This document shows positions 1 through 64,000 of a DNA stretch of 64,000 nt, one piece after another; positions within the stretch are counted from its first letter, which is position 1, and each line of letters starts with the position of its first letter. The stretch is from Astrocystis sublimbata (Eukaryota > Ascomycota > Sordariomycetes > Xylariales > Xylariaceae), in contig JAJNNY010000015.1 of assembly GCA_022453515.1 (NCBI GenBank), forward strand, positions 124,001 to 188,000, written 5' to 3'. A program made the translations under genes and the position numbers. Below the pieces are notes generated by a model that was not told the origin of the DNA, ran no database searches, and was given only the letters and a program-made list of their open reading frames with translations.

Positions 1-790
1 TCCCTCCAGTCCTTGCCATCGTGGTGGACACGATCATTCATTAGCTCCATCAGCTCCAGTCACCCTATTTATTCCCTTGTATAAGAACCGCATATACTCA
101 TAATGGGATTGGAATAATGCTCTGCTTTCAGTGTGTCGTCAAATATCGGATCCCCAGATATGACCGATTGGGAGTCGGCGGCATAGTGCTCGATGATTCA
201 AGGGTCGTGGAACCCTATCACTTTTTCTCCCTCCGCGCCTCAATAGGTTGAGTCAGCTTGATCGATATGCTACGGTTGGCGGATTAGTCAAGAGATCCCG
301 GATTGCTTAGATCATCTATCTGACATCGTGGATCGCGATAACTACGATTCTGGACGAGGCATATGGGGACCCCATCGTCGACGTGCTGACCAGGCGTATC
401 TAACGTCATCACGATGCCAAGTACCTAGCGCCGGCAGATGCGGTTACTAATGACAGGACGATGCTTAGAAAGGCAATCAAGTCTACAGCGGATTATAAAC
501 ATTGATTACGAGTACAAGAATTGTATAATCAACGGTGTGCTCAGTAGCAGTTTTGACAAGCTTAAATGACCTCACGCACATGCTCTGCGCCGACTTCTTG
601 AAATATGATTAGACACATCACGATTCTTGCGTAATAACGCACTTGATATCCCACACTTGACAATGTATCTACTACACTCGAGGAACATGAGCTTTTGTAC
701 AACGCTTACTCTCATCTAGTCTCGATATCCCCGTGTGCTCAAAGCTCCCGCCTCAGATCAAATCATCGCCAATACCTGAAACTCCGAATC
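1..790. other. Intergenic, no gene recognised
   Basis: No reading frame with family motifs or a credible signal peptide was found on either strand. It includes the upstream region of the SnoaL-like gene that starts at 791. No tRNA-like fold or long repeat was seen. Confidence 0.5.
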
Positions 791-1216
791 ATGGCAGCTC
801 CCGCTCAAACTCCCCCCTCTGCTCAGGATAACACGCAGAAGATCCGCGCGTACTACCAGTCTTATCTAGATGCCTACAACAATCAAGACTGGGACCGCGT
901 GCAGCAGTTCTACGCATCGCCGACGCTCGTAGACGGCAAATCATGGGCGCCGCCGGACATGATCGATCGCGCCAAGTCAATGGTCGCTCCCTTTACCGGC
1001 TGGCGCCTCGAGATCTGGCACTTCGCCGTCGATGGCGACATGGTCTGGGTGCACCTCAAGCTCGGCGGCACACACACGGGCGTGGTGCAGGGCGTCGATC
1101 CTACTGGTCGCCGCGTCGAAACGACCGAGTTTGCGCTTTACCGCCTTGTCGATGGGAAGTTCGTTGAGCTCTGGCCTATGGTGAACATGGAGGGCTTGAT
1201 GCAGCAGATTCAGTGA
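791..1216 (+). CDS. SnoaL-like / NTF2-fold protein
   Basis: Single-exon gene of 141 codons. The same frame is open back to 695, but the ATG at 791 (MAAPAQTPP) gives the length usual for this family, so I chose it. The pattern is that of a small SnoaL-like polyketide-cyclase / NTF2 alpha-beta barrel: an N-terminal helix (IRAYYQSYLDAYNNQDWDRV, residues about 15-34), the turn FYASPTLVDG, then a strand-rich C-terminal half with LVDGKFVELWPMVNMEG near the end. There is no signal peptide or membrane segment, so it is probably cytosolic. Fungal members often act as small cyclases, isomerases or dehydratases in secondary metabolism or as stress-related proteins, and the substrate cannot be inferred. 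It stands alone, with no biosynthetic neighbour within 5 kb. The fold is fairly certain, the function is not. Confidence 0.75.
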   Translation: MAAPAQTPPSAQDNTQKIRAYYQSYLDAYNNQDWDRVQQFYASPTLVDGKSWAPPDMIDRAKSMVAPFTGWRLEIWHFAVDGDMVWVHLKLGGTHTGVVQGVDPTGRRVETTEFALYRLVDGKFVELWPMVNMEGLMQQIQ

Positions 1217-1841
1217 TTCTAGCTACGAATTGCAACAAATCCGCCTTGGTGTCCCAGTGAGGGGACTAGGGAGAGAGTGCAGCATACATGTATGTAACTG
1301 TGTACCTAGCTATATCATTTACCCATCCACAATGGCAAGACGCGTGAATATGGTTAATACTTACATTCGTTGACGGTTTTGTCGCAGCAGACGCAGGCGC
1401 TGTAGTTACTAGTTTAAGGAAATGTTCCAATTCATAGTGTACTGGCATCTTATTCTCACACCCAGTGCTGGGGATGTGCAGGAAAAGGTATGTCTGCGCT
1501 ATCACTCATGTCACAGTCACATAGCCAAACTTTGCGACTGAGGCTGAAAATGCTTATAATTAACAATACATTAAGAGCCTGGCTGTTCTCCATGGCCTCC
1601 GAACTGTGAGATCAATCCAGGGTTTGCTCTCAACAGTTGCTCGAATAAAATGATAGTCTATATGCGCGCTTTTGGGGTCACATGCCCATGCATCATGATT
1701 TCCACTTCCCATCTCCCTCCCACTCTCCTTCCACTTCCATTCGCTCCTCCACTAATCGACGACCTTTGAGCTCCGATCATTGGTTACATGTCTGGGTGCA
1801 GATACCCCGCGACAGCAGCTGATCGGCGCGGGTTCTCGAAT
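1217..1841. other. Intergenic between convergent genes
   Basis: The SnoaL-like gene (+) and the small secreted protein gene (-) point toward each other across this stretch, which should hold their 3' ends. The short frames on the minus strand here have no recognisable features. Confidence 0.5.
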
Positions 1842-2183
1842 TTAAGCGCGAAGGCACTGGATGCTGCCGACGACAACGGTGTTGGTGGACAAGTACGACG
1901 GCTTGCCGACGGAGAAAGGCAGACCGCGGTTGCCAGTGCCGTCCTTGGCCTTGTAAGGGGTGCAAGTGACACCGTTAGGCCCGAGGAGGTACAGGGTTGA
2001 GACGGCGTTCAAGGCGTGCTCGTCGACGTAGACGGATCCGATGGGCACGCTGAGGGTCTGGTTCGTGCGGTCGTTAAAGGCACCGCCGTGAGAGGCCTCG
2101 ACGACGACGGTGGCGATGTCGACGGTAGGGGCGGCGCTGGCGAGGGTGGCAGCAGCCAGGACAGCGAAGGATGAGAAACGCAT
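1842..2183 (-). CDS. Small secreted protein, function unknown
   Basis: A 113-residue single-exon protein. It begins with a clear secretion signal (MRFSSFAVLAAATLASAAP, cleavage expected after about residue 17-18). The mature part of about 95 residues has only two cysteines (in GVTCTPY and at SIQCLRA near the C-terminus), which could form one disulfide. It carries an NQT N-glycosylation sequon and a Gly-rich KDGTGNRGLPF segment. The upstream sequence on the coding strand is CA-rich and ends in AACAACATCAAA before the ATG, typical of a strongly expressed filamentous-fungal 5' leader. I recognise the general type (small secreted proteins of plant-associated ascomycetes) but no defined family. 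It could be a wall-associated or effector-like protein. The gene model is solid, the function unknown. Confidence 0.75.
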   Translation of the reverse strand: MRFSSFAVLAAATLASAAPTVDIATVVVEASHGGAFNDRTNQTLSVPIGSVYVDEHALNAVSTLYLLGPNGVTCTPYKAKDGTGNRGLPFSVGKPSYLSTNTVVVGSIQCLRA

Positions 2184-2277
2184 TTTGATGTTGTTGTTGA
2201 GTTGGTGGGTTGGGTGAAGGTGTGGTGAGGTGTTGGTCTGAGGTTTGTTGGTATCGTGTAAAGATGCTGTGTTGATG

Positions 2278-2325
2278 TTGGATGCTGGTGTTGGATGCTG
2301 ATGCTGATGCTGATGGTGGTGATGA
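2278..2325. repeat. GATGCTG-type short tandem repeat in 5' region
   Basis: Imperfect repeats of (TTG)GATGCTG followed by TGATGCTGATGCTGATGG. They lie about 100-140 bp upstream of the secreted-protein start codon at 2183, so they sit in its promoter or 5' leader. Simple slippage repeat. Confidence 0.6.
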
Positions 2326-5112
2326 GATGTCTGAAGTGCAGGTAGTTGAGCTCTTCTTATATCAATTCGGCGCGAGTCCTACGAATGACTTCAACGTCAT
2401 GGGGTAATACCAAAGCTAATGGACATGGACCCCGGCACCCCGGATCATGACGATCGTGACACTAAAAGACGGGATGGTTGCCGCTCTTTCTTGGCGACCT
2501 AAGCGCTTGATCCTCAACACGAGAAAAATGGCACGGTCCAACGCTGATCGTTTGCCCTGTGTCAAAGCCCGACTTTTCAGCCCAGATTCACCAGTCGGAC
2601 AGGGTTGGGCATCAGGTCGGGATTACCGAGTATCCACCAAACTGAATATGCAGACCAAGAGATTTGATAAGTGGACAATGTTATGTATGTCAACTGTAAG
2701 AAGAAACCGAGGAAACTGCTCTCGTAAAGGCGATGTTAGCGAGAACCTTGAGAGTTAGCACGCCCCGCCATGGTCAGATCAGATCGCCCGCCAACGGCGA
2801 GAGCGGCACAGTCGAGACAGAGCTCACAGCCCCAGTCAGACCACGATCGAATTAGCGGCATTAGTGCGTAAGCCACTTTTCGTGTTGGTGACCATTTATT
2901 TGCTACGCTTGTGAGCTAAATCATACGCTGTAACTGGACTTCTTTCGTTGAAGGTATTCCGAAATATTGTTTAGGTGCCAGAGCCGATAGATAGTATCCA
3001 AAGGAGCTCAATAGTGACTGTAAGGTCTGGTAACGACGAGCGAAGGACCAGCGAAGTTACATCATTGGAACGGGTGGCTAATGATCAAGCACGCACTGTC
3101 GCCTGTGCCTCTGCTGGACCGCCAAACAAGAGCAATGTAATGCGAGAGACTTTGCCGCAATGGGGGTCGATGACGGTAATTGATCTCAGGGATTCTATTC
3201 GCCCAACAACAACAACAGACTGCAGCAAATACTATGTACATTCACCGCCAAGCAGGGATATCTCCTCAGCCGACTATTTCTAATTGTCTATAGAAAACTC
3301 TCTGAAACATAATATGTGAATCATAATGATAGGGCTGCTGACATAATTCGAATTGATTGCTTAATGACTGTAATAGCGGGTCAGCGTCAACGCCAACTCG
3401 TTCCACGTGAAGCAGTCAGCAATACGAACTATAGCTTCGGGCGGCAGCGCCGCCTGTCAGGTCTAGAATGGTCCTCTGAACCTCACAGTTCCCTATGTTG
3501 CACGAGCGTTGCAAGGTGTTGGGTGACAAATCGCTGCGGCGATCTCAATCGAGCCCTGAACAACAACAATACTAGACAATGTCCGGCGACCGCAGCGGCA
3601 ACGTTACATCAAGAACGTCTACACAAGACTGATTAAAGAGAGGTAGAAAGGGATGATGCATGTACAACATGCAATAAATAATTGTATCGTTCGAGAAAGG
3701 GAACAGAACAAACTTCATTCTATACATCATCGTAAAGAAAATGTATTCTGGGCCCACTGGCATGCTCCGAGGTTCAACTGTGATCTTTGTGTGGTTTAAA
3801 CGTCAGCTGCACGTTTCTTATGTGCAGCGATCTTGAAACTAGGTCTCGCATATTTGGTGTTGTTAGCAGGCATTATTTGGTTTTCTTCCATTTGCTCCTG
3901 ACATGAGCTTAGATGCAGCGGTGAGATGATTTCGCTATGATTTGGGATTGTCAGCCGCCCATCCCTTTAGTCCTTTTACCCTAAGGTCTTGCATCATTTG
4001 GGTAGTTTCAAGAAGCAACGGGGGGGATGATAGCGTTGACTTGAAAGGTCAACCAATTATCGACGTTGTTGCATTGGAGAGCTTGTTCGTTCCAGGTTCG
4101 TAATGACTGGAAGTTGGCAACTAATACCGATATAAAGCAAAAAGAAAAACTCTCTCTTGTTGTGTACTTGTATTGGGATTCCCACACCGTTTCAACCTAT
4201 TTCGCATGTTCGTTCACTTGATTTCCATTTCATATTAAACCACCGAATACTGGTCCGAGATCTGTACGTGAGATCGATAACTCGGCTAGTTGGATACTAA
4301 CATCGTACTATTATTCGGATAGCGGCAGCGCTTGCCGTTTGATTTCTTCCTCTGAGTTCTTTAAGGGATGTTGTCCTGTCGTTGGCGCCCCTGTCTATCA
4401 CTGCAGCCAGATTTGTATGCAGCCGTTCGCAACTTGTAACCAAGAACATCAACCATTCCAAGCTCTGTTATTGGACAACTAAGCCTACTTTACCCTTCGA
4501 TCTAATGAAAGAAATTGGGAAGTCCACTGTGTGTTTCGCGCGCTATGATCTAAGCTTTCGTTATAGAGCACCGACTTTTGCATCTTGCATAAAGCCTCTA
4601 GGTATTTGTGCTAGACACCTTGACAAATCAATACTTATAATCCACATAGTATTGTATATCCTCGGGGTCTGAAGGTATGTAGTACATCATCACCTTCAAT
4701 GCAAATTCAGTGATAATAGGCGACTCGATTCATATAACTGCTTTAGGGGTAGCATGAATATGCATCGACCCACAGAGATTTGAGTTGATCCAAGGAGCCT
4801 CCGTGTGATTCATCATTAGTCAATCACGCCTACCTCGAGGCGTCAGCTAGGACTAACTGCTAAAAACTACATGGCTCTCGGCAGCGGGATCCGGCCAAAT
4901 AGCTCCGAAATGTTTAAATATAGCACTGCTAGCATATGCCTCGAGATAATGCAGTCAGGTAATCATGACTCGCAAAGCCCGACATGATCATGCGATGGCA
5001 TTAAAACAGATTTCCTCGAGGGGCTGAATTTCGATCAAACGACTACAGAGCAAACTCTCAGCTTTGTTATTGCTAGTACGTTCTTTTTTCCTCTCGAACT
5101 TTCTCGACTGGT
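2326..5112. other. Long intergenic stretch, no supported gene
   Basis: About 2.8 kb with only short unsupported frames (for example 2447-2758, 2975-3283 and 3316-3636 on the plus strand). None has a family motif, signal peptide or coding-like composition. It may contain degraded repeat DNA, but I could not identify termini. Confidence 0.45.
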
Positions 5113-6027
5113 TCACTTTGCAAACCACCAAGCTTCCCAGTCGTGGACAACATCGGAAAAGCCTAATTTCTCTAGCTCTTGTGAAACACGACGTCTCCAA
5201 TCCGTACTCGGAATGTCCGACCCAGCTCGCTCTGGTAGGTCCAATCCACTCGAACAGCGAAACTTGGTACGGATCCATTCTTTAGGGACATAGCCTGCTG
5301 TTTCCCAGTCAATTATGCCAATGGACCCATCCTCTTCATCATAGAGAATGTTGCCCGACCCCAAGTCGCAGTGGTAAAAATGAAACGACGAGCAGTTCAT
5401 CCCGACCTCCTTGCAGTTCTTGAGAAGATTGTCAGGGTCGAAATTCATTTCACGGGATTTGATAAAGTATCGATCAGCCAACTGCTTCCCATCGACTCCG
5501 CTAATGCTATCCCCTTCCCAACTGGCCAGCTCCATGCAGATCTTCGCGATGCGGGAGATGCACTCCTGTCTCACCGTCTCCTCCATCTCGTGCCATGAAT
5601 CATATAGGGTGCGGCCAGGCAGCGCACTGGTAATAATCAAGTACCGATTTCTAAGGTTCGTATGGAAGTATATGTTTGGGATACTAAAACCAAGCGGCTG
5701 TCGGCCACGTAGATACTCTAACGTAGTGTGTTCTTTCGTTTATTGTGTTGAAAACCCCTCTTTTAGCTTGATGAAAGCTTTCCTAACCCGCTAGACTACC
5801 GATTTATCTCTTGCGTTGTAAACTTTCTGGATCTCGCCTATATCTGAGAGTGGGTGTGTTTCCGTGAGAGGGGTAGATGCCTGGGAAAGAACGAAAAATC
5901 TACTATCCCTATTATTCTAGTAGGCAAGTCCGGAGCTAGATTCTGACTTGCGGCAAAGTAGCAGGCTTTCCGATAGTAGCCAGGAATTGTTGTCGATCTG
6001 GCGCAACGAGTCGCGAACGGACGACAT
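5113..6027 (-). pseudogene. Broken APH-family phosphotransferase
   Basis: Read on the minus strand from an ATG at 6027 (MSSVRDSLRQ) to the stop at 5113, one frame of 304 codons gives a full-length member of the fungal aminoglycoside-phosphotransferase / protein-kinase-like family. It is interrupted by three in-frame stops: TAG at 5917-5919, TAG at 5791-5793 and TAA at 5740-5742. Family features continue across the stops: KAFIKLKEGF (strand with the ATP-anchoring Lys), TLEYLRGRQPLGFSIPN, LIITSALPGRTL, the catalytic loop HCDLGSGNIL, and IIDWETAGYVP (metal-binding Asp). The last 175 codons are open but lack the N-lobe, so no functional kinase is expected. TGG-to-TAG and CAA-to-TAA changes would explain the stops, and both are CpA-to-TpA transitions on one strand or the other. 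An unrecognised intron could remove one stop but hardly all three. Confidence 0.8.
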
Positions 6028-6297
6028 GTTGGGCGTGTAGAATATTTGTGACGACCGTAGAAGTTGGAAGACAAAACTTGAGCAGATGAAAATTACTCGC
6101 TCGTCACCAAAAGGGCTATAACGTCATGCGATCTGTAGCCCAAGATTTCGCTCATAGGCAATGCTTGATGCGATACTTAGATAAACGAAGAAGGGAAGAT
6201 ATAAGTACCGCCACGTTGAGACAATTTAGTGAAAGTGCTAGGCCCAAGCTAACAAACACTCTTAACTTCTCCCATGTTGCACCTTGTATACAGCTGG

Positions 6298-6460
6298 TGT
6301 CAGGTGTCACGGTAGCAATGGCTTCACGATGACCTAGGGGAGCGCTCCCCTGTAAGGGCTGTTTGGGCTACTAGATCTGTGTATATAAGGGCTGGGCGGC
6401 TCCCACTGAATAGGAGAGCCCAGGAATCAATAGAATTGACACCTGACCCCTACTATTCTA
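6298..6460. repeat. LTR-like repeat (possible solo LTR)
   Basis: The segment starts TGTCAGGTGTCA and has the near-perfect inverse TGACACCTGACC at 6437-6448 (11 of 12). It contains a TATA box (GTGTATATAAGG, about 6379-6390), as an LTR promoter would. The last 45 bp (6416-6460) match 40 of 45 bases of 26626-26670 in opposite orientation, so this is a dispersed repeat. The match runs 12 bp past the inverted terminus, so the true border is uncertain. No target duplication or internal gag/pol was found, though degraded sequence follows to about 7280. Confidence 0.5.
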
Positions 6461-6470
6461 CTTCACTACT

Positions 6471-7278
6471 AGGCCACTGCCATATTCCTTCACTCTGGAG
6501 CAAAAGCACTTGACAGCTGGACTCGGCGGGTTACGTGCTTGGCAGAGGAACAGATGGCGTAAACATGCGGCTCAAACGGTGTGGTCGCCGTTGGCGTCTA
6601 CACACCCCAATAAAGTAGGTATTTATATATGGCTTATCTCGAACAGCACGTTAATGGTACCTAACAATACGGATTTCGAGCGTTCTATCGCTATTGCCCC
6701 GCTTGTATAACGTAGCTACGCCGAGGTGGCAGTGAGGCTGGACTAATGTTACGAGCTTAGGACCCCGTCATCGGTGACGCAGGCGATTGGGGTTTTTTTT
6801 CGGTCGATCAGGCGATGCTATAGAAATCCTCGTCCTAAGTCGCCCTTATGGTACGAATAAATGAGAGCACCTACAGATACTACATTTTGACATGTCCAGC
6901 TCCTATCTAGGTAACTATCGCACACGATCTCACACAGATTTCGGTTTAAAGCAAGCCGAACAGCGACGCAAGGGCATCTCTCCAAAGCAAAATGTCTGCC
7001 TTACCTGCGACTCTATATATGAGTTCGTTAAGGAATGTGACCTGGAGTAACATCGAGTAGGCGCCCCCAACCTTCGCCCCCAACACAGCCCGACCGCCTT
7101 AATTGAGCCACCTAGGTCTAAGCACTTCGGCTAGGATGCATGATCTTTTTTATCTCTATAATTAGCTCTATAGACAACTGCAGTCTGGCTATTAGGCACT
7201 CAAGGTAAAGGGAACGATTAAAAGGGGTTCAACTGGCTAATAAGCTACTTATCCCGAACTATCATTTTAGAAATCTTT
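6471..7278. other. Degraded, AT-leaning DNA, no gene
   Basis: Lies between the LTR-like repeat and the Fot1/pogo-type element. No intact frame above about 70 codons. It could be the internal remains of the same retroelement, but no gag or pol motif is readable. Confidence 0.4.
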
Positions 7279-7280
7279 TA

Positions 7281-9141
7281 ATGTTATCCACGGGCAAGTG
7301 TCGCACACGGGCAAGTGTCGCACTTTTTTGTACCTTGTATGTGTTAACGTAAATAACTTAACTATAACATATGCAAATCAATTAAATCAATTAGAATCAT
7401 CTTTATTAGAGGTTTCTACATCTGCCTAACAAGTTCGCGCATTATGTCCGGGCTTACCGCAGATGCCATAGTGCCGTTAACCTGTTCGCACCCTTTTCGC
7501 CGGACGACTACCTTTAGTTTTATCACCTGATTTAACTACCCTATTATCTTTAGATTTTTATAAAACTTAAGTATTAGCTATTATAAAAGATCCTCTAGTT
7601 TATAGTTATTTGTTTTTAGTTTTATAACGCTTATTTAAAATATAGTTAGTTTTATAAAGCTTTTCGGTTTTTTTATACAAAAGGGCAACCTTATATATTA
7701 ACCCCTATATTACTTTTATAAACAAATTAATAATATTAAAAATCTTAGTTAAAAAGCTTAAGAAATAATTTTTAACTCTAGTTTTAATAAAAGTTAATTA
7801 ATATTCGGTTTCCCTAATAATAATAAGCGTTTTTAAAATCTAAGATTCAGGTGGAAGCTTAAGGTCTAGCAAGGGTGTTTTTGCTATTTCTTATATATCT
7901 AATATAGAAATAACCCTTTTAGGATTAAAAAGAACAATTCTAACTATTTTAAAACCCGATTAAATGTTTTTTTCTATAAATACGTATATAAATATATCTA
8001 AAAAGCTGGCAAAAAAGTCTAGCTTTTTAATATAGGTTTAATAGCGCCGTATTAAACCCTTAATATATTAACCATACTGCCGTTTTAGCATATTAAAAAA
8101 GACTAGATCAAAAGGCTAAAGCTTATACAACAAATAGGCAAGTATATAAAACGTAATAATATTATTAAACCAGTAATATTCTTCGAATTCTATAAAATAA
8201 TAGTTTTTATAACTATTAAGGATCAAAAGGCGATAATTACCTTTTGTATAGCTTCGAGTATAATTATTAAAATATTTTACCTATCTAACGCCTATTTTAT
8301 TATTAGTCTAGCCGTTATCCGAAAGGTTTATAACCCAATCGCGTAGTAATACGTTATTACGATACTATAACGCAAGGTGGACCTTGCCTGCAAAAATAAT
8401 GTATAGCGGCACTGCTCAACCTTAAGCATTAATAGCCTGGTTTATAGTAACCTATTCTCTACCTCCAGGTTTAGCCTGTCTAGGTCGCCTACGTCTTTCA
8501 GAGCTTATAATAACCATTCCGGTAGTTATTTTACCTATTAGAAACCCTATCTCGTCGAAGTTATAAATATCCTCCACTTATATGCTATATTTCTCGATTG
8601 TAAGCTCTATAAACCCAAACTACTTACGATAACTTTCGGGGTTTTCGTTAAAGGCTCGCTAGTAATCGATTCGGCGGTTATAACGCGTTCGGAGGTCAGG
8701 TCGTTATTATATAAAGGTTAAAGCCCAGTTAACGCCAACTTCAGACGCGTTACATTCGCATCGGAGAATATTAGCTATTTCTTAAACATAACGAAGCCGG
8801 GGCGGAAACGCTCGCGCGTCTAGCTCAAGTATACGCTTAACAATTGTTTCTTCTTCCGATATTATTAAATTTCGATATTTAATATTAGTAATATAGTAAG
8901 GCGTATTACTGTTGATTTTTCGCTATAATATACGGGCATAGATATTATAGATTTAACTAAGCTTCTGTAAGGATAGTTTAGGGTTACAGTTTTTAGCTTA
9001 AAACGCTAGCTATAGATCGGCTTCTTTAGATTATTAAACTATTACATTATTATAAAAAAATATATATATAAAGTTAGAAGTTAAAAAGTTAAAAAAAAGT
9101 GCGACACTTGCCCATATGCAACACTTGCCCGTGGATAACGT
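7281..9141 (-). mobile_element. Fot1/pogo-type DNA transposon, RIP-degraded
   Basis: A 1861-bp element bounded by matching terminal inverted repeats. Both ends carry GTTATCCACGGGCAAGTGT, preceded by AT on the left and by AC on the right (read inward), and the 25-bp ends differ at two positions. A TA dinucleotide flanks each side (7279-7280 and 9142-9143), the target duplication of Tc1/mariner-pogo elements. Length is typical for Fot1-like elements. On the left the 17-bp unit ACGGGCAAGTGTCGCAC is present twice in tandem (7290-7323), and the right end has a similar doubled CACTTGCCC. The interior is very AT-rich and carries a destroyed transposase on the minus strand. Confidence 0.9.
7700..8880 (-). 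pseudogene. Relic Fot1/pogo transposase (DDE superfamily)
   Basis: Minus-strand translation with many stops still shows the order of a pogo-type transposase. The Tc5-like DNA-binding part has ARAFPPRLRYV, ASEVGVNW, then RPDLRTRYNRRIDY. The catalytic core includes IYNFDEIGFLIGKI (first Asp) and KPGGRE*VTINQAINA. After that comes IIFAGKVHLA, then TKGNYRLLILNSYKN, where families have a second catalytic Asp followed by Gly-His. The late segment reads LQPLDV-like as L*PFDLVFFNMLKRQYG. Tryptophan positions are TAG or TGA and the second Asp is Asn. These are G-to-A and C-to-T changes, as made by RIP. Cannot encode an active enzyme. Confidence 0.85.
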
Positions 9142-9143
9142 TA

Positions 9144-9489
9144 TACCATCTTAAACATCGCACAATTGAATCTTTTTAATATTAGTGTTCGTTCGGGTAT
9201 AAATATACCGAATGAAACCTCGAGTTATTTTTAAGACGCAAGGGTCCAGTACCGAACCGAAGAAACAGACGGCGATATCAACCCCCAAGGACTCACCGCC
9301 TTGCATGAAACTGTACAGATATATACAACTGTCCATGCTTAATTTGTCTACTAGGTTCATCCCAAGTTATTTATAATATGTTTGAGAAGTCCGGGTGTAA
9401 ATATGGGATTCGCTCCTCAATTTTTCATGTTTCTTTGGTGACCAGAACTCCAGTTCCTGTTTCCTATCTTACACCGGGCAATAACAGCC
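9144..9489. other. Upstream region of KRE9/KNH-like gene
   Basis: Short spacer between the transposon and the surface-protein gene. It is less AT-rich than the element and contains no supported frame. Confidence 0.5.
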
Positions 9490-10297
9490 ATGCACTTCCT
9501 TCTGCCACTTTCCCTGTCCGCCATATTCTGCGTCTGCGCCGAACTCCCGAGATTCATCTCTCCTGCTAGTCATACACAATGGATGTTGGGATCGATCCAG
9601 ACTATAGAATTTACCGCACCGGAGTGGAAGAGTTGGAGGATGGATATATGGCAGAATTGGAAGGGCGGCGGCGGTGCTACGCCTTCTTTGACATCGATTT
9701 GTCGACGTAAGCATGAGTTTATTGTAATTACTTGTCATGAAGATGAGCACTAGGAATGTTATTAATACCCAAGATTTAGAGACGGTTGGACGCCAGGCCC
9801 CCACGAGATTCAACTGGACTGTGCAGACCTATGACCTTGATTATTCCGACTCGCCAAGCTTCTCTTTCTGGCTGCAAGATGTGCACAACGGCAGTGCAAG
9901 GGCAATCTCACCTGCTTTCAATATCAGTTCAGACGGCATCCCGACGTCAGCTTCCTCAACAGAAACAGTTAGCTCTGTTACAGTTACTGTCACAGCTACA
10001 CCGCCGATACCTACTTGCAAGACAAACGGGTCCAAGGGGCTATCAGTGGACGCAGCAGCAGGGCTAGGTGTCGGCGCTGCGTTGGGCAGTTTGATACTCG
10101 TTGGGATTCCGGCGGTTTTGATCTTGAAGCGGAAACGGTCAGGAACGAAGCTCGACGAAGCACGACAGTGGCCGGCACCAGTATCTGTAGATGCGAATCA
10201 GACCAACGGGTTTGTGTCTCAGACGAATACGATTAGTACGGCACCTAGGGAGTTGTCGATTGCTCCATACCGACCGCCTGTCGAGCTGAACTCATGA
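9490..10297 (+). CDS. KRE9/KNH-like Ser/Thr-rich surface protein
   Basis: Two exons: 9490-9706 and about 9774-10297 (3' splice AAG at 9773; TTAG at 9779 would also keep frame), about 246 residues. An N-terminal signal peptide (MHFLLPLSLSAIFCVCA) is followed by a KRE9/KNH1 N-terminal Ig-like domain: FISPASHTQWMLGSIQTIEF, then DIWQNWKGGGGAT, and after the intron TRFNWTVQTYDLD and SFSFWLQDV. Next come NGS and NIS N-glycosylation sites, a short Ser/Thr/Val-rich linker (about residues 135-160) and one membrane helix (GLGVGAALGSLILVGIPAVL) ahead of the basic KRKR. It ends in a 50-residue cytoplasmic tail. Family members sit in the plasma membrane or wall and are linked to beta-1,6-glucan and wall organisation. 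The single-span topology suggests a wall sensor or anchor. It begins only 350 bp from the transposon but is intact. Confidence 0.75.
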
Positions 10298-10581
10298 TAC
10301 AGGAGCCTATCGGACGAGTCACACATGAACCGAAGGTCCGGTAAAACTGACAAGGCACCCGCTCTTAACACCTATTCCTTGGTCTCGAGCAGTATTGTGG
10401 AAATGGCAGATTAATATTTTCTACATAACGCTTCGTTATCTGAGTCTAGATGGTCTGGCTTGTTGATGCACTTTGTCTTCAACAACTTGAGCATGCATCT
10501 TGAGGCTCTAGGAGCCCCTCTCGTCCAAAGGGGGCATGAGTTGATGAATGCTGGTAACTCGGCACGTGCGAATCTTGCCTG

Positions 10582-11391
10582 TCAACATCTGACTGCGACG
10601 GCCGTGTATATCTCGAACTGGTCCGGGAACCCTTTAAACCCTTCGCAGAATTCTGTCCACTTGGAGATTTCGTCATCCTCCGTGTCGTTGTCGATCAGTG
10701 ACCCGAACTGCCACCGGCGTTCGTCATCGTCCCAGACGACCAATGGTTTTGGATCATCTAGCTCAAAAAGCTGAGGTGTACTATCGTCTGCGGTAGGAAT
10801 TTTATCTATCTCAAGCCCGTCCTCAATAATGTAGAGTCTGTCTATATCAACGAACCATCCTAAAAAATCCTCCAGATCAGCCCCGAATAATAGACAATTC
10901 TTTGATAGTGCGATTTGGAGCCCAAACCTAGGCTCATGAACTTTTTCGAGAAAGTCGTCGCCAAAACCTTGATCAACAGCCTCCTGAATACAAGATTTCC
11001 ACATGTATGGAGCGATGTGCATGACGTCAAATGCAGGGTCGAAGGTGCGGAGGAAGCTAGGTTGGCCTTCGTCCAGGCAACAGGAGACTTGCTGGGAGGC
11101 ATGTTTCTGGGCCCATGCGACGGCGATGCCGCAGGCGTCGCGATGCGCAAGGGCCATTGGCACAGACATCTGGGGCTTCGGGAGTAGGTTGGAGTCGAAT
11201 TCCCTAGTCAAATTCATGTCGGGGTTGGTGGGATCAAACTGCGGTTCGGTCGGCTTTATCGAACCCTTGCGCCAACAGCCTAGCTTCCAGGGTGTCAAGG
11301 CTGGTCGCCGCAGTTGGGGTAGAGCCTCATACCATATCTGGTTTCGCAGCTCCGGCGGCAATTTGGAGAATTGAGGAAATGTAGATGCCAT
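10582..11391 (-). CDS. 2EXR-domain protein
   Basis: Single exon, 269 residues from the ATG at 11391 (MASTFPQF). It opens with FPQFSKLPPELRNQIWYEALP, the hallmark of the fungal 2EXR family (an F-box-like N-terminal motif, 'FxxFxxLPxELRxxIW'). The rest is acidic and globular with no membrane segment: WAQKHASQQVSCC in the middle, then DLEDFLGWFVDIDRLYIIEDG, and an acidic stretch (VVWDDDERRW, DNDTEDDE) near residue 215-245. 2EXR proteins are numerous and lineage-expanded in filamentous ascomycetes. Their biochemical role is not established, and the F-box resemblance suggests protein-protein interaction. The upstream CAG/GTGGTTG at the 5' end leaves room for an untranslated-leader intron. Family call is firm, function unknown. 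Confidence 0.8.
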   Translation of the reverse strand: MASTFPQFSKLPPELRNQIWYEALPQLRRPALTPWKLGCWRKGSIKPTEPQFDPTNPDMNLTREFDSNLLPKPQMSVPMALAHRDACGIAVAWAQKHASQQVSCCLDEGQPSFLRTFDPAFDVMHIAPYMWKSCIQEAVDQGFGDDFLEKVHEPRFGLQIALSKNCLLFGADLEDFLGWFVDIDRLYIIEDGLEIDKIPTADDSTPQLFELDDPKPLVVWDDDERRWQFGSLIDNDTEDDEISKWTEFCEGFKGFPDQFEIYTAVAVRC

Positions 11392-13529
11392 GTCGATCAC
11401 AACCACCTGCGTGTGTTAGTGTATGAGCTTACGCTGACGAGTGTAGAGCTTGAATCGGTACCTTCAACTGTTTATCACTCTTGCAGGGTCAAAGGCACTG
11501 CGATATGAAGGCAGAATAGACTGGATCTCTTCTCTTGTAGTGTGTGTGGGGAGTGGGAAAGAGAAGGTGGCTCTGGCCAAGCCAGCCGATGTGGGCTATA
11601 AGGCTAGGTATACCTCTACAGTACGCCTGTACATTCCAGATGGGTGGAGAAAAGATCGGAGTAGAAAGTGGGATGTCTCGGATGTATTGGGATAGGTTGC
11701 CCAAGCCTACCTATATGTACTGTGTGGGCTGAGGTGTCCCTCTAGGCTCTAGTACGTAGAATCTACGGAGTACCTAGGCTACACTGTGCCTTCCTTGCCA
11801 GGCTCCCGAGGTGCTCAGTATGCCGGAGCGCCCACGCTCCCCCGCGACAGACTCAAAATACCCTCAAAATGCCCATGCGAATACCCTTACGTCTAGCCTT
11901 CCACGAGTAGGAGGATCAACGCTAGCCAAACTTTCAATAGGAATCCAGTTTCTAGCCTCGTTATATTACAGCTTCCTGCACCCCCGGGGCAATCCTTCCC
12001 GGAGTAAGAGGTGTTACAACCCTAGTTAGGGCTTCCTAGAGTATCTATCCTCGGAGTATTTGGCTCAAAGTACTCGAGGAACATCTAAATTGATTGAATA
12101 GTGGCATATACTTAACTATACCTAGGTAGAGTAGGTGGCGAGGGTGGTAGTGTGGCGTACGATTTGACAGATTGATAGGCTTTGGGACAGCAGATTGGCA
12201 GACGGTAGGCTTTCGAGACGGCAGACTGGGTAGCCTTTGGGACAGTAGATCATACTCGCATGTGCCAAAATAAAGCGAATAAAGCGAACTGCGGAGGTGA
12301 AGGCATCGTGACACCCGCCTCACCGAGGATACCAGAAAAGGTCGGAGTTGCAAAGATGGGATGCTTGATTAGGTTCTGTTCGTACTGTATGGAGCAGAAT
12401 GTAAAGCTATTATAGTACAAATTAGGCTTTGGATGCACTGTAACGTACCCCACTTTTACTGGTGGCAGTACCTAGTAAATAGCCAGGGGCCAGGGCACCT
12501 GCAGCAATCACGAGCTGCACTGACCGCCCATCTACCAGAGTTCAAATCGAACACGCAGTTCTCTTCCTTAGGAGTACGAGTAACCTACGTAGGTGCAAAA
12601 CGAGGAAATTGATCATTTATCTCTTTAACTGCTGAAATCGCTCCAATACTTCCTTAGTGGCTTGGCAAGAACTGAACGTAAGCAGTGATCTTCAAAATAG
12701 GCGATGCGTCTAGTTAGAACAGCGCATAAAGTTCAGATCTTGAATATTTGGTTATGTGTAAATGCGGTCCTAGTGCATAAATCCACTTTTTGTGTATTGG
12801 AGCGATTTCAGTAGTTAAAGAGATACTGCGACAAGAACAGCCCTCCCACCAAGTTGCACTGGACTGGTCGTTAAGTAGCAGTGAGTGACGTAAATGAGAA
12901 ATTTCGCAATAGCGTTTGACACCGCGTCTTGGAACACGATGCAGGATGGATCGCAAAATTCGTGATTAGACAGTGCCACAACAAAACTCGAGAAGCCGAG
13001 CCGGGAGAAATAAAGGTTGTCAATTTATGCGCTAGCAACAACTCACGTTCTTTCCCCTAGATGGCTCGAACGAAGTGTGAGCTCGAAAGCTAATAAGCTT
13101 GTAATAATACATCAGATGCTGGAAATTGATGCTAGTACGGAATCACTAATGATTACAAGATAAGCACTATTCGATGTGTCTAAGTCTTCCAAGTTGATTA
13201 TGTCAACTTAGCACTAGGTTATACTATAGCCTCGGGTGCTCTTCTTTCATTGTTGGCTGGTGAGCTGCAGCTGGCTAGGCTAGGCAGACGACCACTCCTT
13301 TGGTAGCTATTCTACGGCTAACTCTGGATGTTGGGATTGGTTTGGTTGGAAAAGTCGCTTCTCACTTCTTCATCTTTGTCACCTCTTGTCTACGTACGTA
13401 ATTATAGCTTCATCCCTCCTCACTCTCTGAGACCTTTTCCCCCCTTTGGAAACCTATGCACGCGTAGCGCGCAAGCTCACCCTTCACCTTATTGCTGTTA
13501 TATTTTTCAATTTATCTCATTCTCCAGCC
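11392..13529. other. Intergenic, no gene recognised
   Basis: About 2.1 kb between the 2EXR gene and the first P450. Small frames on both strands have no motifs. Fragments near 12480-12560 look faintly tRNA-like but do not fold. Repeated TACCTAGGTAG-type palindromes and a ring of related GGCAGACGGTAGGC / GGGACAGCAGATTGGCAG units near 12170-12250 are present. Confidence 0.45.
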
Positions 13530-15295
13530 ATGGCATATATAATGGCGATTGAGTCAATCGGGGCATACGTGCTGATTGCGCTTGCCACATTAGTAGGTCT
13601 CATTCGGCTTAGATTGTTAGAATGCCTTTGATGACAATTGAATTTAGGTGGTTCTGCTTTTTATATACCGTCTCCGGCTTCATCCATTGAGAGCTTTTCC
13701 AGGCCCCTTCGCTGCCAAGCTCACGGATGCTTACAATGGATATTTTTCTTTTCGGAAACGTCTTCACCTAACCAGCCTCGAAGACCACTCAGCATATGGA
13801 CCAGTTGTTCGACATGGACCCAACAAGCTTCTCTTCAACTCAGCAACGGCATTACACGGTACGTATCTCGCCAATCCGCGAGTTGCCTGGGCAGCGTGAG
13901 ACTGACAATCTGTTCGCAAGACATCTACGACAATGACAGAATTGTGAAATCGCACATCAACACCGCGCTCATGCAAACGGCGGGTGTCTATAGCTTATTC
14001 ACAATAATCGACAAGGAGCCACACCGAGCCAAGCGAAGAATCGTAGGCTCCGCCATTAATGAACGCGCAATGCGCAATTTCGAACCGACGATGCTAGAAC
14101 AGGTCAATTTATTCGTCAATATCCTCTTCAAGTCGTCTCAAAACTCCGAACCAGTGAACGTTACTGAACTGGTCACACGCCTTGCTTGTGATCTAGTCGC
14201 CCTGCTTTCTCTAGGATTCCCCTTGAAGCTGCAGACCGAAGAGACCAATCGGTTCATGGTCACTGGCATGTTTCGTGCGAACCATCTTGCAAATACCCGC
14301 ATGCAGTGGTTCAGACTGCACCAACTTCGTGTTTTTTCGCTTTTGAATTACTTTACTAATGACATCCGAGAACGTTACAAACGCCTGCTAGAGGTCATGA
14401 TCAAGGCACGCTTAAGCGAGGCGAAAGATGTGAGGGAAGATCTCTTTTCTATCATGACAAGCGCCATGAGCAGAGGGGAAGATGTTCGAATGAGCGATAT
14501 CTGGACCGAGGCAATCTCATTTTTCCCTGCAGGTTTGTCGAAACCAATTTGCTGTCCTGGTGAAGATGGATACTAACGCAAATCATACTCGGTCTAGGCG
14601 CTTTCTCAACCTCGGCCGCTATATCAGCCCTCTTCTTCTACCTCACTCATAACAGGCAATGTTATGATCGGCTTGCTACCGAGATCCGCGAGGCTTTCTC
14701 ACGCGGCTCCGAAATTGGGGGAGGGCCCCAGTTGGCAAACTGCCATTACCTTCGAGCGTGCATCGACGAAGCGTTGCGTATGGCCCCTCCAGTCCCAGGG
14801 ACATTGTGGAGAGAGCTTGCGGAAGACGAGAAGACGAAGCCACTCATCATCGACGGCCACGTGGTGCCCCCAGGGACGCAGGTCGGAGTCAACATCTTTG
14901 CCCTCCATCATAATGCAGATATTTTCACGGATCCCTATGAATTCAAGCCGGAAAGGTGGCTTCCGGATGAGTCGGCAGAGGAACAAAGGACTTTGATGCG
15001 CCAAGCTTTCGCACCTTTCTCTGTGGGATATCGCTCGTGCGCAGGGAAGCCAATGGCGTATTTAGAGGCTAGTCTGGTCATCGCAAAGACCCTCTGGTAC
15101 TTTGATTTCCAGCTCGCGCCCGGGAAACTGGGAGAGGTTGGTGGCGGTACTCCCGGTCGCACGGACGGGCGGGGGCGCCGGGGTGAGTATCAGCTATACG
15201 ACGTTATCGCAGGCCAACACGACGGTCCTTACTTGGTTTTCACACCCCGGGCAGGCGTTTGTGACGATTTGCAAGTCGCAGTCAGTATTGATTAA
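13530..15295 (+). CDS. Cytochrome P450 monooxygenase
   Basis: Four exons (13530-13592, 13648-13858, 13921-14532, 14598-15295), 527 residues, every junction in phase. The third intron has a perfect TACTAAC branch site. The N-terminal helix (IESIGAYVLIALATLVVLLF) anchors it to the ER, followed by the proline-rich hinge HPLRAFPGPF. The K-helix ExxR is EALR (in ACIDEALRMAPPVPG), the PERW-like motif is FKPERWLP, and the heme loop is FAPFSVGYRSCAGKP with the cysteine ligand. The I-helix reads AGAFSTS, so the usual acidic residue before Thr is missing, a variation worth noting. Fungal P450s of this group hydroxylate or epoxidise hydrophobic acids and secondary metabolites. The adjacent CoA-enzyme genes suggest its substrate or product is an acid later activated to a CoA thioester (inference). 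It is convergent with the acyl-CoA synthetase 180 bp away. Confidence 0.9.
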
Positions 15296-15477
15296 CTACA
15301 TATTCACATGTCATATATATCGGGCTACGCGAGATGGAAATCTTTTGCCATTGCAATATGAAGTCATCTCTACTACTATTGTGTTTCACCGCTTGCTGCA
15401 GCCCATAGTATGAAATGTCCCCCTTCAATGTCTTGGGCTCATTGCTTCTAATAGCAACAGCATGCCGACAACAGATA

Positions 15478-17232
15478 CTAAAGCTTCGGGCGCTCCGGTT
15501 GCAGTTTGAGTATCCTCGGCGCCAGCTTCCTCAGATCCGGTTTTCTTAACTTGCCACTACCTGTTTTCGGCCACTCCTTGAACTTTGGATGCGATCCGAG
15601 CCAGACAACGTACTTCGGGGCTTTGAAGTGCGCGAGGGCCTGACGCACCCATTCCCGAATATCATTGTCGCTGGGCGCCACGGCGATCGCATTTGGAGCT
15701 CTCTCAACGAACGCGCATATCTGCTCTCCGTACTTCTCATCCGGCACGCCAATGACGGCAGACTGGGCGATTGCCGGGTGAGCTACAAGGCGTTCCTCGA
15801 TCTCGAGCGGTGAGATGTTCTCGCCTCCCCGGATGATCATGTCCTTGGTCCGGCCGGTGATGACAAAGTACCCGTCGTTGTCCACGTGGCCTTCGTCGCC
15901 TGTGAAGAACCACTCGAGCCCGTCCTCGGGTGATATGCGGTGCGCCTCGGCCGTCTTTTGAGGATTGGCATAGTACTCCTGTTGGATGCCGAATCCACGC
16001 AGAGTGATCTCGCCCTTTTGGCCACGTCGTATACTCCGTCCTGTCGTAGGGTCCACGATACGCGCCGAATAGCCCGGAAATAGGGACCCTGATGTGACGG
16101 TTCTTTGATACATGTTGTCCGTGTCGCGTGTCATTGTACATATCGACGAAGACTCGGTCAGGCCCCAATTGGTATGTGTCTGAGTAATCCCGAAAGCTGC
16201 CCACACCTGTCGCGCCAACACTTCAGGTACAGCTGATCCAGCCAGGATAGCGAAACGCAGCGAACTATAGTCATATTTCTTGAAATTCGGATGCGACATC
16301 TCTCCCACAAACATGGTGGTGACTCCATAGAGGCCTGTGCATTTGTACTTCGGAATGCATGCTAATGTGGCCTCCATATTGAACTTGTAGTCAGGCAGTA
16401 TGATTGATGCTCCGTGAACGGCGACAGTCGCTAGACCAATGATGAGACCGAAGCTATGAAACAGGGGAACGGGAAGACATATTCTATCCGATGGCTTTAA
16501 ATACATCGTATCGCCTATGAAACGCCCAGTGTTGAATATGCCGAAATGTGTCAGGGCGGAAGCCTTTGGCATGCCAGTTGAGCCGCTTGTGAATTGGAGA
16601 TTCATGATGTCCCTAGACGTGCTTTTCTTCTCGAGTGCAATTAAATCTAGCTCATGACTTCGGCCATTCTCCATCACGTCTTCATAACGTAGGTGGTGAT
16701 CTCCTCGTAGTTGATCGCCATTTGGTATTATTATGTGGCGAATACTCGGTATGCCTTGTTTCAGACGGGGCAGCCATTTTGTGTAATCAGTTTTGTCGAA
16801 TGATGAGACCATGAATAGAACAGACGCACCACATGACGATAGAGCCGAGTGCAACTCCTGCTCCGTATATGAATAGTTGACAAGGGCAATGGGCGCCCCA
16901 AGTTTCGTGCAAGCAAAGAACACCTCAACGTATTCGATGTCGTTGCCCATGAGAATGGCCACTCGGTCTCCCTTCTTCACACCGAGATATGCGAGACCTT
17001 TAGCTAGCTGATCACTTCTGTTGTTGGCTTGCGCGTATGTGAGAGACTTGTTTTGATGATCTGAAGCAACCAACAAAGAATAAGGCCGCTGTTTCGCCTG
17101 CTCGCGCAGTAGACAGCCGAACGTCTTGTCGATTGGCCGTGGATGAGCTGGACCATGCACGATAGACAAGCCCAGCCCGCTGGAACGAGCCATGGCGACT
17201 CGACCGTCTCTATCAGTGTCTCTATTCGCCAT
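15478..17232 (-). CDS. Peroxisomal acyl-CoA synthetase (ANL family)
   Basis: Single-exon protein of 584 residues. Adenylate-forming enzyme motifs appear in order: TSGSTGMPKA (phosphate loop, about residue 214), YGVTTMFVGE, NWGLTESSS (A5), WFFTGDEG (A7), GRTKDMIIRGGENISP (A8 hinge) and KTGSGKLRK with the catalytic Lys (A10). Such enzymes form an acyl-AMP from a carboxylic acid and ATP, then the CoA thioester. The overall pattern is that of medium-chain/aryl acyl-CoA synthetases (ACSF2-like), so fatty, cinnamic or benzoic-type acids are all possible. The C-terminus ERPKL gives the PTS1 tripeptide PKL, placing it in the peroxisome. It is transcribed divergently from the HSD10-type dehydrogenase, whose product also carries a PTS1. 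This is probably the entry step of the pathway. Confidence 0.92.
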   Translation of the reverse strand: MANRDTDRDGRVAMARSSGLGLSIVHGPAHPRPIDKTFGCLLREQAKQRPYSLLVASDHQNKSLTYAQANNRSDQLAKGLAYLGVKKGDRVAILMGNDIEYVEVFFACTKLGAPIALVNYSYTEQELHSALSSCGASVLFMVSSFDKTDYTKWLPRLKQGIPSIRHIIIPNGDQLRGDHHLRYEDVMENGRSHELDLIALEKKSTSRDIMNLQFTSGSTGMPKASALTHFGIFNTGRFIGDTMYLKPSDRICLPVPLFHSFGLIIGLATVAVHGASIILPDYKFNMEATLACIPKYKCTGLYGVTTMFVGEMSHPNFKKYDYSSLRFAILAGSAVPEVLARQVWAAFGITQTHTNWGLTESSSICTMTRDTDNMYQRTVTSGSLFPGYSARIVDPTTGRSIRRGQKGEITLRGFGIQQEYYANPQKTAEAHRISPEDGLEWFFTGDEGHVDNDGYFVITGRTKDMIIRGGENISPLEIEERLVAHPAIAQSAVIGVPDEKYGEQICAFVERAPNAIAVAPSDNDIREWVRQALAHFKAPKYVVWLGSHPKFKEWPKTGSGKLRKPDLRKLAPRILKLQPERPKL

Positions 17233-17648
17233 GAGGATTGAATGTGTGCTGAGCTGTGAGCACGATGATGCGTGAGGCGAAGGTTAGGCAATCAGAATGT
17301 CTCCGAAGCACCAGCTTTCGCGGGTGTCGTTGATGGAAAGCGCAAACATCAATCTGCTTGCAAGCACATGCGGTCTTAGAAAACGTGATATCTCACTAAT
17401 TATTATCCGACAACAACGTGTCGAGTGACTGGCTGCAATTTCGCATTGCCCACTTACCCTAAACTGACACTGGTAAATTCCAGACCCGATACGCGAGTCG
17501 CGAGCTGTGAGCACCCGACAAGGTCCCTCGCTTAATTCTTTGCATATGTAAAGCAACATTCTGGGATGATTGGATGTGAAATGATGTGTGTAAGGATAAT
17601 GTTTCCCGTAAGTCGCAGGCATTCTTGGCCGTGCGTCCGACAAGCAGA
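17233..17648. promoter_or_regulatory. Shared divergent promoter region
   Basis: A 416-bp spacer separates the start codons of the acyl-CoA synthetase (-) and the dehydrogenase (+), so both promoters must be here. I could not identify a specific CGG-N-CCG operator with confidence. Co-regulation is an inference from geometry. Confidence 0.5.
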
Positions 17649-18549
17649 ATGCAGATACAAAACAACATTGTGGTTATCACAGGAGGGTAAACGAATCCCC
17701 ATACCAAAAACACATAAGATGCCATCTAACGACTGACTACAGGCTTTCCGGCCTGGGTGCAGCGACGGCCAATCTCCTTCATGAAGCTGGCGCTTACGTC
17801 GCCATTATTGATCTGGGAGAACCTCAAGACAATGACAGTGCCGTGCTGCCAAGAGCCAAGTACTTCAAAGCAGATATCACAAATTCCAACGCGGTCGAAT
17901 GGGCAGTCAAAGATATCGTTGCTTGGAGCGGGAATCTGAGGTGTATTATTGTTGCGACCGTCTGTTGTGCTGGTTTCTTAGGACCAGCTAAGGTAAGTAG
18001 CTCCCAAACCGTGGATCTCGATAGCCAGACACCAGAATCAAGCTAATGCGATACAAGATCTTGAGTAGAAATGGACAGCCAATCCAATTAGAGACATTCA
18101 AAAGAGTGGTCGATGTCAGTCTCACTGGCACCGTAGACGTCGTCAGACAGCTGCTGCCCGCCATGGCCGCTCAGACCCCCGACGAGGACGGCGCTCGCGG
18201 CGTTATTATCACGGTCTCGTCAGCGGCCGCATTTGATGGCCAGGAGGGCCAAGTTGCTTATAGTGCAGCAAAGGGTGCTATAGCTTCAATGACACTTCCC
18301 ATGGCGCGAGATTTAGCGACATACGGTATTCGAGTGGTGTGCATAGCGCCAGGGCTTTTTGTGACAGGCATGACTGCCACTATGCCTCAGAAGGCGAAGC
18401 TGAGTTTGACAAAGACTTTGGAGTTTCCCAGTAGGCCGGGCAAACCGTATGAATTTGCGAAGCTCGTGAAGCATGTTATTGGAAATCACATGTTGAACGG
18501 GACCGTACTTCGGCTTGATGGTGGTGCTAGAATGCCAAGTCGACTCTAA
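17649..18549 (+). CDS. HSD10-type 3-hydroxyacyl-CoA dehydrogenase (SDR), PTS1
   Basis: Three exons (17649-17686, 17743-17992, 18058-18549), 259 residues. The first intron splits the NAD(H) loop, giving TGGLSGLGAAT after splicing (TGxxxGxG). The catalytic Ser is in ITVSSAAAFDG and the YxxxK pair is YSAAK. The run MTLPMARDLATYGIRV, CIAPGLF, FPSR and LNGTVLRLDGG matches type-2 3-hydroxyacyl-CoA dehydrogenases (HSD17B10 family) closely. It oxidises 3-hydroxyacyl-CoA to 3-ketoacyl-CoA with NAD. The usual NNAG/NCAG motif reads CCAG, a minor oddity. The C-terminus MPSRL ends in SRL, a PTS1 signal, unlike the mitochondrial animal enzyme. It lies between the divergent CoA synthetase and the thiolase, the enzymes expected before and after it in beta-oxidative shortening. 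Confidence 0.9.
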
Positions 18550-19267
18550 GGGGGGAGTTGTGTCGGACACGATGAACGAAGGGCTTTCAATACGCAGAAA
18601 AACAGTACTATTGATTAACTTTTGATTGCAGTCTTGATACAATTGACACCTGTACCTATCGACTTTATCATTTTGAATCTGTAATCGCTGGCCCTTATAT
18701 GTCGCCTATCTGATATCACGTAGGTATGGCCATCTGCGGTCTCATGTCTACAAACCAACTGGTTATGGGAATCAGCCAATTCACTAATGCAGAATAAGGG
18801 CCCATCGGCTTTTGTCCATAGTGCAAGTATCAGAAGCTGGCAACAGGACTAACACATTTCCTTTTCGCGATGGCTCATCACCTCTGCCGTCGTCTGATCC
18901 TGGTCGCGTATCGGGTCGCGTGTCGGATCTCGCATCCCAGTCCTCGCATCCCGCATGTCGCATGTCGCATCTCACATCTCGCGTGACAAAGCCCAATCGC
19001 CTTGAACCGTTTTCACTAGCACGTAGGTTTGGTCCGTCCAATGACCCTAGATACCAATGTGGCGTTCTTTGCAATGCATTGACAGAGATTTGACCAAGCT
19101 CGGTAACATATTGTACGACGCGTTGCGCGTACAGACCCCACCATCCTGTCGGTGTAGTCTACTCAAATTGACAATAAATCTTCTCAATTTTTTGGGAAAC
19201 ATTCAATTGCAAACTTGAAGTGTTAGAAAACGAAATATCCAAACTATCGCCCCTTGCAGTCGTCCAC
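18550..19267. other. Spacer with CGCATCTCG-type repeats
   Basis: A 718-bp gap between the dehydrogenase and thiolase genes. Around 18895-18985 there are imperfect tandem copies of units such as TCGCATCCCG, TCGCATGTCG, TCGCATCTCA and TCGCGTG, all pyrimidine-CGCAT rich. They could be a slippage array or clustered regulatory sites. No gene is supported here. Confidence 0.5.
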
Positions 19268-20866
19268 ATGTCTGGCAAGACCTATGTCGTGGGTGTGGGC
19301 ATGACCCCTTTCAATTCACCCAAAAAATCAGCAAGCCTAGCTACCAATCCAGATTCTGATTACCTTGACCTGGCTGTTGAAGCTGGTGTCAAAGCACTAC
19401 TTGATGCCGGCATCACATACGACGACGTAGATCAAGGGATTGGCTGCTATGTCTTCGGTGACTCGACCTGTGCGCAACGCGTCTTCTATGCTCTGGGCAT
19501 GACAGGCATTCCGATCTTCAATGTGAACAACTACTGTGCATCTGGTAGCACCGGTTTGTGGCTGGCCAACCAAGCTATTGCATCTGGCAATGCGGGATGC
19601 GTGCTGGTTATTGGATTTGACAAGATGTATCCGGGCCCTCTTCCTCAGATCTTCAAAGATCGAACGAACCCCCTGTCTCGAATCCTCGATCTTTCCAAAA
19701 CCCAAACGTCGGAAGCCGAAAGCAACAAGCCTTCTCCGGGTTGGACGCCGCAGCTATATGCCAACGCCCAAACGGAGTATCTGCAGAAGTATGGTCCCTC
19801 AGGGGCGGACAAGAAAGACTTCGCGCAGATCACCGCTGTCAATCGTGCGCATGGGACAAGAAATCCCTACTCGCAGCTGTCCAAAGCCGTCACAGCCGAA
19901 GATGTGCTTTCGAGTCCGACCGTCTCTGGCGACATAACAAGATTACAGTGCTGTCCCTCATCAGTATGTGTATTCCCAGCTCCCATGTAGTAATACAGAA
20001 ATGCTCACTGGACCAAGACAGGCGCAGCGGCAGCAGTGTTGGTGTCAGAATCATTCTTAGCCTCGCACCCCTATCTCAAGTCTTCGGCTATCGAGATTGC
20101 AGGCCAAGCATTAGCCACCGACTCCCCAAAGTTATTCGAGCACAAGAGTGCCATTGAACTGATAGGATCCGATATGACCAGACAAGCAGCTGCAAAAGTC
20201 TATTCGCAAGCATCAATCAAGCCCCAAGACGTGAGCATCGTCGAGTTGCATGATTGCTTCACTACAAATGAGATGTGCGCACTGGAGGGGCTTGGTCTCT
20301 CCGAGGAGGGGCAAGCTTGGCACTTAGTTCGAAGCGGTGGCATCACATACGGGCCTAATAGAGGTCTCGGTTTAGATGGGAAAGGGTTTATTGTCAATCC
20401 GAGCGGCGGACTGATCTCTAAAGGCCACCGGTTAGGAGCTACGGGGCTGGCACAGTGTGCTGAGCTAGGTGAGTCCCATGAAGCTTGCAATGATAACCGG
20501 CATTCAATATTCTGAGTCACTAACATGGGTGTGAATCCAGTTTGGCATCTTCGCGGTTGGGCAAGAAACCGAGGTGTCCCTGGGACAAAATACTGCCTGC
20601 AGCATAATATGGGGTTAGGAGGGGCAACTGTCGTGACGCTATATAGGCGTGCCGATGGGAAATTGGCGCCGCGGATCGAGGAGACGAGGGCCGAGACAGA
20701 TGGGCGAAGCAGACTGGGCTATAATCCCGCCGAGGAGGCTCGGTCAATAAGCAAGGAGGACTGGCTGAGTGTAAGATCTGGGCCCGGAAGCTCATCTGAT
20801 TGGGCTATCGCTCAGTTGCCCTGGAACATCGATGCGAAAGCATATACTACTAGGGCCAAGCTGTAG
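19268..20866 (+). CDS. SCPx-type thiolase, peroxisomal
   Basis: Three exons (19268-19963, 20018-20468, 20541-20866), 490 residues starting [15 protein letters not shown]. Thiolase landmarks: nucleophilic Cys in [14 protein letters not shown] (about residue 94), [10 protein letters not shown], and the active-site loop [20 protein letters not shown]. The family normally has GHP in that loop, here GHR. The lack of a fused SCP2 domain and the VGVGMTPF start match the SCP-x/lipid-transfer thiolase subfamily, which cleaves branched or bulky 3-ketoacyl-CoA. The C-terminus is TTRAKL, so AKL is a PTS1 signal. With the CoA synthetase and HSD10-type dehydrogenase it supplies three of the steps for CoA-dependent chain shortening. 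An enoyl-CoA hydratase and a CoA oxidase/dehydrogenase are not in this window. Start chosen at the internal ATG because residues upstream are not family-like. Confidence 0.9.
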
Positions 20867-21080
20867 ATCATAAATCCTTCAATCACTTGTCACACAATGT
20901 TCAATGCTACGTGATCATGAGTGCCATCACAAAGAGAGATGCGGAGAACCAGGGAACTTGTGCACATTATCCCCGCACGCATAGGCCTTTGTACCTACCC
21001 TATTCGTGAAACAGACTCAAACGGTTTTATTCTCCATCGTCTGCAAATTTCAATCCATTACCAAAAGTCGTGCTGCGAAG

Positions 21081-23434
21081 ATGATTTCACAATATCGAGC
21101 CAGAAGACGACAAACCCCTAGACTTGGCCGATCTGGTCCGCGATCTAGAAATGGGTGCCAAACGTGCAAGACAAGACGTGTTCGTTGTGACGAACAGCAT
21201 CCGGTCTGTAGTCACTGCGACAGGTTGCAGTTGGATTGTACCTATGAGATCGTAACTCGTTCGAGTCGAGATGCACATGGCAGCAGGAATGCACCTCAGC
21301 ATAGCGAAGAACAAACACCAGGTCTCTCATTAGATATCGCTGCCCAATTTGTTGAGAGCAGCGGGATTGGTGGAGTGGAAGATTTGACGCTAGAAAATGC
21401 ATCTTCAACAGCGGTCCAAATGACAAATTCAGATCAAGACTTATACACAGATGGTGACAACTACGTTGGGAGCAGCGACCTTGGTGATATGTCAAGCTCA
21501 TCAACGATGCTCAACGCAGATTCCATCAGCGTACTCAATGCAGCAGAGACTGCCGGCTCACTATGGCAGAGCGGACAGTCAGCCCATCATATGGATTATA
21601 TCTCGGTTCCTGATCCCCCGTTTAGCTTCACATCGCTAGAATTCGGCAGTTCGCCAGGTCTCTTTACTGACTACAATGACGCCAATGCCCCAACGGCAGC
21701 AGAGGTTGGCCAACCCAATGCACAGTCATGGTTTGAACATGTATCCGACTCGCAGGAGTTCAGTCATACAGCCGAGGCATTAACTGCTTTTGAGAGAAGC
21801 GAAGCCAACAGCACCCCTCTGGGAGAAGGAAACGAGCGATTGCCTCCTGCCACGACCTCGCCTTTGACACCTCTCATGTCAACAACTCAGCAACAGACCT
21901 GTTTCAACTACTTCGATCGCGACGTGAGGCCGCCAGCTTCACTGGCTGGCATAGATCCACTTGGGTGGCTAAAAATCAAGCGTTACATCCTAGGCAAAGC
22001 TCAAAATGCCCACAAGCTCATGCTGGATGCTTTCTTCGCCATTAGCACCCTGCTGTCGGCGACCGACATGACTTTCCAGTCTAGCGTAAATCGACACAAC
22101 TACAGGCTCCTTGCCATTCGCCTTCACAAGGCAGCCTGCGCCTTGATCGAGCAAACACTGGCTCGGAATGATTGGGAAGCTCAACATAGCTAAGACTTAC
22201 TGGCTGCAGTGTTCCTGCTCACCTGGTTCGAGGTAAGGTCAAGTTGATAGGAACTTTAGGCTCGTTTTGGTGTCTTACAGATTGATAGATCGCATAAGAC
22301 GACGGGGACCAGCTTCGTCCATCGTTTCCAGCTGAGATGGCAGCCAAAGTCATCGTGCAGGGTCAGGGTTGGAATGAAGGCTCGATACATCTCTTACAGT
22401 GGCTTAACCTCATGGATTCCAAGATATCCGTCTTGGGAGGTCGGGTCTTGTTCCTTGAGTCCGCTTTGCAAGTGATAAGACGCGCTCATTTTGAGACCTC
22501 GCATCCAGAAATAATCGATGAGGACCGCAACTATCACTCACATGTTGAATAATTCGAAAGCGAGGAATCGGAAACATCACAGAAGCCGATCGCCAAACCA
22601 TGTCGCACCAAAAGGCTCGAATACCTGCTATCAAATCGCTCGCAGTCGGTGCCTCCATTGACTGTCGTCAGGATGGACATTTTCAACATCATATCATACC
22701 CCGCATTCGAATTTCACATAACGTCGATGTCTTTTGCCCGGCGCATCGGCGGACACGACCGTCACCATCGCTCACGCGAGACACCCGAGGACGAATTTGA
22801 GGTAATGGAAGCGTGTCGGGGCTTCGAAGAGGAACTACAGGAACTGTGGCAGCACCGACCCGGCATCCTGAACCTCGATGCATCCCAGCTCGAACACTTC
22901 GTCAGCAAGGACATTGCTCGAGAGCTCGAGCTTCTATTCAGTCTGTACATTGCTACGTTCTGGTCGCATTTCATTTACATTCACCGCGTGGCGTTCTGGT
23001 CCCTCAAGCATACTGCGATTGTGGAAAAGGCACTTGTAGAAACAGGCAACATGATGCGAAGGAGCGTTGGGCAATCAATGGACTGTTTTGCGTTTGACGA
23101 CAGCATTACACGAACAGCATTGAACACCATCCACCCTGGCCTCATGTGGACATGTCTAGTCTTCGCATTGGAAATCCCAGATCCTGTTCAACAGAATTGG
23201 TGTGTCGCTCAGTTGAGGGCTCTTGGGAAACTAGGTTCCCCTGATTACACGGACCATTCCAAGAGTACGAATGGTGTTTTGCCATTCCGTATAGACAAAA
23301 AAGGCCAACAGAACGCACTCAAAGTGTCGAGACTCCTGCGGGAGGTAATTGACCAACAGGAGAAAACTAAAGGCAGGGTAGATGGTCGATATATAAGCCA
23401 AGAGCTGTTTGGTTGTACATTCTACATGATATAA
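21081..23434 (+). pseudogene. Zn2Cys6 transcription factor, broken
   Basis: The N-terminus (MISQYRARRR) carries a textbook zinc cluster, CQTCKTRRVRCDEQ then CSHCDRLQLDC (C-x2-C-x6-C-x5-C-x2-C-x6-C). A Ser/Asp-rich linker and the start of a fungal-specific transactivation domain (GWLKIKRYILGKAQ and HKLMLDAFFAISTLLS) follow. The frame is stopped by TAA at 22191-22193, directly before the conserved DLLAAVFLLTWFE. After an intron-like stretch the reading frame resumes at FPAEMAAKVIVQGQGW (a frame change near 22310 unless an atypical splice is used). It is stopped again by TAA at 22550-22552, then is open to 23434 with SLYIATFWSHFIYIHRVAFW. Both stops fit CAA-to-TAA changes. The first 370 codons could still give a DNA-binding fragment without most of its regulatory domain. 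It was probably the cluster's own activator. Confidence 0.8.
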
Positions 23435-23949
23435 TATGAAAAAATAGCTCTGCCTTATTTCCCTTCCCTGTACTACCGACATCAAGCGTCACTGGGTGCC
23501 TTTTTACTGTTATAAGAGATGGCACATGTACGCCGGAGAAAGTATGAATTGAATGGACAAGGTTCTCGCCTGAATCTGGAAAACTTAACCTTTTTCGAAA
23601 ATATTTCTTTGTCTCCTCAACAGTGTTGGCTTTAGAGAGCGTACTTATATCGTCGCTCACACTTCCCCGCATCGCGACAGTCTATTGTACCCCGCGAATT
23701 ACCAGGGGCCCATGTGGTAAGGTAACTCGCGATCGTCTCTCGGGTCTCGCGTGGGCTCAAAGATCGGAACATAGCGATCTATAACACACTGCATCTCCAT
23801 GTTTCTGCATTAGATGCCCACTATATCATGCTATCTACATGGCTGCAAGTTCGTCATCTCAAAAAGCATGGTTCCCCATGCACACCCGCCTTGTCAGGAT
23901 TGGTCTCAATTATCGTCGCAAATTCAAAGTGGGTTTCTTGGCCGTCAAG
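23435..23949. other. Intergenic, upstream of MFS transporter
   Basis: Contains the putative 3' end of the regulator pseudogene and the transporter promoter. An in-frame upstream ATG at 23839 could extend the transporter by 37 residues. Confidence 0.45.
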
Positions 23950-26029
23950 ATGTCGACAGAGTCATTCCAACAACAACAACATCATGAGAAGAGGGACGTT
24001 AAGCTTCTGGAGCACGTTGACGAGACTCAATATGTCCATATCGATCCCGTTGCCGAAAGAAGGTATTTGTTTCCAACTCAATGAAATAACCGCTTTGCTG
24101 CAAATCGAACACTGACGACAACACAGACTCGTTCGCAAACTGGATATTCGCTTGATGCCTTTCACGGCTTTGATCTACTTACTATGTTATATAGATCGGT
24201 CCAATATAGGTATGAAATCCTCTTAAGTTTACACGATGATTTGTTTAGTATTCTACACAATGTCAACCGTCAGTTTATTCGAGTAAAGATATTGCCGAGG
24301 GCTTATAGATCGGCAACCCGCCTTGGCACACTTAGCACCTATTTGTACTATAACTACAAAGAAAACAGCGTATCCAGTGGATATTTAGTGAGCATCTAGT
24401 GGACATCAGCACCCTAACTAACAATTGATCACTGATTGTAGGCAATGCTAAAATCTTGAACTCGACAACCCATGATACCCTGCTTGATTCAACAGGACTT
24501 ACAACTTACGAGTACACCATCGCGCTGCAGCTTTTTCTTGTGACTTATACACTCTTCGATGCACCCAGCAATCTCGCATTAAAAATCTTCAAGCCGAATA
24601 CGCAAGTAATCCTCCTCTACTTTAATCCAAATCAGAATTACTGATCACATATGCTGTCGATCTCATCCCACCAGCAGTCTCTGACTCAAAACGCTCATAG
24701 ATGGCTCGGATTCCTCATCATCGGTTTCGGCGCCATATCAGCAGCCATCGGCGGCACTAAGAATTATGCCACGGTCGCCGTGCTGCGAACTCTTCTGGGG
24801 GCCTTTGAGGCTGGTGTCTTTTCAGGCATGATATTTTTCATGAGCTTCTGGTATAAGCCCTCGGAGCGCGCGACTCGTATTGCTATCTTTCTCTGCAGTG
24901 CCACCCTGGCCGGCGCTTTTGGCGGGTAAGCAAGTCACTTCAATGCCGTGTTACCTACTGAAGATACGCATCTGACTCATGATGTTGCTGTCAAGCGCTA
25001 TCGCATTTGGTGTTGGGCATATCAATCGCGCTCATGGGCTAGAGGGTTGGAGATGGCTATTTATAATTGAGGGAGTGCCGTCCGGTGAGTAGTGCAGCCC
25101 GTGATGTACGAACGCGCAGTATACCGATGATCCTCATGTCTATAGTTGCACTGGGATTTTTCATGATATTCTTTCTGCCGAACTATCCAGAAAATGCAAA
25201 GTGGTTGAGTGAAGAAGAGAAGGAATTAGAGGTCCGACGATTGGGCGCAAATAGTTCTCACGGGTAGGTCAAGTTTTGAAATTTTCAAATACCTAGTCAC
25301 CAAAGCTTACTTAAATGATGAGCCATTGCTGACGGCTGAACCCGTAGAGGGGCGAAATTGAACTGGCCCGATGCCAAGGCCACTCTTCTCGATGGCAGGC
25401 TTTGGTTCCATTACTTTGCGTATCTCTGTTTAGGAGTCGGAGTCAGCTCTCTATCACTCTTTACTCCTACTATCGTGGCCGGTCTCGGTTACCACGATCT
25501 TCAAGCCCAACTATTTACAGTGCCACCGTACGCAGTTGCATATGTCATCACTCTGGGTTTAGGTATCTTGTCAGACCGGTACAAGGTCAGAGGTCTGATT
25601 GCCGGTACTTGCTTTGCTATCGGATCCGTTTCATTCATTGTCCAAGGTGAGTTCTCGCGTCTAACACCCTGCCATTTTAAATGTGTATCTCTAATTACTG
25701 CTTCGATTGCAGCTGCTCTCCCGGGAACAGCCTACAGTGCCCGGTACGGTCTCCTCGTGGTGTCGACAACAAGCGTATTCGGAGGTTTGCCATTGTTGTG
25801 CGCTTGGGTCTCGGACAACGTACTAAACACAACGTCAGGGTCGTTGGCGAGCGCATTGAATATAACATTCACGGGTCCCGGCCAGATCATCGGGGTTTGG
25901 ATATACCGCAGCCAAGATTCACCTGCATTCCGCCTGGGCCACGGCGTCAATGCTGGCTTCTTAGCGCTAGGGTCCCTTCTGAGCTTTGGGCTCTATTGGC
26001 ACTATATACCAGACTCAACAAGAAGCTGA
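23950..26029 (+). CDS. MFS transporter, anion:cation symporter (Dal5-like), altered C-terminus
   Basis: Eight exons (23950-24062, 24127-24209, 24442-24601, 24701-24925, 24996-25084, 25146-25263, 25348-25646, 25713-26029), 467 residues, all in phase. Landmarks: DPVAERRLVRKLDIRLMPF, LCYIDRSNIGNAK (TM1 end), GFGAISAAIGGTKNY, LGAFEAGVFSGMIFFMSFWY, GLEGWRWLFIIEG, FFLPNYPENAKWLSEEE and RLGHGVNAGFLALG. These define the ACS family of 12-TM permeases for organic acids and vitamins (allantoate, nicotinate, pantothenate). The fourth intron model needs a GC-AG splice (GCAAGT at 24602). The end is abnormal: after GLYWHY the expected LNKKL and RNERTAMDR segments are present but in other frames, so the protein stops early. 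It likely imports or exports the pathway's acid, if still functional. Confidence 0.8.
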
Positions 26030-26843
26030 TAGGAACGAGCGAACCGCGATGGATCGCATGACTGTAAGTAACTACGGGTAATAATAGTCGTTTTAATAAG
26101 ACATTTCAGAATCGATTCAAATGCTTACCTTTGTTTGGCTTGTGCCACTTCGCCCGTATCATACCTAGTACTAGGTAGTAGATGCAACGTGCCTTGGCAT
26201 CATGAATCTTGTCGATGAGCCTCGTTCTTCAACTCCTAAGTAAGGATCTTATTTTAGAATTCCGGCGACATAGTTCAATCAAAACAGCAAAAAAAATACT
26301 TCAAGAATATCGATCAACCTTGAGATCGAATACACTATTTCACCCGCAGCTGTGCTACATGAGCAACAAGATGCGCCCATTTTCGGCCCACGGCGAACAC
26401 TAAATCATCTCATCGCCATCCCGCTTCTCTGTCAGCCACGACATTCTCCCAACTTCTTTGACTGGGTGATTGAATTTACCCACACCCTCAGTACTGAACC
26501 TCGCATAAATAGCAGGTCGCAAATCTCCTTCACTACAGTGCATCGGATACGAAGTAGCGGCCTTCATAAGTATCAGGTGTCTTTAGATCAAAGTGTAGAA
26601 ATGTCGCAGTAGTCATGTAATTAAATAGAATGGTAGGGGCCAGGTGACAATGCTGTTGATTCCTGGGCTCCCCCAAGACCTTGGGATTCTTGAAGCAAAG
26701 CCAGGTCTCCTAACATTCCAGATGAAAGTGGTGTTCGCAACAGAAGCAAGAATGAAAAAGAGATAGATACACATTGTAGAATTATAAACTTATATTCGGT
26801 GCACTCTCAATAGATGTGGTGGAGTTTAAGGGACGCAAGTTTT
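26030..26843. other. Intergenic; transporter 3' remnant and repeat
   Basis: The first 100 bp hold out-of-frame remains of the transporter C-terminus, including a GTAAGT donor at about 26063 and an acceptor near 26110. The rest has no supported gene, apart from the repeat fragment at 26626-26670. Confidence 0.45.
26626..26670 (-). repeat. Second copy of the LTR-like repeat end
   Basis: The 45 bp match 40 of 45 positions of 6416-6460 in reverse orientation (shared GAGCCCAGGAATCAA, then CACCTG and CCCCTAC). It lies about 170 bp from the tRNA-His gene, a common landing zone for LTR retroelements. Only one end of the repeat is recognisable. Confidence 0.55.
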
Positions 26844-26915
26844 TGCTAACGGCATGAATCGAACATGCGTTTGCTCGGCCACAACGAGCTGTACTAACCA
26901 CAATACGACGCCAGC
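26844..26915 (-). tRNA. tRNA-His (anticodon GTG)
   Basis: 72 nt on the minus strand fold as a standard cloverleaf. Acceptor GCTGGCG pairs with CGTTAGC (two G-U pairs) with discriminator A. The D-arm contains the A-box-like GTATTGTGGTTAGTAC. The anticodon stem is GCTCG/CGAGC around the loop TTGTGGC with anticodon GTG at 26880-26882. A 4-nt variable loop precedes the T-arm GCATG-TTCGATT-CATGC. There is no intron. A T-rich run (AAAAACTTGC) downstream on the minus strand can serve the Pol III terminator only weakly. Identity rests on the anticodon and on similarity to eukaryotic tRNA-His. Confidence 0.9.
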
Positions 26916-27147
26916 TGATGACGTAATACGATGTTAGTTTCAACTATATCATCTATAACCAAGTCAGGGGATAGTGACTCGGAGGAAAATTTCTATGCGT
27001 CCGAACGATCCCTTCAATCAGGCAGGATACCATGTGTGTTATATTCAATATCACGAAACGCAGGGTTGAGACTACGATTGGATTATTGTAATTAGGATGG
27101 TATCATGGCCACTATCCAAGCGAAGGACAGTCAACATGAGCAAGTTT

Positions 27148-28281
27148 TCACATACTCTTTCTGCTCCCACTCGCTGTTTCTGCTTCTTTAATAAACCATT
27201 TGCCGGCTTTGGCAAGGCCGCTTTCCATCGATACCCTAGGTACATACCCCAAAACTCGCCTTGCTTTCGCATTGCTCAATGTGCGGCTGATGGTAGTGAG
27301 GTGAATGGCTTCGCGGGTGACTATCGGATGCTTCTTGTCTAATGTGAAGATCCAATAAAGCCATTCGGTAATAGCAGCTATCACCATTGCGATCCAGATC
27401 GGCACAATCCTGATGTCTTCCTTCTTGACGTGGAGTCCGACAGAGGCGGCTATGGAGCGCTGGAAATCCCAGAACTCAACCGGTTCTTCGTTGGTGATGT
27501 TGAAGACCTCGCCATCGACTCTCATATCAGGAGTCGGTGCGGGCCGCCCGTAAGCCTGGACGAGAGCTTGAGCGGCGAGAATATGAGCATCCACAAGGTT
27601 GGATATGTATACAAAATCGTATATATTTTTGCCAGGGCCAATCTGAATCTTCTCTTTCCCCGCTCGCACATTCGCAACGATCTTTCCCATGGTCACGGTA
27701 TCGCGCTCGCCGAACGCGGTCGCCGGGCGCAGTGACACAGTCAACAAAGATGAATCCCCAGACTCTCGGTTTGCAGCGAGAATGTCTGCTTCGGCTTCCG
27801 CTTTTGTCAATGTGTAGACTCGCTTTTGGGCTGGGTATTGAAGTACGGGGAATGTCTCGTCCGCGTCGAACAGATCAGACAGGTTGTCGTGAATTACAGA
27901 AGACGTGGAGGTATTGACAAAGGCCTGCACCGTCCTGCTCTGCTGCCGGCAAGCGTTCAGCAAATTCTGGGCGCCATCGACGTTCACTCTTCGAAACACC
28001 GCAGGCTGCTGCACCATCGAGTCGGGACATGCTACATGAAATATAGTCTTTGGCTTCGCAGCAGCAAACACGGCATTGACGTCTAAAACCGAAGATATAT
28101 CGCAGGTGTGATATGTAACGCCCGCAACGCGATTCTGGCTAGTGTTGATGTCGATGACATGTACTTGACAGTCTGGTTCAATCTCAAGGAGTTGGTCGAC
28201 AATGTGAGACCCTATGAAGCCACAGCCGCCTGTGACAATGACTGGGCCCAAGGTGGGAAGTGAGTTTGTATTCGATGGCAT
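27148..28281 (-). CDS. 3-beta-HSD / ERG26-like NAD-dependent dehydrogenase
   Basis: Single exon, 377 residues. It is an extended short-chain dehydrogenase of the 3-beta-hydroxysteroid dehydrogenase/isomerase family. The NAD loop is VTGGCGFIGSHIVDQL (residues 15-30), with VIDIN ending the second strand. The catalytic YxxxK is YTLTK (in RVYTLTKAEAE, about residue 164), preceded by VNTSTSSV. LRPATAFGERD and NIYDFVYISNLVDAHILAA follow, all ERG26/NSDHL-like. A hydrophobic segment (PIWIAMVIAAITEWLYWIF, about residues 295-313) may attach it to the ER membrane. Relatives oxidise 3-beta-hydroxy groups of sterol 4-carboxylates or act on other alcohols in secondary pathways. It sits at the edge of the peroxisomal cluster but its C-terminus (RKSM) is not a PTS1, so membership in the pathway is only possible. 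Confidence 0.85.
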   Translation of the reverse strand: MPSNTNSLPTLGPVIVTGGCGFIGSHIVDQLLEIEPDCQVHVIDINTSQNRVAGVTYHTCDISSVLDVNAVFAAAKPKTIFHVACPDSMVQQPAVFRRVNVDGAQNLLNACRQQSRTVQAFVNTSTSSVIHDNLSDLFDADETFPVLQYPAQKRVYTLTKAEAEADILAANRESGDSSLLTVSLRPATAFGERDTVTMGKIVANVRAGKEKIQIGPGKNIYDFVYISNLVDAHILAAQALVQAYGRPAPTPDMRVDGEVFNITNEEPVEFWDFQRSIAASVGLHVKKEDIRIVPIWIAMVIAAITEWLYWIFTLDKKHPIVTREAIHLTTISRTLSNAKARRVLGYVPRVSMESGLAKAGKWFIKEAETASGSRKSM

Positions 28282-29707
28282 GATAGGTAGAATCGATGAT
28301 TATTGTTGTGAATCGGTAAGAAATGTGATGTCGAGTTGGCACTTATATAAACAATAGGCGGTGTGGGTGCTTCCAAGGGGCACAGAACTTCGGAATGGGT
28401 GGAGTACGAGATGGTTACGACGGGACCATGTCCGATTGAATCTGGAAAATAACAGTACGTATCTACCTAGGTAGGTATGTAAAAGTGCGAGGCAGGTCGG
28501 CCAGGATGGCGCTCTGCAGCTAACAGCAACTATGTTTGGGACCTGTATGTTTTTGACTTTCTTCATCCTTCAAAGTGGTGTGCTAGAATTATGTTCCCTT
28601 TTAGTGACCCCGTGGAGCTCATGATAGCCGTATATCATGTGTACTAACAATACGTCTAGTTAAGAGACAAGATATAGATAGCTAAGCGCATATCAATGGA
28701 CCGGAAATATCATTCTTACTTGATGCTGATTCGAAGACTATCATGTCAAGAAAGCTGGTGCTGTTGATGTAGTGCGGCACAGTATGACAATGAAGCATAA
28801 TGCTTTATTAGTGCAAGGGGCACGTTAGTAGATTGTCTGTTGTAACCATCTTTGCAATCACGTAGAGTATAGTGTTTATCTCTCTCTTTCGCGGAAATAC
28901 CTCCCTAGCTTGCTCTCGACGAGGAATCTCTAGAGCTTTGGTTCACGAAACGTTCATGCGCGCCCCTAACTTCAGGTTCATAAGAACAATCCCGAATAAC
29001 CTTAGGGCTCACATAATTAAATATACTTATTTATTCATTGTTGGTTTTTAATGCAAAATGGCCAGGAGTCCGGAACACAATACTTCCTCACCTAGCTCAT
29101 CGCCATCTCGTCCCAGCCTCTTTTCATGAGTTGCAATCACCGCCACCGCTCGACTCAAGGTCATACTGGCTTTTGGATATAGAATACCTTCCTCCTCCTC
29201 TTCAACTTCCGATGTCATGGCGGCTGTGTCTATTGCATGTGGCGAGCTTTCCCGTCGTTTCGGCCCCGATCTGATCGTGCTACGATCTGCAGCTATTTAC
29301 AGCAGCCTTAGTGAAGAGAGCTGGTCCGATACTAAGTGCGCGACATAATTTTGTTAAAGGGAGAAGAGGCCGATTGTCGATATTGTTTTTGCAATTGTCC
29401 TTGCCCAATCGCAACTGGTTTACAACGTGATGAGTAACGTGAGGATTGCAGGGCAGCAGTTCAGTCATCATATTCAATCAGTGTGCAAAGCCATACCCCT
29501 ATGGCGTGAGGGGCTGAACCAGAGCATTGCCTCTCAAGGCTAACTACAAAAATCGACTTAAAAGAGAGTAAATCATTTAGAACACGGCATATGTGATCTT
29601 GCTATTCAATTCGAATAGAGCTCAGTAACTTGATTGAGGCTACTAAAACTTGGGATGAGGTGCAACTTTAACTGCACAGCCCCCAAAGACATTTGTCCGC
29701 TTCACAC
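28282..29707. other. Intergenic, no gene recognised
   Basis: About 1.4 kb between the dehydrogenase promoter and the 3' end of the adenosine-deaminase gene. Only short frames without motifs are present. Confidence 0.45.
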
Positions 29708-31749
29708 TCAGTGGTGAGCAATCAGAGTCGCGTTCCAATCCGAGTAATTGTCCACAATCCACTGGCAGTATGACTCCCACTTCTCCTGCCACTGCTGCAG
29801 TCTCTCGGCCTTCTTGCCGCTGCCGCTAGCTCCCATCTCGATGTCGCGAATCCACTCTTCTTGGTTCTGGTCTACGAAGTTCGACCACCGAACCGAGTTC
29901 TGAGCGAGCGCACCCTGTTTTATCTTGTTAGCGAAGATTTCTACCGTCATGACATTGGGGTCAAAAACTTACCAAGCCGCCGAGCCCAATGTTGTCGAAT
30001 CCTTGGATGATCTGGAAGAAGTCGTAACTCAAACCGGCAGCGTCCTCTCCTAGGATGGCTGGGTCGTCGTTGCTAATGGCTGTTGCGACGCCGTTTGCGA
30101 TCACTGTGGGACTTTGGGTTAGCCGTTACTAGCTCAAGGTAGAAGGGTGTCTTGCAAACATGGCAACGCAAAGAGGGCAGGCAAGCTTACTCGCAGGTAT
30201 CGGGTGATGCAAGATATCAGTAGCCAGTCTCAGCACCTCATTGGAGATGGGGCAGACCTCGACCATGATCTTCTTCTCGGCATATTGCTCGAGCAGCAGC
30301 GGGTGCTTGTACAGCGAGAACCCGTGACCGATACGGCGACTGTCGAACAACAGGGCATCGAAGAGGTTGTCGTCGGTCGAGTTGCCGTCTCCGAGGGTTT
30401 CTCCGGCGTGGAAGAAGAAGGGATACGTCATGTTCAGCGAATCGGTCTTGTTGCGGAACCATAGGAGTTCGGGGGCCAGGTCGATGAGGGTTCTGCCCAG
30501 GTCTTCTTGCGCCACGACGTCGTAGCCGCTGAAGAGTTCGGGGAAGTGCTGTTTGCGCTCAATGGCTTTTTCCATGTCTGGTATATGGCGTCAGTAACCT
30601 GGGAATTGGGGATTGATGTGTAATATCAACGTGGGTGCTGAGACTTACTGCTCATGAGCTTCGACCTGCTCAAGCCACGGTAATCAGCCCAGATGATACG
30701 GACACCCCACAGTGCTTTCCCCTTCTCGGTCGCCTGGAACTTCTGGAGCTCGTCCAACAGTATGTGAATCCAGAAGTCGAGATCCGGGTTGGCAGTGTCC
30801 TGGCCATCGGGAATGATCTTGGCCGATGCGCCACCAGACCGAAGCTCAACCCAATAGATGCCGTCGTCCACCCAGGCGTTGAAGACGCTCTGGTATGTCT
30901 TTCGCACGACTGGCTCGTAGGTCATCGCCGACCCGGCCGGGTCAAAGCACGACTGGAACTTTCTCCAGATCTCATCGACACCGAGGTCGTGACGGAGGAC
31001 TTCCTCGCGGGTGACAGCCACCTTGGTCATCAGGAAATCGATAAAGTCATCTCTGCCACCCGAGAAAGTCTCGGCCGCATACTGAACGGGGACCTTGGTC
31101 CCAGGTTGGTAGTACGGCGACTCGATGGAGACATTAGCGACCTTGGCATCGGCCGCGAGGTTAGTCACATGCGAAAAGGCGATAGTGGCGTTCTCTTTCG
31201 CCAGCATAGTCGACAGCTCCTGGGAGGACTCGAGGACGATTCCGGGAGTTTCGAGGAGGATGTCGAAGATGGTCTCGAACTGGAGGATGGCGCTGGAGTG
31301 GACGTGGAGCAGAGAGCCTTTCGGCATCTTGGACACGATGGCCCAGAGCTTCGTGGAGGGGATCAGAGGCTTGGCGTTGGCGAATATCTCACCCGCGTAC
31401 CTCTCATTGTCCTCGAGCTCTATCCCCGCGGGCTTCCGCCAGAAGTGGAGGATTTCATACTCGCGAATAGCGCCGACGATAGCCTCGGCTTGCTTCGCTA
31501 TAGGCGAGAGGTTGGATCGGAACTCATGATCTGTCGTCGAGTTAGCTTAGACCCTAGATGAGATGGGGTTGGCCCATCTAAGTGGTACTTGTTGCTTGTA
31601 CCTTGACGTTGAAGCTTCTCTTGCGCGATAAGCTCCGTTCTCTTCTTCAAGTGCTCTTTAACAGCGGGATAATCCGGTGTTTGCGAGACAGCATAGCCGA
31701 AGAGGGAAGCCAGAACAGGCAAGGGTTGCAAGACTTGTGAGAACTTCAT
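29708..31749 (-). CDS. Secreted adenosine deaminase (ADGF/CECR1-like)
   Basis: Five exons on the minus strand (31602-31749, 30649-31530, 30191-30577, 29973-30103, 29708-29914), 584 residues. The ATG at 31749 gives a signal peptide (MKFSQVLQPLPVLASLFGYAVS), so the enzyme is exported. Zinc-site and catalytic motifs of the adenosine-deaminase superfamily are complete: LLHVHSSA (HxH), FFFHAGETLGD (catalytic Glu region), RIGHGFSL, EVCPISNEVL and AISNDDPAILG. The N-terminal about 110 residues before HVH are the ADGF-type extension. Several N-x-S/T sites (NVS, NST, NMT, NAT) fit secretion. It should convert extracellular adenosine to inosine and ammonia, for purine scavenging or for lowering host adenosine. 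No nucleoside transporter lies beside it. Family assignment is strong, substrate range untested. Confidence 0.92.
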
Positions 31750-34007
31750 GATGACCACTCCGACTGACTATCAATCAGGGCGTAGTGTATTTGCCACAAT
31801 GAAACCAATTGGTCCTAGATCGCATCAACGACTGGGAACCTCTTTGGAAGCAAGACAGGCCATATATAAGTATGACTTTCCCCAGGGCTTGCGTCTTGGT
31901 ATTGTGATCAAGTGAGGGGGTTTTGCAGCCCCCCAACAACTTTGCTACGCATGCAGCACAGATCAACAATGTGTTAGTTTAGTCCACCCCGATGCCATGT
32001 CTTACTTCCCGGCTGTCAACTATCGAAAAGATGCATCTTTCCGCGTCTGTTGACTATTGGACGAACATGTCTAGCGAGACAATCAGTTACTTCATCGAGC
32101 TAGTATGTCGACGAAAAACCTACTGTGGCTTGGCTGGGAATGTGGTGCCGGTATCCATATCTGCATCTCTTCCCTCTGTGTACGTGTAAGTCCGCTCACC
32201 GCAGGGCCTTTTCATCTGAACGTTTGCCAGACCTCGCGAATTTGTGTATGCTCAACTAATTCACCCCGCACAAGGCCCCGATGGTTTATTTGTTGATGTC
32301 CCATACCGGCTAGGTAGAGTCGCAGTCCCACAATGGCGCCCCTGCGCGATGTCAGCTGTGGAGTTACCATCCGCTAATCCAAACACGGCGCTCCATGGCA
32401 CGTTTGCGTAGCAGTGGCTACGAACTTACGAAGGCGAGCCGTGAACCAAGTAGACGAAAGCAACGCGGTCTACAGCCTTCCACGACTGAGGGTTGTGTAC
32501 ATTGTGATACGGATGAATCGCGCCGAGCGGCCCGACCCTTGGGTCTTGTCTTAGACAGACAGTTGAAGCTAGTGTGCGTTTCCGAAAGGCCTCGCAAGGC
32601 TCGAGCATGAATAGCAGAAATGCAGAGAGAGGGCTTCGACTGAAGGAGAGCAGGCATGATATCATCCAGATGTATACGGAGTAGCCACGACAGTACCCGG
32701 CACCAATTGGCCCCTCAAACCTGACCATTGATTCTCATCAATGTCCTGAGGATGACTGTACATAGTATAGTAGGAAGTCAAATTTGTGTGTAATGTCGAT
32801 GTTCAACGTGACCTAGCCGGTGGCTTGCTTGACAGTCGGCGCTATTGAACGTACGCATATGCAGGTTTCCGTGGTAACAATGGGAAATCGCCTCTTTTCC
32901 CACCAACGGCTTCCGAATATCCATTGTCCATTATCCACGAATGCTCCGAGGTCGGCTGTTGACCATCACTAGCTAAGTAGAAAAGTTACCTCTTAAGTAA
33001 GTTACATATATTGGCCTTCTAGACTATTTCATGGATACGTGCAGTAGTTCCCAGTTAGTTCCCGACAGAAGAACCCACCCTTCGGATCATGTCCGTAGAT
33101 CCCGTCACAAGCTGATGGCTACCTGCCTTAGCGTGCGTATTTGCAGTGTGCGGTGTTGGCGTCATTTTGTCTGGACCTTGGGAGTGACAATCTTGGGACG
33201 CTTCAGCTTTATGCGAACGGGCCATCTCGCACCAGAAGAGTGTGGAAAGCTCCGCACGACGTATGTATGTGTAAGGTAATTTTGTCGATCCGGAAAAGCA
33301 GTGGGACATGTCCGTCGTTAACCTGCGGATGTGGAACATGCGCACCAGGTAGTATTTGCCGAACGCTTGCACAAACGGAAGATTCGAGGATAGCAATCAC
33401 AGACTATGAAATTCGCCGGCATTCTTCTAATCATGTGTATGTGTATCGCGTATTCGTGTTGCGACTGGTCGCGATCCAAATCTGAATCAAGATCTCGTGG
33501 TTCGTCCCCGAGTAAGCAGTTCGCGCTCCCCCCAACGCGACATGGATTCCCCGCATTCGATCAACCCTTTTGTTCCATTAAGGGTGCAGAAAACTAATCA
33601 GCGTTCATTGGTTCTGAGACCTTGTTTTGGAGCTCGGAGTTTTGATAGTACAGTCACATAGCGTTGTTGAACAGAGAGATACGTGCCTACTGTTTTCTTC
33701 AATTTGCGGTCAAGATTCATAGGTTTGGTAGTGAGATTAGCCTAGGGAGAGTAATGTACCGACACACACTTCACGACCAACCTCTTTGAGCCCGATGGGG
33801 AAGCCTTGGCTTCAAGGTATTATCATGTCAACTGGACATTGCTGATCTGGGGAAAGGGGATATGAGAAAGGGCTCCTTATTGTTGATTCCTCGCCCTCAA
33901 ATATTTGATACATATTGTACAAGCTTGATAGAGGGTATGTATGAATTGTCGGTGACTCCAAGTGACCCTTGAGATGGATAGTCGCATATACCCTAGCATC
34001 CTCACGC
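31750..34007. other. Intergenic, no supported gene
   Basis: About 2.3 kb. A 63-codon plus-strand frame at 33406 begins with a signal-peptide-like MKFAGILLIMCMCIAYSCC but lacks other support. Nothing else is recognisable. Confidence 0.45.
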
Positions 34008-36403
34008 CTAGCGACGAGACGGCGCTTGGGGCATCCATTCTGCCCAGTGCGTACGGCTAGACGGCCACCACTCGTCATGTTTCCCCGACGCGCCTAGCGT
34101 CGACGCATCGATCAAGGCGCCCATGGGGTGCGGATCCGGCCTCGTTGGCGCTCCCGTCAGATCCAGGAAGTTTTGGGCGTTGCCCGCAGCATTTCCTCTG
34201 AGCGGAATCTGCTGCCGCTGGCAGGCGTCGAGGTGGGGGGGTGGGATGGCAATTGTTTTCTGCAGAATCTCAGGAGCTATGATCAGGGTTGAGGTGAGAC
34301 CTGGAAGAGTCAGTGAGTTATCACTCAGATATAAAACTCCGGGAGACTCGTTAAAAGATAGTTCTCACCGGATACGACGTGCCATTCAATGTGGCAGTGC
34401 TGAAGGTATACACCCGGATTATTCGCCTTGAAGCGCAGGGCTAGGTAACCGCCGGCGTTGATGGTGACCGTGTCGCGGCGGAGTGGGTTGGGATGCGGAG
34501 GGCTCAGGTGTTCACCTTTATAGAACCCTTCCCCTTTTCCATTACGCGCAATGACTTGAAAGGTAGTGCCGTGCAGATGCCAAGGATGACTGCCGGTCTA
34601 AGTTCAGGTGAATAAACACGGTCAGCTCTTGTCCCGCTGTAAAGCGGTGATGCGATAACGCTAGTGACACTGACATCGAAGTTATTGATGATAATCTCCA
34701 CGATCTGATTATGTTTGATCACATATGGATTGGAATTGACTCCATACACAAGTGGGTTTTGAGCTTGGGGACCGGCGCTCAATGCGGTGTATAGTGATGG
34801 AACCTGTACAATGAGTCATGAGCTGGAGCTTGCGTTGAGCGATGGAAGGTTATATTCACTCACTAGTTGAGGAATCATGGTAACATCATTGAGGGTAGCA
34901 CTGATTACAAACCGTCAGCAAATTGGGTTCGCCATGTTTCAAAGAGGAGCCTTAGCCGGGTGGCTTCCAGATGAAGATGATTGCTTGACATCCGAAACTT
35001 ACCGGGTCTGATTGTCAATGACAGTGAAGTTCATGTCCAAGACAATCTGAAGATCCACATGATCATACGCAGCTACTTGATCGACCTTGTAAGCTGGCGA
35101 GGTGGAGAGTTTAGTGTCATCTAGAAAATTGGCAGTTGCAGACAGAGGAGTTTTAGGGGGCATTGGCTTGGTAGAGTCGTAGACTAAGTAACCGTAGAAG
35201 TTGGAATCATAGCCGTCTGGCACTTCATCGAACATGCCTAGCAATTAAGAAAAGATTTGAGGTCAGATTCGACGCTTTGTGTTGCAAAAGGGTGAGATTT
35301 TGTCAGGGCAAACTCACCTGTATCAAGAGAAGCCTGAATCAAGAAGTTTTGAGTGCTTATGTTGCGTGTGGAGAGCAGCACGCCATAACGCTGAGCAACA
35401 GCCAAAGATAATGAGTCAACAGTATACGGCTCGGTATAGACACCGTCCACCTCGACGATGGTGAGTTCATGGCCAATGATCTTGAAGGAGGTCCCAACAA
35501 AGTTACCAGGGTTAATCACACGTAGTAGGTATGTCTTGCCGGGTTGAACATGAACCGGGAGATTCTGTCCATCGTTGAGCAAGCCGGAATCCGGAACGGG
35601 CTCAGGTCCACCGCGAGCGGCGTTTTCGGCTGACTCATAGTACTCGATCAAGTAGGGAGCTTGTGTGTGATACCAGTCGGCGAGAGTGATGACAAGTTCC
35701 CCATCTACTTTGTAAGGTGGAGTGGGATCATGAACGATCAAAGGACCTCGCAAACCGTCCGCAATCTGGCCACTGTAGTATAATCAACATGAGTGAGCTC
35801 AGCTTGTGGCAAATTTCCAAGGGTAAGAAGCCCCATGGGTGGGCAATAGATACACAGATTGCTGACATGAAACAAATGAAAGAAATACGGGGTTGCATAC
35901 TGAACATGACTATGCCACCAATATGTCCCCGCTTGTTGACCAACCTGCGATTGATGTTAGGTACGATGGTTTTTTCAAGGTCTGGTAGAAGTCTGACTTC
36001 CGGCCTTGGTGAAGCCAACGGGAAATGTAGAAGGATTGCAACTAACACTGAAGTCATATATGAAGACAGAACCGGGCGGAATAGGACATTGCGTGGTCAT
36101 AGCCGGGCCATCCATTTGATTTGAGCCGACCTGTGCAATGCCGTGCCAATGTATGCTGGTGGTCTCATTGCCAAGGTTGTTGGTCACTCGCACAATGAGA
36201 CGGTCGCCTTTACACAAGTCGATGGTTGGGGGTGGCCACTGGTTGTTCACTGCCACCACCGGACGCCCGAAACCATCTGGAGACACCCATTTCCACCCTA
36301 TACTCCATTGCAGTGACACTGTCTTGGGACGACCGAGACAGGTATAAGCAACGGCGGAAGAGCAGATGGCTAGAAAATAGAGCCTTAGGAGGAGATACTG
36401 CAT
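34008..36403 (-). CDS. Secreted multicopper oxidase (laccase/Fet3-like)
   Basis: Eight exons on the minus strand (36047-36403, 35901-35944, 35318-35772, 35003-35237, 34864-34900, 34675-34803, 34369-34597, 34008-34300), 592 residues, all in phase. A signal peptide (MQYLLLRLYFLAICSSAVAY) is present. All four copper signatures are complete: SIHWHG, YWWHSH (on a 44-bp exon whose end is followed by HGQIADGLRGPLIVHD), HPWHLHG and HCHIEWH. Leu is at the axial position of the type-1 site. Three cupredoxin domains and NETTSIHWHG-type spacing resemble the Fet3/Abr1 side of the family. The C-terminal NAAGNAQNFLDLTG also resembles Fet3. It has no C-terminal membrane helix, so it is soluble. Roles could be phenol or pigment (DHN-melanin) oxidation, or iron oxidation. 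No iron permease is adjacent, so a phenol/pigment role is favoured (inference). Confidence 0.92.
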
Positions 36404-37848
36404 ATTTGGCTGCTTAGGGCGCTACAGGGGACACGAGGAGATAGAAAGAGGAGGTAAGATAGCCGGTTCTTGCGTTATGACTGCCCGCCATGATGAGGAA
36501 GAGAGAAACACGACAACAAAAGGCCAAGCCTGCCATCTCTTTATGGTTGTGGCATAGGCGGCGGTATGTATCCCGATGATGGCGGGCGTCCAGCGTTTCG
36601 CGGCATCGCGCCGTCGCGACTCTGGAGTGTTTGTTCCGAGCGCATATGATTTACTTCTTTTGGTCGTCTCACCCATCCTTCGGCAGTAGATAGATATGAA
36701 GCGGAACGCCACAACCAAGGGCTGCGGTGATTGCCTTGTAACACACACGAACACGAGATTACTGGCCGGGGATTGCAGGTTGAGCGACACAGAGCAGCGA
36801 TTCTCGTGATTAAGAATAGAAACCCCCCCGAATTTGAAAATGATAAAATCATCACTTGAAACAGCCTGTCTCGGGTAGGATTCGACATCGAATGTGTAGC
36901 TCCGAGCTGTATACCTATCCATTCGCCATGACGATGGGAATGCAGTTAGGTGAGCTCGGACGAGGTGTGTTCAGTTTCAAGACCGGTCAATCAAGCCACG
37001 AGTCACGCAAGCGTGGCGGTTTTACCCACGAGAAGGAATCAGGATGATCATGATAAAAGGATAACAGTCAGCCCTACAGCTACCGACCACGAGGTAAGCC
37101 GGGAGTTGGGGAAATGTCTCATTTTCTGATTGAGTATCCTGCTAGAAGAAGCACTCAAGCTGACGCCTCCGATAGATGCCGGCGACTCGGGCTCGAAAGA
37201 GGGTGTCGATGCTTGGCAAAGGGAATAACACAATATCTACGTTCTGTCACCCACCCATGCGCCAAAAGTCCATAGCGCCTGGGAATGTGGACATTACTTA
37301 CTGCACCTGAAATTGCATTCAAGTAGGCGCCGCATTGGCTGTACTGCACAGTAGCATTGCTGCATGGGCGCCTGCGCAGCAGGAGGAGATAGACGGCACA
37401 TCCATGATGGTTGTGGTGGTACGGCCGAAGCAGATTAAGTGGTGTTCAATGTGTCTAAGCGGAGTGGTGTGGTCTATCGGGACTCGGTCTTTGACATGGT
37501 CGCCGCGAAACGCCCCCAGGACGCCCTGCTGCGCCCATGAGCCACGACAGAGCAAATCAGGTTTGGGAGAAAGCCACCACCGCCACAGTACCTACATTGC
37601 TGGCCCAATCTCCACCAGGTATCAAGTACCGCACTATGTTGCGCTAGAAGTCTCTTGGCTGCGGAGAGGGGCTAGTGAGAGGGGGGCATCGGGGTGGGGT
37701 GAGTCCGATAGAGGTGCAACCTGGAGCGAGCTTCCCGTCGGTAGGTGGTGAAAATATATCTTCACCGCTTCACAATTCTGCCAGTTTTATTATTTCAACC
37801 AGTGTCTGCCGCCTCGCCGATGCCCCCGATCGCGCGAGCCCAGAGAAG
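36404..37848. other. Divergent intergenic region
   Basis: About 1.4 kb between the oxidase (-) and the zinc-finger regulator (+), so it holds both promoters. Frames of up to 166 codons upstream of the oxidase have no motif or start context that would support a gene. Confidence 0.5.
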
Positions 37849-40695
37849 ATGGGCCGTCGACCCAATCCCCTCATCCTTGAGTTTTTCGAGCGCGGTGCGA
37901 AGCTGAATGACAACAGCAACCGCTACCACCACCGCTGCAAGGCCTGTGGTGAGGACTTCCCCAAGGGCCGCATCGACAGCCTCACGAACCACCTGACCAA
38001 GAAATGCCCCGCCATATCCGAGGCCGACCGCATCAACGCATGTCTGGCTCTGCACGGTATCAACAGCGGCGCCGGCCGCCCCCGCTACGATGGCCTGCTG
38101 CACTCCGGCCCCAACATGGGGCCTTCCACCACCGATCACCACCACCATCCCGACACCAGCTCCTACACCGGCTATCCCGGTGACCAGGCCTCGAGCCAGT
38201 CCCAAAGCCAGATATGGACGCCCTTGCAAACACTGGCCGAGGTGTCTCGCCAGATAGAGGCACACGAGAAGCATGACGATCACGCCGCCGCCCATGATGC
38301 CGCCGCCGAGGCCGTGCAGACCACCCTGGCCGCCGCCATCCCCAATCTCTCGTCGTCCGGGGCGAACAACCCCTTCGAACTTCATGAACAGTTCACTCTA
38401 GAGAATCCGCCCATGAGCTATACTACCCAGCCCCAGCCTGAGAAGAAGGGTGTGTATGCCCATCTGCAACCAACCCAGCACGCTGATCTGTCTGCTCTCT
38501 GTTCAATGTCGCACTAATGGTTGGTCTCTCTCTACAGATTCAACGCCCCAGAAAGACTCGGATTATACCCCCCATGACTTTGCTGCCGATGAACAGCGTA
38601 TGCAGCAGCTGTTGCAGCCTTCCTCGCCCCCTTCGCACAACGCTCTCACCGTGGCCGCCGCCGCAGCAACTGCTAGGCTCACCAGTTCGCTGCTAGATCC
38701 TCAATTGCTGAGCGATGAGGCTATTGCTGAGCAGATCGCCCAGGTGGCACCATCCACCGACATGCTTATTGGCTATCCAGAGCCTCAGAAAGACGATCAT
38801 GTGCCCCCTGTTCCCCAACCCTCTCAGCCTGCCCGCGTGACTCCACCACCGCCCGTGCGTGCTACCGATCCTTCAACCCCATGGGGCGTCATGACGTACA
38901 TGGCTGAGGACATTCATGGTCCTGCTACCGTCACCGATCACGCCCATCAGCTAGGGCCCAATCTGAAAGGTGGCTATCGCATGGTCACCCTCAACAGTCC
39001 AAACGGCAGCCGCCACAGGCACAGTCGTGCCAAGTTCGACAAGGACCGCCGCATGGAGGTGCAGGAGGTGCGACGCATTGGTGCTTGCATACGTTGTCGA
39101 ATCTTGCGAAAGGTCTGTTCGAAGGGCACGCCATGTGACACATGCAAAAAAGTGCTATCGCCGCGCGTTTGGCGAACAGGCTGTGTCCGAACGAAGCTCT
39201 CCGAGTTTATTGATTTATACTCTGCGGGCGTGCAGGTCGTCATGGCTCAGAAGCGCATCAACGGGTATAAGACATCTTACCACTTGGAGAACACCGGGGC
39301 CGTGGTGGAAACCTCCCATTTCCCAGACCTCGGACATGCAGTCACGTTCCAAGTGATCCAAGGTTACTCTCAAGATACCGAGGAGGCCGATTTGAAATTG
39401 GGCCCGCCTGTTCTCCTTCTTGATAACAACAAAGAAGACATCCCGGGTAAGGTGGAAGCCTACATGCGCAGCATGTTACCTCAATATATTGCCCACGAGC
39501 CATCAACACATGTGCGGGTGACACTGGAACTTGCAGATCGGATAGCAAAGGAGACCAATGATGAGCTCCTCAAACGCTCACTGGAGCTATGGGGAATCGT
39601 TGAGATGATGGATCGTGAGCGGCAGTGGACAATGCTCGCCAAGTTTCCCCATCACGAAATTGAGGACCAGTGGATCAAGGACGACACAGAGAGCGAGGCA
39701 TACAGCAATATATGCATGCAACTCACTGCCGCCGCCGAGCGCAAGGCATCCATAGCCAGCAAAAACCTGCTGAACGGTATCCAACGTAGTCTGCAAGACG
39801 GCAAGACGAAACTCGGGTTTCCCATGTTTCTGACCGTCATGCTTTTTCTTAACTGCCTGGAAAAGACCACTTGGGCATTCAAAGCCTGGGACCAAGAGAA
39901 CTTGCGCCCAAAGTGGCCGCTGGAGCGACCGCCCGGCGGCTACACCAATCAAGGACATGGCCTGACGGAATTGTTGAGAATGCTGCTGGTTATCCGTCAC
40001 GCGCTACCCAAGACTGTTCAAAACGACTTACATGAGCCCATTGTAGCTGATGGTGATGATCCTGAAGTGGTTCAGTACTTTCAACTACTCAATGTCACCC
40101 GTAAGTTGCCAAACCAGCATTGTGGTTCTCAGACTGACGTTTCCTAGCTGCTTTTTTGCGAATTCGGTATCATGAGAACAACTTTCAGCCGACAGATTCT
40201 CGATCGCTAGAATTTCTGTTCTGCGCCCAGCTTCTGCTCAATGCTCCTCCACCTCACACCATGCTTCGTCCCGAGTCACAAGGAGAATACATGGATACCC
40301 TCCCCGATGCTCCTCCCCATGAATCTTCTCTGCAGGATACCTCAATACAAGAAACGCCTGGGCGGCATATGAAAACCTCACCTTTTGAAACACCATTACA
40401 AGGGGATCCGCTTCGGGATTCTCCTGCCACGGACACTCCGATGCAAGACAACCCTGCTCAGGATTCTTCCAGTCAGGACTCATCTCATCAGGATGCGCCT
40501 CAACAAGATGTGCCTCCTCAGCATTCCCCTACACAGATCATTCCATCACGTGAATCTCCCGTCGCGGCAGCTCCCATCGTAGACACGCCCGTACAGGATA
40601 CTCCTCGTCCCCCCCTTTCCCAGGAAGTTACAGCTGAAATTGCACCATCAGGAGTGGCCGAGCTGAGTTCCCAGGATACAATTCAAGTCGCCTAG
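37849..40695 (+). CDS. Large regulator with BED-like and Zn2Cys6-like segments
   Basis: Three exons (37849-38449, 38538-40100, 40148-40695), 903 residues starting MGRRPNPLILEFF. Near the N-terminus is a BED-type candidate finger: CKACGEDFPKGRIDSLTNHL then KKCP (C-x2-C ... H-x4-C). The middle (about residue 390-420) has a C6 cluster, CIRCRILRKVCSK, TPCDTCKK and a late Cys (C-x2-C-x6-C-x5-C-x2-C-x11-C), with basic residues like a Zn2Cys6 DNA-binding domain but displaced from the usual N-terminal position. Linkers are His/Gln/Pro-rich. The C-terminal 140 residues are low-complexity repeats of the form QD(S/T/A)(S/P), likely disordered. Such proteins occur widely in Sordariomycetes as uncharacterised C6-finger proteins. 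A nuclear transcription regulator is the best reading. It is divergent from the oxidase gene, but control of it is not shown. Confidence 0.8.
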
Positions 40696-42879
40696 TCATC
40701 GCTGGCTTTTCTTGACGAACTCTATCCCCTGCCGGACGAAATCAGTCTTACGGACTTTCTCTTCGGTAGCGAGCCATCTTGGTCGGTTCCCTTCGACTGC
40801 GGTCTTGAATAGAGACATTCCGGCATCATTGAGTACATCTTGCGTTTTCACTCACTACCTACGGGTGTACACACCAAGTGGGTGGTTGAATCTGCACATT
40901 ACGGCTGCGGAGAAAACCTGTAATCTTCTTTTCTTATACCTTAATCCTCCCCACGAACAAACACAACGGCCCCTTACCTCCCTACCTTTGCCTTTGTTTT
41001 GCATCGAGGGAGGGAGGGAGGCAACGATCATGGGAATATGGCCAACTACGACCGACGAACGAACAAAATGAAACGCTTTCAATGCGACTTATAGACAGAT
41101 GGATAGAGAAAAAAATGGTGCTGGGTACACGAAATGACACAACGCGATGGATATGATACACGAGTATGAGTCGCAAAAATGAATTCTATGCAAAATGGAT
41201 AATGGTAGACCTACATGGTTGTTTTGCTGCTGGATTGGCTAGGTACTTGGCTAGTTGACTGCTTGGGTCTGCTTAGGTGTGGCCCGATCAGCCCTGGTCA
41301 GCATGAGTCTAAGTCGGCCATGGACCACCTGTGGGATTCGGCTACAGAGCAGATCTCAATTGTCGGTTGGTTGGTCGGTTGGTTGATTGATGGACTAATG
41401 ATGGATGAACGCTGGATCGCTTCTGTTGATAGGTACTTGATGTTGGTGCATATGTCAGACTAAAAACCACCCGATTACCTGGTCACATAGTCAATGAATG
41501 AAATCATTGTCCAGTGCCTGGACGGATACTTGTCGCTTGCTTACCTAACTAACCTACCTACTTTTCCAATTCTTTCTACTTGCGCATATACCCCCACTTC
41601 CATGGTCCCTTTGTTTGGTTATCGCGCCCTGACTGGGTGGGCACTTACTCATCTACGGACTTACTTATGTGCATATGAGGTAGGTGAATACGTATGCTGG
41701 AAGTATTGTGATGTTTCGAGGTGTGTTGCACTGCGATGCGATGTGATACTAGATATTACCATGGTGTGATAAGAGTGGTTGGGCTCAGTAAAGCGAGCAA
41801 GCAAGCAAGCGAAATGCTTGATTGACGTAAAGGTGAGATGTGGCTACGCTATGTGTATGTATGTGTAAGGTATAAGGTGTGAGGTGTAAGTACCTAATAT
41901 GTATGTAAGATGGACATAGGCAGATAGAGAGGTATATATAGGTACTGAGTTTTGTGTCCACTCAGTTTCTGATGGTAATTTGCAACATTAATCTCACGGT
42001 ATTTTTTTTCTTCCATGTTTATGCTTCAATTTTTTTCATGTATATTTATTTGTTCGGCTCACTCTCAGTACTTTAGATTCAAAAAGAGGAGCGAGGGACG
42101 GAGGGGGGAGAGGTTGAGAGGTTCATGCTGTGTTTTTTAGAAAACGAGGGACGATGTAATCGAGACGTGGTGAGTTGAGGTCTCAGTAAGCAACCTTGAG
42201 GTATACGACATTGTGACACCATTTCATGCTCATGACATATATATGATCACCAAGTCAATTCTCAATTCTCGCGGCTGCGACGAGGATGATGAGTAAATCC
42301 GCCAAGCTTGCTATCTCTTGTCTCATCAATCCTGAAATACTCCAGCTGGGGTATAATGTAGGCGCCCAGAACACCATACCAATGAATCTTGCTTTCAGTC
42401 TCTTAATCTTGATTTCGTGCAGCCTTGTAGTATCGTAATAGTAGGTAGCGTAATGTAGCACGAAAACATCTCCCATATTATTTTTATCACATTTTTATTG
42501 CTTGTTTAGTTTGTACATTACATACAATAATACACCTTTCAGCTCATCATCAATCATTCATCCATCCTCGAAAGCCGATGGTACAGCTCGAGGTGTCAAT
42601 GTGTTTCTAAAGTAGGTACTGGACCAGCACCCAACCCATGTTCTATTCTCTAAGCCAAGAAATTGAATCGTAGCTTGTGTCCTCCTCCCTGCTTCAATGT
42701 TGATTCCTTCACCTGGCCTCCTTCGCAGTCCGTATAGTGTAACATCAGAGCGGCTGGGTTAGTAATCGATTTATACATCATTGGAATCGTAATTGCGGAT
42801 GTTGTGAAGGTAGAGTAGAGGGTATGGGTGGAAGGTCGATCGATAGTTCGATTCAGGCATGCTTCGGTAATGCATGTGT
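40696..42879. other. Intergenic between convergent genes
   Basis: About 2.2 kb, rich in GTAGGTAC-, TGTATGTATG- and GGTTGGTCGGTTGG-like simple repeats. Presumably the 3' UTRs of the regulator and IDH2. No gene recognised. Confidence 0.5.
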
Positions 42880-44387
42880 CTACAACTTGGAGATGATGGC
42901 AGCGGCGTACTCGCCAGTCTTGGCCTTGCCGCCCAGATCTCCGGTCAGAGCCTTACCCTCGGACAGGGTGGAGAAAGTGGCCTTCTCGATGCGGTCGGCG
43001 TACTCAGTCAGACCCATGTGACGCAGCATCATCATAGAGGAGAGCAGCAGAGCGGTGGGGTTGGCAAGACCCTTGCCGGCGATGTCGGGGGCGGAACCGT
43101 GGACGGCCTCGAAGATGGAGCACTCGTCACCGATGTTGCCGGAGGGGGTCAGACCCAGACCACCGATCAGACCGGCGCACATGTCGGAGAGAATGTCACC
43201 GTACAGGTTGGGCATGACGAGGACCTTGTCGTTGTAGGGGACGGGGTCGGTGACCATCTTGAGGCAGGTGTTGTCGAGCAGCTCGGCGTCGAACTCGATG
43301 CTGGGGTAGTCCCTGGCGACCTCGCGGGCGACGCGCAGGAAGAGACCGTCGGACATCTTCATGATGGTGGCCTTGTGGACGACGCGGACCTTGTTGCGGC
43401 CGATCTCCTGGGCGTGCTGGAAGGCGAAGCGCAGGACACGTTCGGAGGCCTCGCGGGTGATGAGCTTGATGCTCTGGACGACGCCGTCGACAACGACGTG
43501 CTCGATGCCCGAGTACTCGCCCTCGGTGTTCTCTCGGATCAGGACGGTGTCGACGTTGTCGTAGGGGGTCTTGTAGCCGGCAATGGAGCGGCACGGGCGC
43601 AAGTTGGCGAAGAGGTTGAAAGTTCTGCGGAGGGTGAGGTTGAGGGAGACGTGGCCCTTGCCAATGGGTGTCTGTCGTATGCGTTAGCAATTGTCCTGTG
43701 GCATGGTTGTCGATGTTCAGTCGGTGTTCGGCAGACATACAGCGAGAGGACCCTTGAGGGCGACCTTGTTTCTCTGGATGCTCTCGATGGTCTCGTCGGG
43801 GATGACGGTCTTGCCGTCCTTGAGGGTCGGGGTGACATCGACGGGCTCCCAAGCAATGGGTGTCTTGGCGGCCTCGAAGATGTCCTTGACGGCCTGGGAG
43901 ATCTCGGGACCAATACCGTCACCCTCGATTATACTGACGGTGTAACGACCCTACGATGCGGCTTATTAGTCTCACTGTTCTCACAGTGGTGGCTCGTTCT
44001 GTTGTTTTGTGAGTTTGACGAATGCGCTGGCGAAGGCAGTTCGTTGCCATGTTGAGCTATTTTCGTCATGGTGTCGCATTGGAGGTTTCGGGCGAGCGAG
44101 GGGAGCAGACGAGAGTAAATTGATGGATGGTGGACATACATCGGCGTTCTTGGTGCCGTGGAACTTGGCGACCTCCTTGTCTGACGAGTAGAATCTCCGG
44201 TTCTGGGAAGAGGGAGTGGTGGTTAGCCTAAGTTGAGAGCTTCACATGCTTCGTTGCTGCACGGTGGACGATCAGATTAGCAGGTAGATAGCTCACTCAC
44301 CTGGAAAGAGAGGGTGGCAGTGGCCCGAGGGGCGGCAGCAAAAACCTGGCGCCGCACAGGGGCGGCGACAGCACGGAGGGACAGCAT
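42880..44387 (-). CDS. IDH2: Mitochondrial NAD-isocitrate dehydrogenase, catalytic subunit (IDH2)
   Basis: Four exons (44301-44387, 44140-44202, 43741-43950, 42880-43671), 383 residues. The first 35 residues ([20 protein letters not shown]...) are Arg/Ala-rich without acids, a mitochondrial targeting sequence. The mature part begins with [16 protein letters not shown], the nucleotide/substrate strand of the decarboxylating dehydrogenase family. Then come [61 protein letters not shown] and [41 protein letters not shown] and the intact NLYGDILSD and HGSAPDIAG place it with IDH2 (catalytic) rather than the regulatory IDH1. It oxidises isocitrate to 2-oxoglutarate with NAD in the TCA cycle, as a hetero-octamer with IDH1 encoded elsewhere. 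The high GC and codon bias fit a highly expressed gene. Confidence 0.95.
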
Positions 44388-45441
44388 CGTGGGGGAGGGT
44401 GAAGAGAGAGGCAGGCCGGTGGGATGTTGTTGTAGAGGTCAGAGTGTCGAGATATGAAAATCCAAAACCCAAAATTCGAATGCAGGCAGGCGCGGGAATA
44501 AAGACGTTGCTTCGCTCCACGCTGCTGCAGACTGCCCGCTGCAGTTGGCTCGCGTGGGGCTTTTTTTTTTCCAACAGCGATCAACCTGTAACTGGAGGGA
44601 CGCCTGGCCTCGGGTGCTTCAGGTTGTAGTCGGACAGAACCGGTAAGCCGGACACACTTCTGAGACACTTTACTTAGCGCAACTCACAACCTCGAGCGGT
44701 AACAAATAGATAAACTACATACTACTTATCTTAATATGGACCACACTACTCTCATTGTAAATTGAATTCCTTTATTGATAACCGAATTAGTTGCTGATAT
44801 TTTCAAGCCGTAGTGTTGAAGAATTATACAAGAAACCCTCATTGTCTTATTGTTGCATCATACCCAGCACTGACTTTGAAGTTGCCCAAGTTTGACATCT
44901 GAAAATGCGCTACTTTCCGCAGGCCATGAGTTGGGGCTAGTCCGCTGTACTTGCCAATCTCGGTATGGTGCATAATTGGCTCAGATTGATGATCGCCCGC
45001 CATCTGTTACCTCAGACACCAGATATGTGACACGATTGTGACCAAGGAAAGGTTGGGCACAACCTTAGCTTCCAGCAGCTGCGCAACCTCGAGGCGCTGC
45101 GCCTTGAAGCTCAACTAATACTCGAAGGAATACCTACAACCTCAATCCTCAGAACTGCAGCACTCGAACTCTAAAGCCCAAGCAGGCCATCAACCACTCA
45201 CTTTGCTAGCTCCCCTTCACTCTGGAGCGACCTAATGACACCTACACGATAATATACTCCTAGCACGTTACCGGAGAGAGTATGATACCCGGTTTCGCCA
45301 TCCTCGAGAAACCCTGAAGAACAAACCCCTCGTGCGGCATGATCAACCACCAACACATAGCTCTCTCAACCAAAGTGCCCACCATCCGATTCGTCAGTTT
45401 TCATCCTTGAGCAGCTGCCCCGGTGCGGCTCGTCGGCAGCC
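44388..45441. other. Divergent promoter region IDH2 / SEC5
   Basis: About 1.05 kb between the two divergent housekeeping genes. No other gene is supported. Confidence 0.5.
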
Positions 45442-48400
45442 ATGGCCGATTTCGATCGCAATGTCCTCGAATTCTACGGCATCTCGAACATGATGCCCAC
45501 CGCCTGGCCCGCCGAGAAGAACGACAAGACCGACGACGACGATAGCGAGAACGAACAGCAGCAGCAACAAAAGAAGAAGATCCAGCGCCGGAAATCCCGC
45601 TATGAAGCCCTCGAACGCGCCGTCAGCAACCGCGCTAGCATTGTCGCCGGCTCCGAGAAGTCGGCGAGCGGCGTCAGCAACATCGTCCAGCGAGACGAGC
45701 CCGACCCCCTCGGCGCCGGAGACAGCGTCGTGAGGACCCTCAAGGAGCTGGGCGTCCCCATCCAGGACGACCCGAGATTGCGTAAGTCTGCTGCTTATGA
45801 ATGCAATATGCAAGCCCAAATGCCAATCTATCTATCTACACAGGCAATCGCTTCCTGATGTCCTCCACCAGCTTCTCGCCCGCCCTGTTCCTCTCCCAGA
45901 TGCACGCCAGAGCCGACACCCAGTCCCTGTTGAGCGGCCTCGACGTCCTGTCCAGGTCCATCGACCAGAAATCCGCCTCCCTCAAGGTCCTCGTCGAGTC
46001 CAACTTCGAGCGCTTCGTCCGTGCCAAAGCCACCATCGACAATGTCTACAGGGAGATGAAATACCGAGGCGAGGAGCCCCCTGCGGCCCAGGATCGCTCC
46101 CGTTCCCGCGCCCACTCCACCGCCGCCAGCCGGAACAGCTTCAGGGCTTCGAGCGTGGGTGGGCCGCCATCCCTCGGCGTCAACTCTCTGTTGTCATCGA
46201 GTTCTCCGGTTTCCCCGGGAGGTAATAAGAAAAAGAACGCCTTGGTCAAGGAGAGCGACTACGGCGTGTCTGGTATCAAGGCACCCCTGCTGGATGTCTC
46301 GGCCAAGGCAGAAGACGTCTGGGGCCCTGCCCTCGGCGGTCGCGACAAGGAGGAAAATCTGAGGACTGTCTCTAATTCACTGGAGCGCTACAGGGGGTAC
46401 ATGGAAACCAGCTCCAGCATTGCCGACAGCATACGCCGGAAGGACTACGACGCACTGATAGAAGAATACGGCCGCGCGAGGCGTTTCTCCGAAGAGACGA
46501 AAAAGCTCGTGCAAGACCTGGGATCTACACCGCCCAGCGAGACGCAGACCTATCAGATCTTGATCGCCGCCCGCATGTGGTACGATGTCGAGGATCAAGT
46601 CCAGCTCTTTAAGCGCGAGGTCTGGAGGAAACTGACATTGCTTCACAACATGTCCAAGGGGGACACGAGGGGGCCATCGCAGGATCAGCACATGGAGCTC
46701 ATCGGGCTGCTGCTCGAGTTGGGTGTCGAGGACAACCCGATATGGGTATGGCTTCTGAGCCGATACGACTATCTCAAGGGCAAGATCTCTCTGGTCGGCG
46801 ATCGCGCCAAGGTCGAGATTGAAGTACTGAGGCGCCGGCTTGCCAACGCCGACAAGCCCTCGTCGCAAATCCTCACCTCACATCTGCGCAGTCTCGGACG
46901 GCATTCAATGGAAAGCAAGCCAAACGGCCTCGACACGCCTGACGTCATCGAGCTGTGGGAGAAGATGGTCTCATTCCTAACCAGCCTCCTGTCCTCCCAG
47001 GGTGTGCTGGGCGACGTGCTGGAGTTCTGGCAGACCGTCGAGAGTTTCATCGACGGCAAGGCGCAGAAATCCTTACCGACGGGTTATAACGGCGAGTCGC
47101 GCGAGCACCACCGCCTCTCGATGCAGGGCACGGTCGACCTCCGGAAAGCCACCATCGAGCTTGTCGATATGATCCGTGCTCATGTGTTCGAATTTTTTGC
47201 TGACGCTCCCCCTGAGGACATCTCCTTGCTCTTTTCCCCTTTGCCTCCCTCGCCCAAAACGCCAGTGTCAGCAGCGCTTTCGCCTACGAATGCGAGAGAT
47301 CCCCGTTTCTTCTTAGATGCTAACAATCCACCCCCTCCGTCCCCTAAGCGGGGCGAGTCCTGGGAGAAGTATGCATTCTGGCCTCCAGGCTCCAACTCCA
47401 TCAGCGGGGTCCACTACCTTGCCAAGATGCTCGGACTCATTGGTACCGGAGCCGCGGAGATGGGCAGCGTAACGCCCGTCAACCAAGACGACTCAAAACA
47501 AATGGATTTATTGCGATCACTGGTCAGCGCGGCGCGAGAAAGGAGCGTATATGCCCTCTGCGCCGCCTGGAACAGAGACGCTGAAAACATCAAGCTGGTG
47601 GAAGACTGGCAACGGTCCAAGGATGTAGGCGACGTCACATGCATGCCTGCCACCTTTGCCGCGTTCGAGGGCGCGCTACTCAGCGGTATCCAGAAGATAC
47701 TCTATGTTTCAGAGGCCGTCTCGAAAAGCGGTCCCGGGGATATCGTTCCGCCGCCCTCGACGAAACTGTTGCAGATGGTGCGCAGCCAATATGTCACGAC
47801 GCTGTATAAGGCGCTGAGCGGAATGGTGGAGAATGCTGAGAGGGCGGTTAAGAAGGCTGAAGACGAGTGGACGACGGATGCAGATCATAATTCTGTGGGC
47901 GCCTATGGCGAGCGAGCATCTACCGTTCCTGGGAAGGGGACTCTTGACGCCGGTGACCGGGTAAGTTGATTCCTATCTATTGATCACTACAACACATCAG
48001 AAACGAGAGTAAGAGAGCCACGATGTGCTAACCAGCGTCTTCGCAAAGAACGTCCGCATGCTCCTAACCCTCAGCAACCTGCAAGCTCTGCGCTCGCAAG
48101 TCGTCCCGAACCTCAACGCGCAGTTCGAAAACGCCTTCTCGGTGAAACTGACCGACGAGTCCAAGACGATCAAAGACGTCCTCGGCCAGATCGACGCGCG
48201 GCTCTTCCAGACATACACTCGACCCGCCGTGGATACGCTCCGCAAGACGATTCGCGCGGGTGTCAACGATCCCACTTGGGCCCCTTCGTCCACTGATGCC
48301 GGCACCAACACCAAACCCAAAGAAGCAAAACCCTACGTCTACGAATCCCTGCTCGTCTTGGTGCTGGTGCACACCCAAGTCTCGACCACCGCGCCCTCCC

Positions 48401-48759
48401 TGACGCACCAGGTCCTTTCCTTCCTCCTAGAGCACATCACCAAGATGTTACTCGAAGTTCTTTCATCCAGGGAGACGTACGATCTCAACTCTTTAATGCA
48501 AGCGACGCTCGATGTGGAATTCGTCGCGCAGACGCTGTCTCAGTATACTACGGAGAAAACATCGGAACTGCAGACGGACGTTTATGCGGTGCTGGACAGC
48601 AAGACGGATGGCGCCTCGAGGAGTCAGTTGCAGGATGAGCTGCCGGGTATGAGGGAGCTGTTGAAGAGGCTGAGGGAGATGAGCAGGAATGAGTTTGCGT
48701 GCTTTAAGAAGGTTAGGAGAGGTGGAGGTGGGGGAATCGAGAGGACGGCGACGGGTTAG
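45442..48759 (+). CDS. SEC5: Exocyst complex subunit Sec5
   Basis: Three exons (45442-45781, 45844-47960, 48049-48759), 1055 residues ending at TAG 48757-48759. The pattern matches fungal Sec5. A charged N-terminus has a Gln run. The coiled-coil core motif follows: RFLMSSTSFSPALFLSQMH, LLSGLDVLSRSIDQKSASLK and LVESNFERFVRAKATIDNVY (residues about 115-190), then a long all-helical rod (GVEDNPIWVWLLSRYDYLKG, LLTLSNLQALRSQVVPNLN and TLDVEFVAQTLSQYTTEK). A Ser/Pro-rich insert (SPLPPSPKTPVSAALSP and PPPPSPKRGES) lies near residue 590-630 and may be a phosphorylation loop. Sec5 is part of the octameric exocyst that tethers secretory vesicles at growing hyphal tips. The reading frame continues beyond the stop (next entry). 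The third-exon acceptor was set at 48048 because it keeps the NVRMLLTLSNL frame. Confidence 0.92.
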
Positions 48760-49440
48760 GAGGCTGGAGTTTGTTCTCTGGGGAGGGTGAGGAGGCAGGG
48801 GGGTGGGAAGGGGAAGGATGTTTCTAATGTTAAGATTCCGGGTCTTGATGTGGCTGTCGCTAGGCTTGGGAACGAGGAGGGAAATGGAAATGTGGATGAG
48901 CGGAATGTGAGAACTGAGGGTATTGAGAAGATTGAGAGACTTGAGGATGAGGGCGTCGAAGACGTCGATATCGATATTACCGCCGACGTCGATGCGTTGA
49001 AAGACGAGATGGAATCCCTTGACGAAGACGGAGATGGAGACGGAGATGGAGATCATCAGCGCTTGATCAGATGGACATCATTGCTCCTGAAGCCTAGTTC
49101 TACCACTACGACCCCTACCTCTACTACTACCACAACTTCTATCCCTACCTCTACCTCGACCTCTACCTCGAATCGAACTCGAAACTTGAATCGAAATTTG
49201 AACCGCAGGGCACGCCACTTCTCTAGCTCGAATACCTCGAATACCTCGAATAAATCCACCAGTAATTCCTCCCGATCGCAACCACAGCTTCACGTCATCC
49301 CCGCGCCGGTGGCTCTGCTGGCTCAGCCTCATGGGAATGGGAATAGGGTTGGGAATGGGAATATCAATGGAAGCGGAAGTGGAGGTAGAAGTGGCCATCG
49401 TGGGTTGTCGCCTATTGCTGAGTCGTCGTGGGCTGCGTGA
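48760..49440 (+). other. In-frame open extension after the SEC5 stop
   Basis: Directly after the TAG at 48757-48759 the same frame stays open for 226 sense codons to the TGA ending at 49440. It encodes a Gly/Lys-rich start (QGGGKGKDVSNVKIPGLDVA), an acidic middle (DVDIDITADVD, then EDGDGDGDGD), and a Ser/Thr/Asn-rich end with NRTRNLNRNLNRRAR. The DNA has simple repeats (GGAGATGGAGATGGAGAT, CTACCTCGACCTCTACC, ACCTCGAATACCTCGAAT), which make stops rarer than usual. It could be translated by readthrough or a splice variant, be the recently cut-off Sec5 tail, or be only low-complexity 3' DNA. No family is recognised in it. Confidence 0.45.
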
Positions 49441-49900
49441 AAGACTGGATGGGTTGTCATGTTATTTGTTAGAGATATATATATATTAAATATAGATACT
49501 GAACTGTCGTATATCGAACTAATTCTATGGCTAGAAGATCTCAGCTGCTGAAGCTGAAGCTGAGCCTAATCTGTGTGGAGTCTTCACTTCGCTATTTTTT
49601 CCAACATCACATCACGATAAAGGCTCACGAGTTAACAGGCTTTTGCATTGTTTCATCTCATTGGCTTTTGAACGAGTGTGAGTAAGTAGGCCAGGAATCT
49701 ATGCTAAGCTAAACGAAAGCCGTGATTGTCCCTTTGCTTGCAATGAATGGGTGTGAGGTTGTTGTTTGCAATATATGGTCGCCTCTTAGCAATAAGTTTA
49801 AACAAAGTGGTAATGGCGACTTGATTTGGTGCAGTTGAGATGCAGATGGTTTTTGAGTGTTTAAACACGCAGGAATCAGGCAGGATGCGTTGACTCCTAA
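49441..49900. other. Intergenic between SEC5 and peptide precursor
   Basis: Short convergent spacer of 460 bp. No gene seen. Confidence 0.5.
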
Positions 49901-50173
49901 CTATTTTTCTCCTGCAGTGTCTTCGTATTCATGGACTGTGTATCCATGCTGACGAGGGATGATCTTGGCTTCGTCTTCGTAGTCGTGGACTGTGTATCCA
50001 TGCTGACGAGCCACGATGTTGCCTAAACCGCAAATCAGTTTTTTACTTGACAATGAAGAATTTACTCATGACAGTTTTTCACTGGTTATGTGCATAAGCA
50101 TACCTTGCTTTGGGGCTGGAGCCGCGAGAGCGAGTAGAGAACTGGATAGGAGGAGTATGATGGAGGACTTCAT
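49901..50173 (-). CDS. Candidate RiPP precursor, signal peptide plus two core repeats
   Basis: Two exons on the minus strand (50104-50173 and 49901-50022) with an 81-bp GT-AG intron give 63 residues. Too short to stand out as an ordinary ORF. A signal peptide (MKSSIILLLSSSLLALAAPA) is followed by a short leader with NIVAR, then two nearly identical units, QHGYTVHDYED and QHGYTVHEYED, joined by EAKIIPR. The DNA of the 36-bp repeats differs at only two positions. Unit starts follow Ala-Arg and Pro-Arg, and Pro-Arg is a known Kex2 site. The EA after the first core recalls Ste13 trimming sites. This layout (secreted, Kex2-processed, repeated Tyr-rich cores) is that of fungal dikaritin-type RiPPs made by UstA-like precursors. 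Two UstYa-family genes and a P450 follow within 7 kb. A small secreted repeat protein without modification is the alternative. Confidence 0.7.
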
Positions 50174-51449
50174 GGTTGCTTGCTGTCACTGTAGACACTG
50201 AAATGTGATAATATGAGGTACGGTTTGAAACAAGTTGTATAGTCAAGTGAAGTGAAGACCGTCCCTTGATAGTTTGAGTGTCGAGCATAATTGTTCCTGA
50301 CTTTTGGTTCCCAACGAGATATTTATACACAGATACCACACCCACCATAGGCGCCATGGCAGGTGCATGACTTCACCAGCTTCCAAACTTAGCTTACCTA
50401 AATTCACGGCTCACCACTCGTTATGAGTACCGTGGTGCTGATGCATTGACCAAGAAACATTAACTACGACAGACTCGCGGGATTGGGATATCATGCGATG
50501 CCATAGTCTGCGCCTTGATTTGCTTTGTACTTACCTACTACGTGACACTGATCATTTTCCTCGAGGTCGTAGTTTCACTATGGATTGATTGGTTCCTGAC
50601 ATCCAATGGCTGGCCAGAACAAACCTCTTCGCCTGCTGCACGACATGCCACCCGGGTGGAAATGCATGTCGGCGGTTTTCGTCGCGCACTGTGAATGGAT
50701 ACCTCACGGCTCGAACCTCATGTCATGTTGCTTGCGACATGTCGACTCCTCGATGTTGCCACGCGCAATTGAATAACACGACATACATATGCACATCTCT
50801 TTTGCCTTTGCTGCAAACGGTCTGTTGAGGGGTAGGTAGGATCAATACAGGGCGGGACAAATGAGCCTAACATGGGCAACTCCATGTCTGACGGGAGACA
50901 GATATCATGCGAGTTGACTGAGAGCATAGCACGGCATAGGTAGTAAGTCGTTGCATTGGTCGAGCTCACATCGCGGAATTTCTATGGGGGCCGAATCCAT
51001 GATTGCAGCTCATTTTTATAAGCAATCATGCGGGGTACCTAGGTAATACAGCATATCGCATCCGAAATATCAGATGATTATCATAAAATGAAAAAGACGT
51101 TTGTGCCACCCTGATTGTGTGGGTGTATGTAGAGTCTGTTGAAAGCAGCCACAACCGCAACATATGCCCCTTTTGAGACGAACGGGAACTGCTCAAGCTT
51201 CTTGTACCGATGATTCTAGGGAACTTTGCCACCAATTAGAGCGAATTCAGGACTGTACGAGAGATACAGTGATCATTTCTATTAGACAGTGTTGCGTGGG
51301 GTGATTCAAAGCTTGTCTTGATCCCACAATGGAGACCTGAATATTATCGATACAGAGTCAAATTGGCCGCATCCCATGCACTTAATATAGTATAGTAACT
51401 CGTTGTATATATACTTATCTTAAACCAAAAGGCAACAATGGCTGATACC
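50174..51449. other. Intergenic within the RiPP-like cluster
   Basis: About 1.3 kb that includes the precursor promoter. No additional precursor repeat, oxidase motif or other gene was found on either strand. Confidence 0.5.
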
Positions 51450-52499
51450 TCAAAAACCCTTTCCCAACTTCTTCCCATCTGCAGCCAAATGCCAAACAGG
51501 ATGATTGTCCGCGTCATGCTCAACAGCCCAGTCCCGAATCTTCTCGAAGTTTCGACACGTGTGTTCCGTGACGGTGAAGTGGAAATTCGGCCTGCGGTAC
51601 TTGCTGTTCCACACGAGGGGAAAAGGAGTGAGGTCCGATGTGCACATGAGCGCTTCGCGTAGTGAGTCTACGCAGTGTTCGATGTGGGCCGTGTAGCTAT
51701 CCATGTTCCTTTCGTTGGCTCCGTAGTAGTCCATATGCAGCGTCTTGCGGAGCATGTTCTGAGCCACGATTAGTTACTGCTTTGCTATATGATAACTCTA
51801 AGCTTCCGACTCGAGTTGTTAAGTTATAATAGGGCATGCTCACAAGACAATGCAGATGGTGGAAAACCTCGATGCCCAGAACCCACCACCCATCAGGCTT
51901 TTGTAGCGTCGTTCCTTCAACTGTCTTTGCGTCATCGCCTCTGATGTCTACAGCATCACCTAGAGAGCCATGTGAGCTAGTGCTTTGATGACGAAGGCAG
52001 TGATAACACACTGATGCATACCGAAAATAAGTCGATCCCAATTCGCGTCAATTTCAGGGGTCGGCTCTCCCACGTATTTAAGAGCCCCAGGTTTTGATAC
52101 GCGTACAAGTGTCCCGTTTTCATCCCAGTCCAGATCACCGGTAAAGGTACGTCGCTGAATTTCAATCTGTGACTTGAGTGGTTCTGTCCGAATGTTCAGT
52201 GAGCCAACGTCCTGACACCGCAACATTGTAACAGTTAATACTCACCTAGCTCGGTATCAAGCCCAAGGGATATGTCATATCGAGGGTGCGACGCGACCGA
52301 TGCGAGTAGCCAGGTCAAGGAGAGTGACAACAGCCAGAGTGCAGCACCTGCCTCTTGATATAGGTTGAGCTGCGGATGCTCTGAGGTGCTCGCTCAGGAG
52401 TAGACCTGCCTCTTGCTCCGAGAGGCTGTGGCTATCACGTCCTGATGCCAAGGAATCATTCGACTCCTTTTCGACGTTCGAATACGTGGTGTACGCCAT
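51450..52499 (-). CDS. UstYa-like (DUF3328) oxidase, copy 1
   Basis: Five exons on the minus strand (52406-52499, 52246-52347, 52022-52183, 51844-51959, 51450-51758), 260 residues, all in phase. The polar N-terminus (MAYTTYSNVEKESND) precedes one membrane helix (GAALWLLSLSLTWLLASVAS), giving a type II membrane protein. The core has IEIQRRTFTGDLDW, KYVGEPTPEIDANWDRL, then the two family signatures: HHLHCL (HxxHC, in GIEVFHHLHCLNMLRKTLH) and HIEHCVDSLREALMC (second HxxHC). Family members carry out oxidative macrocyclisation or related crosslinking of ribosomal peptides, using the paired HxxHC motifs, in the secretory pathway. The first intron (58 bp) was placed to bring the membrane helix into frame. 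It is close to a peptide with two Tyr per repeat, the expected substrate. A separate role in another pathway cannot be excluded. Confidence 0.88.
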
Positions 52500-53092
52500 T
52501 GTGAGCTGGAATGGGAAGGATATAGTCTGCGCAAGATATTCCAGAATCAAAAGGACAGTGAGTCGTATATCCTTTCAGTCAAAGCAAAATACCACTGTTT
52601 TACTAGGTTTCGGGGGTTGAAGTGTTTACTGTGAGAAGGAAGAGCAATATCGAGGAACATGACGCCCATACCATCCGTCAATCCTTAGCGTTCCGGGTGA
52701 TATCCCCGGAACCCGATTGCGGTCCAGAAAGCCGCTGCATGAATTATCGCTGGTGCAGTTGCTCTACAGACGACCAAGCTGCAAATAGATAATGCATAAA
52801 CAATCAGCATCGCGTGATCGATTTTCCAAGTATGACATTTGATGCATTTGAATGACTGCACATGCTGTGTAACCTCTTTGAACTGTTCCTGCCACTAGAT
52901 ATACAGAACGCACACTGTATACTACTCCATGTTCAGACCACATGATAGAGAGAGGCTCGATGTTGCTATGATTTTTCAGGGTCTCGACGTGTCCCCGTGG
53001 GTTTTGACCGAGCATCGCCCCCGGGCTTCACAATTGTGCTTCGAAATTTTAAGTCTTTATATATGCAAGATACGCAGTGAACCCTTTCAACC
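52500..53092. promoter_or_regulatory. Divergent promoter between the two UstYa-like genes
   Basis: 593 bp between oppositely oriented start codons (52499 and 53093), so the promoters of both genes lie here and could be shared. No specific binding site was identified. Confidence 0.5.
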
Positions 53093-54249
53093 ATGTCTCT
53101 CGAATATGACCCTTCACAACGAGCAGCTTTCCTGAAACAAGAGGTTGACGCAGAACTCGGCTCGTCATCCCGCTCTCAGCAAGTCCTGAACCAGAACCTT
53201 CTGGCCTTGACAAGAAAACTGCCTTCGCTATGGGTCATATCTACGATAACATTTGCCTGTGCCACTGCTTTACCCCTTCTCCGGGAAGTGACTGGTGCTG
53301 GTATACTACCATGTATGATTGATGACCCTCGAGGGCTGGACGTCGGATCTGGCATGAATCCCCCTACTCACTCGAGAATACCTAGTTTAGAAGAAATATG
53401 AAGCTAACAGACGCATCCTCATGAGAAGCCGGAAGCCGTCGCGTAGAAGTTCAATTCACCGGCGCCCTCACTTGGAACTCGAGTGGTGTCCTAGTGAACG
53501 AGCACAAACCTGGCGAGCGGATATGGGTTGGCGAGCCCAGCCCGGAGATAGATGCGGCATGGGATAGCCTCAAAGAAGGTAAGTCTTGCAGCACCATTGA
53601 CTCACAGCGGCTTCACTTCCTACTAAGGTGGAAACCCAATATCTCTCCGAGAATAAATAATGATTGACGATCTCACAGTCTGGGTTGTGATGCTCGAAGG
53701 CGAAGAAGCCAGCAAGGTCCGTGATAAGACAACACTTCAAGATGGATACTGGCTTTCCGGACTGGACGTATTTCATCAGTTACACTGCCTCGTACGTTAA
53801 ATGCTCAGTCCCATCAATTCCAAGTCGTGATATCGACATGATACACTGTAATTACCTCACTCATGGTAACTCACAAAATACCCAAAACTCACATACTCAC
53901 GTCCCCTTAGGACTCGCTCCGAAGAGCAATCTACCCAGAACACTACCCCCCTCAAGCCTTGCCACGTACCTGGAGATTGCACATGGATCACTGCATCGAC
54001 TACCTGCGACAGGTGCTCATGTGCCACGGCGACACGACGCCCGTGAATCAGAAATGGTTCGACGCAGCGCGCCGATACGGTCCTGATTTCGAGACACTGC
54101 ACACATGCAGGCCGTTCGATGAGCTTGTCGCCTGGTCGCGTGCTAGGAGTCCTGAGGCGAGGAGCGGCACTGAGGGGAGGGAGGTGGCTAAGGACGCGAA
54201 TATGGTCGTACGAGAAGGTTTGCTTGTTGCACATGAGCGTCGTCATTGA
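53093..54249 (+). CDS. UstYa-like (DUF3328) oxidase, copy 2
   Basis: Four exons (53093-53300, 53426-53578, 53679-53791, 53911-54249), 270 residues, although the first intron's exact ends are uncertain (donor at 53301 or 53313). A soluble N-terminal segment of about 45 residues precedes a membrane helix (SLWVISTITFACATALPLL). The core shows VEVQFTGALTWNSSGVLV, WVGEPSPEIDAAWDSL, then HQLHCL (first HxxHC, after SGLDVFHQLHC) and HMDHCIDYLRQVLMCHGDTTP (second HxxHC). It is clearly the same family as copy 1 but the proteins diverge strongly outside the motifs, so they are not a recent duplication. Paired UstYa-family enzymes (UstYa and UstYb) act together in dikaritin pathways. It reads toward the P450 gene. 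The C-terminal tail after LVAWSRAR is basic and unconserved. Confidence 0.88.
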
Positions 54250-54678
54250 GCAAACAAAGGGGTCTCGCGGGCTCACGGTCTACGTTCTCTCTCGGGACAA
54301 TTCAATTGGGATTATTTGTAATGCTTCAGGCTTCCTCGAATAACCTTTGTTCTTGTTAGTCATCTTTTCGTTTGCTTGGAAATTACATAGGTAGGTAGCC
54401 ATCAATCTGGGTAGGTAGGAATAAGTAATACGAGTAGATGATTCTGCAACATGAAAACCAACATTTAATAGACAGCAAACAGTGACGCCAACAGTAACAC
54501 CAACAGTGACACCAAAGAAATTACCTTTGTCCCACGCAATCGTGGCATCTTCGCTACAAGGAAAAAACTCTTCATCATGCTTCGTGGCTTCTCCATGTTG
54601 CAGCTTCCTCCAGGTTGAGACAACATCAGCAAAGTCCACACCATCCAAGTCGTCGCGAAAACCGCAAATACCATCGCA
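54250..54678. other. Upstream region of the cluster P450
   Basis: About 430 bp including the P450 promoter. It contains a 12-bp tandem array (next entry), no gene. Confidence 0.5.
54478..54513. repeat. 12-bp tandem repeat, three copies
   Basis: AACAGTGACGCC, AACAGTAACACC and AACAGTGACACC follow one another exactly, each differing from its neighbours at one or two positions. The array is about 165-200 bp upstream of the P450 start codon, so it may be regulatory or simple slippage. Confidence 0.7.
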
Positions 54679-56764
54679 ATGACAGGGACGCCATCATGGC
54701 TTGCGGCCCACGCGCACCTGATCTTTCCCCTCGCCATCACCTACTACGCATGCCTAGTGACCTACCGCTTGTTCTTCCACCCGCTTGCGCGATTCCCAGG
54801 TCCGAAACTAGCTGCTATCTCGCGATGGTATGAAGCGTACTATGACGTGATTCAGAACGGGCAGTACACGTTCAAGATCGCGGAGATGCACAAGGAATAT
54901 GGTAAGACTGAGTTCTTCAACAGTACTTTCAGCATAAAATCAATCGACATACTCTTACTTTGATCCCTTGCACTTAAACTTCGATGCTAAAGTGAATAAA
55001 CACCATAATACCGATTGACACTAACACCACCAAACCCAGGCCCCATAATCCGCATCAGCCCCCACGAGCTACACATCAACGACCCTTCCTTCTTCGACAC
55101 TTTATACCGCCAAGACGGCATCTGGGACAAGCACGCATGGTCCATCGACGCCTTCACAGCTTCGGGCTCAACCATCTTCGCAGCCTCCCACGCCGTGCAC
55201 AAGGCGCGACGGCAGCCTCTCAGCCCATTCTTCTCCAAAGCGCGGGTCGCAAGCCGGCAGGAGTTACTGCAGCGGCACGTATTGAAACTCCTCCTACAAA
55301 TCGAGAAGTTTTCCAATTCCAGTTTCCGCTCTCGCGAAGAGACGAAGAAGCAGGTATGGGATATCAGAAAGGAGATGCTGAAACCATACCAGCCGCGCAA
55401 AGCCATCAACCTCGGCGCCGCCTTCCACGCCTTCACGCACGACGTCGCGAATGAATACATCCTGGGAAAAGACTACAACAGCCTCGGCAGCGGCGCGCAG
55501 ACCTTCGACGCGGCGGCCCCGCACCACAAAGACAATAACCCTGGCCATATCTGGCGCATCACGAAGCATGTGCGCTTCTTCGGGCCTGCACTGAGGGCGA
55601 TTCCGCCGGCCTTGGTCATGCGCTTCGGCGATGAGGCGACGAGGGCGTTTTATAAGTTTATTGGGGTGACGCTGAGGGATACGCAGGAGCTTATGGCTGC
55701 TTTCGAGGATGGTACTACTGCTACTACTGCTGCTACTGGAGAGGATGAGGGAGAAGGGGAGAAGGGAATCAAGGAAGGAGACAAAAAACCCCCAAACATA
55801 GTCTCAGCAATCCTATCCTCCAAGCTCCCCGCGCCCGAAAAGCGTCTCGTCCGCGTCTTCGAAGACGTCTCGACCGTCGTGGGCGCCGGCACAAGCACGA
55901 CGGCCGGCGCGCTGAACCTGATCATATTCAACGTCTTCAGCGACCGGAATCCCGAGATACTTCTGCGGCTGCGCGCCGAGCTTTCCACGATAGACACCAA
56001 TGGCGACATCACGTCTGCAAATGCAAATGCTACAGAAACGACAGAATTCCCCTTCCCACCCCTCAAAACCCTCGAGCAACTCCCGTTCTTAACAGCAGTA
56101 CTAACCGAGGGCCTGCGTCTGAGCCCCGCGACCGCGACGCGCATGGGGCGCGTCGCGCCTGATCGGGATTTAATCTACGAGGGGAAGGAGAAGTGGAGGA
56201 TCCCTGCGGGAACGCCGGTGGGTATGACGACGGTACTGATGCATATGGATCCGGCGCTGTTTCCGGACCCGTGTACGTTTGATCCTGATCGCTGGATGGA
56301 TCATCGGTATGAGTATTATGATGATGAGGAAGAGAGTGAGAGGATGAGGGAGAAGGAGAAGGATAGGCGCAGGGAGATGGAGAGGTTCTTCGCGCCGTTT
56401 TCGCGGGGGACGAGGAATTGCGTTGGGATGCAGTGAGTTATTTTCTGTTTCCTTTTCCTTTTTCTTTTTTCCTTTCTGTTTTGTTGTTTATTCCACTGAG
56501 AGTCGAGTCGAGTCGCGTGGACAGATGAGACAGCGGTGGAAACCCCCCATTGATAATGCCTACCTGACTGAACTGACTGACTGACAATTCCCTCTCCCCA
56601 GCCTAGCATGGGCCGAGCTCTACCTCGTCGTCGCCGTCCTAGTGCTGCGCTACGAGTTCGAGGTGCAAGGCAAGGCGGAGGACTTCCTCCCTAGCAGTGA
56701 CAATTTCGCCATTGGTACGGATAGCGAAGGTTTCTTGAAGGCGTTCGTTAGTACCATCGCCTAG
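54679..56764 (+). CDS. Cytochrome P450 of the RiPP-like cluster
   Basis: Three exons (54679-54901, 55040-56432, 56602-56764), 592 residues. The N-terminal helix (LIFPLAITYYACLVTYRLFF) is followed by the hinge HPLARFPGPK. ISPHELHINDPSFFDTLY, AGTSTTAGAL (I-helix), ExxR as EGLRLSP (about residue 440), and FAPFSRGTRNCVGMHLA (heme loop, Cys ligand) identify the family. The middle carries an unusual low-complexity Glu/Gly/Lys insert (TTATTAATGEDEGEGEKG) around residue 300, and a highly charged stretch (EEESERMREKEKDRRREME) precedes the heme loop. The two introns near the ends are typical of this P450 group. Next to a peptide precursor and two UstYa-family genes it probably hydroxylates or crosslinks the peptide, as P450s do in several dikaritin pathways (inference). 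It is separated from the KES1 gene by 490 bp. Confidence 0.9.
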
Positions 56765-57252
56765 GGTAGGGGGCTAGAATGAAGATTGGGCGTAATCTTG
56801 AGCATCATAACAGTCCTACCTAGTTACCTAGTGTAGGTATGCCAATGTATTGGTTGATAGTCAGGTTAGGTAAATGTCCTCATCTCCAAGCTTGACACCG
56901 CCATGAACCCAGCCAATCATCTAGGTACCTAAGTATCTACCACACGGACTTGACACGGACTTGACCCAACGCGCAGAGCATTGCCCACCTCCAGCTTTTG
57001 AAGCTTAATGATTTATTTTTGTAACAATCAATGTACCATACCTATGATCTGCCTTTCGTCTACGCCATCGACTAATGGTCGACTATAAGACCAAGGATCT
57101 TGGCGGAGCAGGACTCCCATACTGTTCATCCCCCCTTATACAATACTACGTAGTAGGTATTCATCCCATCCCACCCCATCCTATCCCGCCCCCTACACAC
57201 ATCTGGAACCTCGCCCCTACCCCTACCCTTACCCCTAACTTGGGTATTCACC
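56765..57252. other. Convergent spacer, telomere-like run
   Basis: Lies between the cluster P450 (+) and KES1 (-), probably both 3' ends. At 57214-57239 there is CCCCTACCCCTACCCTTACC followed by CCTAAC, imperfect copies of the fungal telomere unit, just past the KES1 stop. No gene. Confidence 0.5.
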
Positions 57253-58722
57253 CTACTGCCCCAACAACTCCTTCGCCAGTTTCGCCTTATCCTCCTCCGA
57301 CAACGTCTTCCCCTTAACCACATCCGCCTTCCCCTGATCAAACCTCCACAGCCCCCCGGTCCGATCCGCATCCCCCTTGGCGTCAACCCCAATATACCCC
57401 GCGAGCGTCTTCAGCGCCTCATCACCAGGCTGGGCCGTGAAGTACGTCCGTTCCCACTGCACGCCACTGGCCGCCTCAGTCTTGCGCATGGCGCGCTGCG
57501 CATTTTCAATCTTGCTCTTCTCCCTTCCGACAAGATCCATATCGCCCTTGGCAATGCCTTCTGCAACCGCCTTCCACGCACGGCGCGACTCGAGCGGATG
57601 CTGCTGTTCCAACGGTAGAACAATCAGTTTGCTCGCGGGGCATTTTTCCGGGTCCCAGGTGTCGATGAGAGTCTTGGCGGAAATATGTTTGGGGGCGCCC
57701 GTGTGGATCTCAAAAGCCTTGGTCCATTGTCCGGCGCAGCTGTAGAGGACGTCCTTCTCCTTCCCCGTAGGATACAGGGTGGAGGTGAACGAGTTCTTCT
57801 TGCCGCTCACCCACCCCTTGCCTTCGTAGCTGGTCTTGGCCGTGAAGCCTGTCGAGGAGGTGATCCAGGAGGCGCCGTCGAGCTCGACGAAGGGCGCGCC
57901 GAAGATCAGGCCTTCGATGTGCAGCGAGGGCAGCGTGATGAGGTACGTGTCGTGCTCGCCGGGCTTGTTCGGCACGGGGACTGTGAGCAGCGCGTGCCCG
58001 ATCTGTTTGATGTTGATGGTCTTGGAGAAGCTCGCTTTCTGCGCGTTGTAGCCCTGCAGGTGGACGCCCGAGGTTTCGTTTTTGATGCTGTAGGCCGTGG
58101 CCGGTGGGTGGTGGCTGTGGGAATGAGCGTGTGTTAGTGTCAACGCAGCTGATAATATCAGGCGGAAGCGATTCCGTGGTGATTTGATTACATCGAGAAA
58201 CTTACTTGACTTGCTCACTGATCATATCGGTTGTGCCGGCAGCATCCTCCCATTTGCCGAGGAAATGCTCGCCGAGGAAGGGGTTGAGGGGCTTCTTCTC
58301 ATTTCCGTATTGCTCGCTTCGACTCGCGTACTGCTGCTTGAGGGTGGTCAAGAACCACTTGAGGACCAGCAGAAGTCTTTTGGCGGGGTCTTCCTCCTTG
58401 GCGGGAGCGGCGAAGATACTGGGGTGTTCGCACCAGTACGAACTAAACTCGGTGAGACTCGTGGAGGAGAGGATGAAGGGCGGCGCGGTGAGGGACGACA
58501 GGTCGCCGTTGAAGGAGGCAACGGACTACATGGCAAGATTACATCAGTCATGCGAGACTAGAGATCATTCAGGGTAGTAAGAAACAAGACGAGGGGGAAA
58601 CAGGACCAGACAGGACAGCGCAGCTACACCATGATGAACAAAGTAATGTGGCACCGCCTTACCTTGAGGAACGAAGACCAACTCGACCCGGTCGCCTGGG
58701 GGTTCGGTGTCGGGTCCGACAT
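57253..58722 (-). CDS. KES1: Oxysterol-binding protein, KES1/OSH4 type
   Basis: Three exons (58663-58722, 58206-58525, 57253-58114), 413 residues starting [15 protein letters not shown]. It is the short ORD-only form, without PH or ankyrin domains, like yeast Kes1. Landmarks: [21 protein letters not shown], then [18 protein letters not shown] and [10 protein letters not shown] (the lid and lipid-entry region). The family signature follows, here [12 protein letters not shown] where EQVSHHPP is usual. WERTYFTA and GLWRFDQGK are near the end. It exchanges ergosterol and phosphatidylinositol-4-phosphate between the ER and Golgi/late secretory membranes. The signature's Asn arises across the last splice junction; a Ser would need an altered splice site, which I do not see. 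Housekeeping gene, flanking the RiPP-like cluster on the right. Confidence 0.93.
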
Positions 58723-60847
58723 ATTGTGAAGATTACCGCTATAATGAGTAGACCGGGTACTGTCCGGGATACCTGGTCACAGTAGTGTGGCACTGCGATC
58801 CGAAGCAAGGGTGCTCGGCAATATCGAGATCAAGACTGCAAGTGGCGTCGGGGTCGGTGTTGATGGAGTCTTAGTCGGCAGCGGCAGGCAGTGGCCCCGC
58901 GAGGTTCAGGTCCCAAACGGCTCGTGTCGTCGAGGGGACCACAAAGACAATATCCACCGAGGCTAATGACAGACTAGTAGTCGGAGCGATGCAATATCGA
59001 CGGGCGGGTCCGACAGCGCAGCGCAGGTTGGTCGCCGGGTTGATGAGCTAAAAAGCCGGAGGAGAGTGTCGGTGAAGCTGGGTTGCGGATGGGTTGTAAA
59101 TTGTAATGGCTATCCGCACTATATTCGGCAGACACGGCGAGGTGGACAGTGGAAGATAGGATGAAGCGATAGGTCTAGGGATTGGAGTTCTATGTAAGGG
59201 TCGAGTAATATAGGTCATGTACTTGGATACCTATGGCCAACAGTGTTACAGTCAGTCAGTGACTTGTGCAGTCTAAGCTGATTAGGTAGGGTATTTCTTT
59301 AAATAGGTAGTTTCGTATTCTCATATTCAGTGCATCTAAAATGCCTGAAAGACAACTTACTCAAATACTAGGTACGAGTCGAATCTAGGATGCTGCAGTG
59401 TTGACAGTCGACTTAGGGAGCGAAATGCATGTGAGGCGGAGGCGGAGGCGGGATGATGATGAGGGGACAACCTTGGTCTGGGGGATTGACGTCAAAAAGA
59501 CAACAATAGCCCGTTCCTTACCCCTCCATCTCAGACCCCTGGCACGCCGTAACCGTTACATCTACCTACCTCTGCAGGTAACAGAGCCATAGGCTGTTAG
59601 CTGCTGGTTAGCATGGCAACTAAGGCTCGATATACACAACTAGGTCACGCCTCAGCCAATCCCGTCCCACGACGCCCACACGTCACACGTCATCCATCAC
59701 CAGACAAAAAGCCCATTCAAGATCTCACTTGCGGCAGGCATACTAATCATTCAGGGCCCTGTTTTTGCCTGTCATGTAAGTAGGTACTACTGTAGAATCC
59801 CATTGCATCACCTCGGGGATAAAATATCAAATATCGCCCCTGTTAGTGCAGCGCAGTTGTTGTTACTTACATTGCACATTCGCATCCGTTCATCACATGG
59901 CTGCCACCCGCTTTCGGTTTCGGTACACATGCGGCATGCGGGCGGGTAGGTATGCGCGGGCATGCCATCCAATCTTAAAAAAAATATTTACCCTAATGCA
60001 ACCCTCACGTGCGTGCGTGCAGACAGACGGGTTGGCGCTTTTGCCCGTTGTTTCACCATCAGATCTTGGACAGCTTGCACTAGTGCACTGGCCTTGTTAG
60101 ATCAGGTCCGAGGTCTCGAAGCTCATCAGTAAGAAGGAATAAATATCATAGCAATCTTGTGGCCATGATACAGATGTCCATATTTCATATGTGGTGGACC
60201 TGCTTCGCTCCAGATCGATGAGCGAAGTAGCTCAGTCGCAACATGCACACAAACTCATAAATTACCATCATCGCCAACTTTCTCACAGCCAAGCACAAGT
60301 ATGTAGTTTGAATCTTGCATCGTGTTGATTTCCTTCCATTAGGATTATCACCCACCCAATACAGCTCCCCAGTCTTGTTCTGTCCTGCCTTTACTACCTA
60401 AGGTAGGTACTTGACTGTTCCGGAATATCACGGTCTAAGCTAAGCTCTGGAATTACCAATTAACAACAAAAAAACACCAGCAACAGGACCAAAAGGCGAA
60501 CCAGCCAGGCCGAGCCGGGCCGGGCCAAAAACCCCCGGGTATCATTTCATAGTCGTTCCAAAGAGAGAGCACCCCTCTCTCTTTCTTCCCAGATTCCAGC
60601 CCCAGGGGTTTTTTCTTCTTCTGATCGTCTCCCTCCTCCTCCGCTGCTTCTTCTTCCTGCTCCCCTTGACTTTTGAAACTCTCGCTCGCCTGAATTATGC
60701 ACCGACAACACCGCCCATAAATACCAATCGAGCCAGTGGAGTTAGCTGTATATATACACATGTGATCTAAAAACGTGAGAAATCGAACAAGAAAATGCCA
60801 AAAGTCGCAAATGACGGTATGGACAGACATGCTATGCTATGCTTGCT
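58723..60847. other. Intergenic, no gene recognised
   Basis: About 2.1 kb holding the KES1 promoter and the glycosyltransferase 3' end. Only short frames without motifs. Pyrimidine/purine-rich stretches near 60500-60680. Confidence 0.5.
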
Positions 60848-62326
60848 TCACCTCGGCTTATGACACCTGTCGACAAGCCTCTTCCCCAACTTGCCGTTGA
60901 CGCCCGAGACCAGGCCATCGGCGATGTCACCCAATATGGCCCACGGCGCGTAGTCGCACCGCTTAATGTCGGCATTGTACACCCAAGCCAGACACTTCGT
61001 CTGCGCGCGGTCGCATATATCGATGCAGTCCTCCACCTTGGCCACGTCCAGCACCGTCGTGCTCTGGTCGTCGAGTCGTCCGACGTAGTTCATGTTCGGC
61101 CTGATCGGTACGTCGATGAAGGTTTGCCATTCCGGCACTCCGTAGATCTTGCCCAGGCTGCTCCATAGGACCGGTCCTTCCTGGTCCTTGAATACCTCGC
61201 CCACCTGCTCCATCGCGTCGGGGTTGCCGAGGCCGTGGAAGCCGATGATGGGGAGGCAGAGCCGGTCCTGCCACATACGCGTGATCCATGGGTGCTCGCC
61301 GTTGAAGAGCCGTTTGTACGACTCGTCGAGGTATACCGCAATCTTCTGCAGCGTCGTCGCCAGGAGCTTGTCACCCCACACGGCGTACGGCGATTCCAGG
61401 TTGGCCTGGCGCACAATCTCGGGGTTCCATTCGAACAGGTTGCGCATCGTGGCGCCCGACATGATGACGGAGGAGCCACCGTGCGGGAAACGGCCCTTGT
61501 AGTCTCCGACCGGGTTTCCGATGTAGTGAGGTTGGCCAAAGTTGATGTGGCCGAGCATCAGCTTGAGGGTGCTCTTGATGACGTAGGTGTCGTCGTCGAT
61601 CATGATGTACCACTTCTTCTTCGGCAGAGTGTTCCAAGTATACTCCAGTGCGGGTAGGAACTAGATACTGTCTGTTAATGATGCATCCCGACACATCACG
61701 ATAGTAGTCAAGATGGTCTATATGCAATGTGTGCTTACCTTCATGGCATCAAGCTCCCATCCCATAGCCTTGCCAAGGCCTTCTGACAGAGCCCATTCTT
61801 CGGCTTCGATGGCGTCGCGGAGGTTCTTGTACTTGTAGATGCGCTCGAGGTGCTCTCTGCCCTTGAGTGCGCCCCGGTCCAGGTTCCAGCCAAGAATGTC
61901 GACTACGTTGATACCACTTTTGAACGTCTTGCCGTTTGACAAGTTGTAAGATCTCTGGTCGGGCTGGACGGGGAAGTCCTGCACGACGGCAATATCGGGG
62001 AAGAAGGATTCGTTGCTCAGGGCGCGCAAAGCGAGGGGCATGCGGTACTTCGTTCCGTACCCGGTCTTTATTATAAGGCCGACTTCGTTGTCGAGATCGA
62101 CGGGGTAGTGTTGTCTCCTGTACAGCCAGCCATCGCTGGGTCGTTGGCTCTGGTAATAGTCGGTGACGACGCTGTGCTGGAATCGGAAGAAGGCGCGCAA
62201 GCTGCCGTCATACGCAGAGGTTATGTAGATGACGTAGAAGGATATGAAGAGGCCCAGGGCGAGCTTCTGCCAGCGCGACAGGCGTGCGCTGAGGGAGCGA
62301 AGCTCGTGGCGCCCGATCAACCCCAT
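60848..62326 (-). CDS. GT31-like glycosyltransferase with PAN/Apple-like tail
   Basis: Two exons (61739-62326 and 60848-61660, intron 61661-61738), 466 residues. The ATG at 62326 (MGLIGRHELRS) was preferred, since the upstream frame (to 62638) adds a Pro/Arg-rich stretch without features. A short cytoplasmic end is followed by one membrane helix (KLALGLFISFYVIYITSAY, residues 22-40), so it is a type II Golgi protein. The catalytic part has KKKWYIMIDDDTYV with the DDD metal site, PHYIGNPVGDYKGRFPHGGSSVIMSG, then EHPWITRMWQDRLCLPIIGFHGL, as in fungal relatives of beta-1,3-galactosyltransferases (GT31). The last 60 residues hold four Cys (CIDIC, TKCLAWVYN, RCDYAPW), a PAN/Apple-like segment probably binding carbohydrate or protein. 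It likely trims or extends glycans on secreted proteins; donor and acceptor are unknown. Confidence 0.8.
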
Positions 62327-64000
62327 CGTCGGCACCGACACCTGTATCTGTGTAGGACCAGGGCGGGATGGCAGTCGGCGGCGGCGTCCTACAGAGACGG
62401 CGGGCTTCGGCAGGGTAGATGCGGTCCCTGATGCGGTCACAAGTACGAGCTGAGTCGGCGGATGTGTGCGGCGCGGCGTAAACGAGAGTGGGCGGCGTGC
62501 GCTGGGAACCGGTACTACGAAGCGGTACCCCGGGAGGATGTAGGACGTAGGACGTAAGGATCGTCGGTCAGCCACGAGAGGATCTTGTACAGTAGTGAAA
62601 CTAGACACAACAACGATAACAACAAACAGACCGCTCACACTCTAAGAAAGAGATGGACTTGAACGACAGTTGGAGCGAAGGACAGGCGGTGTGTTAGCGT
62701 CCGGATGACTTCACTTGATGCCGCGGAATATCAGCATTGCTCCGGAGCGGGATGATGGCCAAAGGAAAAGACTGGGCTGTCGCAGTGCAGTGCGGTTGGA
62801 AAAGGAGAAGAACATGAGTGAGTGTGCGTGTGCCTGGTGCTGAGTGTACTGAGTGTCTCCAGCCAGCCTGTGCCTGGTTGAGCCTGGTTGAGCGTGGTGG
62901 CTGCAAGTCTCTGGGAAGGACGTTACGCAATCCCCGTCGAAAAGGAGATGCAGAAGCGTCGACTGAAAATGGATCGAGCAAGGATCGGACCAGGATAGGG
63001 CAGGGATACGGGCATGTTTCTGCGCGCAGAGACGTAGAAGGAGGGCCATTACCGCCCAATCGACGGCCGCATATCGATTCTAGACCGAACGAGTCGGCAC
63101 CATCCAAGAACTGTGGCTTGGCTTGGTCTCTGTCTTACGGCAGCGAGGTACCTTGGCGGGACTGACATGGCAGCCGCTTCTGGCGCGGGCTGCGGGTAGA
63201 TAGTAGGTATCTGGATAGTGCCGGGGTGGATACGGGCACGCTGCGGCACGCAACGGCACGGCTTAGTAGCACTGTACTGCCGGACACACACACCAAGCAG
63301 GCGATGCAGAACCACACCTGAGAGAATCTTGGCAGTCAGCCTCCGCCACGGTGACAGTAACATGGAAGCGACAACTCTAGCTGGATCGGGGGCCAGCTCC
63401 AGCTGACAGGGCTGGGTCGCGCGGTCTGGTCACTCGGCCGTGCAACCAGCTGCGACTGCAACACACACTTTATCTCCATGTAACCACAGATATTAATTAC
63501 CCTGCATTGAGACTTACATTGAACCTGGACACCATACCGAAATGAAAAACTTAAGATGAGACGGGCGCTCAAAAGGGATTCTTGCGTTGGGGTAGCTTCT
63601 TCCTCCCTTTGCACCCCCTTTGTCAGTATCCTTTCTTCGTTTCATCATGGATGATAAAAGCAGGCCGATAAAAGCGATAGAGCTACTCGTAAGCTCTACG
63701 TATGAGGTCAACAAGGGGAACTAACACAGCTTGCGTGTTGTCGGCCAGGTTGTCGGCGGCATCCTTAGCCTCTGCCAAGTCGCTGCGTCCGGTTACGGTT
63801 ACGCGTGCGTTTCCGATCTGGTCACGCCTGGTCACACCAGGGTACCGCATCCCTAGTCCCGTCGGACGCCCCCAGGGTTCATCGCAGGTCTTCAGCCCAG
63901 GTCACCGACATGCAGTTTTGTCCGTCCTGTTTCTGTTTTGCGCCTGTCCCGCCTGTCTCTGACCTGTCAGCCGATGTTTGCAGCGCGCCATGTTTCGAGC
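62327..64000. other. Right end of window, no complete gene
   Basis: Contains the glycosyltransferase promoter. Frames such as 62694-63107 and 62818-63165 lack motifs. No tRNA, repeat or transposon terminus was recognised up to the window end, so any gene truncated there is not identifiable. Confidence 0.45.

Follow-up and report, generated by a model that had tools for sequence, protein, structure and literature searches.

In the cores of ustiloxin and phomopsin, Tyr at position 1 is reported to be cross-linked to Ile at position 3, and a tyrosinase is described as required for both products (PMC7329392). The dikaritin gene list of 2016, as reported in PMC12048977, named a tyrosinase, methyltransferase, transporter or peptidase as cluster genes; the later definition given there is by DUF3328 proteins, and working clusters without some of the listed genes exist. 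A 2020 survey (Umemura) defined Kex2-processed repeat proteins (KEPs) as having three or more repeats, each 8 aa or longer, bounded by KR, KK, RK, or RR, placed 1758 of 7878 KEPs near DUF3328 genes, and reported Tyr-containing repeats to be commoner in KEPs near such genes (65.6% versus 38.2%; PMC7329392). CctR, a DUF3328 protein, is described as a binuclear copper enzyme, for which a lumenal domain is proposed (PMC12435403). Within the Hypoxylaceae, ustiloxin-like RiPP clusters are reported from Hypomontagnella species, H. rubiginosum, and H. pulicicidum (PMC8403587).

Here, we describe a locus of Astrocystis sublimbata (Xylariaceae), located within a 64-kb window (the whole stretch of DNA analyzed), in which a candidate repeat precursor, two divergent UstYa/DUF3328 genes, and a cytochrome P450 gene lie between Sec5 and an oxysterol-binding-protein gene (Table 1). 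With a probability of roughly 0.7, we read this interval as a dikaritin-type RiPP cluster of compact size, probably a new representative of a known peptide family. This reading, already that of the initial annotation, is favored by the gene content, by the occurrence of the UstYa pair on one contig elsewhere, and by four similar UstYa places in the same genome. Against it count the precursor's lack of dibasic sites and of identified relatives, the possible damage in UstYa-1, the missing tyrosinase match on the contig, the absence of a peptidase, transporter, and regulator from the four gene models, the loss of distance agreement once AK1471 is included, and the lack of a common promoter motif beyond chance.

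Table 1. Features of the candidate cluster and its flanks (positions within the window)
Feature	Position	Strand	Details
Sec5 (exocyst), flanking gene	45801..48756	+	PF15469; taken as cluster border
Putative RiPP precursor (63 aa, two-exon gene)	49901..50173	-	Exons 50173-50104 and 50022-49901
Repeat pair, Arg-QHGYTVH(D/E)YED x2	49919..50024	-	Copies 49919-49970 and 49973-50024; final two bases belong to the intron end
Signal-peptide exon, MKSSIILLLSSSLLALAAPAPKQ plus one base of next codon	50104..50173	-	Sequence; crude hydropathy scan
UstYa-1, DUF3328/PF11807	51450..52499	-	E = 4e-45; motifs HHLHC, HIEHC
Doubtful first intron of UstYa-1	52348..52405 (about)	-	Exon sequence in relatives at same place
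Divergent promoter region common to UstYa-1 and UstYa-2	52500..53092	.	Gene models
UstYa-2, DUF3328/PF11807, 273 aa, four exons	53093..54249	+	E = 3e-42; motifs HQLHC, HMDHC
Cytochrome P450, 592 aa, three exons	54679..56764	+	Exons 54679-54901, 55040-56432, 56602-56764; PF00067, E = 3e-34
Oxysterol-binding-protein gene, flank	57256..58525	-	Oxysterol_BP PF01237; taken as cluster border

Gene content and borders

The flanking genes lie 7.8 kb apart, and gene models and profile matches placed four genes between them. The initial annotation had proposed all four, and each was recovered: the precursor with its two copies, two UstYa-family proteins that both carry the two HxxHC motifs, and a P450, whose heme motif (FSRGTRNCVG) was recognized by eye and which may belong to the cluster. 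The flanks had been named SEC5 and KES1. The first name agrees with the profile match; the second gene matches the oxysterol-binding-protein profile, and KES1 is that annotation's own designation.

No regulator was found in the four modeled genes of this interval, and no methyltransferase, transporter, or peptidase in these genes or the two flanking ones. A search for tyrosinase gave 29 matches, none of them on this contig. Within this scope, none of the accessory genes of the 2016 dikaritin list was found. A promoter motif common to the cluster was not detected beyond chance: three 8-mers were shared and no word of 9 or more (100 shuffles; mean = 0.38, maximum = 3). A scan for small secreted genes, which also listed the precursor, returned three further hydrophobic starts in the gaps of the cluster (23, 27, and 41 codons).

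The precursor gene and its sister loci

The two exons of the precursor gene are separated by an 81-nt intron on the minus strand (50103-50023, GTATGC...TTTAG), and its signal peptide was predicted from crude hydropathy alone. The secreted precursor with repeated cores that a dikaritin requires is represented here by a predicted protein of 63 aa with two copies. An open frame could also arise by chance over a noncoding tandem duplication (52-nt copies at a spacing of 54, 87% identity), and other frames across the duplication are indeed open for 37 to 41 codons; in addition, the precursor was not found as an annotated protein. We consider this origin highly improbable, however, because a single frame accommodates a start codon, a hydrophobic signal, the intron, and a stop, because the two base differences within the core comprise one synonymous and one Asp/Glu change, and because four genes of similar layout occur elsewhere in the genome.

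These sister genes were found at other UstYa places, of which the 42.6-Mb A. sublimbata genome holds at least about 20 (grouped by hand). The initial annotation had suggested a search for precursor repeats beside DUF3328 genes; within this genome, repeat-precursor-like genes adjoin 4 of the 19 other UstYa places, and their layout of signal exon, intron, and repeat exon is similar to that of the precursor gene. EFDPDF, a string of the sister precursors, was absent from the main texts of the literature searched.

When open segments of up to 130 codons were scanned under strict settings, the only rows within the window were the precursor repeat and its alternative frame, and in a search of its own genome the precursor was the sole match (two rows, corresponding to its two exons). 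Among 5.8 billion proteins, searches with the 63-aa query and with a chimeric query that widened the length range returned no relatives of about 35 to 110 or 105 to 334 aa. This absence is weak evidence, since three exact shared words were required and small genes often go unannotated, as the precursor gene itself appears to have done. One scan of viral contigs with the back-translated core gave no matches. The string HGYTVH was absent from the main texts of the literature searched, which, together with the lack of precursor relatives, makes a new product from this cluster plausible. The earlier claim that the core matches no known core overlooks its Tyr-Thr-Val, which keeps the Tyr-x-branched spacing of YAIG and YVIP; for this reason, we rejected the view that it resembles nothing known.

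The precursor contains no KR, KK, RK, or RR in its 63 aa. With two repeats and no dibasic site, it lies outside the published KEP definition, and an ordinary KEP was ruled out because the dibasic site is absent. A single Arg directly precedes each copy (AR-Q and PR-Q). A lone Arg is not unique to this precursor: the first copy at C132 (SR) and at C19 (QR) also follows one, and later copies there follow KR. Kex2 cuts after Pro-Arg in the yeast killer toxin.

The UstYa pair

UstYa-1 and UstYa-2 are both DUF3328 proteins with two HxxHC motifs, as expected of dikaritin enzymes. Our UstYa-2 model is identical to public model P0031, and UstYa-1 has 260 aa in our model and 262 aa in public model P0001. 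Some relatives of UstYa-1 carry the source label "Cyclochlorotine biosynthesis protein O" (label only). A sequence search returned no related solved structures. A DUF3328 binuclear copper enzyme would be expected to have a membrane helix and a helical domain, with the HxxHC motifs meeting in a four-His site. The structure model of UstYa-1, built from 15 sequences, was poor (mean pLDDT = 49.9, pTM = 0.33); it placed a helix at 28-52 and the HxxHC motifs on helices 151-167 and 179-198.

The intactness of UstYa-1 is one part of the initial dikaritin-type reading that our analysis did not support. Near its membrane segment the gene may be damaged, since its first "intron" overlies sequence that relatives keep as exon: most aligned relatives have extra residues at this position, and both models bridge the gap by a short intron (58 nt in ours, 52 nt inferred for P0001) with an unusual donor, GTCTAC. 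Such a lesion would fit a decaying, cryptic dikaritin cluster that makes nothing today, its precursor reduced to two copies and stripped of dibasic sites and its UstYa-1 frame changed beside the membrane helix. The absence of KR from the precursor, versus two KR in each of the four sister precursors, points the same way. We nevertheless regard decay as unlikely: all HxxHC motifs and the remainder of both UstYa frames are intact, introns of this size are common in fungi, and the 36-base stretch for Arg and the core differs between the precursor copies at only 2 positions, versus 8 in the remaining 18 bases of the unit.

Six named assemblies appeared in the protein searches with either UstYa protein, and in five of them relatives of UstYa-1 and UstYa-2 lay on a common contig (A. 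sublimbata included; four of five without it), a common contig being scored when the longest contig listed was of equal size for both matches. Besides A. sublimbata, the pair occurs in Seiridium cardinale, in Xylariaceae FL1651 and FL0594, and in Torrubiella hemipterigena, whose locus tags for it are consecutive (VHEMI01211/01212); in AK1471 the two matches were on contigs of differing size. The distance matrices of the two proteins agreed over the five assemblies with a common contig (r = 0.85, 1/120 permutations), an agreement that was lost once AK1471 was included (r = −0.07, 394/720 permutations). By the shared contigs, the pair is conserved in other fungi.

A conserved pair, with no precursor relatives found in the protein searches, would also be expected if the precursor were secreted as an independent linear repeat peptide, serving as a signal or small secreted protein, and merely adjoined a UstYa/P450 set with another substrate, such as a nonribosomal peptide. 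DUF3328 proteins are also reported outside RiPP pathways, CctR acting on cyclochlorotine (PMC12435403), and 78% of KEPs in the 2020 survey had no DUF3328 gene nearby (PMC7329392). We judge this arrangement to be quite unlikely, given that, with at least about 20 UstYa places in 42.6 Mb, one lies just 1.3 kb from the start of the precursor, that repeat genes adjoin four others, that each copy contains two Tyr, and that the interval between the flanks, with four gene models and too short for a peptide synthetase, contains none.

Proposed pathway and comparison with known systems

In a dikaritin-type pathway, the precursor would enter the secretory pathway via its predicted signal peptide, and Golgi Kex2 or another arginine-specific protease would cleave on the C-terminal side of the single Arg that precedes each copy, releasing peptides that start Gln-His-Gly-Tyr-Thr-Val-His-(Asp/Glu)-Tyr-Glu-Asp. 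The N-terminal Gln would probably form pyroglutamate, and basic C-terminal residues would be trimmed. Both UstYa enzymes, each with a putative HxxHC(x)nHxxHC copper site, would oxidatively cross-link a Tyr side chain, most likely from Tyr-O to the beta-carbon of the Val two residues on, by analogy with the Tyr-x-Ile link of ustiloxin and phomopsin; His residues or the other Tyr could be further cross-link positions. The P450 may further oxidize the product. A more specific version, which we offer tentatively, is a tyrosinase-free dikaritin variant cleaved at single Arg, with a His-flanked Tyr-Thr-Val ring (possibly bicyclic via the second Tyr and possibly metal binding via His) made by the conserved UstYa pair and the P450; its precursors would escape surveys that require dibasic sites and three repeats.

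If correct, the dikaritin-type reading pins down the precursor and two enzymes of a new ring-shaped fungal peptide and predicts its masses. The computed [M+H]+ of unmodified QHGYTVHDYED is 1363.555 (1346.528 in pyroglutamyl form) and that of QHGYTVHEYED 1377.571 (1360.544), with 2.016 to be subtracted for every cross-link. It would also mean that dikaritin-like precursors can do without dibasic sites and remain unannotated, so that present counts are too low, and the Tyr-x-branched spacing kept in a new sequence would make a UstYa substrate rule testable. One more cluster is not surprising by itself beside the 1758 repeat proteins reported near DUF3328 genes (PMC7329392).

Compared by description, the ustiloxin-like clusters of the Hypoxylaceae come from the same fungal order; they were found through precursor similarity to known dikaritins, a search that relies on such resemblance (PMC8403587). 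CctR, CctO, and CctP2 of cyclochlorotine share the DUF3328 family and HxxHC(x)nHxxHC (PMC12435403), but their reported substrate is a nonribosomal peptide, unlike the RiPP proposed here. KEPs near DUF3328 genes are likewise secreted repeat precursors with Tyr in the repeat; in contrast to the annotated proteins of the 2020 survey, however, the present precursor has no dibasic sites and two repeats rather than at least three. Asperipin-2a (AprA/AprY/AprR/AprT) resembles our locus in its very small cluster, in a reported gene list without tyrosinase, and in a core with several Tyr, there joined by Tyr side-chain ether links (PMC6514808). Its cluster is described as encoding a single DUF3328 protein alongside a reductase and a transporter, whereas two DUF3328 proteins and a P450 occur here, and the core FYYTGY is unlike ours. 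For ustiloxin, cleavage of UstA at KR is reported to give 16 peptides whose core begins with Tyr, and a tyrosinase is described as required (PMC6514808); the present precursor differs in its two copies, its lone Arg, a Tyr in fourth place after Gln-His-Gly, and a contig without a tyrosinase match. Ustiloxin B (UstA/UstYa/UstYb/UstQ) and phomopsin (PhomA, five DUF3328 proteins) nonetheless share with this locus a signal-peptide precursor with repeated Tyr-x-branched cores, at least two DUF3328 enzymes and, in the ustiloxin pathway, a P450 (PMC12048977, PMC7329392), and the Tyr-Thr-Val of A. sublimbata has the spacing of their Tyr-x-Ile.

Layout of the four-gene group

Gene models and profile matches in the A. 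sublimbata assembly (42.6 Mb, 189 contigs) confirmed that the group proposed in the initial annotation, a candidate RiPP precursor gene, two DUF3328 (PF11807) genes, and a P450 gene, lies between Sec5 and an oxysterol-binding-protein gene, with exact coordinates. UstYa-1 and UstYa-2, the two DUF3328 genes, are divergently oriented and separated by 593 bases. No promoter motif common to the cluster genes was found above chance. Elsewhere in the window, a further metabolic gene set was observed.

For UstYa-2, our model was identical to the public one; for UstYa-1, the two models diverge at the first splice junction, where they differ in two residues. Most aligned UstYa-1 relatives carry extra residues immediately ahead of the membrane helix. 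The matching A. sublimbata stretch (window 52348-52405), which is exon in the relatives, is not in frame; the two models bypass it as a short first intron with an unusual donor. A recently gained intron, a lesion, or a sequencing error could each account for this stretch.

Location of the cluster genes and of repeat genes near other UstYa matches (window, C57:124001-188000; C, contigs; L, extracted stretches near UstYa matches)
Feature	Location	Strand	Description
Sec5	flank of four-gene group		PF15469, E 1e-114
Oxysterol-binding-protein gene	other flank of four-gene group		PF01237, E 6e-28
Precursor	window 50173-49901	minus	gene model
UstYa-1	window 52499-51450	minus	gene model
UstYa-2	window 53093-54249	plus	gene model
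P450 (candidate cluster member)	window 54679-56764	plus	gene model
Metabolic gene set	window 13635-28299		P450, AMP-binding enzyme, thiolase-like fragment, Zn2Cys6 regulator, 3-beta-HSD-like dehydrogenase
C132 sister precursor	L035 7139-7321		DGTTEFDPDFFLK, three copies
C19 sister precursor	L012 3369-3563		three copies
C103 sister precursor	L017 3066-3197		two copies
C141 sister precursor	between both C141 UstYa matches		GD(T/L)YKR twice; third GDTY at end of open segment
C141 cluster	~186.9-194.9 kb (L043 3370-4524, L024 2578-2859, L026)		dikaritin-like
C141 tyrosinase	189692-190433		
C141 UstYa matches	192183, 194690		
C135 ORF	L039 1046-4765		ankyrin-like repeats
C131 ORF	L047 4667-4909		MRFITLVVFIATAVMAAPNPMPNAEAMPNPAPEPNDIVEPKACCL

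The precursor and conservation of the UstYa pair

The precursor gene contains one intron of 81 bases (GTATGC...TTTAG). Its spliced product of 63 residues comprises a hydrophobic predicted signal sequence followed by GNIVAR-QHGYTVHDYED-EAKIIPR-QHGYTVHEYED-TAGEK, which bears out the proposed signal-peptide precursor with two QHGYTVH(D/E)YED copies. The repeat shows a 54-base period; the copies differ at two of the 36 bases encoding Arg and the 11 core residues (one difference silent, one Asp/Glu) and at eight of the remaining 18. The precursor occurs once in its own genome. Because a protein search with the precursor returned no match, its own entry included, while UstYa queries returned A. sublimbata proteins, it is probably unannotated. 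HGYTVH was absent from the main texts of the literature searched.

Among the 30 proteins listed for UstYa-1, the 14 closest other relatives share 44 to 68% identity over 58 to 100% of UstYa-1 and belong to Xylariales, Hypocreales, Talaromyces, and Colletotrichum; the ten closest of 36 listed for UstYa-2 share 63 to 78% over the searched piece. The two proteins are 33% identical to each other and are thus distinct partners. Six named assemblies occur in both lists, and in five (A. sublimbata, Xylariaceae FL1651, Seiridium cardinale, Torrubiella hemipterigena, and Xylariaceae FL0594) the longest contig listed is equally long for both matches, assembly AK1471 being the exception. Equal length points to a common contig rather than to adjacency, which is indicated only where tags are consecutive, as in T. 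hemipterigena (VHEMI01211, VHEMI01212). The UstYa-1 and UstYa-2 distance matrices agreed across the five assemblies (r = 0.85; 1/120 permutations), an agreement that was gone with AK1471 included (r = -0.07; 394/720 permutations).

Repeat genes at other UstYa places of the genome

The PF11807 profile gave 34 matches in the genome, grouped by hand into 20 places, a lower bound. Of the 19 other places, 9 were scanned for in-frame peptide repeats over ~20 kb and 10 over ~3 to 12 kb, with four additional stretches at three of these 10. The initial annotation had proposed searching for precursor repeats beside DUF3328 genes; precursor-like repeat genes were recovered within the same genome at 4/19 places (contigs C132, C19, C103, and C141). 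Because the scanned sequence was mostly picked near UstYa genes, this frequency is not a genome-wide rate. Each sister precursor has an apparent short signal exon upstream in a different frame, like the precursor in the window (three of four exons passed a crude hydropathy scan; that of C132 was read by eye).

A stricter repeat filter, applied to 362,150 bases (overlapping loci counted repeatedly) and limited to open segments no longer than 130 codons, yielded 12 rows. The window precursor, in its own or its alternative frame, accounted for six of them, in the window and at two loci. Four more came from C132, from two frames of C19, and from C103. The other two were different features: an antisense frame beneath an ankyrin-like ORF in L040, and an alternative frame of a 19-residue-repeat ORF in L043. 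C141, with its less similar copies, was not retained.

The C132, C19, and C103 precursors have related repeats, DG(T/H/A)(T/S)EFD(P/A)D(F/L), without Tyr and with KR sites, and apparently represent one family expanded within this genome. A second dikaritin-like cluster, of more classical type, lies on C141, where a GD(T/L)Y-KR signal-peptide precursor accompanies a tyrosinase and two UstYa matches; an ORF with a 19-residue repeat lies nearby. Two further ORFs each lie ~5 kb from a UstYa match: a long C135 ORF, in which ankyrin-like repeats and, close to the N terminus, a P-loop were recognized by eye, and a small secreted-looking C131 ORF without KR repeats.

Processing, class, and proposed cross-link

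The window precursor has no dibasic site; a lone Arg, following Ala or Pro, precedes each copy. In contrast, KR occurs twice in each of the four sister precursors, although a lone Arg also precedes the first copy at C132 and C19, so that the difference is not absolute. Kex2 may be able to cut after Pro-Arg. Lone-Arg processing is a possible variant feature of the cluster.

The survey of Kex2-processed repeat proteins (KEPs), as described in PMC7329392, was restricted to annotated proteins in which three or more repeats lie between KR, KK, RK, or RR; the precursor falls outside this definition and would therefore not be listed. As far as tested, the cluster does not match the 2016 list of dikaritin genes in PMC12048977; it agrees with the later definition described there, DUF3328 proteins plus a repeated secreted precursor. 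PMC12435403 describes DUF3328 proteins as binuclear copper enzymes that have a membrane helix and an HxxHC(x)nHxxHC site, with a domain proposed to be lumenal. UstYa-1 and UstYa-2 each contain both HxxHC motifs, as initially annotated. The UstYa-1 structure model (15 sequences) was poor (mean pLDDT, 49.9; pTM, 0.33), with a helix at residues 28-52 and each motif on a helix. None of the 29 tyrosinase matches lies on the cluster contig. We consider a dikaritin-type cluster the best reading of the four-gene group (probability roughly 0.7), as a further member of an already known type. The out-of-frame stretch of UstYa-1 and the negative promoter-motif result weigh against this reading.

Among characterized products, asperipin-2a is described as linked from tyrosine side chains, its listed cluster being without tyrosinase (PMC6514808), and the ustiloxin and phomopsin cores as linking Tyr 1 to Ile 3 (PMC7329392). 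The precursor core also offers two His and a second Tyr five residues beyond the first. A Tyr-O to Val-beta link within Tyr-Thr-Val would be the most likely cross-link, because this segment has the Tyr-x-branched spacing common to the ustiloxin and phomopsin cores.
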